Source of the DNA: Candidatus Methanoperedens sp.
Lineage (GTDB): Archaea > Halobacteriota > Methanosarcinia > Methanosarcinales > Methanoperedenaceae
Length of the DNA: 41,703 nt
Assembly: GCA_027460585.1 (NCBI GenBank)
Contig: JAPZAP010000132.1
Location: forward strand, 1 to 41,703
Direction: 5' to 3'
Under the pieces are notes generated by a model. The model had not been told where the DNA came from, ran no database searches, and saw only the letters and a list, made by a program, of their open reading frames with translations. Position numbers and translations under genes: made by a program. This document shows positions 1 to 41,703 of the stretch, piece after piece; the first letter of the stretch is position 1, and each line of letters begins with the position of its first letter.

Positions 1-4
1 AATT

Positions 5-211
5 TTGAGTGAATATCAGGAAAAAGTTGCTCCGGTAAAAGTCGGAGAAAGTTATGATGTATCGATAGATGATGTTGCTAAAGAAGGCGACGGAATCGCA
101 AGAGTAGAGGGCTTCGTGATCTTTGTGCCGCAAACAAAAGTCGGCGATAAGGTCAAAATAAAAGTCAACAAGGTAATGCGAAAATTCGCGATCGCAGAAA
201 AAACGGCATAA
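5..211 (+). CDS. TRAM domain protein
   Basis: A 68-residue protein that is essentially one TRAM domain, a small OB-like beta barrel that binds RNA. The core pattern is visible at residues 15-60: [20 protein letters not shown], then FVIFVP and the basic VGDKVKIKV strand. Free-standing TRAM proteins of about this length are common in methanogenic archaea and are regarded as RNA chaperones. The start used here is a TTG four bases into the window, so a start further upstream outside the window cannot be excluded. It converges with the helicase gene on the other strand, only 34 bases away. Confidence 0.85.
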
Positions 212-245
212 AGTCGTTTTTCTGTTTTTTCTTATATTTTTTTAG
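212..245. terminator. T-rich convergent intergenic terminator
   Basis: The 34 bases between the TRAM gene and the convergent helicase gene contain three successive T runs on the + strand (about 215-219, 223-228 and 235-241). T-rich tracts are the usual archaeal transcription stop signal, so this is the likely end of the TRAM transcript. No strong hairpin was seen. Confidence 0.5.
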
Positions 246-2441
246 CTAGTTTTTGTGTATTTTTTCGTCCGTTTTTGGTGTGTTTTTTCTTATATCATTA
301 AAAAAGTTCATAAGTGAGTACTTAACGCGTTCAGGCTCAACGTCAACGATCTCGGAGCTTTCTTCTTTCGGGAAAAATTTAAAGACGGAATATTTACCAT
401 AGCGCTTCTCTGATGCAGACGTATAACGCCCATCAAGCAGCACTCTTGCCCCATAATCTTCAGGAGAACGAACCACACGCCCAAGTGCCTGCCGGACTTT
501 CCTTATGGTCGGAATTTCAATGGCGTATTCCCAGCCGTGCCCGAATTCAGATTCATAGGCAGATTCGACAGCGCGAGTCCTGTCATTCAAGGCAGGATAT
601 CCAACGCCTACGATGACAACAGTCCTTCCCCTTCCATGTTTATAATCAACGCCTTCTGTCAGCGTTCCCCACATATATGATATAAGCACGGCTTTTTTCC
701 CGGATTCGCCCAACCTGAAAAATTCATCCCTGATGGCCTGTGCTGAAACCCCGACCTCATCAAGGAATACGGGAACATCGCATTTTATCCTGTTCTTATA
801 CTGGGTAGCTTCAAAAAAGCTTGGGAAAAATATGATTACATTCCCGTCAGATTGCTCAATTATATCATTAAGGACTTTTGTGATGATCTCTTTTGTCTGG
901 GGGTTGTCCCTGTCCTTAGAAAAAAGAGCCGGAACAGAGACCGCTATTGTAAGGCGCTTTTCCTTCGGGAAAGTGAGCCCGAAAGATAATTCACGCGTAT
1001 CCCGTGTAATCCCAAGAGTAGTTTTTATGGTTTCAAAAGGAGCAAGCGTAGCTGACATAAGGATGGCTGAATGAACCGAATTGAATAACGGCGCTGTGAC
1101 ATTTTTAGGGATACAAGTAAATAATTCAAGCCTGCCTGATATCTCAGAATTCTGCCGCTTCACGTTCAAGATAGGATAATAACTTTTATCGTTTGAGAAT
1201 TTGACATAATCCGTAAGGAAAATTGCCGCTATTAAACTACTGCATATTTTCTTGATCGGGCTTTTCCCTTCATTGAATTGTTTTTCATAGAACGCATCAA
1301 TTTTCAACCCGAAACTTCTCAAATGTTCGATGGATTCACTAAGTTTTTTGATACCCGCTTTTTCCAGTGCTGCCATAAGTTTTGCCCTGAACATATCAGT
1401 GCGCTCCTGCGGGTCAGCTATTCTTAGGTCATACCAATCCTTACCTATTCTTTCACGTTTGCCAAACTCCTTGTCAAGAAGTATATTATATGTCGCTCGT
1501 ATGGTTTCAAGAAGGACAACGAGAAGTATTCTGGCATCATCTGAAATATCAGTATCCCCGTTCCCTTCGATCTCATCAAGAGCCCTGTTAAGTGTATATT
1601 CGGTGAGGGTCATGGACGAATGGGAACGCGCGGCGGATTCGATGTTGTGGGCTTCATCAAAGATCGTTATTACATCCGGGAGTCCTTTATCAAGCCAGCC
1701 CAGGACATTCGTGCGGATCTCTTCATTAAGAAAATGGTGGTAGTTGCAGATCAAAAGGTCAGCTTCTTTCATATACCTTTTCAGAAGCTCATACCCGCAT
1801 GTGTTATTCGATAATGCCCAGTCTGCGACTTCTTCAGGTGTGCGCACACCTGCAAACAGCCATTCACGAAAGTTATCTGTATCGTTTTTTAGCAATTCAA
1901 GAAGCATGTCGCATGAGTTTTTCTGTGTATCATGCAGCAGCCTTTCTTCCCTGTCAACCTCAGTGCTTAAGTCCCTTTGTAACTGGATCAAAGTTGGATC
2001 TTTATCCCTTTTTAGCTTATCTTTTACCGATCTGATTTCGTTTTTTAATTGCCCGAAGTCTTTTTCGTGCTCCAGCAATTTATAAGTATTTTCTCTTTTC
2101 GCACTGCAGGTATCATAATCCATGTTGGGTTTCGGGCACATCAGCATTTTGCCTTTCAAAACAACGACTTTAATATCGCTTTGTTTTCGGATTTCCCTGG
2201 CTTCCTCAATGAATTGGGCCATCTGCTGGTGGACGTTAGTAGCAATAACCACGGTTTTTTTCTCTATTTTCCCGATCTGAAGGGCTGGAGCAAGGGAACT
2301 CAGGGTTTTACCTGTACCGCAGGCCCCCTCGAACAGGACAATTTGCTTTTTGAGGAGGGCTTCATGGATTGCATTCATGGCTTCCAGCTGGTTTGGATAA
2401 CATGATTTCTTTGGAAAATAGCGAAGGAAGTCCTGTTTCAT
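246..2441 (-). CDS. XPD/Rad3-family ATP-dependent DNA helicase
   Basis: A 731-residue superfamily 2 helicase of the XPD/Rad3/DinG group. Visible motifs are Walker A (EGACGTGKT, residues 38-46), the Walker B DEAH box (IFDEAHN, about 259-265) and a motif VI-like QALGRVVRSPEDYG near the C-terminus. Cysteines at about 102, 112, 177 and 215 lie between motifs Ia and II, where the family carries its 4Fe-4S cluster; which four are ligands is not certain. Length fits archaeal XPD homologues. Family role: 5'-to-3' unwinding in repair-type transactions. The gene stands alone on the minus strand, and the ATG at 2439-2441 gives the expected N-terminus (PNQLEAM Q-motif-like region at 16-22). Confidence 0.9.
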   Translation of the reverse strand: MKQDFLRYFPKKSCYPNQLEAMNAIHEALLKKQIVLFEGACGTGKTLSSLAPALQIGKIEKKTVVIATNVHQQMAQFIEEAREIRKQSDIKVVVLKGKMLMCPKPNMDYDTCSAKRENTYKLLEHEKDFGQLKNEIRSVKDKLKRDKDPTLIQLQRDLSTEVDREERLLHDTQKNSCDMLLELLKNDTDNFREWLFAGVRTPEEVADWALSNNTCGYELLKRYMKEADLLICNYHHFLNEEIRTNVLGWLDKGLPDVITIFDEAHNIESAARSHSSMTLTEYTLNRALDEIEGNGDTDISDDARILLVVLLETIRATYNILLDKEFGKRERIGKDWYDLRIADPQERTDMFRAKLMAALEKAGIKKLSESIEHLRSFGLKIDAFYEKQFNEGKSPIKKICSSLIAAIFLTDYVKFSNDKSYYPILNVKRQNSEISGRLELFTCIPKNVTAPLFNSVHSAILMSATLAPFETIKTTLGITRDTRELSFGLTFPKEKRLTIAVSVPALFSKDRDNPQTKEIITKVLNDIIEQSDGNVIIFFPSFFEATQYKNRIKCDVPVFLDEVGVSAQAIRDEFFRLGESGKKAVLISYMWGTLTEGVDYKHGRGRTVVIVGVGYPALNDRTRAVESAYESEFGHGWEYAIEIPTIRKVRQALGRVVRSPEDYGARVLLDGRYTSASEKRYGKYSVFKFFPKEESSEIVDVEPERVKYSLMNFFNDIRKNTPKTDEKIHKN

Positions 2442-2581
2442 CAGCGCCTATAAGATTTTGCATGATATAAACTATAGCGTAATTTAATAAACTATTATCT
2501 GAAAAATTCGAAGCTTTTTATTATTTTACTTGTTTATATTGGTTATAATTGAACTCTAGTAGTACCATTGTGCTATTAAAG

Positions 2582-2648
2582 TAGCACCAGCATATATATT
2601 GGTGCTAATGATAAGCATGTATAGCTATGAATAGCATCACTATAAATA
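2582..2648 (+). promoter_or_regulatory. Promoter region with hairpin and repeated TTGGTGC boxes
   Basis: A perfect 8-bp inverted repeat, TAGCACCA (2582-2589) and TGGTGCTA (2600-2607), encloses an AT-rich loop. A second TTGGTGC follows a TATA-like TATAAATA at 2641-2648, which sits where a TATA box should be for a transcript starting near 2671. The repeated TTGGTGC next to both TATA-like tracts suggests a regulator site for the DUF356-like gene. The TATA assignment is by eye. Confidence 0.45.
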
Positions 2649-2715
2649 TTGGTGCATATCATAATTGTGGATAGGTGTGGATAAATATGAAAAACATAAA
2701 AATATGGGGGCAAAA

Positions 2716-3102
2716 ATGAATTCGATGGCTGTAGTAAGAGCAGATGATGTGTCGAAAGTGAAAATAGCATTATACGACCTTATCAGATACGCAAATTTGA
2801 CATTTTCGGACCAGGCCAGGAAATTGGACCCAACTTTTGCAGATAACATTCTCACGCATATAATGAAAAGTCCTTTAAGAGCGTGCTGTACGTCCGCTGC
2901 GATAGTTCCTCTTGAAGACCAGGCAAGCGTTGCCATTGGAAGGCTTCGAAAGATCCATCCGCCGGCGCACGTAATAATTGTGAGTCCGAGGCATGAGATT
3001 TACCATGAACTGGTAAATTATGTAGACATATTGCCTGAAATTGACCTCACATTCGATCAGAATGTTGTGTTTGAACCGGTCAGCGAAATGGCTGAAGTTT
3101 AG
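2716..3102 (+). CDS. DUF356-like conserved archaeal protein
   Basis: A protein of 128 residues if started at the ATG at 2716, which follows a G5 tract (2706-2710) that can act as a ribosome binding site. The reading frame is open further up to 2665, but the upstream residues look like leader translation. It resembles the methanogen-enriched DUF356 family, the most telling stretch being RLRKIHPPAHVIIVSPRHE in the middle. There is no signal peptide, membrane segment or known catalytic motif. Function is unknown. It is monocistronic: a hairpin follows it and a roughly 350-base gap separates it from fwdD. Confidence 0.65.
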   Translation: MNSMAVVRADDVSKVKIALYDLIRYANLTFSDQARKLDPTFADNILTHIMKSPLRACCTSAAIVPLEDQASVAIGRLRKIHPPAHVIIVSPRHEIYHELVNYVDILPEIDLTFDQNVVFEPVSEMAEV

Positions 3103-3125
3103 TACAGGTTTGAAAAATTATACAC

Positions 3126-3158
3126 CGAACTCGTAAGAACACCTCTTACAAGAGTTCG
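3126..3158 (+). terminator. Hairpin after the DUF356-like gene
   Basis: A long inverted repeat: CGAACTCGTAAGA at 3126-3138 pairs with TCTTAC and GAGTTCG at 3144-3158, with a two-base AA bulge and a 5-base loop. An AT-rich tract follows. It lies 23 bases after the stop codon and reads as a transcript end or 3' stabiliser. Confidence 0.55.
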
Positions 3159-3453
3159 TCTATTTAATAATAAATGCAGTAACGTTTTTCATAGTATTAA
3201 TTAATTTTACACGACAACATTTAACAATTTTTAATTATGTCATATTAGCATTTCAGCTAAAAGAGACTGGTTCGACTGCGTGTGCGATATGTTTCTATAA
3301 ACATAACGTTATAACAATTATCGAAATGTTTAATACAACTAATCCTAAAGTACAATAAAAAAAAACAAATTGCCGAATAAAATAAAAGTAGTACTATACT
3401 AAATTGCTTTTTAAATGAGGAAGTAATTTACATAAAAAAAAAGAGGGTGCAAG
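3159..3453 (+). other. fwd operon upstream region
   Basis: No gene is visible in this 295-base AT-rich stretch. A TATA-like TTTTTAAAT lies at about 3408-3416, which would place the transcript start near 3438, just before the fwdD ribosome binding site (GAGGGTG at about 3441-3447). The remainder could hold regulator sites for the fwd operon. None was identified, and no selenocysteine-type stem-loop was recognised. Confidence 0.35.
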
Positions 3454-3831
3454 ATGACATTAAATGCAATACTGATAACTGGAAGAACGATAAACCAGGG
3501 AGCAACTATTGAAAACAAGACGTCCTCGGACTATCAGGAAGCGACTGCCTTGTGTGAATTGAACTCTAAAGATATTGGTCTCCTGGGGATCAAGCCCGGA
3601 AGCCGCATATCAGTCAAAACGGATCACGGTGATGTGGTTGTAAAATTAAAAGAGAACAATGGAAATCCTGACGGGCTGGCGTTCATTCCAATGGGCCCAT
3701 GGGCAAATGCCGTAGTTGATCCTGATACTAAGGGTTGCGGGATGCCGGGATTTAAAGGAATTAAGGCACGTTTAGAGCCTACGGATAATAAAGTATTATC
3801 AATGAAAGAATTGATCGCGAGGTATAAGTAA
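3454..3831 (+). CDS. fwdD: Formylmethanofuran dehydrogenase subunit D
   Basis: A 125-residue protein matching FwdD/FmdD, the small subunit equivalent to the C-terminal molybdopterin-dinucleotide-binding barrel of formate dehydrogenases. The recognisable stretch is PMGPWANAVVDPDTKGCGMP at about 80-99, followed by FKGIKARLEP. In the complex it covers the W/Mo cofactor carried by FwdB. The start is an ATG behind GAGGGTG. It is the first gene of fwdDBAC, and its stop overlaps the fwdB start by one base. The operon catalyses reduction of CO2 to formylmethanofuran, or the reverse oxidation in methanotrophic archaea. Confidence 0.93.
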   Translation: MTLNAILITGRTINQGATIENKTSSDYQEATALCELNSKDIGLLGIKPGSRISVKTDHGDVVVKLKENNGNPDGLAFIPMGPWANAVVDPDTKGCGMPGFKGIKARLEPTDNKVLSMKELIARYK

Positions 3832-5129
3832 TGACTATAATAACAGATGCACTTTGTCCGTTCTGCGGCTGCGTGTGTGATGACCTGACAATTATTGTGG
3901 AAAATAACAAAATAACTGATATTAAGAATGCCTGCAAACTGGGCGCTTCGAAAATAATGGGGCATCACAGGATAAAAGCCCCGATGATGAGGGCGGATAA
4001 GAAATCAGATTTCAAGGAAGTCTCTTTTGATGAAGCCATAAATGAAGCAGCACAGATACTTTTCAAATCAAAAAGACCTTTAATGTATGGATGGGCTTCA
4101 GCGCTTTGTGAAGTCCACAAAAAAGGCATCCTATTGGCAGAGGAAGTAGGGGCAATTATAGACAATACGGCAACGGTGTGCCATGCGCCTTCAACGCTTG
4201 CAGTTCATGAAAAAGGTCTTCCGTCAGCAACCCTTGGCCAGGTAAAGAACCGTTCAGATGTTACAGTATTCTGGGGAAGCAATCCGGTGCATGCCCATCC
4301 AAGGCATATGGGACGATATTCTGTTTTTGCAAAAGGATTCTTCCAGGAAAAAGGAAGAAAAGGAAGAAAGGTCATAGTGGTAGATGTAAGAAAGACAGAA
4401 ACAGCAGCAATGGCGGATGAATTTGTCCAGTTGCAGCAGGGAAGCGATTACCTTGTTATATCTGCTCTTCGCGCCATACTTTCAGGGCATGCGGATGTTG
4501 TGCCTGAATCGGTTGGCGGTGTTCCAAAAGAACAACTTGTAAAACTCGTAGATACACTGAAGGCTGCAAAATTCGGTTCGATCTTTTTCGGTATGGGTCT
4601 TACCCAGAGCATATCCCGATACAAGAACATAGATAATGCCATTTCGCTCATAACTGAGTTGAACGCATTTACAAAATACGTAATATCACCCATGCGTGGG
4701 CACTATAATGTCACTGGTTTCGGCCAGGTATGCACATGGGAAACTGGTTTTGCTACTGCTGTGGATTTTGCCCGCGGGGCGCCGTATTATAATCCCGGTG
4801 AGACCGCGGCGAACGATGTTCTCCTGAGGAAAGAAACAGATGCAGCGATGATAATAGCAGGCGATGCAGGAGCTCATTTCCCGGCAGATTCTGTCCGCCA
4901 TCTTGCAAGGATCCCTGTAGTCCAGATAGACCCGTACTGGAATCCCACAACAGAGGTCTCCAATGTAGTCATTCCGGTGGCAATTTGCGGCGTCGAGGTT
5001 GAGGGGACTGCTTACAGGATGGATGGTGTATCCTTGCGGATGAGGAAGATGATTGAACCCACACTGCCGACGGATGTTGAGGTTCTTGATAGGATAACAG
5101 AAAGAGTGAGAGAATTAAGGGGTGAATAA
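3831..5129 (+). CDS. fwdB: Formylmethanofuran dehydrogenase subunit B (W/Mo catalytic subunit)
   Basis: A 432-residue catalytic subunit of the formate dehydrogenase/DMSO reductase superfamily. The N-terminus carries the cysteines for one 4Fe-4S cluster (CPFCGCVCDD, residues 9-18, plus C35). Cys117 in the TVCHAPS motif is the expected metal ligand and corresponds to Cys118 of the structurally known Methanothermobacter enzyme. It is encoded by TGC, so this is a cysteine and not a selenocysteine isoform. GSNPVHAHPRHMGRYSVF (about 151-168) is a conserved cofactor region. Tungsten or molybdenum cannot be decided from sequence alone. The gene is translationally coupled to fwdD. Confidence 0.95.
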   Translation: MTIITDALCPFCGCVCDDLTIIVENNKITDIKNACKLGASKIMGHHRIKAPMMRADKKSDFKEVSFDEAINEAAQILFKSKRPLMYGWASALCEVHKKGILLAEEVGAIIDNTATVCHAPSTLAVHEKGLPSATLGQVKNRSDVTVFWGSNPVHAHPRHMGRYSVFAKGFFQEKGRKGRKVIVVDVRKTETAAMADEFVQLQQGSDYLVISALRAILSGHADVVPESVGGVPKEQLVKLVDTLKAAKFGSIFFGMGLTQSISRYKNIDNAISLITELNAFTKYVISPMRGHYNVTGFGQVCTWETGFATAVDFARGAPYYNPGETAANDVLLRKETDAAMIIAGDAGAHFPADSVRHLARIPVVQIDPYWNPTTEVSNVVIPVAICGVEVEGTAYRMDGVSLRMRKMIEPTLPTDVEVLDRITERVRELRGE

Positions 5130-5130
5130 A

Positions 5131-6843
5131 ATGGAACTTCTTATAAAGAACGGCGCGGTCTTTGACCCGGTAAATGGCATTAAGGGTGATAAAACCGATA
5201 TTTCCGTAAAAGATGGCAAGATCGTAAACAATGTGAGCAGCAAAGCCACAGTTTTAGACGCGGGAGGACGGCTTGTTATGGCAGGCGGTGTTGATGCCCA
5301 TTCCCATATAGCGGGGGCAAAGGTCAATGTGGGAAGAATGATGCGCCCTGAGGATAGCAGATCAGGTATTTCACCCAGGACAAAAATAACAAGACCCTGT
5401 ACAGGATACACGGTGCCCAACGTCTATGCCATGGGATATCGCTATGCTCAGATGGGTTATACTACTGTTTTTGAGGCTGCGCAGGCTATTATGAAAGCGC
5501 GGCATACGCATGAGGAACTCGAAGAGATCCCGATCATCGACAAGGGCGCGCTCACTCTTTTCGGGAGCAACTGGCCTACAATGGATTTTGTGCGCGAGAA
5601 AAATATGGATAAGCTTGCTGCTTATGTTGCATGGGGCCTTCTTGCAAGCCGCGGATTTGGCATCAAATGCGTAAACCCTGGCGGCGGCGAGATGTGGGGC
5701 TTTGGCAAGAACGTGACGGGTCTTGATGATGTCGTTCCGAGTTTTGATGTAACACCAAGGGAGATCATTGTATCTTTGATGAAAGTCAACGAGATGCTGG
5801 GACTTCCACATTCAGTGCATCTGCATTGTAATAACCTTGGAAATCCGGGAAATTATAAGACTACTCTTGCAAGTATGGAACTTGCAAACCAGGTCAAAGC
5901 CAGCAAGGACAGGCAGGTAATGCATGTAACTCATCTATTGTTCAATTCATGGGGAGGAACCAACTGGGGCGACTTTGAATCAAAAGCCGATGAGATCGCC
6001 AATTTCCTGAACAATCATGATAATATTACAGGTGACATGGGACAGATGATATTTGGTAGTGCAACTACCATGACCGCAGATGGTCCCAAGCAATATGCCA
6101 ATGCAAAATTATTGCATGCAAAATGGAGCAATGGGGATGTTGAACTTGAAGATGCATCCGGTGTTGTTCCTATTTATTATGTAAAACAGATTTCAGTTCA
6201 TGCCATAATGTGGGCAATAGGTCTTGAACTAGCTTTACTGACAAAAGACCCGTATAAGATGCTTTTGACCACTGACCACCCCAATGGCGGTCCGTTCGTC
6301 AATTATTCGGAGGTAATATCACTTCTCATGAGCAATAAGAAGCGCCAGGAAGAGATCAAGACGGTTCATGAAGCGGTACACGCAAAAACAAAATTGCCCG
6401 GGCTTGATCGTGAGCTTGACTTTAGCGAAATAGCCATCATGACAAGAGCTGGTACATCAAAAGTGCTGGGGCTTCTTGATACGAAAGGGCATCTTGGCGT
6501 TGGCGCCGATGCGGATATTTCAATATATGACATCAAACCTGACCAGATCGACCCGTCAGTTGAGCATGCAAAGATAAAAAGCGCATTCTCATCCGCTGCT
6601 TATACGATAAAAGGCGGCCAGGTGGTCGTGAAGGATGGACAGATCACAGCAACACCCCTGGGAAGGACATACTGGGTCGATGCAAAAGTCCCGCAGCAGC
6701 ATCACGATGAAATGATGAAGGATATAGTCAGGAAATTCAAGAATTATTATTCGATACAACTTGCAAATTACATGGTGCAGGATGAATATGTCTCTCATCC
6801 GCAGGTTATAAAAGCGGGAGCCATTCCAGTGGAGGTGAATTAA
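5131..6843 (+). CDS. fwdA: Formylmethanofuran dehydrogenase subunit A (amidohydrolase)
   Basis: A 570-residue amidohydrolase-superfamily subunit that joins formate and methanofuran at a binuclear zinc site. The expected ligands are present: DAHSH (H57, H59), the carboxylated lysine position K179 in GIKCVNPGGG, H230/H232, HVTH (H265/H268) and D382 in LTTDHPNGG, very close in number to the structurally characterised enzyme. I start at the ATG at 5131, one base after the fwdB stop, because the ribosome binding site (GGGGTGA, about 5119-5125) precedes it; the in-frame GTG at 5122 would use that same site. It forms the tunnel partner of FwdB. Confidence 0.95.
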   Translation: MELLIKNGAVFDPVNGIKGDKTDISVKDGKIVNNVSSKATVLDAGGRLVMAGGVDAHSHIAGAKVNVGRMMRPEDSRSGISPRTKITRPCTGYTVPNVYAMGYRYAQMGYTTVFEAAQAIMKARHTHEELEEIPIIDKGALTLFGSNWPTMDFVREKNMDKLAAYVAWGLLASRGFGIKCVNPGGGEMWGFGKNVTGLDDVVPSFDVTPREIIVSLMKVNEMLGLPHSVHLHCNNLGNPGNYKTTLASMELANQVKASKDRQVMHVTHLLFNSWGGTNWGDFESKADEIANFLNNHDNITGDMGQMIFGSATTMTADGPKQYANAKLLHAKWSNGDVELEDASGVVPIYYVKQISVHAIMWAIGLELALLTKDPYKMLLTTDHPNGGPFVNYSEVISLLMSNKKRQEEIKTVHEAVHAKTKLPGLDRELDFSEIAIMTRAGTSKVLGLLDTKGHLGVGADADISIYDIKPDQIDPSVEHAKIKSAFSSAAYTIKGGQVVVKDGQITATPLGRTYWVDAKVPQQHHDEMMKDIVRKFKNYYSIQLANYMVQDEYVSHPQVIKAGAIPVEVN

Positions 6844-7602
6844 ATGCAGACAGTTACTATAAAACCCAGGAAAGAGATAAAAATATCAGTTGAGGCTGAG
6901 AATATCTCGCCAGATAAATTCGGCGGAAAAACTGAAAAAGAGATACAATCACTTGTTGCATGGATGGGAAACCAGAAGACCACCCTCGGAGAGCTATTCT
7001 CGGTAAAAGTGGAAGGTTCCGGTCCTGCCGCAGACACAAAAATTGTACTTGAAGGAGATTTTTCACGCGTTAAGAGGATCGGCGAAGGAATGACTGCTGG
7101 CCTGATAATGATAAATGGCAATGTTGACATGCACCTTGGCGCAAAGATGAGCGGCGGCAAGATATCCGTAAAAGGAAACGTTGACTCATGGGCAGGAAGG
7201 GAAATGAAAGGCGGTGAGCTTATCGTTGAAGGAAATGCAGCTTATTACCTTGGCGCCGGATATCGCGGCGAGTCATGCGGTATGCGGGGCGGTAAAATTA
7301 CCGTTTTGGGCAATGCTCTTGATTTCGTTGGCGAGCACATGTGCGGCGGTGAGATATTCGTGAAAGGCAATACAGGAATCCTTCCGGGATTGAGCAACAA
7401 TGGGGGAAAGATCGTGATCGGAGGTAATACCAGCCGCCCTGGAAGCGAGATGTCAAAAGGCACAATAATCGTGAATGGAAAAGTGGATGAGATGATGCCT
7501 GTTTTCAAGCTTGAAGGCGATGAGGCTGTGGATGGTGTTACATATAAGAAATATACTGGTGACGTTATTGGAAATGGGAAAGGCCTGTTGTATGTAAAAT
7601 AA
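6844..7602 (+). CDS. fwdC: Formylmethanofuran dehydrogenase subunit C
   Basis: A 252-residue protein with the glutamate-synthase alpha C-terminal-like (GXGXG) beta helix. From about residue 85 onward it repeats a unit of roughly 19 residues of the form GGxIxVxGN (GGKISVKGN, GGELIVEGN, GGKITVLGN, GGEIFVKGN, GGKIVIGGN). FwdC is the structural scaffold on which FwdA and FwdB assemble. It directly follows fwdA and is the last gene of the operon. The fwdF/G/E polyferredoxin and electron-transfer subunits are not in this window. Confidence 0.94.
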   Translation: MQTVTIKPRKEIKISVEAENISPDKFGGKTEKEIQSLVAWMGNQKTTLGELFSVKVEGSGPAADTKIVLEGDFSRVKRIGEGMTAGLIMINGNVDMHLGAKMSGGKISVKGNVDSWAGREMKGGELIVEGNAAYYLGAGYRGESCGMRGGKITVLGNALDFVGEHMCGGEIFVKGNTGILPGLSNNGGKIVIGGNTSRPGSEMSKGTIIVNGKVDEMMPVFKLEGDEAVDGVTYKKYTGDVIGNGKGLLYVK

Positions 7603-7640
7603 CACACATCGGTCGTTGAATAGAAATGGATGACACGGAT

Positions 7641-7684
7641 AAACTGAAACCTCAGTTTTCGGTATAGGGCATGCTTTGCATGCC
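7641..7684 (+). terminator. Double hairpin after fwdC
   Basis: Two adjacent hairpins follow the fwd operon. AAACTGA (7641-7647) pairs with TCAGTTT (7652-7658), and a perfect GGCATGC (7668-7674) pairs with GCATGCC (7678-7684) around a TTT loop. A T6/A10 tract follows at about 7750-7765. Together these are a plausible operon end and insulator before the cytochrome promoter. Confidence 0.5.
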
Positions 7685-7784
7685 ATTATTTTGATGATTC
7701 GATGGATTTTCATGGGATGTCATTTCAAAGTCGGGTTAAAACCGTTTGATTTTTTAAAAAAAAAACCTGCCGCATAAAATCGAT

Positions 7785-7968
7785 AAATATATAAACTGTA
7801 AACTCGTATCCTAATTATACCCAAATTGACACCAAATTGTTACCAAATTGGGAAAATGGATAGGATAGGATGTAATGTAAAACAAAGCGTTTGTGTTATT
7901 CTTATTCTTGACATATCCAAATTGGATTTTGGGTTAATAGAAAATATGGATAGGATGTGAAACTAAAT
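7785..7968 (+). promoter_or_regulatory. Promoter and iteron-like repeats upstream of the 5-heme cytochrome
   Basis: A TATA-like AAATATATAA (about 7785-7794) predicts a start near 7818. Immediately after it, CCAAATTG occurs three times at exactly 11-bp spacing (7821, 7832, 7843), the third extended to the palindrome CCAAATTGG. A fourth CCAAATTGG lies at 7917-7925. The phrase ATGGATAGGAT occurs twice (about 7857 and 7947). The second copy leads into GGATGTGA, which serves as the ribosome binding site for the ATG at 7969. This looks like a phased operator array inside a leader of about 150 bases. Confidence 0.5.
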
Positions 7969-9021
7969 ATGAATGCGCAAACAACATTAGTCCTGATCTC
8001 AATATTAGGCGTAGGACTATTTGCCCTCCCTCAAACAACGGCTTTGTTTTCGGGACAACATAGTTTTGTCAATATTGACGCAACAGGAAACCAAATCGAC
8101 TGTGTAAAATGTCACGGCGATGTAAATGCTGAATTAACATCTGTAGCTTCAGCACCACATGTAGCGTTTACATGTGAAATGTGTCACAGGATTGAACCGG
8201 GTAAAGCCAGCGGTGATTCCTTGATATATTCATTGGCATATTCAGATGGTACAAACAACAGAACGCTGGTCATGTCTGAAACAGATTTCCAATCGGGACT
8301 GTTCCCAGCAAGTATTCCAAACAATGGTACAGTGACAATTGCCGGAGCACTCGCTTTCGCAGTCAGTAACAGCAATAATCCAGCTTTCATTGGAAACCTT
8401 ACACCAATTCTGAGTCATGGTTCTCCAGCAGAAGCATCACCAATAGAGTTACTGAATGCAGACGGTACACCAAAGGATACTAACAATGCAACCAAGTACA
8501 CTGGTGTGAGACTGTCCAAAGTAACAGCAGGACAGTGGAACATGACAGGAGCATACCCTGCAATTATACTTGATGGCCTCGGCTCAGAAGTAGTCAACCC
8601 CGGTACATCATACCACGCAGCATCCCTTGTATCATGCATGGAATGCCACGCAGGAGAAGCACCCCCAGGTCATGAGCAAGGCGACCTTTCAGACTGCTCG
8701 AACTGTCACTATGGCGGCGGTTCAATGGGCGGCCAGCAGATGAGAAATCTCTGGGCAGGCGGCTTCGGTCTGACGGCAAAAGCTGGCGACACAGGTGCAA
8801 TTGAAGCACACACCAACTTCCAGACCACAAACGACACGATCACCAGACAGAAGGATAATTCATCAAACGGCGCTTGTGTATCATGTCATACCCACGTCGC
8901 AGTGGACATTACCTACAGGAAGCCTGCGACCTATAAGTTCAATGCCAACGTCACCTCTGGAACATGGGGCGTCGGCGGATTCTCTGCAACAGGAGAAGTA
9001 ATATCGAACAGCACAGGTTGA
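7969..9021 (+). CDS. Secreted pentaheme c-type cytochrome, sequon-rich
   Basis: A 350-residue exported protein with a signal peptide (TLVLISILGVGLFALPQTTA). It has five CXXCH heme sites (CVKCH, CEMCH, CMECH, CSNCH, CVSCH), two near the N-terminus, two in the middle and one near the C-terminus. Many additional histidines near heme sites (GQHSF, APHVAF, SYHAAS, PPGHEQ, EAHTNF) suit bis-His ligation. At least nine N-X-S/T sequons occur, suggesting heavy surface glycosylation. There is no C-terminal membrane anchor. I start at the ATG at 7969; an in-frame GTG at 7957 overlaps the ribosome binding site. It is separated from the next gene by a terminator-like hairpin, as for an abundant structural subunit. 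Archaeal extracellular cytochrome filaments are known from Pyrobaculum and Archaeoglobus; membership here is inferred, not shown. Confidence 0.9.
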   Translation: MNAQTTLVLISILGVGLFALPQTTALFSGQHSFVNIDATGNQIDCVKCHGDVNAELTSVASAPHVAFTCEMCHRIEPGKASGDSLIYSLAYSDGTNNRTLVMSETDFQSGLFPASIPNNGTVTIAGALAFAVSNSNNPAFIGNLTPILSHGSPAEASPIELLNADGTPKDTNNATKYTGVRLSKVTAGQWNMTGAYPAIILDGLGSEVVNPGTSYHAASLVSCMECHAGEAPPGHEQGDLSDCSNCHYGGGSMGGQQMRNLWAGGFGLTAKAGDTGAIEAHTNFQTTNDTITRQKDNSSNGACVSCHTHVAVDITYRKPATYKFNANVTSGTWGVGGFSATGEVISNSTG

Positions 9022-9041
9022 ATAAAGTAAGATACAATCGG

Positions 9042-9070
9042 GATGGGTTTATCCCATCTCTTTTTTTTTT
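9042..9070 (+). terminator. Intrinsic-terminator-like hairpin between cytochrome genes
   Basis: GATGGG (9042-9047) pairs with CCCATC (9053-9058) around a TTTAT loop and is followed two bases later by a run of ten T (9061-9070). It sits 20 bases after the stop of the 5-heme cytochrome gene and 25 bases before the next start, so it likely lets the first gene be expressed well above the rest. Confidence 0.65.
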
Positions 9071-9094
9071 AAAAAAACAGGACGGCGAAATCCC

Positions 9095-9664
9095 ATGAAA
9101 AACACAAAACTCAAGATTTCGGTAAGCCTGATTCTAATTATTACATTTCTGACTATCCCGGCACTATCAACAGTGCCGAACAGCCATAAACAATTTATCT
9201 GTAATGATTGCCACAACGGGCGATTCTCTTACGGGGCAGAGGAAACCGGGGATGATTGCGGTAATTGTCACAATTACAGGGATGCAACGAATAAAATGGA
9301 TATTCCAAAACTTGAATCCCAGCATAACCCGAACACCTGTAAAATATGTCATGGGGTCAAAGACTTAAATGTGTTCCACACAATTCACGGGAATGTATCC
9401 GGCTCATGCAAAAGATGCCACGGTGATAACGGCAATGCCATACCTGATAAAAGTATCAATGAGTGTGGTGGATGTCACGGCGGGCAGGTACATGTCATCC
9501 ATAAGGATAACCTCACCCAGATATGCTCAAAATGCCACGGCTCACGCCCGGCATCTGAATCAGCCTCATCGACTAACGAAATGACTGCAGGGATTTATGC
9601 TAAAGTTGTAAATTATAAGCAATTCACGCTTTATGAAATATTTAATCGGATACTATCCTCATAA
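9095..9664 (+). CDS. Secreted hexaheme c-type cytochrome with FTLY C-terminal tail
   Basis: A 189-residue exported cytochrome. Residues 1-26 are a signal peptide with a hydrophobic core (SVSLILIITFLTIPAL). Six CXXCH sites follow (CNDCH, CGNCH, CKICH, CKRCH, CGGCH, CSKCH) in about 110 residues, a dense heme packing like small class III-type cytochromes. Free histidines such as NSHKQF, ESQHNP, VFHTIHG and VHVIHK can be distal ligands. After the last heme a Ser/Thr/Ala-rich linker leads to the tail YKQFTLYEIFNRILSS, which recurs in the cupredoxin-like protein of the same cluster. The role is probably electron relay near the cell surface; the tail may anchor or sort it. Confidence 0.9.
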   Translation: MKNTKLKISVSLILIITFLTIPALSTVPNSHKQFICNDCHNGRFSYGAEETGDDCGNCHNYRDATNKMDIPKLESQHNPNTCKICHGVKDLNVFHTIHGNVSGSCKRCHGDNGNAIPDKSINECGGCHGGQVHVIHKDNLTQICSKCHGSRPASESASSTNEMTAGIYAKVVNYKQFTLYEIFNRILSS

Positions 9665-9764
9665 AACATTTAATAATATTCTCATGAAAAACGCACCTTA
9701 AAGTGTCTGTTAATACAAAATAATAACTTATAACTATTAAGTCAATAAATAAAGGTTGATAAAT

Positions 9765-10217
9765 ATGAAAAAATCTACGGTCTTAATAGCGATCATCGTT
9801 GTCGCGCTCATAATTGGAGCAGTATATGTATCTATAGATAAAATAGAAAGCACACTGAACATCGGTAAACCAGCGTTGAAATTAACGATCTCAACACGTG
9901 TCAACGAATCAGACGGATCGCCAATAATCACAAACATGACCTTCGAGCAAACCCAGGTTATCTATAAAGGTGCTGATTCTCCGGTAGTTTTCCCGGATAT
10001 CAGCGTAATTGCAAGGAACGAATCCTTATTAGCTGATCCCATAAGCTATTGGGCGTCTGAACAACGGGTGGGAGGGAGCGAAAAACACACCCTTACCCTT
10101 GCATTCAGAGACTCTTTCAAACCCAAAACCGGTGATTTACTTATCCTTACGATCCGTTTCACCAGTTACAAAGGGAATATTCTCGGAAAGAATACGGCAT
10201 TCTATGAATGGAAATAA
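9765..10217 (+). CDS. Membrane-anchored beta-rich protein of the cytochrome cluster
   Basis: A protein of 150 residues starting at the ATG at 9765, behind AGGTTGAT; an in-frame TTG at 9756 is less likely. One N-terminal membrane helix (about 6-25, VLIAIIVVALIIGAVYV) is followed by an extracellular domain that looks all-beta (alternating hydrophobic strands such as ALKLTISTRV and LLILTIRFTSY). Three sequons are present and there are no CXXCH sites or cysteines. I do not recognise the family. The 8-heme cytochrome gene starts inside its last codons, a 14-base overlap, which implies coupled translation. It could be an assembly factor or a membrane tether for the conduit. Confidence 0.75.
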   Translation: MKKSTVLIAIIVVALIIGAVYVSIDKIESTLNIGKPALKLTISTRVNESDGSPIITNMTFEQTQVIYKGADSPVVFPDISVIARNESLLADPISYWASEQRVGGSEKHTLTLAFRDSFKPKTGDLLILTIRFTSYKGNILGKNTAFYEWK

Positions 10218-11031
10218 ATATGGAATCTTGCTTGTAGCACTTATAGGAATAATACTGTGGAATACTCCAAGCACAGTATCACTATTAGTTGATTCCCACG
10301 CATTCTATAATGGCAGCGCCCCATGTTCAAAATGCCATGGTGATATTCTGGCGCAGCTTGAAGACTCAGGAAGCGTGAACGCAATGCACCGGAATCTTGA
10401 CGGGGAAAACGGGTGCAGATCATGTCACTCAAACCCTGTCAATATATCGGGCAGGAACGCCACCGAAGACTATCATTCAGCATATAAACCAGAATGCATC
10501 GGGTGTCACCAGAACGTTTCATCTATCAATAACTCTCGGGAAGCACACTTGCTTATTGTCAGTGAGGCGAATAAGTCCTCACAAAATCTTGGACTGAACG
10601 AAGCGTGTATCATGTGTCATACCACTTTGGTAAGCGAGGTAATAGTACGGAACCGTCTTGTATTCCCGTTCGAGAATGACAGCGTTGCAGCGAACGGGTC
10701 GGTGGAATATAACGGCACATACACTACCACTATCTCAAATCCGGGACCAACAGGGCTCCACAATTTCAATAGCGGAGTCCAATGCATTATGTGCCATGCC
10801 CCGGTTCAAGATATAATAAGCCAGGACCGTGTGCCATATTCAAATCATAGTGTCCTGGCATGCAAAGATTGTCACAGGAATACGACCTCAAGTCCGCAAG
10901 AATTTCATGCAGCAAAGATAGTATATTGCAGTGATTGCCACGACCTGGGCGCTCATCAACCATTATTATCAAGGGATTGCAACAAGTGCCATGAATCTCA
11001 CGGCGGTTTGAAAGCGAACTGGAGCGAATGA
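10204..11031 (+). CDS. Secreted octaheme c-type cytochrome, sequon-rich
   Basis: A 275-residue protein started at the ATG at 10204, because the signal peptide (KYGILLVALIGIILWNTPST) begins there; the longer open frame overlaps the previous gene. It has eight CXXCH sites (CSKCH, CRSCH, CIGCH, CIMCH twice, CKDCH, CSDCH, CNKCH) and about twelve N-X-S/T sequons. Its N-terminal heme module (SHAFYNGSAPCSKCHGD) resembles that of the 5-heme cytochrome (QHSF followed by CVKCHGD), so the two probably share ancestry. There is no membrane anchor at the C-terminus, which ends NWSE. It is translationally coupled on both sides. It may extend or cap the electron path. Confidence 0.9.
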   Translation: MNGNKYGILLVALIGIILWNTPSTVSLLVDSHAFYNGSAPCSKCHGDILAQLEDSGSVNAMHRNLDGENGCRSCHSNPVNISGRNATEDYHSAYKPECIGCHQNVSSINNSREAHLLIVSEANKSSQNLGLNEACIMCHTTLVSEVIVRNRLVFPFENDSVAANGSVEYNGTYTTTISNPGPTGLHNFNSGVQCIMCHAPVQDIISQDRVPYSNHSVLACKDCHRNTTSSPQEFHAAKIVYCSDCHDLGAHQPLLSRDCNKCHESHGGLKANWSE

Positions 11032-11723
11032 CGATGGACCTGACCTACAAAGGAACAGATATATCAGTAGGGCTTATTGTATCTGGAATTGTCCTGATCC
11101 TCCTTGCAGTATTCTATCTCTACAAAAAAGAGAACAGGATAATAATCGGTCTGATAGCTTCACAACGCAAACCCCGCCGTGCAGAATTGAAGCAAGATAC
11201 GACTGGAAAAGACTGGATGCTGTTCGTAATCGTTCTTGCCATGGTCGTCATCCTTGGTTTAAAATTGGTCTCACCTATAGTCATTGTTTCAGACTCGATG
11301 AAACCGGAATTTCAACGGGGGGACTTGATTATCGTCCAATCTGTATTTTTGAAACCAGAAGTTGGCGATATCATCACGTTCAATGTAAAAACCAATATTA
11401 ATGATATAAGCCACAGGGTAATAAGCATAAGCAACAGCGCAATAATAACAAAAGGCGATAACAATCCCAGAAAAGACGATTATGCCACGACACAGAAAGA
11501 TATTAAAGCCAAGGCCATCCAATTCAATAACCACCCGCTTGTAATAAAGACCCTGGGTGCACTGTTTATCATTGATTATTCGAAACAGGGCATTATATAT
11601 AAATTCGGAGACCAGTTCACTTTCCTGCAGAAGCTTTCAGCTACCATAAAATCCTGGGGAATAGTAATAACGATACTCTCACTACTAGGATATGTCATGA
11701 TGATGCAGAGGAAAAGACGATGA
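11028..11723 (+). CDS. Signal peptidase I, archaeal Sec11 type
   Basis: A 231-residue S26 family signal peptidase. The catalytic set is visible: nucleophile S90 in VSDSMKPEFQRGD, H129 in ISHRVI and aspartates in TKGDNNPRKDD (D144, D150). Using His in place of the bacterial Lys is the archaeal/eukaryotic Sec11 pattern. Membrane segments are at about 12-31, 63-83 and 205-226, with the active site outside. It starts by a 4-base ATGA overlap with the 8-heme cytochrome and ends in another with the next gene. A signal peptidase inside a cytochrome operon suggests dedicated processing of these secreted proteins rather than the general secretory function. Confidence 0.9.
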   Translation: MTMDLTYKGTDISVGLIVSGIVLILLAVFYLYKKENRIIIGLIASQRKPRRAELKQDTTGKDWMLFVIVLAMVVILGLKLVSPIVIVSDSMKPEFQRGDLIIVQSVFLKPEVGDIITFNVKTNINDISHRVISISNSAIITKGDNNPRKDDYATTQKDIKAKAIQFNNHPLVIKTLGALFIIDYSKQGIIYKFGDQFTFLQKLSATIKSWGIVITILSLLGYVMMMQRKRR

Positions 11724-12601
11724 GCGATCCAGAGATAACAAAAGAACGGGTCAGTAAGCCTAAAGGAAAACTAAAGGTAAAGCTTGCACCGATATCTTCA
11801 ATAAGTTCGATCTTATTAGGCGGCATTATAGCGCTCATCTCTACGTTCTCATTCATAGTGGATATATTTGCGACCCAGAACCCGATAGCACTGTTGATAG
11901 ATATTTTCGTTATGACGATATCTTATTTGACAGTATGGCAGGGAATTTACTATTCTATTCTGGACAGGATAGCAAAAGAAAAAATGGAAGAGCAATGGGA
12001 TTACAGGATTCAGCCGATCCTGAACCTTCTTACGGAGACATCAGGCCGGATTGATTCAATAGAAGAAGAAATTGTCAGAACGAATCATAAGCTGAACACG
12101 ACACTGGATTATTTCATGAGAGATGAAGACATGGACGCATCAAGGACTTTCATTCTCCCAGGGGTATCGTTCAAATTCATTTCGAAGATACTTGTACTGA
12201 TATTCTTTACATTTTCAGCATTGGTGTATGTTTCATCATACCCGCTGGGTATAGTCCATTATTTCATTCTTGCAATCTATCTGTCATGGTGGGTTTTCAT
12301 AACTGCAGAATTCAAGCTCTTTGACAATTCAATTGCATGGACATGGGCGATGGGCCCTATATTGATCATTCCGTCTGTTGGTATCATAATGAGTGCTATA
12401 TACGGGCTTAATATAATGATAGGGATATTGTTCTTAGCAATGCTGGTATATGTGTTTCTTTATTATTCCTGGGCGAGTTTTATTGCAACCGGCTATAAAT
12501 TGATAGACCTGAAACCTGTGATCAGGGAGCTAAAAGAGAAAATAAAGAAAAATAAACAACCGCGTATCAAAAAAGATGAACTCAAGGATATTAGAAAATG
12601 A
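11720..12601 (+). CDS. Polytopic membrane protein of unknown family
   Basis: A 293-residue protein with about six hydrophobic segments (roughly 28-50, 55-80, 148-172, 176-198, 208-232 and 234-256). A charged, likely coiled-coil stretch lies between the second and third (about 85-125, with EETSGRIDSIEEEIVRTNHK-like character), and both ends are basic. I do not recognise the family and see no catalytic motif. The four-base overlaps with the signal peptidase before it and the cupredoxin-like gene after it make co-translation likely. A membrane platform or export partner for the cytochromes is a reasonable guess but only that. Confidence 0.8.
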   Translation: MSDPEITKERVSKPKGKLKVKLAPISSISSILLGGIIALISTFSFIVDIFATQNPIALLIDIFVMTISYLTVWQGIYYSILDRIAKEKMEEQWDYRIQPILNLLTETSGRIDSIEEEIVRTNHKLNTTLDYFMRDEDMDASRTFILPGVSFKFISKILVLIFFTFSALVYVSSYPLGIVHYFILAIYLSWWVFITAEFKLFDNSIAWTWAMGPILIIPSVGIIMSAIYGLNIMIGILFLAMLVYVFLYYSWASFIATGYKLIDLKPVIRELKEKIKKNKQPRIKKDELKDIRK

Positions 12602-13362
12602 GCAGGAAGATAATTTTTCTGGTATTAATATTACTGATATTTTCTTCATTTCCAGTCGCAGGTGAGGTGTACGTGGTATTTACTGATCGAGAATTCGGAT
12701 TCTGGGCTGTCAGGTCAAACAATATAAACCACACGCTCAATTACTCTGGCAAGACCCTGAACATCAAAACAGGAGATTCTGTAGATTGGATGAATATGGA
12801 CACCGAAGGCGAGAGAATCACGATAGTGAGCGATAACGTCCTATGGGAAGGCGGCAAGGCTTTGGGGAGCACAGGAAATAAGTTCAGGTTCACTTTTAAC
12901 AGTTCCGGTGATTATAGATTTCATCTCGTCGAGAACACGAGAGTAAAACTGAATTTGTCAAATTACACTAAGAATCAAACAACAACCACGACCGTAACAT
13001 ACGAGGATGATGATGGCGAGCTTCATACGATCACAATCGACAGGGTCGATAACGACAAACTCAAAGATGCAATGAGCACTGAACAGTATAATTCTCAGCA
13101 GCAGACAATTCGAGTAACCGGCCCCACCATCGGGAACGGGACATATCCTATAAAAACCGCACAACTAACACAATCATTTTCACAATTCAAAGCAGCTATT
13201 CGTCCTGCGATACAGGTTAATGCCCGGCCAACCTCAACACCAGCAGCATCGGTCACCCAGGCGGAGGCAGCGGGATTTGCTCCCAAGCCTATGGAAAGTT
13301 ATCAGGAATTCACATTATATTCAATTTTAAAAAGATGGATGGATATAATTATTAGTGGTTGA
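12598..13362 (+). CDS. Secreted cupredoxin-like protein with FTLY C-terminal tail
   Basis: A 254-residue exported protein. A signal peptide (FLVLILLIFSSFPVAG) is followed by a plastocyanin/blitz-like beta domain at about 22-120: KTGDSVDWMNMD, ITIVSDN and KFRFTFNSSGDYRFHL follow the cupredoxin strand pattern. The protein has no cysteine at all, so a type 1 copper site cannot form. Seven sequons are present. A Thr/Pro/Ala linker (about 200-230) leads to the tail YQEFTLYSILKRWMDIIISG, sharing Y-x-[EQ]-FTLY-x-I-x-x-R with the 6-heme cytochrome. It is the last gene of the overlapping block. A structural or adhesive surface role is more likely than electron transfer. Confidence 0.8.
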   Translation: MSRKIIFLVLILLIFSSFPVAGEVYVVFTDREFGFWAVRSNNINHTLNYSGKTLNIKTGDSVDWMNMDTEGERITIVSDNVLWEGGKALGSTGNKFRFTFNSSGDYRFHLVENTRVKLNLSNYTKNQTTTTTVTYEDDDGELHTITIDRVDNDKLKDAMSTEQYNSQQQTIRVTGPTIGNGTYPIKTAQLTQSFSQFKAAIRPAIQVNARPTSTPAASVTQAEAAGFAPKPMESYQEFTLYSILKRWMDIIISG

Positions 13363-13391
13363 AGGACAGAGAAATTTGGGAACGAGATGGT

Positions 13392-13445
13392 ATGAGTGAG
13401 AATGCTTTTTATGATTTCATTAAACGATATTCAAAAGAAAAATAA
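13392..13445 (+). CDS. Possible 17-residue micro-ORF
   Basis: An ATG-started frame encoding MSENAFYDFIKRYSKEK lies 30 bases after the cupredoxin-like gene. The peptide is charged with one amphipathic turn. There is no strong ribosome binding site, and it could be a gene-end remnant. Listed only because it fills the gap before the convergent gene. Confidence 0.2.
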   Translation: MSENAFYDFIKRYSKEK

Positions 13446-13553
13446 AGTGGTTTAAAAGACAAATCAAAAAAAAAACCGAGAAATCCAAATCATAGTTTGA
13501 AATTGATGAAGTAAAAATCATCATCAAGAGGGCTCAAAACGATCGAGGAAGAA

Positions 13554-14081
13554 TCAGAAGTCTTCAACCTGATTTTGAGAATTATAACGGTCCATATAAC
13601 TTCCGACTTCTGTCAGCAATAATGTCAAAATTATGAATATGGCTATTATTTCCTCAGGAGCTTCGTGTATAAAACCATTAAGCATGTTCAGGTTTGCATT
13701 GATGGCAAGAACTCCTCCTGCGCAAAGGGCGATCAGGAATCCATTCACTGTCCAGAACGCATGGCCGTTGGTTTTTAATGAAACGATAGAGACTGCAAAT
13801 AATAATGAAAGGGTGAGCCAGATCTTTACTGCAACCATCCCTCCAATGCCCTGTTCCATAAAGACATAGCTCATAAGAGGATTTAATTCAGCACTGGCGC
13901 CGACTTTTTCCATCATGTAGGCAGAAGTGATACCATCCCCCAGCCCGAAAGTCAGGAAGGCGGTAAGAAAAAGGACATGCTGGAAATTCAATTTTCTTAT
14001 TGAAAATATTACGATTAATTTCAAAAGTTCAAGCAGTTCGGCAAAGAATCCTTTTGTTTCATTATTAATATTTTCAGTCAT
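13554..14081 (-). CDS. Small polytopic membrane protein, DUF5658-like
   Basis: A protein of 175 residues using the ATG at 14081, which has an excellent AAGGAGA ribosome binding site at 14091-14097; the frame stays open nine codons further up. There are four hydrophobic segments, at about 33-55, 80-105, 112-135 and 145-165. The pattern GLGDGITSAYMMEKVG followed by AELNPLMSYVF matches DUF5658-type membrane proteins, where an acidic helix face and an E-x-NP motif are typical. Function is unknown. It converges with the cytochrome cluster and is preceded by a palindrome and a TATA box. Confidence 0.7.
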   Translation of the reverse strand: MTENINNETKGFFAELLELLKLIVIFSIRKLNFQHVLFLTAFLTFGLGDGITSAYMMEKVGASAELNPLMSYVFMEQGIGGMVAVKIWLTLSLLFAVSIVSLKTNGHAFWTVNGFLIALCAGGVLAINANLNMLNGFIHEAPEEIIAIFIILTLLLTEVGSYMDRYNSQNQVEDF

Positions 14082-14101
14082 AATAATTTGTCTCCTTGAC
14101 A

Positions 14102-14150
14102 TGTGCAATTATTGCACAATAATCATTATGATACTCAACATATATAAATA
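14102..14150 (-). promoter_or_regulatory. Promoter with palindromic operator for the small membrane protein
   Basis: TGTGCAA (14102-14108) and TTGCACA (14112-14118) form a perfect 7-bp inverted repeat with a 3-base spacer. On the minus strand a TATA-like tract (14141-14150) lies about 25 bases upstream of it, so the palindrome covers the expected transcript start. This is the geometry of a repressor operator. Confidence 0.5.
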
Positions 14151-14230
14151 TTATGCAAAAACGCAACAGTTACTTTCAAAACAGGACATTATTTTGTCAA
14201 CCTGACCAAACACAATCTGAGCAAATACAT
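14151..14230 (+). repeat. 80-bp direct repeat, copy A
   Basis: Nearly identical to 14463-14543, starting TTATGCAAAAACGCAACAG and ending with an ACACAATCTGAGCAAAT run. The copies differ at only a few bases by eye. It starts in or just after the TATA tract of the upstream minus-strand gene. No coding potential was recognised. Confidence 0.85.
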
Positions 14231-14289
14231 AGACTGCGATAAGTGCCATTGTAAAACCAACAGCTAGAACTTATGGGGCAGTCAAAAAG

Positions 14290-14399
14290 TTTGGTGTTAG
14301 GGCTATCATAAATATTTGAAAATTAAAAACCGCAGATAAACGCTGATAAACGCAGATTTATGATAGCGTATTTACGATTTATAATTTTGTAACACCAAA
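14290..14399. repeat. MITE-like inverted-repeat element between two direct repeats
   Basis: Outer arms TTTGGTGTTA (14290-14299) and TAACACCAAA (14390-14399) are perfect complements. Inner arms GCTATCATAAAT (14302-14313) and ATTTATGATAGC (14356-14367) are also perfect. Between them lies the common CGCAGATAAACG-type dispersed repeat (about 14330-14357). The whole can fold into a long hairpin and has no ORF. It sits almost centrally between the two 80-bp direct repeats. It may be a non-autonomous mobile element. Confidence 0.6.
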
Positions 14400-14462
14400 A
14401 GATTTTACACATACGAACTTACAATATTCCTTTAACTGTAAATCAAATATGTATTTTATTTG

Positions 14463-14543
14463 TTATGCAAAAACGCAACAGTTACTTTCAAACCAGGGCA
14501 TTATTTTGCCAAACCTGACCAAACACAATCTGAGCAAATCCAT
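14463..14543 (+). repeat. 80-bp direct repeat, copy B
   Basis: Second copy of the repeat at 14151-14230, in the same orientation and one base longer. It ends about 100 bases before the bioY start and so borders the bioY promoter. With copy A it brackets the inverted-repeat element. Confidence 0.85.
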
Positions 14544-14591
14544 ATAATCAAATATGTATTATAATTTTTTAGCCCTAAGAATTCATGCGAT

Positions 14592-14641
14592 TAATTTATA
14601 TGGATTGTCAACCTAACTGAAAAAAAGTTAACAATCGGTGA
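14592..14641 (+). promoter_or_regulatory. bioY promoter with BirA-like inverted repeat
   Basis: A TATA-like TAATTTATAT (14592-14601) is followed by ATTGTCAAC (14604-14612) and GTTAACAAT (14627-14635), an inverted repeat with one mismatch and a 14-base spacer. The half-sites resemble the biotin regulator BirA signal (TTGTAAAC / GTTTACAA type), though the spacing is two or three bases shorter than the consensus I know. The ribosome binding site GGTGA (14637-14641) follows directly. Biotin-dependent repression of bioY is plausible. Confidence 0.45.
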
Positions 14642-14645
14642 AAAT

Positions 14646-15278
14646 ATGTCAGAATTTGCGAACGATTTCAAGGATATTTTTATAAAATACGAATCCGCCA
14701 AACATGATTTCTTCAAATGGCGGTCAGAATCAAAATTAGTGAACAAACTTGTTCTTGCTCTTGGGTTTGCCTGTCTCACAGGCATCCTTGCCCAATTGAG
14801 ATTCAATCTTCCTTATACACCGGTACCAGTCACAGGCCAGGTTTTTGCGGTTCTCCTGTCAGGGGTTATTCTTGGAAAATGGTATGGAGGCGCAAGCCAG
14901 GGATTATATGCTGTAATAGGCGCTGCCGGAGTTCCATGGTTCACAGGTGGAAAAGCAGGTCTTGAGATCCTTACAGGTGTTACCGGCGGCTATATTTTAG
15001 GATTCATTGCAGCCTCTTTGATCATCGGCTGGTTTACCGACGCTTCCCTGAGATCAAGGAGTTTTGCCGGCATATTAGGTATTATGATGCTTGGCATTGC
15101 GGTAATTTATATTTTCGGTGTTGTCCAGTTATCGATCGTACTTGGAGTAAATGCGGGAAAAGCAATTGAACTTGGCGCTTTGCCATTCATAGGTGTTGAT
15201 ATATACAAGGCATTGATCGCTTCTGCTATGGCTTTGGCAATTTTACCAGGAAAAGCATCTGGCTATTCAAAGGATTGA
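14646..15278 (+). CDS. bioY: BioY biotin uptake protein (ECF transporter S component)
   Basis: A 210-residue membrane protein of the BioY family, the biotin-binding subunit of energy-coupling-factor transporters. Residues 1-35 are a hydrophilic N-terminal extension. The BioY core then starts with a membrane helix and the hallmark PYTPVPVTGQVFAVLLSG (about 57-74), followed by GGKAGLEILTGVTGGYILGF. Six hydrophobic segments are expected. No ecfA or ecfT is nearby, so it probably uses a shared module or works alone, as some BioY proteins do. The ATG follows GGTGA and a possible BirA operator. Confidence 0.93.
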   Translation: MSEFANDFKDIFIKYESAKHDFFKWRSESKLVNKLVLALGFACLTGILAQLRFNLPYTPVPVTGQVFAVLLSGVILGKWYGGASQGLYAVIGAAGVPWFTGGKAGLEILTGVTGGYILGFIAASLIIGWFTDASLRSRSFAGILGIMMLGIAVIYIFGVVQLSIVLGVNAGKAIELGALPFIGVDIYKALIASAMALAILPGKASGYSKD

Positions 15279-15326
15279 ACCTGAAGATAATGTTATGGGA
15301 TCGCTTTAACCGTAACTCTTCCTTTT

Positions 15327-15536
15327 TTACGAAATACGCAGATCAATCCCAATATTTTCGACAAGTAATCGTGTATTTTTGAGAATCTCAGAAACTTCCA
15401 ATTAGCTCCGATCTTTATAAAATACTCTTGAATATGCAAGGAAGTCGTGTATCGCCCTCACTATGCCCGGAGCTTCGATATAATGCACCTTAACCCCCCT
15501 TCCCGGATTTTCGAACCCATAGATCAAATCATCATT
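15327..15536 (-). pseudogene. Decayed gene fragment with one in-frame stop
   Basis: On the minus strand one reading frame stays protein-like for about 69 codons: a stretch containing YGFENPGRGVKVHYIEAPG and AIHDFLAYSRVFYKDRS, then a TAA, then continuing in the same frame LEVSEILKNTRLLVENIGID to the final stop. There is no start codon at its head, where a stop lies just upstream. It looks like the C-terminal piece of a gene of unknown family inactivated by truncation and a nonsense mutation. The rest of the 15279-15682 gap shows nothing else. Confidence 0.5.
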
Positions 15537-15682
15537 TTAATCCATTTTATTAACCATAACCTATATAAAAAAGTAAGGTATTAAAACACATCTAAAAGTA
15601 ACATTAACAAGGTGGTAAAAATAATTTGCATTAACAATTCATTTTCCTCCGAAAAAACCCCCAAATATCCACAGGGGAAACC

Positions 15683-16759
15683 ATGATCTCCATAATTCTG
15701 GGCACGCGCCCTGAAATCATAAAAATGAGTCCCATGATAAGTGAATGCCAGCGGCAGCGCATGGATTACTTCATCCTGCATACAGGGCAGCACTATTCTT
15801 ATAATATGGATAAGGTATTTTTCGAGCAATTGGAACTTCCTGAGGCAAAGTACAACCTGGATGCGGGGTCGGGTATGCATGGGGAGCAGACGGGGAAGAT
15901 GCTGTCGGGGATTGAAAAAGTGCTCATAAAAGAAAAGCCCGATATTGTTCTAGTTCAGGGGGATACGAATACAGTGCTGGCAGGGGCGCTTGCTGCTGCT
16001 AAGCTTCACATAAAAGTGGGGCATGTGGAGGCGGGTTTGCGAAGTTTTGACCGAAGGATGCCTGAGGAGATCAACAGGATGCTGGCTGACCACTGTTCTG
16101 ATTATCTTTTCGCGCCCACTGGAAGGTCAAAGGAACTGCTTTTGAAAGAAGGAATTGATGATGCTAAGATATTCGTGACAGGGAATACGATAGTTGATGC
16201 GGTTTTCCAGAACCTGAAGCTTGCAAAAAGTGATTTTCTCAATGAGATGGGATTGAAGGAAAAAGAATATATCCTGGTCACAGCTCACCGTGAAGAGAAT
16301 GTGGATGATCCTGATCGTTTCATGAATATTTTTAATGGGATCGATATGGTCTCAAAAGAACTTGGGGTGCCGGCAGTATATCCCATACATCCAAGATCAA
16401 GAAAGATGATGGAGAAGTTCGGATTCAACCTGGATGGCAATATAAAATTAATCGAACCTCTTGATTATCTGAATTTCCTCAAAATTGAGGCTGGCGCCAA
16501 GCTTGTGCTTACGGATTCAGGGGGTGTTCAGGAGGAGGCATGCATTCTTGGAGTGCCGTGCGTTACGCTGAGGGATAATACTGAGAGACCTGAGACTGTT
16601 GAGGTAGGGTCGAATATACTTGCCGGGATCGATCCGGATATAATCGTGGAAAGTGCACGCAGGATGCTTGCCAGGGATAAAAGCTGGAAGAATCCATTCG
16701 GGGAGGGAAAAGCGGCAGAAAAAATAGGACGAATCGTTAAGATGATACAGGCGAGGTAG
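15683..16759 (+). CDS. wecB: UDP-N-acetylglucosamine 2-epimerase (non-hydrolysing)
   Basis: A 358-residue WecB/MnaA/WbpI-type epimerase that converts UDP-GlcNAc-type sugars to the manno form. Family marks are all present: N-terminal IILGTRPEIIKMSP, QGDTNTVLAGALAA, the GHVEAGLRS motif, RMPEEINRMLADH, TGNTIVD, TAHREENVD, PIHPRSRK and the UDP-binding TDSGGVQEEA with C-terminal LRDNTERPETVE. Full length and intact. It starts the glycan island and is the partner of the WecC-like dehydrogenase at 34434. If its substrate is the diacetamido sugar made by the Wbp-like genes it is the WbpI equivalent. A damaged second copy lies at 33799. Confidence 0.93.
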   Translation: MISIILGTRPEIIKMSPMISECQRQRMDYFILHTGQHYSYNMDKVFFEQLELPEAKYNLDAGSGMHGEQTGKMLSGIEKVLIKEKPDIVLVQGDTNTVLAGALAAAKLHIKVGHVEAGLRSFDRRMPEEINRMLADHCSDYLFAPTGRSKELLLKEGIDDAKIFVTGNTIVDAVFQNLKLAKSDFLNEMGLKEKEYILVTAHREENVDDPDRFMNIFNGIDMVSKELGVPAVYPIHPRSRKMMEKFGFNLDGNIKLIEPLDYLNFLKIEAGAKLVLTDSGGVQEEACILGVPCVTLRDNTERPETVEVGSNILAGIDPDIIVESARRMLARDKSWKNPFGEGKAAEKIGRIVKMIQAR

Positions 16760-16778
16760 TATCTATTTATTCAAAAAT

Positions 16779-17035
16779 ATGACAAAGAAAATTCCCAATT
16801 TTAAAACGCTGGAAGAAGCCTCATATTACTGGGATACACGCACCTTTGCAGAATATATTGAAGATACAGAACCAGTTGAAATCGAAGTGAATCTAAAACC
16901 ACGGAAGCTTTATCTTGAAATCGATAATGATCTTTCAGAAAAGCTGCGAAAAATTTCGCAGAAGAAAAAAAGAGCTATGTGAATTTAATCAACTCTTGGG
17001 TACGAGAAAAAATTATCCAGGAATCTTCAAACTGA
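16779..17035 (+). pseudogene. Frameshifted CopG/ribbon-helix-helix antitoxin-like gene
   Basis: The first 67 codons (MTKKIPNFKTLEEASYYWDT onward) match the small CopG-family antitoxins that pair with BrnT-like toxins, and resemble the intact copy at 41198-41461. The frame ends at a TGA at 16980. In the next frame from 16979 the protein continues as VNLINSWVREKIIQESSN to a stop at 17035, where the intact homologue has its final DNA-binding or dimerisation segment. A small deletion at about 16975-16981 therefore breaks the gene. No toxin gene is adjacent. Confidence 0.65.
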
Positions 17036-17150
17036 CGATTCTATCAAGATATCTAAACTTCTGTCTGAGAATCTCAGGGTTTCAGCATTAATGACAGCAG
17101 ATTAAAAGCTAATATCAAGTAATAATTACTACATTTATATATTAATCCCA

Positions 17151-17660
17151 GCGCATGTCAGAACCCTGCACAACCATGCGCCTCAATACCGATGCACTCA
17201 AAACAAAATAGAACGCGGATGCCGCAGATTACGCGGATACGCGCGGATCAGGCTGAATCAGTCGCTTTTGAAGACATTATTAAATAACCGCGGATGCCCC
17301 TGAATCAACAGTCACGACCGCTGATATTTTACATATTTATCCGCAGATAAGCGCAGATTCTCGCAGATTTAATGCTATGGTTATTGAAAATACACCTAAT
17401 TAATATATTATATAATAGTAATCATAAAATTACTGGCGCACGATTTGAACCCCATGCAACCACCGGGCGCAAAAGAACCGATGCAATCAAAAAACGATAA
17501 CAACGAACTCAAAACTAACTCCAGCAGTGTGAGTTCGTTTCAGTTCGTTCGAGTTAGTTGTCAATCAAAAAACAGATTTCAGACAGGATTTACAGGATCG
17601 ACAGGATACGATTTAATTAGCAGCCCATATCAAAAAACCACCGAGCGCGCAGAGGACATA
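17151..17660 (+). repeat. Cluster of interspersed repeats (CGCAGAT type and GGCGCACGAT unit)
   Basis: No intact gene here. A degenerate copy of a roughly 60-bp unit (GCGCATGTCAGAACCCTGCA onward) lies at 17151-17210 and a good copy at about 17432-17492 (GGCGCACGATTTGAACCCCA onward). Between them are CGCAGAT-type tandem words (17217-17260, 17341-17370). Then come GAACTC/GAGTTC inverted words (17500-17565) and ACAGGAT-type words (about 17583-17610). Each unit follows an AT-rich tract with ATTATATAAT. The small ORF that crosses it is not a gene. Confidence 0.75.
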
Positions 17661-17734
17661 GATTAAATGCTATGCTGTCCGAAAAATTCTACTAATCCAT
17701 ATCCCCACAATAATTATATGATATAACATATAAA

Positions 17735-18048
17735 ATTCCCGGCGCCCCGCAAACCCCCGCACAACCACCTGGCACAAAAATACCGATGCAATCAAAAAAC
17801 TGATTGCCATGTTAAAATGCTCATAAACATTTTGGAAACAGATATATATGACGGGGAATATTTACCCGGTATAATTTAATAAAAACATCTTCTGGATATA
17901 CCAGTGATGCGGTGGTGTTCCAAATTTGGAAAAAAGTGGTATTACAAAAAACATCAGCACAAAACAGCGGACGTGGGCAGCTTCCGGGAAGATTAGAAGG
18001 CGACCCTGAATGAAAATTCTAATGACCTCTATTGTGGATTTAAAAAAT
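17735..18048 (+). repeat. 314-bp direct duplication, copy 1
   Basis: Closely matches 18897-19210 in the same orientation. It opens with the interspersed unit (ATTCCCGGCGCCCCGCAAAC onward), continues through an upstream region with a TATA-like tract (ATATATATGACGGGG, about 17840) and ends in the first codons of a GT4 gene (MKILMTSIVDLK, from 18010). Here that gene stops after 14 codons. The copy thus carries a promoter plus a start codon, cut off from the rest of the glycosyltransferase. Confidence 0.85.
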
Positions 18049-18056
18049 GGTTGAAT

Positions 18057-18314
18057 ATGATCCGCTTTACCGAACACGCTTTTATGAAAATATTGTAACT
18101 CAAGAATAATGGTTTTGACATTTCACAAATTTTTGTAGAAAAGATAATTCAAAATCCGGAATTTATAACTAATGAAAAGTTTGGAAGAAAAGCTGCCTAT
18201 CTATCTATTGATGAGAAATTGGCAATAAGAATTATTTATGAGGACAGCGAAGATATAATTGTTGTAACTGTAATGATCGTAAGGAAGATAAGATATGAAA
18301 AAGATGACATATGA
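18057..18314 (+). pseudogene. DUF4258 toxin-like gene with premature stop
   Basis: The frame reads MIRFTEHAFMKIL, a TAA at 18096-18098, and then in the same frame LKNNGFDISQIFVEKIIQNP and, further on, IRIIYEDSEDIIVVTVMIVR to the stop at 18314. This matches small DUF4258 proteins, relatives of RelE-type toxins that lie beside DUF2283 genes. A single base change would create the stop (EL to stop-L). The downstream part could start internally, but no good start is near. It overlaps the DUF2283 gene by 20 bases, the usual pair arrangement. Confidence 0.65.
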
Positions 18315-18519
18315 TAAGGACGCTGATGCGCTTATTATCATAGTTTCTGATAAGAAATTAGGATATGAAGAAGAGATAGATGATTTTATCGTGGGATTTT
18401 CAGAAGATAATGAACCGATCTGGCTTGAGATACTTGATGTCAGCAAGAGATTCATTCCCGATATCATGAATAAAATATCACAGAGCAGCACTAGAGAAAA
18501 TATTGCTCAGGCCGCCTGA
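18295..18519 (+). CDS. DUF2283 protein, partner of the DUF4258 gene
   Basis: A 74-residue protein beginning MKKMTYDKDADALIIIVSDK, the typical DUF2283 opening (hydrophobic strand after YDxxADAL). Such proteins are commonly encoded next to DUF4258 or RelE-like genes and are thought to be antitoxins. The ATG follows AAGGAAG at 18281-18287. A C-terminal tail of about 20 residues (NKISQSSTRENIAQAA) goes beyond the domain. The adjacent toxin-like gene has a stop codon, so this may be a solitary survivor. Confidence 0.75.
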   Translation: MKKMTYDKDADALIIIVSDKKLGYEEEIDDFIVGFSEDNEPIWLEILDVSKRFIPDIMNKISQSSTRENIAQAA

Positions 18520-18578
18520 GATATTAGAGAAATAAATTTAAGAGTATATCAACAATAATTATATAATATTAATTATAC

Positions 18579-18896
18579 CGGCGCCCCACAAACCCCCGCG
18601 CAACCACCCATGCACCACATACCGATGCAATCAAAAAGGATACATCCCAGAAGCATCAGATATTCACATAAGGCTTCATTTGTGTCAAAAATAACAAACC
18701 GCAGATAAACGCAGATGAACGCAGATTTAATGCTATGGTTATTGAAAAACCCTACTAATTCAGACATCAAAATAATTATATAATATGTTTTATAAAATTT
18801 CCGGCGCACGATATGAACCACATGCAACCACCAAACGCAAAGGTGCGAAGGAAACGATAACAACGAACTCAAAACCAACTCAAACGAACTCAATAA
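18579..18896 (+). repeat. Two further interspersed repeat units with CGCAGAT words
   Basis: The unit occurs at about 18579-18637 (CGGCGCCCCACAAACCCCCG onward) and 18801-18845 (CGGCGCACGATATGAACCAC onward). In between, CCGCAGATAAACGCAGATG (from about 18699) leads into TTTAATGCTATGGTTATTGA, the same junction seen at 17341-17385. GAACTC words follow at 18860-18893. No gene was seen in 18520-18896. Confidence 0.75.
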
Positions 18897-19210
18897 ATTC
18901 CCGGCGCCCCGCAAACCCCCGCACAACCACCTGGCACAAAAGTACAGGTGCAATCAAAAAACTGATTGCCATGATAAATGCTCATAAACATTTTGGAAAC
19001 AGATATATATGACGGGGAATATTTACCCCGTATAATTTAATAAAAACATCTTCTGGATATACCAGTGATGCGGTGGTGTTCCAAATTTGGAAAAAAGTGG
19101 TATTACAACAAACATCAGCACAGAACAGTGGACGTGGGCAGCTTCCGGGAAGATTTGAAGGTGACCCTGAATGAACATTCTTATGACTTCTATTGTTGAT
19201 TTGAAGAAAT
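18897..19210 (+). repeat. 314-bp direct duplication, copy 2
   Basis: Second copy of 17735-18048, differing at scattered positions. It ends in a longer remnant of the same GT4 start (MNILMTSIVDLKK, from 19171). The two copies bracket the DUF4258/DUF2283 genes and two interspersed units, so recombination between them would delete or duplicate about 1.16 kb. Confidence 0.85.
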
Positions 19211-19278
19211 CCCAGCACAACAGACCGCACCAGTTTGTTAAGCATTTATCTAATTTAAAAGGATGGTGGAATAATTAA
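19171..19278 (+). pseudogene. Amputated N-terminus of a GT4 glycosyltransferase
   Basis: A 35-codon frame, MNILMTSIVDLKKSQHNRPH and on to FVKHLSNLKGWWNN, reads like the first beta-alpha unit of a family 4 glycosyltransferase (short strand, then the donor/acceptor loop with HRPHQ-type residues). It then jumps into the start region of the GT2 gene. The remaining 300 or more residues of the GT4 are absent. It overlaps the proposed GT2 start by 8 bases and may now serve as a leader cistron. Confidence 0.55.
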
Positions 19279-19981
19279 AATAATTGCAATTATACCAGCA
19301 TTCAATGAGCAAAAGAGCATAGGTAGTGTGGTTTTGTTCGCAAAAAAATACGTCGATGAAGTCATTGTTGTAGATGATGGGAGCACTGATCGCACATCTG
19401 AGATAGCAACGCTAGCAGGAGCAAAGGTTAAACGCCTTCCTTTCAACGAAGGTAAGGGAGCCGCTTTAAAGGTTGGTTTTGAAGGAGCAAGTAGGGCAGA
19501 TATCATCATTACCCTGGATGGAGATGGTCAGCATGATCCAGAGGAGATCCCAAAACTTATGGAACCGATCATAAAAGGTGAAAGCGACTTTGTGATTGGC
19601 AGTCGCTATATTAACGGAAATCGAAGGAATACTCCTTTATACCGCAGAGCAGGGCAGATATTATTTGACTGGATTACCAACAAGATTTGCAGGCTTCATA
19701 TCAGGGATACGCAGAGCGGGTTCAGGGCATTTTCAAAATATGCGGTGCCTGTATTCAGTTTCAGACAAAAAGGAATGGTGATTGAGAGCGAGATGCTAAT
19801 GGATGCCTCAAGAGCTTATCTCAGGATCAATGAAGTCGAGATTGCTGTGAAATACGTTGAGGATAAATTGACGTTAAACCTTATTTTGAAAGGATTAAAT
19901 ATATTGTCTGGTCTTATATTTCTAGCGTTTAATCCATTTAAAACAGGAGGGTTATTTCATGACAACAATTGGAATTATTAA
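19271..19981 (+). CDS. Family 2 glycosyltransferase, dolichol-phosphate mannose synthase-like
   Basis: A 236-residue GT2 enzyme of the DPM1/DPG synthase group. It has IIPAFNEQKSIGSVV, the nucleotide-sugar aspartates VVDDGSTDRT, the DxD-type LDGDGQHDPEEIPKL, GSRYINGNRR and the acceptor-loop DTQSGFRAFS. The key N-terminus lies upstream of the first usual start (GTG 19328), and the frame back to a stop at 19256 has no ATG, GTG or TTG. An ATA at 19271 gives MIKIIAIIPAFNEQ and lies 4 bases after GGATGG, so I take it as the start; ATT at 19274 is the alternative. There is no C-terminal membrane helix. It overlaps the next gene by 23 bases. Confidence 0.85.
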   Translation: MIKIIAIIPAFNEQKSIGSVVLFAKKYVDEVIVVDDGSTDRTSEIATLAGAKVKRLPFNEGKGAALKVGFEGASRADIIITLDGDGQHDPEEIPKLMEPIIKGESDFVIGSRYINGNRRNTPLYRRAGQILFDWITNKICRLHIRDTQSGFRAFSKYAVPVFSFRQKGMVIESEMLMDASRAYLRINEVEIAVKYVEDKLTLNLILKGLNILSGLIFLAFNPFKTGGLFHDNNWNY

Positions 19982-21461
19982 TCACAAACTGAATTATCTT
20001 GCTCTCGGTAGTATTATTGCAGTAACAAAGAAATATGTTGATAAAGTGTATGTTGTGCTAGATTATGAGGATAAGAATATTTCCGAGCTTGCCCTGTTAA
20101 TGGGGGCTGAAATCATCGAGCCGTCAAGAAATGGACATTTTTTAAATAAGATCGTGCAAGAAAACAATGCAAAAGTGGTTGTGGCATTATATGGCGATGG
20201 TACACATGATCCTAACAATATTAAGCTGCTTATTGATATTGTGATGAATGCTGAGTTTGAACTGGCAATAGAGTCATCAGGTGTTGAATATGATTCGTAT
20301 AACAATAGATTTTTAAACAGGGGAAAAGCACATCAAGAATCTTTAAAATGCGATCGTATCGGATTTGCGGTGTGCTCTGCCAAATGTATCGAGTCAATCA
20401 AGTCATTACGAAATAGTAATAATATTGCACAAGAGATGCTGATAAATGCGAAGAATAATAGTCTGAGAATTAAATATTTCAATTTTGCGTACGATAAAAA
20501 CTTCGGATTGCTAGATGTTTATAAAATAGGCGTGGTGGTCCCGGCATATAATGAGGAAGTCCTTATTCAGGAAACAATTGATGGGATCCCGAAATTCGTA
20601 AAAAAGATATATCTGGTCGATGATTGCAGTACGGATCGAACTCCAGAGATCATCAAAACAATGAAAGACTCAAGGATAGTTTCTATCCGTCATGAAAAGA
20701 ACAGGGGCGTTGGAGCTGCCATAGTAACAGGTTATAAATTAGGATTGAAGGATGAAATGGACGTTCTGGCGGTAATGGCAGGCGATAACCAGATGGATCC
20801 AGAGAATTTACCAAGTCTTATTATGCCGATCATAGATGGCCAAGCAGATTATACCAAAGGGAACAGGCTCATAAGCAAGAATTTTCGCAGCGGGATGAGT
20901 AAATGGAGATTTACTGGCAATGCAATGCTCACACTTATTACGAAGATCGGATGCGGGTACTGGCACATTATGGATCCTCAGAATGGATATACTGCAATAT
21001 CGAGGCAGGCTCTGGAAATCCTCGACCTTGATTCTATTTATCCTTATTACGGTTACTGCAACGACATGTTGATAAAGCTGAATACATTTGATATGAGAGT
21101 GATGGATGTGGTGATGCCTGCTCGTTATGGCAGGGAAAAATCAAAGATCAAATACAGCAGTTATATTAGAAAAGTAGCTCCCATGATCTTTCGTGGATTT
21201 TTATGGCGATTAAAGACAAAGTATATTATTCTTGATTTCCATCCGCTTGTTTTCTTCTATGTTGCAAGCATGGTCCTTTTACCAATCGGTGTAATTTTCA
21301 GCGCCTGGATATTGATAGAAAAAATATATCATAATCCGATATCACAAAATTATCCGCTGCTTGCTGTATTCATAACTCTTATGGGAGTCCAGTTTCTTCT
21401 TTTTGCCATGTTGTTTGATATGCAGGCTGATAAAAGCAGATGCGATTCTGCTTCAAGCTAG
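19959..21461 (+). CDS. Tandem GT2 protein: degenerate plus active domain, membrane-anchored
   Basis: A 500-residue protein. Residues 1-190 have the fold pattern of a GT2 domain but with lost catalytic words: INHKLN in place of PAFNE, VVLDYEDKN in place of VVDDGSTDR, yet YGDGTHDP retained. Residues about 191-420 are a normal GT2 domain (VVPAYNEEVLIQETI, LVDDCSTDRTPEI, AGDNQMDPENLP, MDPQNGYTAIS). Two C-terminal membrane helices follow at about 425-450 and 460-483. The ATG at 19959 has AGGAGG at about 19948-19953. It probably transfers a sugar to a lipid carrier, with the first domain serving regulation or pairing with the preceding GT2. Confidence 0.85.
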   Translation: MTTIGIINHKLNYLALGSIIAVTKKYVDKVYVVLDYEDKNISELALLMGAEIIEPSRNGHFLNKIVQENNAKVVVALYGDGTHDPNNIKLLIDIVMNAEFELAIESSGVEYDSYNNRFLNRGKAHQESLKCDRIGFAVCSAKCIESIKSLRNSNNIAQEMLINAKNNSLRIKYFNFAYDKNFGLLDVYKIGVVVPAYNEEVLIQETIDGIPKFVKKIYLVDDCSTDRTPEIIKTMKDSRIVSIRHEKNRGVGAAIVTGYKLGLKDEMDVLAVMAGDNQMDPENLPSLIMPIIDGQADYTKGNRLISKNFRSGMSKWRFTGNAMLTLITKIGCGYWHIMDPQNGYTAISRQALEILDLDSIYPYYGYCNDMLIKLNTFDMRVMDVVMPARYGREKSKIKYSSYIRKVAPMIFRGFLWRLKTKYIILDFHPLVFFYVASMVLLPIGVIFSAWILIEKIYHNPISQNYPLLAVFITLMGVQFLLFAMLFDMQADKSRCDSASS

Positions 21462-21755
21462 CGTTTTCTTTTAAATAAGTGCCATGATGTAAATTGCAAT
21501 GATCCCAATCTGAGGACTTCAGAAATGAAGGTAAGAGAGATATCGGTATTAACTAGTTATGGACCATCATCACAAAATAATCAAGCCATTAATCAGACGG
21601 TGTGCCGGGATGGAATTTCCAGCCAAGAATGGCCAGAAGAATATTTCAGGGTTCATCCACATGCGATCTTCCAGAAGAGGAAAAAAGCGCCGGACATTGG
21701 CAGGTAACGATTTTCTCCATACCGCCTGATCTGCAAGGATATTAAAAAAGTATAT
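21462..21755. other. Gap with no assignable gene
   Basis: A 60-codon + frame (21525-21707) and a 93-codon minus frame (21570-21851) cross here. The minus frame has protein-like stretches (DFSEDEIHRLKDYMNSHIYF, ADQAVWRKSLPANVRRF), but its first third is the antisense of the PIN fragment and I recognise no family. The region may be the scar where the N-terminal half of the PIN gene was lost. Confidence 0.3.
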
Positions 21756-22013
21756 GTGACTGTTCATATAATCCTTGAGTCTGTGAATTTCATCCTCCGA
21801 AAAGTCGGGTTTGATGCTGCGCTTGAAATGTTGGATATTTTTGAAAACCATGAAAAGATTGAGAAACTAAATATAGATTTGTTCCGTTTTGCACGAGCAT
21901 CAACCAGTTTGAAAAAGTATCCCGGATTATCCATTACAGATGCTTCAACAGTAGCAGTAATGAAGGAACTTGGAATAAAGAAAGTTTACACTTTAGATAA
22001 GGCTTTGATATGA
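21756..22013 (+). pseudogene. PIN domain toxin fragment, N-terminus missing
   Basis: About 85 codons match the C-terminal two-thirds of a VapC-type PIN ribonuclease: ILESVNFILRKVGFDAALE, then LSITDASTVAVMKELG carrying the acidic active-site Asp, then VYTLDKAL. The opening strand with the first catalytic Asp (the usual VxDSSxL) is absent, and the only starts are a GTG at 21756 or later. It is thus a truncated, probably inactive toxin. No antitoxin gene precedes it. Confidence 0.6.
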
Positions 22014-22346
22014 TAGACTGGTATAAGAAATGCAGCAGAGCTGAGAGTATAGTAATTTAGAATAAGTCCCATTTGTTATCGGCTAAGTAACCGACCAACC
22101 AGATTGGAATTCCAAGGCATCAGGAAAGTGCTCGATGGTATTTAATTTATATTGCGGGTTAGATTGTCTTGTTTTGTGATGCTGGGACAGTAACAAACTA
22201 TCAGTCAATCTCAATTCGTGCAATTTTAAATTGCTAGATTTATGAACGATAAAAAACTCAGATAAACAATAATAAATCTTAAAAATTAAATAAACTACAA
22301 AAATCGTCAATACCTTATTGAAATAAGGAATACATTGGATTTACTA
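22014..22346. other. Gap with no recognisable feature
   Basis: An AT-rich stretch of about 330 bases. A 75-codon minus frame (22083-22310) contains HELRLTDSLLLSQHHKTRQS and on, which is not random-looking, but I recognise no family. No repeat of the interspersed family is present. Confidence 0.25.
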
Positions 22347-22460
22347 ATGAAAAACGTAATATCAGAAAAGAAAAATGAAATTTCAAAAATCAATTGGAAA
22401 GTTCTTGAAATATTTTGGGCAGATCAATACGAAGAAGATTATGTAACAACCCCTCAGTAG
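22347..22460 (+). CDS. Small ORF with WADQYEEDY motif, possibly truncated
   Basis: A 37-residue frame: MKNVISEKKNEISKINWKVL then EIFWADQYEEDYVTTPQ. The core INWKVLEIFWADQYEEDY is repeated in the small ORF at 37069 (IDWNALDIGWAEQYDEDY), so both belong to one uncharacterised family. This copy ends just after the motif and may be truncated. No strong ribosome binding site is visible. Confidence 0.4.
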   Translation: MKNVISEKKNEISKINWKVLEIFWADQYEEDYVTTPQ

Positions 22461-22640
22461 GCATCGGTTTAGACAATCATTCCTCCCTAAATCGTTTTCT
22501 ATTGACCTGAAGATCTAGCGCTTGGCTTGAATAAACATTCATGACAGTATCAAAAATTCTTTCAACTTCACTATATTGAAGTATAAGGGTAAGCGGATCG
22601 CTGTTATTAAAATCGGGCACTGTCATAAAACAGACCGCAT

Positions 22641-22720
22641 AATATTCCGCTTCCTTTGCACTTGTGTAGCGCAGCACCACCCAATCCTGACGCTGGCAGA
22701 GTACTTCCTGGAAGAGATAT
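22641..22720 (+). pseudogene. Fossil N-terminal fragment of a polysaccharide deacetylase-like gene
   Basis: In one + frame these codons read FRFLCTCVAQHHPILTLAEY, closely parallel to FRSLCCAVAKHYPTITLAEY at residues 10-29 of the gene at 22922. DNA is also alignable between the two. Only this short piece survives; it is followed by unrelated AT-rich sequence. It records a tandem duplication of the deacetylase-like gene start. Confidence 0.5.
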
Positions 22721-22921
22721 TTTATTTTCATAACCAAAAGGATTATATTAATGAAAGATATTTAAAACGAGCAAGATATTATGAAAATAATGGTGGTATT
22801 AAATAATTATAGGGCACTTGTAAAAATGTATCTGGTGAACTATTATATTATCAATAACAAAATACCCATTGAAAAATATTAATTCGAAAAAAGTCAAGCA
22901 ATAAAAATACTCACAAAAACC

Positions 22922-23368
22922 ATGCCCCTCGATTTCACCCTCACCAAATTCCGCTCTCTTTGCTGTGCAGTAGCGAAGCACTACCCAACAATAACGTTGG
23001 CTGAATACTTCCAGGGAAATGACCTCCCTCCGCACTTTGCGATGATGCGCCACGATATTGACAGGAAGCCGGAGAATGCGCTTTTAACGGCAAGGATAGA
23101 AGCTGAGTCGGGAATAAGGGCGACGTATTATTTCAGGAGGTATGGAAGTGCATATCGTCCTGAGATCATGAGGGAGATAGAGGGGATGGGTCATGAGGTG
23201 GGATATCATTATGAGGTGCTGGGGAAGGCGAAGGGGGATTATGAGAGGGCTACAGAGATGTTCGAGCATGAGCTGGGGGAGTTCAGGGAGATATGCGATA
23301 TCAGGACGATCAGCATGCACGGGAGCTTAACCAATATCAGTTATATGATTAGCAATAGGAGTGATTAA
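22922..23368 (+). pseudogene. Polysaccharide deacetylase-like gene, C-terminally truncated
   Basis: 148 codons that match the NodB-like carbohydrate esterase fold used in archaeal EPS loci: MMRHDIDRKPENALLTARIE (metal-binding Asp pair in HDID), then ATYYFRRYGSAYRPEIMREI, then MGHEVGYHYEVLGKAKGDYE and TISMHGSLT. Relatives continue past MHGSPL for another 80 or more residues; here the sequence turns into NISYMISNRSD and stops right at the TTG of the next gene. G-rich codon use contrasts with the AT-rich gene that follows, so the junction at about 23328 looks recombinational. The product may be inactive. Confidence 0.65.
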
Positions 23369-24496
23369 TTGAAAATATTAATAGACATAGGGCATCCGGC
23401 ACACGTTCACTTTTTCAAGAATATCATCTGGAATCTTGAGAAAAATAATCATCAAGTATTGGTTACCACAATGGATAAAGAAGTTTCAATTGGACTTCTT
23501 AGATCTTACAAAATTGACCATCAGGTTGTGGGTAAAAAGTGCAATTCTAAATTAGGTTTAATTTTAGAATGGATTAAAAGGGATTATAAAATATTAATGA
23601 TCGCAAGAAAATTTAATCCAGATATCTTGATGGGGATATCAAATCCTTGTATAGCTCATTCGTCTTGGATCCTTAGAAAATATTCTATTATATTTGATGA
23701 TACTGAACATGCTTCATTTGCTCATAAAATTACTTATCCATTCGCAGATGTAATTTGTACCCCCTCCTCATTCAAAGACGATGTTGGTATTAAGCAAATC
23801 AAATATGATGGTTGTCATGAACTTGCATACCTGCATCCTAATTATTTCACACCAAATCCTGCGGTCTTGGAGGAAATGGGGTTAAGTAGAGATGATAACA
23901 TTTTTATGATACGATTTGCTGCATTTAATGCATCCCATGATTTACATAGTGAAAATTTCAAAAAAGAATATGTGCCTTCTTTGATAAAAAAATTAGAAAA
24001 ACATGGTAAAATTATAATATCGTCTGAGAAAAAACTTGATGGATACCTCGAAAAATATCGGTATAATTTATCGCCTGACAAATATCATGATGTTTTGTAT
24101 TATAGTAAACTCTACATAGGTGAGGGCTCTACGTCTGCTGAAGAAGCTGCAATACTTGGAACTCCGTCTTTGCATTTTGAAAGATTAAATGTTAATGGAA
24201 AGAAATCCTGTGTAACGCCATTTATTGGAATACTTGATGAGCTTCAGAGTAACTATGGATTGCTATATAGTTATTGTAACGAAGATGAACTATTAGATAA
24301 AGTTGATGTAATCTTATCTGATATTAAGTCATTAAAAAGAAAATGGGCTGAAAAAAGAGATAGATTATTAAGAGAAAAGATTAATGTGACTGATTTCATT
24401 GTTAGGCTTGTGGAAAACTATCCAGAAAGTTTTGATGAATTGAAAGAAAATCCAAAGAAACAGCAGAATTCATGTAAAATATTGGAGGTTATGTAA
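23369..24496 (+). CDS. DUF354 family glycosyltransferase-like protein
   Basis: A 375-residue protein starting at TTG directly after the preceding stop, with AGGAGTGAT (about 23356-23364) as ribosome binding site. The opening KILIDIGHPAHVHFFKNIIW is the DUF354 signature. The family has a GT-B fold resembling UDP-GlcNAc 2-epimerase/MurG and is common in archaeal surface-polysaccharide loci. GEGSTSAEEAAILGTPSLHF (about 251-270) is the nucleotide-binding C-terminal loop. The reaction is not established. It begins an AT-rich run of + strand genes that overlap or abut. Confidence 0.85.
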   Translation: MKILIDIGHPAHVHFFKNIIWNLEKNNHQVLVTTMDKEVSIGLLRSYKIDHQVVGKKCNSKLGLILEWIKRDYKILMIARKFNPDILMGISNPCIAHSSWILRKYSIIFDDTEHASFAHKITYPFADVICTPSSFKDDVGIKQIKYDGCHELAYLHPNYFTPNPAVLEEMGLSRDDNIFMIRFAAFNASHDLHSENFKKEYVPSLIKKLEKHGKIIISSEKKLDGYLEKYRYNLSPDKYHDVLYYSKLYIGEGSTSAEEAAILGTPSLHFERLNVNGKKSCVTPFIGILDELQSNYGLLYSYCNEDELLDKVDVILSDIKSLKRKWAEKRDRLLREKINVTDFIVRLVENYPESFDELKENPKKQQNSCKILEVM

Positions 24497-24498
24497 AA

Positions 24499-25131
24499 AT
24501 GGTTGAAACAATTTTGATTTTATCTCCACACACAGATGATGGAGAAATCGGCGCAGGTGGAACAATTGCAAAATTCATTGAAGATGGAAAAGAAGTATAC
24601 TATGTAGCCTTTTCAAGCTGTGAAGCATCAGTGCCCGAGGGTTTTCCAAAAGAAACTCTAAAATTAGAATGTAAAAAAGCAATGAATGTATTAGGAATTT
24701 CGCCTAAGAATGTGACTTTTATGAATTATGGAGTCAGAACTTTTCCATCATATAGGCAGAAGATACTTGATGATCTAATAACCATAGGAAGAAAAATAGA
24801 ACCAAATTTAGTTTTGATACCTTCTTCAAGTGACATTCATCAAGATCATCAAATTATTCATGCAGAGGCTTTAAGGGCATTCAAAAAAACGTCTTCTATT
24901 TGGGGATATGAACATCCTTGGAATAATTTAACATTCACGACAGATGTTTTTGTTAATCTTGAAGAAAAACATATACAAAAAAAAATCAATGTTTTAAAAC
25001 AATACAAATCACAAGATTTTAGAACTTATTTCAACGAACAATACATAAAAGCACTCGCATATACAAGAGGGGCTCAAATAGATGTTTCTTTTGCCGAATC
25101 ATTTGAATTATTACGTATGCTGGTGGACTGA
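24499..25131 (+). CDS. PIG-L family N-deacetylase (LmbE-like)
   Basis: A 210-residue zinc-dependent deacetylase. The metal motif SPHTDDGEIGAGGTIAKF sits at 9-26 and the second His motif at about 113-117 (IHQDHQ). The family removes N-acetyl groups from GlcNAc-linked substrates such as GlcNAc-PI or glycosides, and in such clusters prepares an amino sugar for further acylation. It starts two bases after the DUF354 gene and its stop overlaps the start of the WbqC gene. Confidence 0.9.
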   Translation: MVETILILSPHTDDGEIGAGGTIAKFIEDGKEVYYVAFSSCEASVPEGFPKETLKLECKKAMNVLGISPKNVTFMNYGVRTFPSYRQKILDDLITIGRKIEPNLVLIPSSSDIHQDHQIIHAEALRAFKKTSSIWGYEHPWNNLTFTTDVFVNLEEKHIQKKINVLKQYKSQDFRTYFNEQYIKALAYTRGAQIDVSFAESFELLRMLVD

Positions 25132-25814
25132 TGGATAAAATAGTTACAATACATCAACCAAATTACTTGCCATGGTTGGGGTTTTTTAGTAAGATAAAAC
25201 AGGCAAATTGTTTTGTTATTTTAGATATTGTAAAATATTCAAAGAATAGTGTAATAAATAGAAATAAAATTAGGACTAAAGAAGGAGGGTGTTATTTAAC
25301 TATTCCAATTAACAAGGAATACTATAGTTCAAGAATTTGTGATGTAATTCTACCAAAAGAAAATAACTGGCAAAGAAATCATTGGAAAACAATTGAGGCG
25401 AACTATAATAATTCAGATTATTTTGATTCTTACAAAGATTTTTTTAAGCTAATATACGCAAAGGAATACGACTATCTTTGGCAGGTAAACGAAAATATAA
25501 TAAACTACTTACTTAATTGTTTTGGTATAGAAATAGAAGTCGTGAAAGCCAGTGAATTAGACATCGATTCAAATTTACATGCTTCAGATTTATTAGTATC
25601 CATATTGAAACATGTTAACGCTTCAACATATTTATCGGGTCCAAGTGGACTAAATTATCTTGAATCTACTAAATTCAAAAATAATAATATAAATTTAAAT
25701 TATTTTAATTTTCATCATCCTATCTATAAACAAAGATATAATGGTTTTGAACCAAATTTAGCAGGCATAGACTTACTATTTAATCTCGGAGAAAAATCGA
25801 AGGAATTAATTTAA
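25131..25814 (+). CDS. WbqC-like family protein
   Basis: A 227-residue protein with the WbqC opening VTIHQPNYLPWLGFFSKIKQ and the paired INRNKIRT and NNWQRNHWKTIEANY motifs; YLSGPSGLNYL follows at about 167. WbqC-like proteins occur in O-antigen and exopolysaccharide loci and are suspected to act in sugar N-acylation or amino-acid transfer, though the reaction is not settled. The ATG overlaps the PIG-L stop codon (TGATG). Deacetylase plus WbqC suggests swapping an acetyl for another acyl group. Confidence 0.88.
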   Translation: MDKIVTIHQPNYLPWLGFFSKIKQANCFVILDIVKYSKNSVINRNKIRTKEGGCYLTIPINKEYYSSRICDVILPKENNWQRNHWKTIEANYNNSDYFDSYKDFFKLIYAKEYDYLWQVNENIINYLLNCFGIEIEVVKASELDIDSNLHASDLLVSILKHVNASTYLSGPSGLNYLESTKFKNNNINLNYFNFHHPIYKQRYNGFEPNLAGIDLLFNLGEKSKELI

Positions 25815-25880
25815 TTTGATGGTTTATTATTAAGTTAAATCTTTATAAAAAATATTTCATTGAATGGATGTGTAATCTAT

Positions 25881-26606
25881 ATGACAAGAGAATTGAAAAA
25901 TTACTGGGAAAAAAGAGCTTCAAAATTGATTTATTCGGCTCTACCCTCCGTAGGTCATAATTCATGGGGGTATGAAATAAATAAATTGTTTTATCAAGAA
26001 CAAGAGGACCAACTTAATAAGCTCAAACGCAAACTCAAAATTGAGTGGAAAGACAAAATGATACTTGACGCTGGTTGCGGTATTGGTGTATTTTCAGAAT
26101 ATTTCGAAAAACATGGAGCCTATGTGGTAGGTGTTGATTTCAGCATAACCATGCTAAAAACTGCAAAACAGAATACTATAAACTTACAATTTGTGCAAGG
26201 GGATTTGAAAAAACTTCCTTTTAAGAATCAAAAATTTGATATGATATTTACGTCTAATGTTCTGATACATATAGTAGAAAAAAGAGAGTGGGAATTAGCA
26301 GTATTAGAATTAAAGCGAACGGTTAAAAATAAAATAATATTTATACAAGATTTTAGAAATTTTCATCCAATGAACAAAATCGATTACTGCAGATTGCGCG
26401 AAAAGAAAGAGTACGAAGATGTATTAAATATGAAAAAGACATATAATTCAAAATTTTTGTATTTTATTCAAAATTTTGCCATAGTTCTTGTTATAATGCA
26501 AAGAATTTTTGCTAAAATTTTGTATTTAGCAGATAAATTAACTAATTTTGGGCCCCAAGAATGTGTTGTTTACGAAAAAATAGAAAAATTCGATAATATA
26601 AAATAA
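25881..26606 (+). CDS. SAM-dependent methyltransferase, class I
   Basis: A protein of 241 residues starting at the ATG at 25881 (the open frame reaches a TTG at 25860). The SAM motif is ILDAGCGIGVFSEYF (about 62-76), followed by the acidic VVGVDFS strand end and the FVQGDLKKLPF motif. The C-terminal third is hydrophobic and basic, consistent with acting on a lipid-linked sugar at the membrane. It is probably a sugar O-methyltransferase of the glycan, though the target is unknown. It sits between WbqC and two GT4 genes. Confidence 0.85.
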   Translation: MTRELKNYWEKRASKLIYSALPSVGHNSWGYEINKLFYQEQEDQLNKLKRKLKIEWKDKMILDAGCGIGVFSEYFEKHGAYVVGVDFSITMLKTAKQNTINLQFVQGDLKKLPFKNQKFDMIFTSNVLIHIVEKREWELAVLELKRTVKNKIIFIQDFRNFHPMNKIDYCRLREKKEYEDVLNMKKTYNSKFLYFIQNFAIVLVIMQRIFAKILYLADKLTNFGPQECVVYEKIEKFDNIK

Positions 26607-26620
26607 TAGTGGTGATTTAA

Positions 26621-27823
26621 ATAACTCTGCAAAATAATGCTGCTCAAACTGAAATTGAAAGTGGGCTAAAGATAGCGTTAATCGGTAAATTCCCAAGCTG
26701 TAATTCAAATTTCTTGAATTTGAATTACTATTCCACCTTATGCTTGGCTAAATTGTATAATAAAATGTATATATTTCCTATTAAAATGCTACATGACAGC
26801 AATAATTTTAAATGTTATGATACTATGAAATATATTAAAATCATTATTATAAAATCAGATTATTATACTAATAGAATATTATTCGTTTTTGAATACTTGT
26901 ATAAACTAATCAAAAATATTTTCCGAGAATCGATTGATATAATTTTTGTTCATTATCTTTTATTTTCGATTTTTGGTATTATTGCTAAACTAATTACAGG
27001 ACGCAAGATGGTTTCTTGGGCTTGGGGTAGCGATATTCGATCGCTTCCTAATAAGAATATATTCTATCGTTATATAGTAAAAGCAGGTTTGAAATTTTCC
27101 GATAAAATTATATCACCCCACCCAGAAACTCACGATTTGTTGGTAAAATTAAATGTACCAAAAAATAAAATTATAGATTTTCAATACTCTGTGGATGTTG
27201 AAAAGTTTAAAATCCGATCTCCAGATAAAGAATTATTAGATGATCTCGGTTTGACAAAAGAATTTGTCGTTCTTTATCTGGGCCGATTAGATTCTTTCAA
27301 AGGGTGTGAATTCATAATTGAGTCAATACCTTTTGTGACCAATGAAGAAAAAAATGTAAAAATTATCTTCGTTGGTGATGGAGACCAAGAAAAATTACAG
27401 TCTATGGCTGAAGAACTAGGAGTGGAAAACTATGTATTTTTTACAGGCGCGAAGAGACATGTTGAAAAGTATTATTCTATTGCTACAGTTATAGTTCTAC
27501 CAAGTATTACTGAAAATATTTGGTCAGCAGTTCTAATGGAGGCTTTAGCCTCAGGCAAAGCAATAATTACGACGGATGTTGGATATACTTCATTTTTTTT
27601 AAAAGATCTGGTTTTGATTGTCGAACCCAAAAATCCCATAGCAATAGCTAAAAGCATTCTCAGAATTATTTATGATGATAAATTACGAAAAGAATTGGAA
27701 AGGAAAAGCAGAGAGTATGCAGAACAAAATTTAAATAGTTCACTCAATTACAGGAAATTAAATTACGAACTTAAACAATTGTCCAAAAAAAAAGTATTTC
27801 AAAATAATAAGGTGGTATTATGA
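26621..27823 (+). CDS. Family 4 glycosyltransferase
   Basis: About 400 residues. The GT-B C-terminal half is clear: VVLYLGRLDSFKGCEFIIES, then KIIFVGDGDQEKLQSMAEEL, and the E-x7-E donor motif PSITENIWSAVLMEALASGK. The N-terminal opening LKIALIGKFPSCNS lies upstream of the first usual start (TTG at 26714). The frame runs back to a stop at 26618 with ATA at 26621 and CTG at 26627 as the only candidates. ATA lies 4 bases after GGTGAT (26611-26616), so I choose it. The same feature appears in the GT2 at 19271. It overlaps the next gene by four bases. Confidence 0.85.
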   Translation: MTLQNNAAQTEIESGLKIALIGKFPSCNSNFLNLNYYSTLCLAKLYNKMYIFPIKMLHDSNNFKCYDTMKYIKIIIIKSDYYTNRILFVFEYLYKLIKNIFRESIDIIFVHYLLFSIFGIIAKLITGRKMVSWAWGSDIRSLPNKNIFYRYIVKAGLKFSDKIISPHPETHDLLVKLNVPKNKIIDFQYSVDVEKFKIRSPDKELLDDLGLTKEFVVLYLGRLDSFKGCEFIIESIPFVTNEEKNVKIIFVGDGDQEKLQSMAEELGVENYVFFTGAKRHVEKYYSIATVIVLPSITENIWSAVLMEALASGKAIITTDVGYTSFFLKDLVLIVEPKNPIAIAKSILRIIYDDKLRKELERKSREYAEQNLNSSLNYRKLNYELKQLSKKKVFQNNKVVL

Positions 27824-28995
27824 ATATTTTATTTTTACATCAATCTCCATGTATAAGAGCGTATCGAGAAGGCTATGCGTTAAAAAATAATGCTTCAGAT
27901 ATAAAATTGTTCTTGATATACCAAGGAAAGTCTTTGAATCAAAAATATGGATTTGGCGATGAGATATTTGATAAAATGATTAAATTACCGCCTGGTAATT
28001 TGTGGTTTTATATAAAAAATAGAAATAAACTATATGATTTAATTGAAAAATTAGACATAGATATTATACATGCTCACAACTTTCCAGATACATTTGCATT
28101 TACTGCTATAAAATATAAAAAGAAGCCAGTAATATACGATATCCATGATATGTATTCATTGTTCGATTATAAGGAAATGATGTTTTCTTCTCCAAAAACA
28201 GCTTTTGCTAATATGGTGACATTCGGTTTATATCCACATACAATATTCAAATTCTTTGAAAAATACTGCATTAGAAATGCAAACGCCATCATTGTAGTTT
28301 CCGAATATATGAAAAAAGAAGTTGAAAAGTATAGGGGACAGGATAAGAACATCTTCGTGATGCCAAATTTCATACTTGATAAAGATCTCAGAAATCTTGA
28401 ACCAAAAAAAGATAGTATTAAGAAATCCAGATTAAAAATAGTATTTGAAGGGAGTCTGGGAGCCCCTAAAACCGCAGGAGACCTAACAGATACAATTAAT
28501 TCACTGGGTTGTATTAAAAATATTGAGCTTCATATATATGGATTTTCATGGAAACAAGCATACATCGATTACCATATGGAGAGCATTAAAAAATATGACA
28601 ATGTCTTTTTCCACGGAAAAGTAACGCCAGATGAATTACTTGCATTATTACCCCAATATGACTGCGGCATAGTTCCGGATTATAAATCGAAAACCACTCG
28701 ACATTTGCATAGTCAGATGCCCAATAAACTATTTGAATATCTGGCGGCCGGATTACCTATACTCTCTGGAAACTTTTTTTCACTAAAGCACTTTATTACA
28801 GAAAATAAAATTGGTTGCATTTATAATAATTTAGATGATGGAATTATCCAAGCAGTAGAAGAAATTGAAAACAATTATTCATTGTATTATCAAAATGTTT
28901 TAGATATTAGGAAGAAATACACTTGGGAAAATCATATACCGAATGTGATTATCTTATATCGAGAATTGATGAAAGGAAATTACAATATAAAGTAA
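27820..28995 (+). CDS. Family 4 glycosyltransferase, paralogue A
   Basis: A 391-residue GT-B enzyme. The opening MNILFLHQSPCIRAYREGYA, the middle VIYDIHDMYSL, and the C-terminal KIVFEGSLGAPKTAGDL, LPQYDCGIVPDY and MPNKLFEYLAAGLP mark a GT4 with the E/P-x-x-N-K-x-F-E-Y donor loop. It is closely related along its whole length to the gene at 32481 on the other strand. It ends the + strand run and converges on the flippase gene. Confidence 0.9.
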   Translation: MNILFLHQSPCIRAYREGYALKNNASDIKLFLIYQGKSLNQKYGFGDEIFDKMIKLPPGNLWFYIKNRNKLYDLIEKLDIDIIHAHNFPDTFAFTAIKYKKKPVIYDIHDMYSLFDYKEMMFSSPKTAFANMVTFGLYPHTIFKFFEKYCIRNANAIIVVSEYMKKEVEKYRGQDKNIFVMPNFILDKDLRNLEPKKDSIKKSRLKIVFEGSLGAPKTAGDLTDTINSLGCIKNIELHIYGFSWKQAYIDYHMESIKKYDNVFFHGKVTPDELLALLPQYDCGIVPDYKSKTTRHLHSQMPNKLFEYLAAGLPILSGNFFSLKHFITENKIGCIYNNLDDGIIQAVEEIENNYSLYYQNVLDIRKKYTWENHIPNVIILYRELMKGNYNIK

Positions 28996-29050
28996 TAAAA
29001 AAATTAGACCTCTAAAATTAAGGCTGTCGTGCAAAAATATAATTATACAC

Positions 29051-30544
29051 CTATTGTAACCTTCTATTGATGTATTTGATTTCACTTATTATTTCTCCCG
29101 ATAGAACAAGTCCTATTAAATAAATAAATATTCCAATTATAATTAAAATAAAAAGTGAGAATGTTGATATTGCAAAATAATTTCTCAAGAGTAGTAATCC
29201 ACATCCCATTACTACAGAAGATAAAAAACAATTTATGAACGATTTAATAGGAGGTATCCAAACCAAATGGTATTTCGATACGAAAATGGAAATCACAAAG
29301 TAAAGTAAATAAGATATTGTTGAACCAATCGCAGCCCCCAAATATCCGAATTTTGGGACTAAAATTAAATCTAGTACTACATTTGATACCGCAGTAAGTG
29401 ATGTCAATATTATTAGTAATTTTGTTTTTTTTAATAATTCTGCTCCTTTATTAATGTATTGACACAAACCGAGAATGAATGTTGATAACGCAATCCACGG
29501 AACAATAACATATCCCTCCACAAATGATTTATTGACTATAATTGTAATGATATTTAGAGACAATACGGACAATCCGACTAATGCAGGTAGAGTAAAAATA
29601 AAGTAATATCGTGTGAGCTGTGTTATCAACTTTTGCGTATTTTCTGGACTGTGATTTTCCCAAGCATTTATAATTATAGGAAAAGCTGAAAACATCAAAA
29701 TTTGGTAAAACATCGATATAGGATACCCAGCAAGTTGATAGTTGACCGAATAAATTCCCACTTCAGCGTTATCCCTCATAAATCCAATAATATATCTATC
29801 TGAAAGATTTAATATCCATGAAAAGGTGGAAACAAAAATTAATGGAAATCCATAACTTGAGAAGTCTCGTAGAGTATTTTTTGAAATGAATTTTACACCA
29901 ATTAACCCTGTAAAACCCTGTTTTAACATAATTGATAGGCTCATAATCAAATTAAGTATTATCGCTGACCATAAAATACTCGCAATGCCGAGTTCTAAGT
30001 ATAAAGCTAATCCGATACCGAGGATCATATTTCCTCCGATCGAAATAATTTGGATTAAAGTATAAAAACCAGATTTTTGGTCAGCACGTAAAATAGTCAT
30101 ATGGACATCGAAAACATTATAAATTATAAAGAAAATAATGCCTAAGTACATCAACCTAAAAGTTTGTTCTGGTAAAATATTCCTTAATAAAAATAAAACG
30201 AGCAATCCAAGAATGCTTATCAAGATTAAACTTATTAATAGAGAAAATAAAAGTGTTGAATAAAATGTATTTAAATTCTTATCCTTCTTATAAGAATCAT
30301 AAAATCTTAGAGTAGAGGAACTTAGCCATACTATGCCAAGAACACTAATTAGATTAACTGTTGCCATTACTAGTGAATAATCGCCATATTCAGAAGTTGA
30401 AAACAATCGAGTATAAATTGGTATGGAAATAAAACCTAATAAAACTGGAAGTATTTTAGATGGGAAATAAATAAAAGCATCTTGTCCAATATTTTTTAAC
30501 AAATTTTGAATTGTTTTTTCAGCATTTTTATCATTATTTTTCAT
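29051..30544 (-). CDS. Wzx-type polysaccharide flippase (MOP superfamily)
   Basis: A 497-residue integral membrane protein with about 14 hydrophobic segments, the standard number for Wzx/RfbX. The N-terminus GQDAFIYFPSKILPVLLGFI leading to IYTRLFSTSEYGDYSLVMA is the polysaccharide biosynthesis protein signature, and GFPLIFVSTFSWILNLSDRY marks the middle repeat. It moves a lipid-linked oligosaccharide across the membrane. It is last in a three-gene minus-strand operon, 18 bases behind the polytopic protein. Confidence 0.93.
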   Translation of the reverse strand: MKNNDKNAEKTIQNLLKNIGQDAFIYFPSKILPVLLGFISIPIYTRLFSTSEYGDYSLVMATVNLISVLGIVWLSSSTLRFYDSYKKDKNLNTFYSTLLFSLLISLILISILGLLVLFLLRNILPEQTFRLMYLGIIFFIIYNVFDVHMTILRADQKSGFYTLIQIISIGGNMILGIGLALYLELGIASILWSAIILNLIMSLSIMLKQGFTGLIGVKFISKNTLRDFSSYGFPLIFVSTFSWILNLSDRYIIGFMRDNAEVGIYSVNYQLAGYPISMFYQILMFSAFPIIINAWENHSPENTQKLITQLTRYYFIFTLPALVGLSVLSLNIITIIVNKSFVEGYVIVPWIALSTFILGLCQYINKGAELLKKTKLLIILTSLTAVSNVVLDLILVPKFGYLGAAIGSTISYLLYFVISIFVSKYHLVWIPPIKSFINCFLSSVVMGCGLLLLRNYFAISTFSLFILIIIGIFIYLIGLVLSGEIISEIKYINRRLQ

Positions 30545-30562
30545 AATACCTGTTATTTTAAA

Positions 30563-32479
30563 TCAGCTTGAGAATATCCATACATTGCCATTGTCATATG
30601 TCTTATTTTTTTTTGCGAGATTCAAACTAATAGTATACATATCTTTATCGGTGTCATTCAATCTATATTTATAAGTTTTAGAAGTAGTACCTCCATATGA
30701 AAACTCAAGCCCTCTCAACTTGAGTTCTGACACCCTTAAGAATATCCAATCATTTTTGATGTAGCTAAGGTCTGGACTGGTAAATATTCGAGATGTGATT
30801 TTATTTGAGAGACTTTGGCTATCGAAATAACGACCAACGTGATAGTCTGAATAAATATTTAATACATCATTTTTTTTAACAAAATTTAATGCATCTAATT
30901 CGCTTAACTTGAAATACGGTCTAGAAACTGATGTTATATATTCGCTATCACCCGCGTTCGAAACACTTGAAATTGATAAGGATATATATAATAGAACTGA
31001 AAATAATATCACTATTGGAATCAACTTGGAAATCGAAACAGATTTTGTAATCGAATACCATATACCATAGCCCATTATAAAAGACATAAATATTGTGAGT
31101 AATAATGAAACTCTATCAAGCCGAAAATTTTGTGTAATTTCGGAAAACATGAATATGGGACTAGGAACATACAATACTAAGAAAATTAATCCTAACAAAG
31201 CGACAACTATACTAGGGCTAGACTTTAAATCATTCTTTGATAATAAAATTAGGATGCCCATATAACCAAAAAATAAAAATATAGATATATATATTTTATT
31301 TAGTAATGAAATAAATTCATTTCCAGATGCTACTTGAGTAACAATTAGTAATGGGTCCTCTTTGAAACTATATGTTATTGAATTCATTCCAAAATTCTCC
31401 AAAAATGTATTGAAATAAAAATAAGATACAAAAAAAACGCAAAGTAACATCACAAAATTGCTACTAATTTTTTGATTTCTGATAACCCCGCATTTGCCTA
31501 ATGTTTTTTCAAGAAAATTTGCAAACATTAGAATTACTGATATATATATAAGAGAAGCGTGATGAAATAAAATTAAGGATACAGAGACAATCAGTAATAA
31601 AATCCTATATATTAAATTTTTATAGAAGAAAGCTAAATATAAGACTAATATAAACAACACAAACGACATAGATCTAGGAGTACTATACATTCCGTAATAA
31701 ATTACATCTTTACTGAGAGAAAAAAGTAAACTATTCAAAAGCGATATTTGTTCATTTTTTGTGGTTTTGATAAAAAAAAGGTATGCTAAGAGTGTACTTG
31801 CTTGATATGCGATTGCAGTCAAAACAAATACACCTTTTTCGATTGAAATGTCCATAATAAGTGTTCCAATTACTATGAAAACATGATATAGTGGATAAAA
31901 AAAATAACTGCTTCCTGTATCAATAATATGCGAATTCTGTAGGTACAGCCGTGCAAGTTCTATATGAAAGAATATGTCGGTTGAACCAAAATATAAAGAA
32001 TATTTTAATGTAACTCCCAAAATTAAATTTAATGAAACTAACATAATTTCTATCAAAACAAGATTACGGCCGAGTATCGTCTGTGTACTCATAATTTGAA
32101 TTAGAATAATAGAGATTAAAAATAATATTATTATAAAATAATATAACTCCCTATAATTATATGAGAGAAGTATTACTATACCAAAAATATGCGAAAGAAT
32201 ACTAACTAAAAATAATTGAAATCCTCGATAGGAGTTTACTTCAATTAACGATTTAATCTGAAAAGTTGAATTGCTATTCGATTCTTTAAAATAAATAAAA
32301 ATAAATGAGGCAATAGCAACAGGAACCAATAAATATAGGCTTCTAATTGCGAAATCATATAAACGCAAAATAAATAAAATTATATAAATAGTACTAATAA
32401 CTAAAATAGATATATAAGGTAGTAAAGATAATAATCGACATAATAATCGACAAGAATTTTCTTTTGAATTGAGAAACAT
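30563..32479 (-). CDS. Large polytopic membrane protein, GT-C or polymerase-like
   Basis: A 638-residue protein with about 13-14 membrane segments through residue 490 and a soluble extracellular C-terminal domain of about 140 residues (from SVSNAGDSEYITSVSRPYFK). The loop FHIELARLYLQNSHIIDTGS and YFFYPLYHVF (about 180-205) follows the GT-C pattern of an acidic/His loop between the early helices. Placement between a GT4 and a flippase fits an oligosaccharide polymerase or GT-C transferase. No specific family is assigned. It starts one base after the GT4 stop. Confidence 0.8.
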   Translation of the reverse strand: MFLNSKENSCRLLCRLLSLLPYISILVISTIYIILFILRLYDFAIRSLYLLVPVAIASFIFIYFKESNSNSTFQIKSLIEVNSYRGFQLFLVSILSHIFGIVILLSYNYRELYYFIIILFLISIILIQIMSTQTILGRNLVLIEIMLVSLNLILGVTLKYSLYFGSTDIFFHIELARLYLQNSHIIDTGSSYFFYPLYHVFIVIGTLIMDISIEKGVFVLTAIAYQASTLLAYLFFIKTTKNEQISLLNSLLFSLSKDVIYYGMYSTPRSMSFVLFILVLYLAFFYKNLIYRILLLIVSVSLILFHHASLIYISVILMFANFLEKTLGKCGVIRNQKISSNFVMLLCVFFVSYFYFNTFLENFGMNSITYSFKEDPLLIVTQVASGNEFISLLNKIYISIFLFFGYMGILILLSKNDLKSSPSIVVALLGLIFLVLYVPSPIFMFSEITQNFRLDRVSLLLTIFMSFIMGYGIWYSITKSVSISKLIPIVILFSVLLYISLSISSVSNAGDSEYITSVSRPYFKLSELDALNFVKKNDVLNIYSDYHVGRYFDSQSLSNKITSRIFTSPDLSYIKNDWIFLRVSELKLRGLEFSYGGTTSKTYKYRLNDTDKDMYTISLNLAKKNKTYDNGNVWIFSS

Positions 32480-32480
32480 A

Positions 32481-33641
32481 TTAATTCAAAATTTTTTCAT
32501 ATAACTTAATAATTTCGTAGGCGTTTTTTTCCATCGTATACAGTTCCCTATCTTTAGTGATGTTATTGAAGAATGTTGTATGCTCTTTTCGCATCCTTTC
32601 TATGGCATTTTTTAAATCGCTTTCTAGGTCAGAATAAATACAACCAACTTGATTTTTCTCCATAAAAATCCTCAACGATTCGAAGTTAGGAGCCAGCACC
32701 GGTAATCCGCATATAAGATATTCGAACAATTTATTAGGCAATGTGCTATGCAAATGTTGGCTAAATTTTGAAGTATTATACGAAGGTATTATTCCACAAT
32801 CGTATTGAGGGAGTAACGTGAAAAGTTCTTCCGGACTAACACCACCATGAAAGACAATATTGTTATATTTCTCAATAGTTTTTTTAAGATATTCAACATA
32901 ATTATTGTTCCATGAATATCCATAAATATGAAATTCAATGTTACTAATTTTCCCTAATGCATTAATTGTGTCCGTCAAATCACCATGCGTTTTAGGTGCA
33001 CCGAAAATACCCTCAAAAACGACCTTCAATTTATTGAAATTATGGTGGCTGTGTGATTCTAAATGAATTAGATTTTTTTTTAATACAAAATTTGGTAAAA
33101 CTAAAATGTCTTTATATTGACCTTTTAATTGCTTTTCAACTTGTTTTTTCATATATTCTGAAACTACTATAATTCCATCTGCATTGCGATTGCAATATTT
33201 CTCAATATTAATGAAAGTAAAATACGGATACAGTCCAAATGTAACAATATGTTCAAGTGTAGTTTTTGGAGTAGAACATAATGCACTTTTTTTATTTATA
33301 AGTGAATACATATCATGAATATCGTGTATTACAGGTTTATTTGTATTTCTTATAGCAACAAAAGTAAGAACATCGGGAGAATTATGTGAATGAATTAAAT
33401 CAATATCAAATTTATTTACAACTTTTTGTATAGAATTTTTATGCTTTGTATAAAAAGACACATATCCGGAAGGCAACTTGACTAAACCGTCAAATATTTC
33501 ATCACCAGATCCATACTCTTCATTTAAAGTCGGTCCCTGATACGCTAAAAAAATCTTCATGTCTGGGGATATATGCTTCAATGCATATGCTTCTTTATAT
33601 GCACGTATACAAGGAAATGGCTGTAAAAATAAAATGTTCAT
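32481..33641 (-). CDS. Family 4 glycosyltransferase, paralogue B
   Basis: A 386-residue GT-B enzyme, paralogue of the gene at 27820: MNILFLQPFPCIRAYKEAYA, VIHDIHDMYSL, KVVFEGIFGAPKTHGDL, LPQYDCGIIPSY and LPNKLFEYLICGLP line up throughout. First gene of the minus-strand operon with the polytopic protein and flippase. The two paralogues flank that pair in opposite orientation. They may add related sugars, or be two generations of an insertion. Confidence 0.9.
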   Translation of the reverse strand: MNILFLQPFPCIRAYKEAYALKHISPDMKIFLAYQGPTLNEEYGSGDEIFDGLVKLPSGYVSFYTKHKNSIQKVVNKFDIDLIHSHNSPDVLTFVAIRNTNKPVIHDIHDMYSLINKKSALCSTPKTTLEHIVTFGLYPYFTFINIEKYCNRNADGIIVVSEYMKKQVEKQLKGQYKDILVLPNFVLKKNLIHLESHSHHNFNKLKVVFEGIFGAPKTHGDLTDTINALGKISNIEFHIYGYSWNNNYVEYLKKTIEKYNNIVFHGGVSPEELFTLLPQYDCGIIPSYNTSKFSQHLHSTLPNKLFEYLICGLPVLAPNFESLRIFMEKNQVGCIYSDLESDLKNAIERMRKEHTTFFNNITKDRELYTMEKNAYEIIKLYEKILN

Positions 33642-33798
33642 ACTAAAGTCACACTCATGTTTTTATCTTGGATGGAAATTGTTATTTTATCTTTAAAACT
33701 TTGTTTTTGCATTTAAATCACCTTTACATATTAATCAGTTTATATTTTATATAGATATATCATTAACCTTTCATACTTTCTTTTTTTGACCCTTTTTA

Positions 33799-34212
33799 TT
33801 AATATTCAAAACAATATATAATATTCAGATTTCTTTCACTTCTGACTTCGATTCCAATGGCCTTCCGCCTGTACATCTGTAGGAGACGTCCTGCGCACCA
33901 TCTCAATGAGTTTGCATATATCCGCCCCCTCCCTCCAGCGTCTCCATCCATTCCGTATTCTCCCTCCAGCGTAATGCACGGCACTCCCAGCATGTAGGCC
34001 TCTTTCTGAATACCCAAGGAATGAGTCAATATCTTCCTGGCATTAGCCATCAGCATAAGCATATCCAGATATCCCAGGGGCTTGATCAATCTTACATTCC
34101 TAGGCATCCTCCCTAGCAATCCATATTCATGCAGGCGCTTCTGCGTCCCTGGATGCATAGGGAACAGACCCAGCATGCCTGAATCGGATAGCACCGCGAT
34201 GATGCTTCTCAT
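33799..34212 (-). pseudogene. Truncated and frameshifted UDP-GlcNAc 2-epimerase
   Basis: The frame matches only the C-terminal part of WecB-type epimerases: LFPMHPGTQKRLHEYGLLGR, VRLIKPLGYLDMLMLMANAR and GIQKEAYMLGVPCITL. The UDP-binding TDSGG has become THSLG. After CITLE the frame is wrong: one frame over reads ENTEWMETLEGG, the expected continuation, so a one-base shift lies at about 33962. A second shift restores KLIEMVRRTSPTDVQAEGHW further on. The first 200 or so residues are missing. It is distinct in sequence from the intact copy at 15683. Confidence 0.85.
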
Positions 34213-34280
34213 ATTTTCAATGCTCCTTTATGGACTATGATTTTCATTTGTATATCTGATGTCTTTTAACTATTGGAGTC

Positions 34281-34433
34281 TATATAAATGTGCTTGCGGT
34301 GTAGAGATGATGGGGAGTGGGATCTGTTTGCATATGCGGTAATTCTGTGAGCTTGTGTGTTTCCTTTTTTCTGTGGTTATAATACCGCGCAAAAATTTAT
34401 TATTCGAACAATCAATTACACCCATAGAAAAAC
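34281..34433 (+). promoter_or_regulatory. Leader of the UDP-sugar dehydrogenase gene
   Basis: A TATA-like TATATAAAT at 34281-34289 faces the dehydrogenase gene and would leave a leader of about 120 bases; an alternative AT-rich box (AAAAATTTATTATTC, about 34392) would make the transcript nearly leaderless. No clear ribosome binding site precedes the ATG at 34434, which favours the second. Confidence 0.35.
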
Positions 34434-35858
34434 ATGAGTAAACTTAGTGAAATAATAAAGAAAAAAGGACCGATACGCAAAGTTGGCGTAATAGGCATGG
34501 GATATGTGGGTATCCCTTCAGCCGTTTTATTTGCGGAAAAATTTGACTTCGTATGGGGTTTCCAGAGGGCTTCCCAGAGTTCAGGCTATAAAATAGAAAT
34601 GCTTAACAAAGGGATAAGCCCCCTCAAAGGAGAAGAACCCGGACTTGAAGATTTGATAAAAAAAGTCCGTTCACAGGAGAGATTTGAAAGTACATCTGAT
34701 TTCTCAAAGATCAACGACGTGGATGCAGTCACACTTGCCATCCAGACCCCATTCAAAGATAAGGGAGAGCTTGAGCCTGATTTCGGGGCGCTTGAAGAAG
34801 GTATCCGACAGATAGGCAAATATCTCACCAAAGGAGTCCTTGTAGTGCTTGAATCCACAATCACCCCCGGAACAACTAAGGATTTTGCGGCAGATATCCT
34901 GAAGGAAGAATCCGGACTAATACCTGGTGAAGACTTCGCGCTTGCACATGCTCCAGAAAGAGTGATGGTGGGAAGGCTTATTCAAAATATCCAGGAACAT
35001 GACAGGATAGTGGGCGGGATAAACAAAGAAAGCACAGACCGTGCAGTTGAGCTTTACACACCAATCCTCACAAAAGGGAAGATTATAACAATGGATTCAA
35101 CGGCGGCAGAAGTAACAAAAACGGCCGAGAACACCTTCAGGGACTTACAGATCGCTGCCATGAATGAACTGGCGCTGTATTGCGAAGCCATGAGAATAAA
35201 TGTCTATGATGTAAGAACGGGTGTCGACAGCTTAAAGGGTGAGGGAATAACAAGAGCTGTGCTATATCCAGGAGCCGGTGTCGGTGGGCATTGTTTGACA
35301 AAGGATACATATCACCTTGAACGAGGGGTCAAAATATCCGGTTCAAAACTTGATTATCCCGCATATTCTGAGTCACTTTATATCCTTGCACGAAAAATAA
35401 ATGATTTCATGCCAACCCACATGTATAATCTTACCCAGGAAGCATTAACGCTTGCCGGCAAGAAATTCAATGGTTCAAAAATAGCCTTGCTTGGCTGGGC
35501 TTTCCTGAACAACTCGGATGATATGAGAAATACGCCTTCTGAGCCTTATTATAACATGGTGAAGAAAGCTGGAGCGAAGATTAGTGTACATGATCCATAT
35601 GTTTATGAGGACGGAAACCTCAAAGTTTCTCAGGATCTGGATGAATGTATAACGGGAGCAGCAGCGATAGTTATTTTCACAGGACATAAACAATATTTGA
35701 ACTTGAAAGCCAATGCTCTCAAAAAGTTAGCAGGAAGTCCGCGCCCCATTATTATTGATGGCAGGAATGTTGTAGACCCTGATGCTTTCATCAAAGAAGG
35801 ATTTATTTATAAAGGCATTGGGCGTGGAGATAAAAACAACCACGAAATATGTAAATAG
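34434..35858 (+). CDS. wecC: UDP-N-acetyl-sugar 6-dehydrogenase (WecC/WbpA-like)
   Basis: A 474-residue nucleotide-sugar dehydrogenase that oxidises C6 of a UDP-N-acetylhexosamine to the uronic acid with NAD. Shown by the Rossmann motif VGVIGMGYVGIPSAVLFAEK (18-37), ESTITPGTT (about 142-150), the central helix AEVTKTAENTFRDLQIAAMN and the catalytic cysteine C287 in GVGGHCLTKDTYHL. The C-terminal domain has the GWAFLNNSDDMRNTPS motif. Together with WecB it would make UDP-ManNAcA, or with the Wbp-like genes downstream UDP-GlcNAc3NAcA. The exact epimer is not decidable from sequence. Confidence 0.9.
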   Translation: MSKLSEIIKKKGPIRKVGVIGMGYVGIPSAVLFAEKFDFVWGFQRASQSSGYKIEMLNKGISPLKGEEPGLEDLIKKVRSQERFESTSDFSKINDVDAVTLAIQTPFKDKGELEPDFGALEEGIRQIGKYLTKGVLVVLESTITPGTTKDFAADILKEESGLIPGEDFALAHAPERVMVGRLIQNIQEHDRIVGGINKESTDRAVELYTPILTKGKIITMDSTAAEVTKTAENTFRDLQIAAMNELALYCEAMRINVYDVRTGVDSLKGEGITRAVLYPGAGVGGHCLTKDTYHLERGVKISGSKLDYPAYSESLYILARKINDFMPTHMYNLTQEALTLAGKKFNGSKIALLGWAFLNNSDDMRNTPSEPYYNMVKKAGAKISVHDPYVYEDGNLKVSQDLDECITGAAAIVIFTGHKQYLNLKANALKKLAGSPRPIIIDGRNVVDPDAFIKEGFIYKGIGRGDKNNHEICK

Positions 35859-35903
35859 GAATTTAATCGACCTCCGTGGAAAAAATTTTTCGCGGAAATT
35901 TTT

Positions 35904-36845
35904 TTAATTAATCCCTATTGCCTTTCCTTTTTGATATGATTCGATAGCAGCCATTGCAGTCTCAAGAGCATGCCTGCTTGTTTCCCCATTTGAAATAACC
36001 TTAGTGTCATTTTTCACAGATTTGATGAAATGTTCGAGTTCATTCTTCAATGGTTCTTTTTGTTCGACCTTGGCCGTCCTGATCCATGCTTCATCATGCA
36101 ATTCAACGGTCTGTTTTATATAATCAAGATAAGCAACGCCTTTTAATCCTATTGCAGTAAGATTTCGTATCTTATGCGGCGTCAGCCAGTTCGTTTCAAC
36201 CATTCCTGAGAGATTGGTATCGCACCTTAAAAGTATGGAAGCATGGTCTTCAAAAGAATGAATATCTTTGCCAGCGATCGTATAGACCTCATTGATCTTC
36301 TTGCCATAGAGATATGAAATTACATCAATATCATGTACACCCAGATCCATTATTATGCCGACATCACGTATGCGTGGATTAAATGGCCCTACCCTTCTCG
36401 AAGATATGGACACGATCTTTCCGAGCATGCCTTCATCAACAATTTCCTTAAGTTTAGAGACTGCCGGGTTGAATCTCTCGATGTGCCCTACCATCATCTT
36501 TACTTTCGCATCATGTGCCGCATTTATCATCTTATCAGCATTTTCAAGTGTATCCGCGATAGGTTTTTCGACAAGCAAATTAGTTCCTGAATTGATCACA
36601 TCCATTGCAACACTATGATGAAAAGTTGTTGGCACGACTACACTTACTGCATCAAGTTCCTGTTCCAGCAATTCCTTATGGTCAAAATATGGGGTGGTAT
36701 TGAATGATTTTGCAAGCGAAATAGCCCGATTCCTTTCCGTATCGCATATCCCAATAAGTTCAACATCTTTCATTTCACTATAAATTCTTATGTGGTGCTG
36801 CCCCATGGCACCGCCACCAATTACACCAACTCTCGTTTTAATCAC
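35904..36845 (-). CDS. Gfo/Idh/MocA oxidoreductase (WbpB-like 3-dehydrogenase)
   Basis: A 313-residue NAD-dependent sugar oxidoreductase. The Rossmann motif GVIGGGAMGQHHIRIYSEM (6-24), the EKPIADT lysine motif (about 94-100) and the LGVHDIDVISYLYG active-site helix (about 167-180) are typical. In the Wbp route such an enzyme oxidises C3 of UDP-GlcNAcA before the aminotransferase acts. Placement between WecC- and WbpE/WbpD-like genes supports that job. It is convergent with the dehydrogenase gene, 45 bases apart. Confidence 0.88.
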   Translation of the reverse strand: MIKTRVGVIGGGAMGQHHIRIYSEMKDVELIGICDTERNRAISLAKSFNTTPYFDHKELLEQELDAVSVVVPTTFHHSVAMDVINSGTNLLVEKPIADTLENADKMINAAHDAKVKMMVGHIERFNPAVSKLKEIVDEGMLGKIVSISSRRVGPFNPRIRDVGIIMDLGVHDIDVISYLYGKKINEVYTIAGKDIHSFEDHASILLRCDTNLSGMVETNWLTPHKIRNLTAIGLKGVAYLDYIKQTVELHDEAWIRTAKVEQKEPLKNELEHFIKSVKNDTKVISNGETSRHALETAMAAIESYQKGKAIGIN

Positions 36846-37068
36846 CTATAAAATTTTATTGCATTATTTAATCAAATAATATACTCATTTAACATAAATC
36901 AAGTTAAATACAATGTAATAAGAAGCCCAATTATTTAAATATATCTGTAAATAAAATAATGAGTCTGAGTATGATGACTTTAATTCATTTTGAAAATAAG
37001 CCACACAAAAAGTATCAGGAAAAATATAAATATTATCAAAACACTATATGGTAATAGTGAGTATCATT

Positions 37069-37239
37069 ATGAAAACAACAAAACGAATAATTAACAAGGA
37101 AATAGATTGGAACGCTCTTGATATAGGCTGGGCAGAACAATATGATGAAGATTACGGAAATCTTTTTTATGGCTTATACGATCACAAGATCAGCACATCA
37201 GCTCCAAATATAGAAGCTAGCATATTGATCTCAGCTTGA
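37069..37239 (+). CDS. Small ORF with WAEQYDEDY motif
   Basis: A 56-residue frame starting at the ATG at 37069; the track can be opened seven codons earlier at a less likely start. It begins MKTTKRIINKEIDWNALDIG and continues WAEQYDEDYGNLFYGLYDHK. A TATA-like ATATAAATA (37024-37032) sits about 40 bases upstream, the right distance for a short leader. It shares its core with the ORF at 22347. There is no known domain. The acidic helix with conserved tryptophans could be an antitoxin-like or adaptor peptide. Confidence 0.5.
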   Translation: MKTTKRIINKEIDWNALDIGWAEQYDEDYGNLFYGLYDHKISTSAPNIEASILISA

Positions 37240-37313
37240 TACTTTTTTGGCCAACTTTTCAAATCATTAATTTTTTAAAAATATTTATCTGTTCGAAATA
37301 TGGGTCTAAGACT

Positions 37314-38399
37314 TTAACCTATTATTTCCCGCAATTTATCAGAAATAGTCTCGAGATGAGACATAGTTAACGAAGGATGGATAGGCAAAGATATAACCTC
37401 TCTTGATGCCTCCTCTGAAACTGGCAATGAATCGTTATACCCCAATTCTTTATAATAAGGTTGCTTATGGATGGGCAATGGGTAATAAATCCCTGTTCCA
37501 ACATCCATCTTATTCAAAGATGAGACAACCTCGTCTCTTGATAAGTCGCCTCTTATCCTTACCGTGTACTGGTGAAATACATGTCCGCATCTCTTATCAA
37601 CGTGGGGCAGGATCAACCCTTTAATCTTTTGAAGGCTTTTAGTGAAATATTTCGCATTATTTATTCTTGTTCTATTGAAATCACCAATTTTCCCCAACTG
37701 CACTAAACCTATAGCTGCGGCAATATCAGTCATTCGCAGGTTAAATCCAAGCATTTCATGCAAATAACGCTGTTTTGAACCATGCGACCTTATCATCCTG
37801 ACTTTCTCAGCGACGTCTTTATTATTTGTTGTAATTATCCCGCCCTCACTTGTTGTCATATTCTTGGTGGGATAGAAACTAAAGGTACCATCGCCGAATG
37901 AGCCAACGCTTTTTCCCTCAAAAGTCGCGCCATGAGCCTGGCAGGCATCTTCTATGATGATGAGATCTTTATCCTCTGCAATATCCATTATCGCTTTCAT
38001 GTCTGCTGACTGCCCATAAAGATGAACTGGAATGATAGCTTTTGTTTTTGGCGTTATTTTTTCGACGATGCTTTCCGGATCTATATTGAAAGTATCTTCC
38101 CTGATGTCTGCAAATACAGGTTTTGCGCCAGTGAAAAGCACAGAGTTTGCCGTAGCCACGAAAGAAAAAGGGGTTGTGATAACCTCATCCCCAGGTCCTA
38201 AACCATGGGCAAGAAGGGTGGCATGGAGTGCTGCCGTTCCTGAATTCACTGCAACTGCGAACGATGTGCCTGTATATTTCGCAAAAGCCGTCTCAAAATC
38301 CTTTACTTTTTGCCCTTCTGCGATGATGCCTGATCTTAAGACCTCTGTTACTGCACGGACTTCATCCTCGCCTATGATTGGTTTAGCTATGGGAATCAT
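37314..38399 (-). CDS. DegT/DnrJ/EryC1/StrS aminotransferase (WbpE-like)
   Basis: A 361-residue PLP enzyme that aminates a keto nucleotide sugar. The N-terminus [20 protein letters not shown], the [20 protein letters not shown] motif, EDACQAHGA (about 150-158) and the Schiff-base lysine K179 in [13 protein letters not shown] are standard. In the Wbp route it puts an amino group on C3. It starts six bases after the acetyltransferase gene, so the two form an operon. Confidence 0.92.
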
Positions 38400-38405
38400 A
38401 ATTAT

Positions 38406-39056
38406 TCAAATATTATTTAAAGTTCTTAATTCTTCTGGTAGATCTTTGAATTTTGCCGGGAAACCTATTGCAAGTTTCCATGGGGGAACATCTTTTGTAA
38501 CGAGCGCACCTGCTGCCACCATCGCCCCTTCCCCGACCTCAACACCGGGAAGAATGGTGGAATTAGCTCCAACAGATGCACCGCACCTCAGGGTTGTGCC
38601 TTTCAGATCAGATTTTGTCCTTATGGGATATTTATCATTGGTAAGGACGGCGCATGGCCCGATAAAAACATTATTTTCTATGATAACATTCAATGGTATA
38701 TATACATTTCCCTGGATACTTACATGGCTCCCGATAACGGTACGCCCATCAAGGATAGTATTCGTACCTATTAACACTTCATCACCGATGATTGTTTCCT
38801 CGCGAATCAAAACGTTATGTCCAGTGCGAAAGTTTTTTCCTATTTTTACATCCATATAAACGGTCGTATTTGATCTAATTATGGCATTATCCCCAATAAT
38901 TGTCCCTTTGAAGTTCATATCTTTTAGTTTCAATCCAGAAGCAGCCGCTTCTTTCAAGATGTTTTGAGTTGGGTGTCCAATGATAACCCTTTCACCAAAT
39001 ATCGTATTCTTTCCAATAGAACTTTTCCCGTAGATTATTACATTCCCTTTTTCCAT
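38406..39056 (-). CDS. Left-handed beta-helix N-acetyltransferase (WbpD-like)
   Basis: A 216-residue hexapeptide-repeat acyltransferase. Triplet turns such as [41 protein letters not shown] and [20 protein letters not shown] span the length, with a short C-terminal [14 protein letters not shown] as in NeuD/WbpD types. It uses acetyl-CoA to acetylate the 3-amino group made by the adjacent DegT enzyme. The pair plus the Gfo/Idh gene and WecC matches the known UDP-GlcNAc(3NAc)A route also used for archaeal N-glycans. Confidence 0.88.
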
Positions 39057-39100
39057 GATTTAATCCTGTCTTATTTTCTTTTTAATTTTAATATAAAACA

Positions 39101-39364
39101 CTATTGTAACAGCGAGTATTTTGCCGTTGCCTCTATCCAGAAGAGGAGACCGAAAAATGCGCTGATAGCTGAGTTTAGCAGCGGCATAAAATCATTAACC
39201 GCCCTGCCGGCAGTGATCACTTTTGAATGATATCCAAGCTCCTCAGCCTTCGCAACCAGATAATATGGATCAACAGGCAGGCAATGTACTAAACTCAATC
39301 TGCCAATTTTTAATAAAGAACTTAAGAAATCGGTATCCAGTATTATGGTCTTATCTTCCTGCAA
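39101..39364 (-). pseudogene. Chimeric ORF: PIN toxin start fused to UDP-sugar dehydrogenase fragment
   Basis: An 87-codon frame made of unlike pieces. Residues 1-26 (KTIILDTDFLSSLLKIGRL) are the first strand and helix of a PIN domain with its first catalytic Asp. From residue 27 the sequence is HCLPVDPYYLVAKAEELGYH and KVITAGRAVNDFMP, the catalytic-loop region of a UDP-N-acetyl-sugar dehydrogenase. The last 25 residues match neither. The dehydrogenase piece differs from the intact gene at 34434 (GHCLTKDTYHL). It overlaps the antitoxin gene by 14 bases, as a vapC would. Confidence 0.65.
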
Positions 39365-39665
39365 TCCTTATAGCCTCCGCTGCCATGTTATCAATTTCAT
39401 CAAAAGATTCGCTAACCTTTCTCTTAATCTTTCTCTTGTGCAAGACCTCTTTCATCTCTTCGATATTCAGGGAGGCTATTTCACATGCCTTTCCAAAAGA
39501 TATCTCTTCATTTTTATATAATTCAGATGCTACCGCTATTCTCAAATCTTTTCTGGATGCCATGAGCGTATTAATAGCTTCACTTATAAATTCGTCCTCA
39601 CTTTTATAAAATCCAATCTTTGGAGCAATTTGTATTTCTTTTCTTATCAAATCTTGAGCCAACAT
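39351..39665 (-). CDS. UPF0175-like antitoxin
   Basis: A 104-residue protein with the UPF0175 pattern in its middle: EFISEAINTLMASRKDLRIA, then ELYKNEEISFGKACEIASLN, then MKEVLHKRKIKRKV. Such proteins carry a helix-turn-helix and are encoded directly before PIN toxins, where they act as antitoxins. Here the toxin gene that follows is only a 26-residue stub fused to foreign sequence, so the antitoxin is orphaned. Confidence 0.75.
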   Translation of the reverse strand: MLAQDLIRKEIQIAPKIGFYKSEDEFISEAINTLMASRKDLRIAVASELYKNEEISFGKACEIASLNIEEMKEVLHKRKIKRKVSESFDEIDNMAAEAIRIAGR

Positions 39666-39711
39666 TTCAACACCTGCAATTCATACAATCGCATATCTAT
39701 CTTTTATTCTA

Positions 39712-40645
39712 TTATATACTTCCATTGCTAAACCACCTTATAGTTTCTTTCAGTTCTTCTTTAAAATCACTTTCAGGTTCATACCCGAATGTTCTTGCTT
39801 TTGAGATATCAGCCAATGAATGTTTTATGTCGCCTGGTCTGGGATCGATATATACAGGTTCAATGTCTTTTCCAAGAATCACATTTATCATATCCACCAA
39901 TTCATTAATTGTAATCTTTTTTCCGCAGGCAATATTGAAAATTCCTGTCTTATCAGATTCGCATGCAAGAATATTTGCATCAAACCACATGCTTCACATA
40001 GCTGAAATCCCTACTCTGCTCCCCATCACCGAAAATAACTGGAGGTTCATTGTTTATTATTGCATTGATGAATTTTGGAATTGCTGCAGCATATTGCGAA
40101 TTAGGATCCTGTTTTGGCCCGAATACATTGAAATACCTAAGAGAGACTGTTTTGAGTCCGTAAATGTCCTGGAATACTTTGCAATATAACTCACCGGCAG
40201 CTTTTGTAACTGCATACGGTGACAGCGGATTTACAGGCATGCTTTCTGATTTTGGCAGTGTCGGAGTATCGCCATATACTGATGAAGATGAAGCGCAGAT
40301 TACTTTTTTAATGCCTGAATCCTTAGCAGCAGTAAGTACTTTTAGAGTTCCATCAATATTTGCCTGATTTGAAGCTATAGGATCTTCTATGCTTCTGGGA
40401 ACGCTGGGCAGAGCCGCTTGATGAAAAACATAGTCATGTTCTTTGAAGATTTTTACTAAATCCAGATCATTGATGTCTTTTTTAATAAGATTTAGATTGT
40501 TTTGCTTTAAATTTTTAATATTATCCAGCTTTCCTGTTGATAAATTATCAATAACCGTGACTTCATTTTCGACGATTAACCTTTCAACAAGATTTGATCC
40601 GATGAATCCAAGCCCGCCGGTGATAATTACTTTTTTGTTCTTCAT
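39712..40645 (-). pseudogene. UDP-glucose/GlcNAc 4-epimerase family gene with one frameshift
   Basis: Two adjacent frames make one full-length NAD-dependent epimerase of about 311 residues. The first (39980-40645) has [16 protein letters not shown], the catalytic SSSVYGDT and YAVTK, and [20 protein letters not shown], and ends DFSYVKHVV at a TGA. The second continues [20 protein letters not shown] to [11 protein letters not shown]. One extra T in GTGGTTTGATGC (about 39985) separates them. Intact, it would interconvert UDP-GlcNAc and UDP-GalNAc or similar. It may be a real mutation or a sequencing error, since everything else is preserved. Confidence 0.85.
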
Positions 40646-40852
40646 AATATTGTCTAAATTCCTATTTTAAAATTATTAACTCAGCCAAGTTTCCACCCGA
40701 AGTATTTGGTTTTGCTGGAAATGCTTGTGATTTATTTAAATCTTTTTGTTTAAGTATTGTGGAATGTGCATGATGGCTTATTGGCGCTGGATGTGGATGA
40801 GAGGGAATCTTTGTGTTTCCGTGTGTATGTGGGTTAAATTGTTTTTTGAAGT
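40646..40852. other. Intergenic stretch upstream of the epimerase gene
   Basis: About 200 bases without a gene. An inverted word pair around the epimerase start was not found; AT-rich tracts at about 40725-40745 could hold the minus-strand epimerase promoter. Small frames crossing this stretch and the repeats beyond it lack any family resemblance. Confidence 0.3.
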
Positions 40853-41095
40853 CGTCGGTTCTTATGAGCCTTGTGGTTGCATAGGTCATATCGTGTAGAG
40901 GACACGGAGAGCACAGAGTGTTGTTGTTTATCTCTGTGTCCTCTGCGTGCTCTGTGGTTTTTTCTACGGAAGCAGCACGGTTTGCATCCTGGAAAAAGAT
41001 CCGTTTGCATCCGTGTAATCCGTGTTCTATCGTTTTTGATGGCATCGGTTCTTTTGCGCGTGGTGGTTGCATGGGTGCATATCGTGCGCCGGGAA
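40853..41095 (-). repeat. Interspersed repeat units, inverted relative to the 17-19 kb cluster
   Basis: Read on the minus strand, 41095 to about 41041 is the unit CGGCGCACGATATGCACCCA through AAAAGAACCGATGCCATC, preceded by the same AT-rich lead (41098-41120). A second, degenerate copy lies at about 40895-40853 (CACGATATGACCTATGCAAC onward). Between them are ACACGGAT-type words and a CACAGAG/CTCTGTG-rich inverted block (about 40895-40965). ORFs across this block are not genes. Confidence 0.75.
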
Positions 41096-41197
41096 TTTTT
41101 ATAACAAATTATGTATAATATTTCCAAAATTCCAGAGGTTGCATCAGCTTCTGATCGGCGCGCTGGATAGTGTAATAAAATTTTAATATATAAACTC

Positions 41198-41461
41198 TTA
41201 GATTGCTTCCGCAAGTTGTTTGGAAAGTAGTTCGTTTGCCAGAGAACTTGCAGACACCCCTTTTTTCCTGGCGCTTTCCTGGAGTATCTCGGCAATTTGC
41301 ATATCTACCTCCAACAGAAAATGTCTCTTTTGAACATCTACTTCCACTTCAATTTCCTCAAGATTATCGAGGTAGTCTGTGCTATCATGATTATCCCAGA
41401 AATCTGCTGCTTCCTCGTATGTTTTGAATTCTTCAGGTATTTTCTCAATTTTTTTTGGCAT
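41198..41461 (-). CDS. CopG/ribbon-helix-helix antitoxin-like protein
   Basis: An 87-residue protein with the BrnA/CopG-type lead EEFKTYEEAADFWDNHDSTD, an acidic middle (LEEIEVEVDVQKR) and a C-terminal ribbon-helix-helix-like LLEVDMQIAEILQESARKKG, then ASSLANELLSKQL. It is the intact relative of the frameshifted gene at 16779. Two such genes at either end of the glycan island, both next to interspersed repeats, are notable. No toxin gene is visible beside it, though about 140 bases upstream there is a transposon-type gene. Confidence 0.75.
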   Translation of the reverse strand: MPKKIEKIPEEFKTYEEAADFWDNHDSTDYLDNLEEIEVEVDVQKRHFLLEVDMQIAEILQESARKKGVSASSLANELLSKQLAEAI

Positions 41462-41605
41462 GGTAATATTTCCGTTCTTTATCTGTCATCTCTCTCGCAG
41501 ATATTATCAATCCAGTATTATATGATTTATATACGAAAACTATAAAAAGATATCGACCTGCGGGGCTGTGGGACAAAATTGAAAGATACCCTCTCATTCA
41601 AACAA

Positions 41606-41703
41606 TCAGTCCTTTAGAACAATAACGAATACTCTTTTACCTATGTGCTTTTTTTGAGCATCTATTTTGGCACCATTTCCATAAGGTGTAACTTTTTTCT
41701 CAT
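41606..41703 (-). CDS. DUF2080 family transposon-encoded protein, 3' end only
   Basis: A partial gene running off the right end of the window. The last 31 codons read EKKVTPYGNGAKIDAQKKHI followed by GKRVFVIVLKD and a TGA at 41606-41608. This matches the C-terminal half of DUF2080 proteins (TPFGNSAxVxxPKxxIGKxVxVIV), short AbrB-like proteins often carried with archaeal insertion sequences. It hints that a mobile element lies just beyond the window. Confidence 0.6.
   Translation of the reverse strand, partial: EKKVTPYGNGAKIDAQKKHIGKRVFVIVLKD

Follow-up and report, generated by a model that had tools for sequence, protein, structure and literature searches.

The analysed stretch of DNA, 41,703 nucleotides in length and hereafter called the window, has its genome of origin in the Methanoperedenaceae. 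The seven genes of interest were all found as open reading frames on the + strand where a sequence-only reading had placed them (Table 1), the overlaps of 4-14 bases that it gave for the last five genes proving to be 14, 4, 4 and 4 bases, and the cluster is real and conserved. The 5, 6 and 8 CXXCH sites of the three cytochromes were likewise confirmed, with shuffled proteins reaching at most 1, 1 and 2 (2000 shuffles each). The same reading had called the 5-heme protein sequon-rich, but N-glycosylation sequons are densest in the 8-heme protein (12, against a shuffled mean of 3.6; 9 against 4.5 for the 5-heme protein), and its 'self-contained' cluster has no Ccm heme-attachment gene detectable by Pfam among the seven genes.

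Table 1. Genes and candidate elements of the cytochrome cluster, in window coordinates.
Feature	Position	Strand	Basis
Three CCAAATTG repeats, 11 bp phasing; candidate operator	7821..7850	+	repeat search
Fourth CCAAATTG copy, 52 bases upstream of ATG	7917..7924	+	repeat search
cytA5, pentaheme ECN homologue, candidate filament subunit	7969..9021 (alternative start 7957)	+	5 CXXCH
N-terminal box (N-box) PQTTALFSGQH, residues 21-31 of cytA5	8029..8061	+	putative cleavage T-T-A|LF, then conserved histidine
Fifth heme site of cytA5, H235 and C243xxCH247	8671..8709	+	alignment
Stem-loop then T10, terminator-like, directly 3' of cytA5	9040..9070	+	sequence
cytB6, hexaheme, signal-peptide-like N-terminus, conserved hydrophobic C-terminal tail	9095..9664	+	6 CXXCH
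orfC, N-terminal membrane helix and Ig-like beta sandwich	9765..10217 (alternative start 9756)	+	structure model
cytD8, octaheme, N-box-like N-terminus	10204..11031	+	8 CXXCH; N-box HMM E 1.2e-14
Cluster-type Sec11-like signal peptidase	11028..11723	+	TIGR02228 74.6 bits, catalytic motifs
memF, polytopic membrane protein	11720..12601	+	five strong hydrophobic segments by hydropathy
cupG, secreted, weak cupredoxin similarity, no cysteine	12598..13362	+	sub-cut-off Pfam/NCBIfam matches

The membrane protein memF adjoins the peptidase and, like its relative at L039, has five hydrophobic segments by hydropathy (strong ones in memF), with seven in the relative at L040. It is possibly a member of the 8x TMH family (PMC9012536), a comparison made by description (eight helices, a Trp-containing loop and a peptidase neighbour) and set against the five segments of memF. 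For cupG, described as a secreted cupredoxin-like protein, secretion stood whilst the cupredoxin matches stayed under the Pfam and NCBIfam cut-offs; the protein has no cysteine and therefore no type 1 copper site, and we rejected it as a blue-copper carrier.

The pentaheme cytochrome and its flanking elements

AvECN is a cytochrome nanowire from Archaeoglobus veneficus whose structure has been solved (PDB 8E5G); three of its four hemes are reported to receive their distal histidine from another subunit (PMC12203936). With cytA5 alone as query, AvECN was the sole PDB match at E values up to 1 (phmmer, 5.9e-17), and it was by far the best PDB match of the cytA5 family profile (E 4.6e-61). The alignments indicate that cytA5 is homologous to AvECN along most of its chain, retaining the four nanowire hemes in the same order, and both share the N-terminal box and three histidines outside the CXXCH motifs. 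These histidines (H31, H216 and H281) were invariant in 29 alignment rows, partly as a product of row choice in the case of H31, and also in 38 rows in which genomes are partly repeated. Relative to AvECN, cytA5 has more sequence separating heme 2 from heme 3, as well as a fifth heme site which, judged from the family alignment, is inserted together with its own histidine between hemes 3 and 4, being invariant in 13 of 13 pentahemes and missing from AvECN; the cytA5 side also has a linked peptidase and membrane module. The single-chain AlphaFold model of cytA5 was poor (pLDDT 58.8), and with it Foldseek ranked 8e5g first at an E value of only 0.015 and VIA-align reported no match.

Within the N-box a putative cleavage site precedes the conserved histidine. 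P21 was invariant in 29 of 29 rows, which were picked by a pattern containing QH and the first CXXCH; in a check free of that pattern, 71 of 78 distinct matches had QH ahead of their first CXXCH.

Sequence comparison also points to a candidate operator before cytA5 in several genomes and a terminator-like element after it in most. The phased CCAAATTG pair was found upstream of the pentaheme gene in four of the 13 genomes encoding one (G000, G002, G018 and G020), the exact pair being missing in the other nine, and elsewhere among 60 genomes at a single site in G053, with none in the reversed control. T-runs of at least six follow 18 of 20 distinct pentaheme genes, a count whose controls were mostly coding DNA and unmatched, whilst the stability of the stem-loop in the window is unremarkable for its stretch (z -0.87). 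Among the cluster genes, operator and terminator-like element were found only with cytA5. The proposal that the 5-heme protein is the abundant structural subunit is thus likely, given its homology to AvECN, the terminator-like element after the gene and the candidate operator before it.

The cluster signal peptidase and its distribution

The Sec11-type signal peptidase was borne out by a TIGR02228 score well over the cut-off of 51.85, and the enzyme carries the Ser/His/Asp motifs of archaeal signal peptidase I, which we take to be the catalytic motifs. In the phylogenetic tree the cluster-type peptidases form a clade with 99% support, separate from the housekeeping enzymes, which places the cluster enzyme on a branch of its own. 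The pentaheme protein and the cluster-type peptidase are found together in 13 of the 60 genomes, neither occurring without the other. A good part of the gene order is conserved in relatives, which runs counter to the first outcome that would have refuted the sequence-only reading. The run peptidase-memF-cupG was seen only in the window, G025 and G031, and in the latter two the whole order goes unseen because contigs end within the cluster or split it. None of 19 Archaeoglobaceae ECN loci, a set that leaves out the locus of A. veneficus itself, has this peptidase within 5 kb (L130 has it farther away), so relatives of AvECN may assemble without it.

A peptidase inside the operon had been called unusual; however, a signal peptidase and 8x TMH pair is already published near multiheme cytochromes of ANME archaea, including an ANME-1 cytochrome cluster, with a proposed general role in cytochrome maturation (PMC9012536). 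That pair resembles the present one in that a signal peptidase adjoins a polytopic membrane protein beside multiheme genes, but as described there it occurs chiefly with CcmF2 and giant S-layer cytochromes, whereas here it accompanies an ECN cluster. ECN in Methanoperedens is also published, having been named by BLASTp in Ca. Methanoperedens BLZ2 and a Lake Cadagno MAG (PMC12246660); these proteins very probably belong to the same family as cytA5, and the BLZ2 contig NZ_NTMG01000084 encodes two pentahemes. The available part of that report states neither the heme number nor a gene cluster and does not mention 'signal peptidase'. A further likeness in workings is to the OmcZ/OzpA cluster of Geobacter, Methanoperedens and Borgs, in which a protease gene accompanies that of a secreted filament protein with multiple hemes, although, as described, the cytochrome family differs and OzpA is a subtilisin-type serine protease rather than a signal peptidase (PMC11208441, PMC10874420). 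We rejected an OmcZ nanowire cluster for the window, the defining set being an OmcZ homologue, the OzpA protease and a prolyl isomerase, as the seven ORFs gave no subtilase or isomerase match and the only PDB relative of cytA5 is AvECN. In the literature we found neither the pentaheme form nor its regulation described, nor any tailed-virus contig with a version of the cluster.

A proposed filament and its alternatives

On balance we think it probable that the cluster builds a conductive filament of the AvECN type out of cytA5. A regulator bound to the phased CCAAATTG repeats would control the cytA5 promoter, most transcripts would end past cytA5, and read-through would supply its partners at lower dose. 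The cluster peptidase, possibly tethered by memF, would cleave the precursors at T-x-[AS]|LFxGQH, and the freed N-terminal histidine would ligate a heme of the adjacent subunit, as described for AvECN. With its similar N-terminus cytD8 may cap the filament or dock its base, whilst cytB6, through its hydrophobic C-terminal tail, and orfC, through its membrane helix, would fix that base to the cytoplasmic membrane and pass electrons from methane oxidation into it. Both polymerisation of cytA5 and the substrate specificity of the peptidase are things we infer. Of the 59 long-form peptidases, eight lack a multiheme gene and 18 an N-box gene inside 5 kb, which leaves specificity for the N-box putative.

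It is less probable, though the strongest of the alternatives, that the products form a short relay bound to the membrane or S-layer without any polymer, with cytA5 acting as a shuttle, either soluble or at the surface, whilst the peptidase serves multiheme cytochromes in general. At eight loci (L190, L192-L195, L198, L202 and L205) a related peptidase does stand beside a multiheme gene lacking the N-box, the general maturation role suggested in PMC9012536 is consistent with such a relay, and the single-chain model of cytA5 offers no filament evidence; against this, cytA5 is homologous to a filament subunit, keeps the non-motif histidines, and has a separate candidate operator and terminator-like element that would fit a high-copy subunit. 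We regard as improbable the idea that the peptidase is a housekeeping variant with no special substrate, clustered merely for co-expression. It matches a general archaeal model with its catalytic motifs kept, but G000 has a second, short peptidase (C63, 42.2 bits, under the family cut-off), the short group splits off on its own branch with 100% support, and a multiheme gene lies within 5 kb of 51 of 59 long forms as against 3 of 28 short ones. We consider it very improbable that cytA5 is an accessory and that the filament is made of its 4-heme or 8-heme partner: a 4-heme ECN-like gene, equal to AvECN in heme number, stands in the place of cytD8 in ten relatives, but only cytA5 was found with the candidate operator and terminator-like element, it occurs in tandem in G015 and G018, and it outscores cytD8 against 8e5g in a comparison covering these two.

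A filament of cytA5 would bear on the export of methane-derived electrons by archaea that have no outer membrane and on nanowire maturation and assembly, and the cluster yields a candidate subunit, a candidate pair of protease and substrate for which the cut site is predicted, a candidate regulatory site and a virus-borne copy, a version of the cytA5 cluster being present on a tailed-virus contig. In a more tentative reading, less likely than not, archaeal cytochrome nanowires have an export and assembly route of their own (N-box label, cognate peptidase, membrane scaffold and Ig-like anchor), modular enough to be carried by tailed viruses of methanotrophic archaea. In that event an infecting virus might provide its host, or the partner of that host, with conductive wiring, and a virus-borne electron-export cluster would link viral ecology with anaerobic methane oxidation.

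Published relatives also favour the filament reading. MmcX of a Methanocellales archaeon, for which Shewanella oneidensis with its Ccm system served as laboratory host, is a reported AvECN homologue with exceptionally high expression in situ; its clade of 3-5-heme proteins has members from Methanoperedenaceae (PMC11176372). Electrode growth of Ca. M. nitroreducens raised the expression of two 5-heme cytochromes, whose locus tags lie three apart, by 44.2- and 6.7-fold, one of them being among the top two expressed on nitrate (PMC10542353), and L037 has two pentahemes that may correspond to these electrode-induced proteins.

The cytochrome cluster and its kinship to the Archaeoglobus nanowire

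The seven ORFs, heme counts and gene overlaps that the sequence-only reading had claimed for the plus-strand cluster (cytA5, cytB6, orfC, cytD8, signal peptidase, memF and cupG) were all borne out in place by an ORF check, and the CXXCH counts of 5, 6 and 8 in the window cytochromes were far above those in shuffled versions of the same proteins. The start candidates of cytA5 are GTG 7957 and ATG 7969, and the alignment of its relatives agrees with 7969. Our verdict is that the cluster is known in kind, that of the extracellular cytochrome nanowires (ECN), and new in form, being pentaheme, putatively regulated, equipped with a cluster-type signal peptidase and represented by a virus-borne version; filament formation, cleavage and the roles of the partner proteins we infer.

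Judged by sequence, cytA5 is a homologue of AvECN, the solved nanowire of Archaeoglobus veneficus. In a phmmer search of all PDB sequences 8e5g_A was the sole match to cytA5 at E values up to 1 (E 5.9e-17), with cytD8 matching its N-terminus (E 2.9e-10), and a 38-row family profile matched 8e5g at E 4.6e-61, the next matches being nitrite reductases (from 6.9e-06). The four CXXCH motifs and the non-motif histidines H31, H216 and H281 are invariant among 29 homologues, the invariance of H31 being partly by construction since the pattern by which the rows were picked included QH and the first CXXCH, and the same was seen in 38 rows drawn partly from the same genomes. QH precedes an early CXXCH in 71 of 78 distinct matches (68 as GQH; query residues 190-330 only), whilst among the seven others several begin at an internal position and one carries GGH. 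That the three invariant non-motif histidines equal in number the AvECN hemes (three of four) said in PMC12203936 to be ligated from another subunit is suggestive only. An extra CXXCH (243-247) and H235 are invariant in 13/13 pentahemes, whereas AvECN lacks both in the profile alignment. In an archaeon of the same order, an ECN-like protein (L042:6176-7000) has, by eye, a CX12CH-like motif at the position of the fifth CXXCH of the pentahemes.

Among the partner proteins, orfC (25 aligned members) was modelled with high confidence (pLDDT 90.7) as a membrane helix plus Ig-like sandwich, and the hydrophobic C-tail of cytB6 is conserved across 19 family members. The memF search recovered 38 ORFs, duplicates among them, the window memF having five strong hydrophobic segments; cupG contains zero cysteines.

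The three upstream neighbours (see table) resemble formylmethanofuran dehydrogenase genes. Within window positions 19959-35858 lie genes for cell-surface polysaccharides, encoding glycosyltransferases, a UDP-glucose/GDP-mannose dehydrogenase and a polysaccharide synthesis protein.

Features of the window and of the viral contig
Feature	Location	Match or role
Molybdopterin oxidoreductase	3831-5129	upstream neighbour of cluster
Amidohydrolase 3	5122-6843	upstream neighbour of cluster
GXGXG protein	6844-7602	upstream neighbour of cluster
Three CCAAATTG repeats, 11-bp phasing	7821-7850	candidate operator
Large terminase	contig 3300020045_010174	phrog_38, E 4.8e-90
Portal	contig 3300020045_010174	PF04860, E 1.4e-13
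Tail tube	contig 3300020045_010174	PF18906, E 1.4e-07
Neck	contig 3300020045_010174	phrog_5, E 9.7e-06

Signal peptidase and putative precursor cleavage

A survey of 80 loci gave 87 peptidase ORFs, 59 long (222 aa or more) and 28 short. A gene encoding at least three CXXCH lay within 5 kb of 51/59 long versus 3/28 short peptidases (Fisher p 7e-12, ORFs of related genomes not being independent), an N-box cytochrome near 41/59 versus 1/28, memF near 38/59 versus 0/28 and orfC near 26/59 versus 1/28. Of the three multiheme-near short ORFs, L209 is a long form truncated at the end of its contig, and the other two share locus L239. Long forms that lack a multiheme gene within this distance number eight (L045, L204, L206, L210, L211, L212, L213 and L240); its tree position marks the L240 form as a housekeeping enzyme whose ORF is over-long. 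In a quick tree 25 housekeeping rows form one group (100%), and the window peptidase groups with multiheme-linked forms in a clade of 13 rows (99%). PMC9012536 has already described an 8x TMH gene together with a signal peptidase adjoining ANME cytochrome clusters, and proposes a maturation role.

Among named genomes (best 80 of 167 matches, taxa following the record titles, many contigs ending nearby), an ECN gene and the peptidase stood no more than 5 kb apart in 11/23 Methanoperedens or like loci (LFW loci included), 5/18 Methanophagales, 1/4 Syntrophoarchaeum, 3/5 Methanosarcinales MAG and 1/1 Halobacteria MAG loci, and in 0/19 Archaeoglobaceae, 0/1 Methanoxibalbensis and 0/1 Euryarchaeota MAG loci.

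Alignments show LPxTx[AS]LFxGQH to be common to the precursors. Signal peptidases usually require small residues at -3 and -1, so a putative cut at T-x-[AS]|LF fits, and would place GQH near the mature N-terminus. An HMM of this N-terminal segment, the N-box, matched cytD8 (E 1.2e-14) and gave no match to cytB6 (E 2.7).

Gene order and flanking elements in relatives

Pentaheme (best matches 1.1e-37 or better; next genome 1.9e-16) and cluster-type peptidase (2.7e-60 or better; next 4.8e-34) share one set of 13 genomes out of 60, counting that of the window, and in 10 of the 13 both belong to a single cluster. Contigs seem broken within the cluster in G031 and G007; in G025 the pentaheme and a hexaheme lie mid-contig, on a separate contig from the peptidase. 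The usual order in most Methanoperedens clusters seen is pentaheme (1-2), hexaheme (1-2), orfC, a 4-heme ECN-like gene, a ~490-550-aa protein and the signal peptidase, followed by a 7-heme protein, memF or a giant 7-8-heme protein. Among the neighbourhoods compared, the run peptidase-memF-cupG was found only in the window, G025, where orfC and an 8-heme gene also precede it, and G031, whose contig ends at the gene preceding the peptidase.

Genes of ~2000-3200 codons with 7-8 CXXCH stand next to the peptidase at L031, L033, L034 and L037 (3/4 incomplete in the stretch examined) and end the cluster in several Methanoperedens genomes. At L042:2848-6091 four similar tandem ECN genes with the same C-terminal ending precede 4-heme, 9-heme, signal peptidase and memF genes. 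PMT_2, a GT-C mannosyltransferase-like protein, is encoded near ECN genes at L032:1877-3619 and L044:3430-5181, possibly for filament glycosylation.

All four CCAAATTG copies of the 41.7-kb window lie at 7821-7924; their number equals chance expectation, but their clustering does not. Across the 60 genomes the phased pair CCAAATTGNNACCAAATTG occurs six times, five of them upstream of pentaheme genes (two in the own genome, G000, and one each in G002, G018 and G020) and the sixth in G053, a genome without matches in the ECN search. As a control, the reversed pattern gave 0 sites in the 60 genomes, and the exact pair is absent from the other nine pentaheme-bearing genomes. Downstream, a T-run of 6-10 follows 18/20 distinct pentaheme genes (the exceptions being L052 and the viral copy), preceded in 17 cases by a stem at least as stable as -7 kcal/mol; T-runs of 6 or more follow 1/39 peptidase, 3/35 orfC and 1/22 memF genes, controls that are not matched because coding DNA mostly follows them.

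A virus-borne version

IMG/VR contig 3300020045_010174 (74,458 bp; L148, with L158 and L159), a single tailed-virus contig from a single sample, bears a version of the cluster at ~18,546-22,932, comprising a pentaheme ECN, a small protein, a 5-heme protein, orfC, a 3-heme N-box cytochrome, the peptidase and memF. Its pentaheme falls inside the window's four-row clade (98%) and is the row most identical to that of the window (52%), L047 being nearer by tree path. The G+C content is 0.388 in the cluster, 0.384 in the left flank and 0.356 in the right. Of 13 sliding 4.4-kb segments, the one over the cluster start stands furthest from the rest in tetranucleotide distance (0.222; range 0.156-0.222), so the cluster may have entered recently or the contig may be a chimaera. 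A host from the window's family would fit, as homologues of the viral terminase (31-33% identity) occur in 3/34 genomes of that family and 0/26 others.
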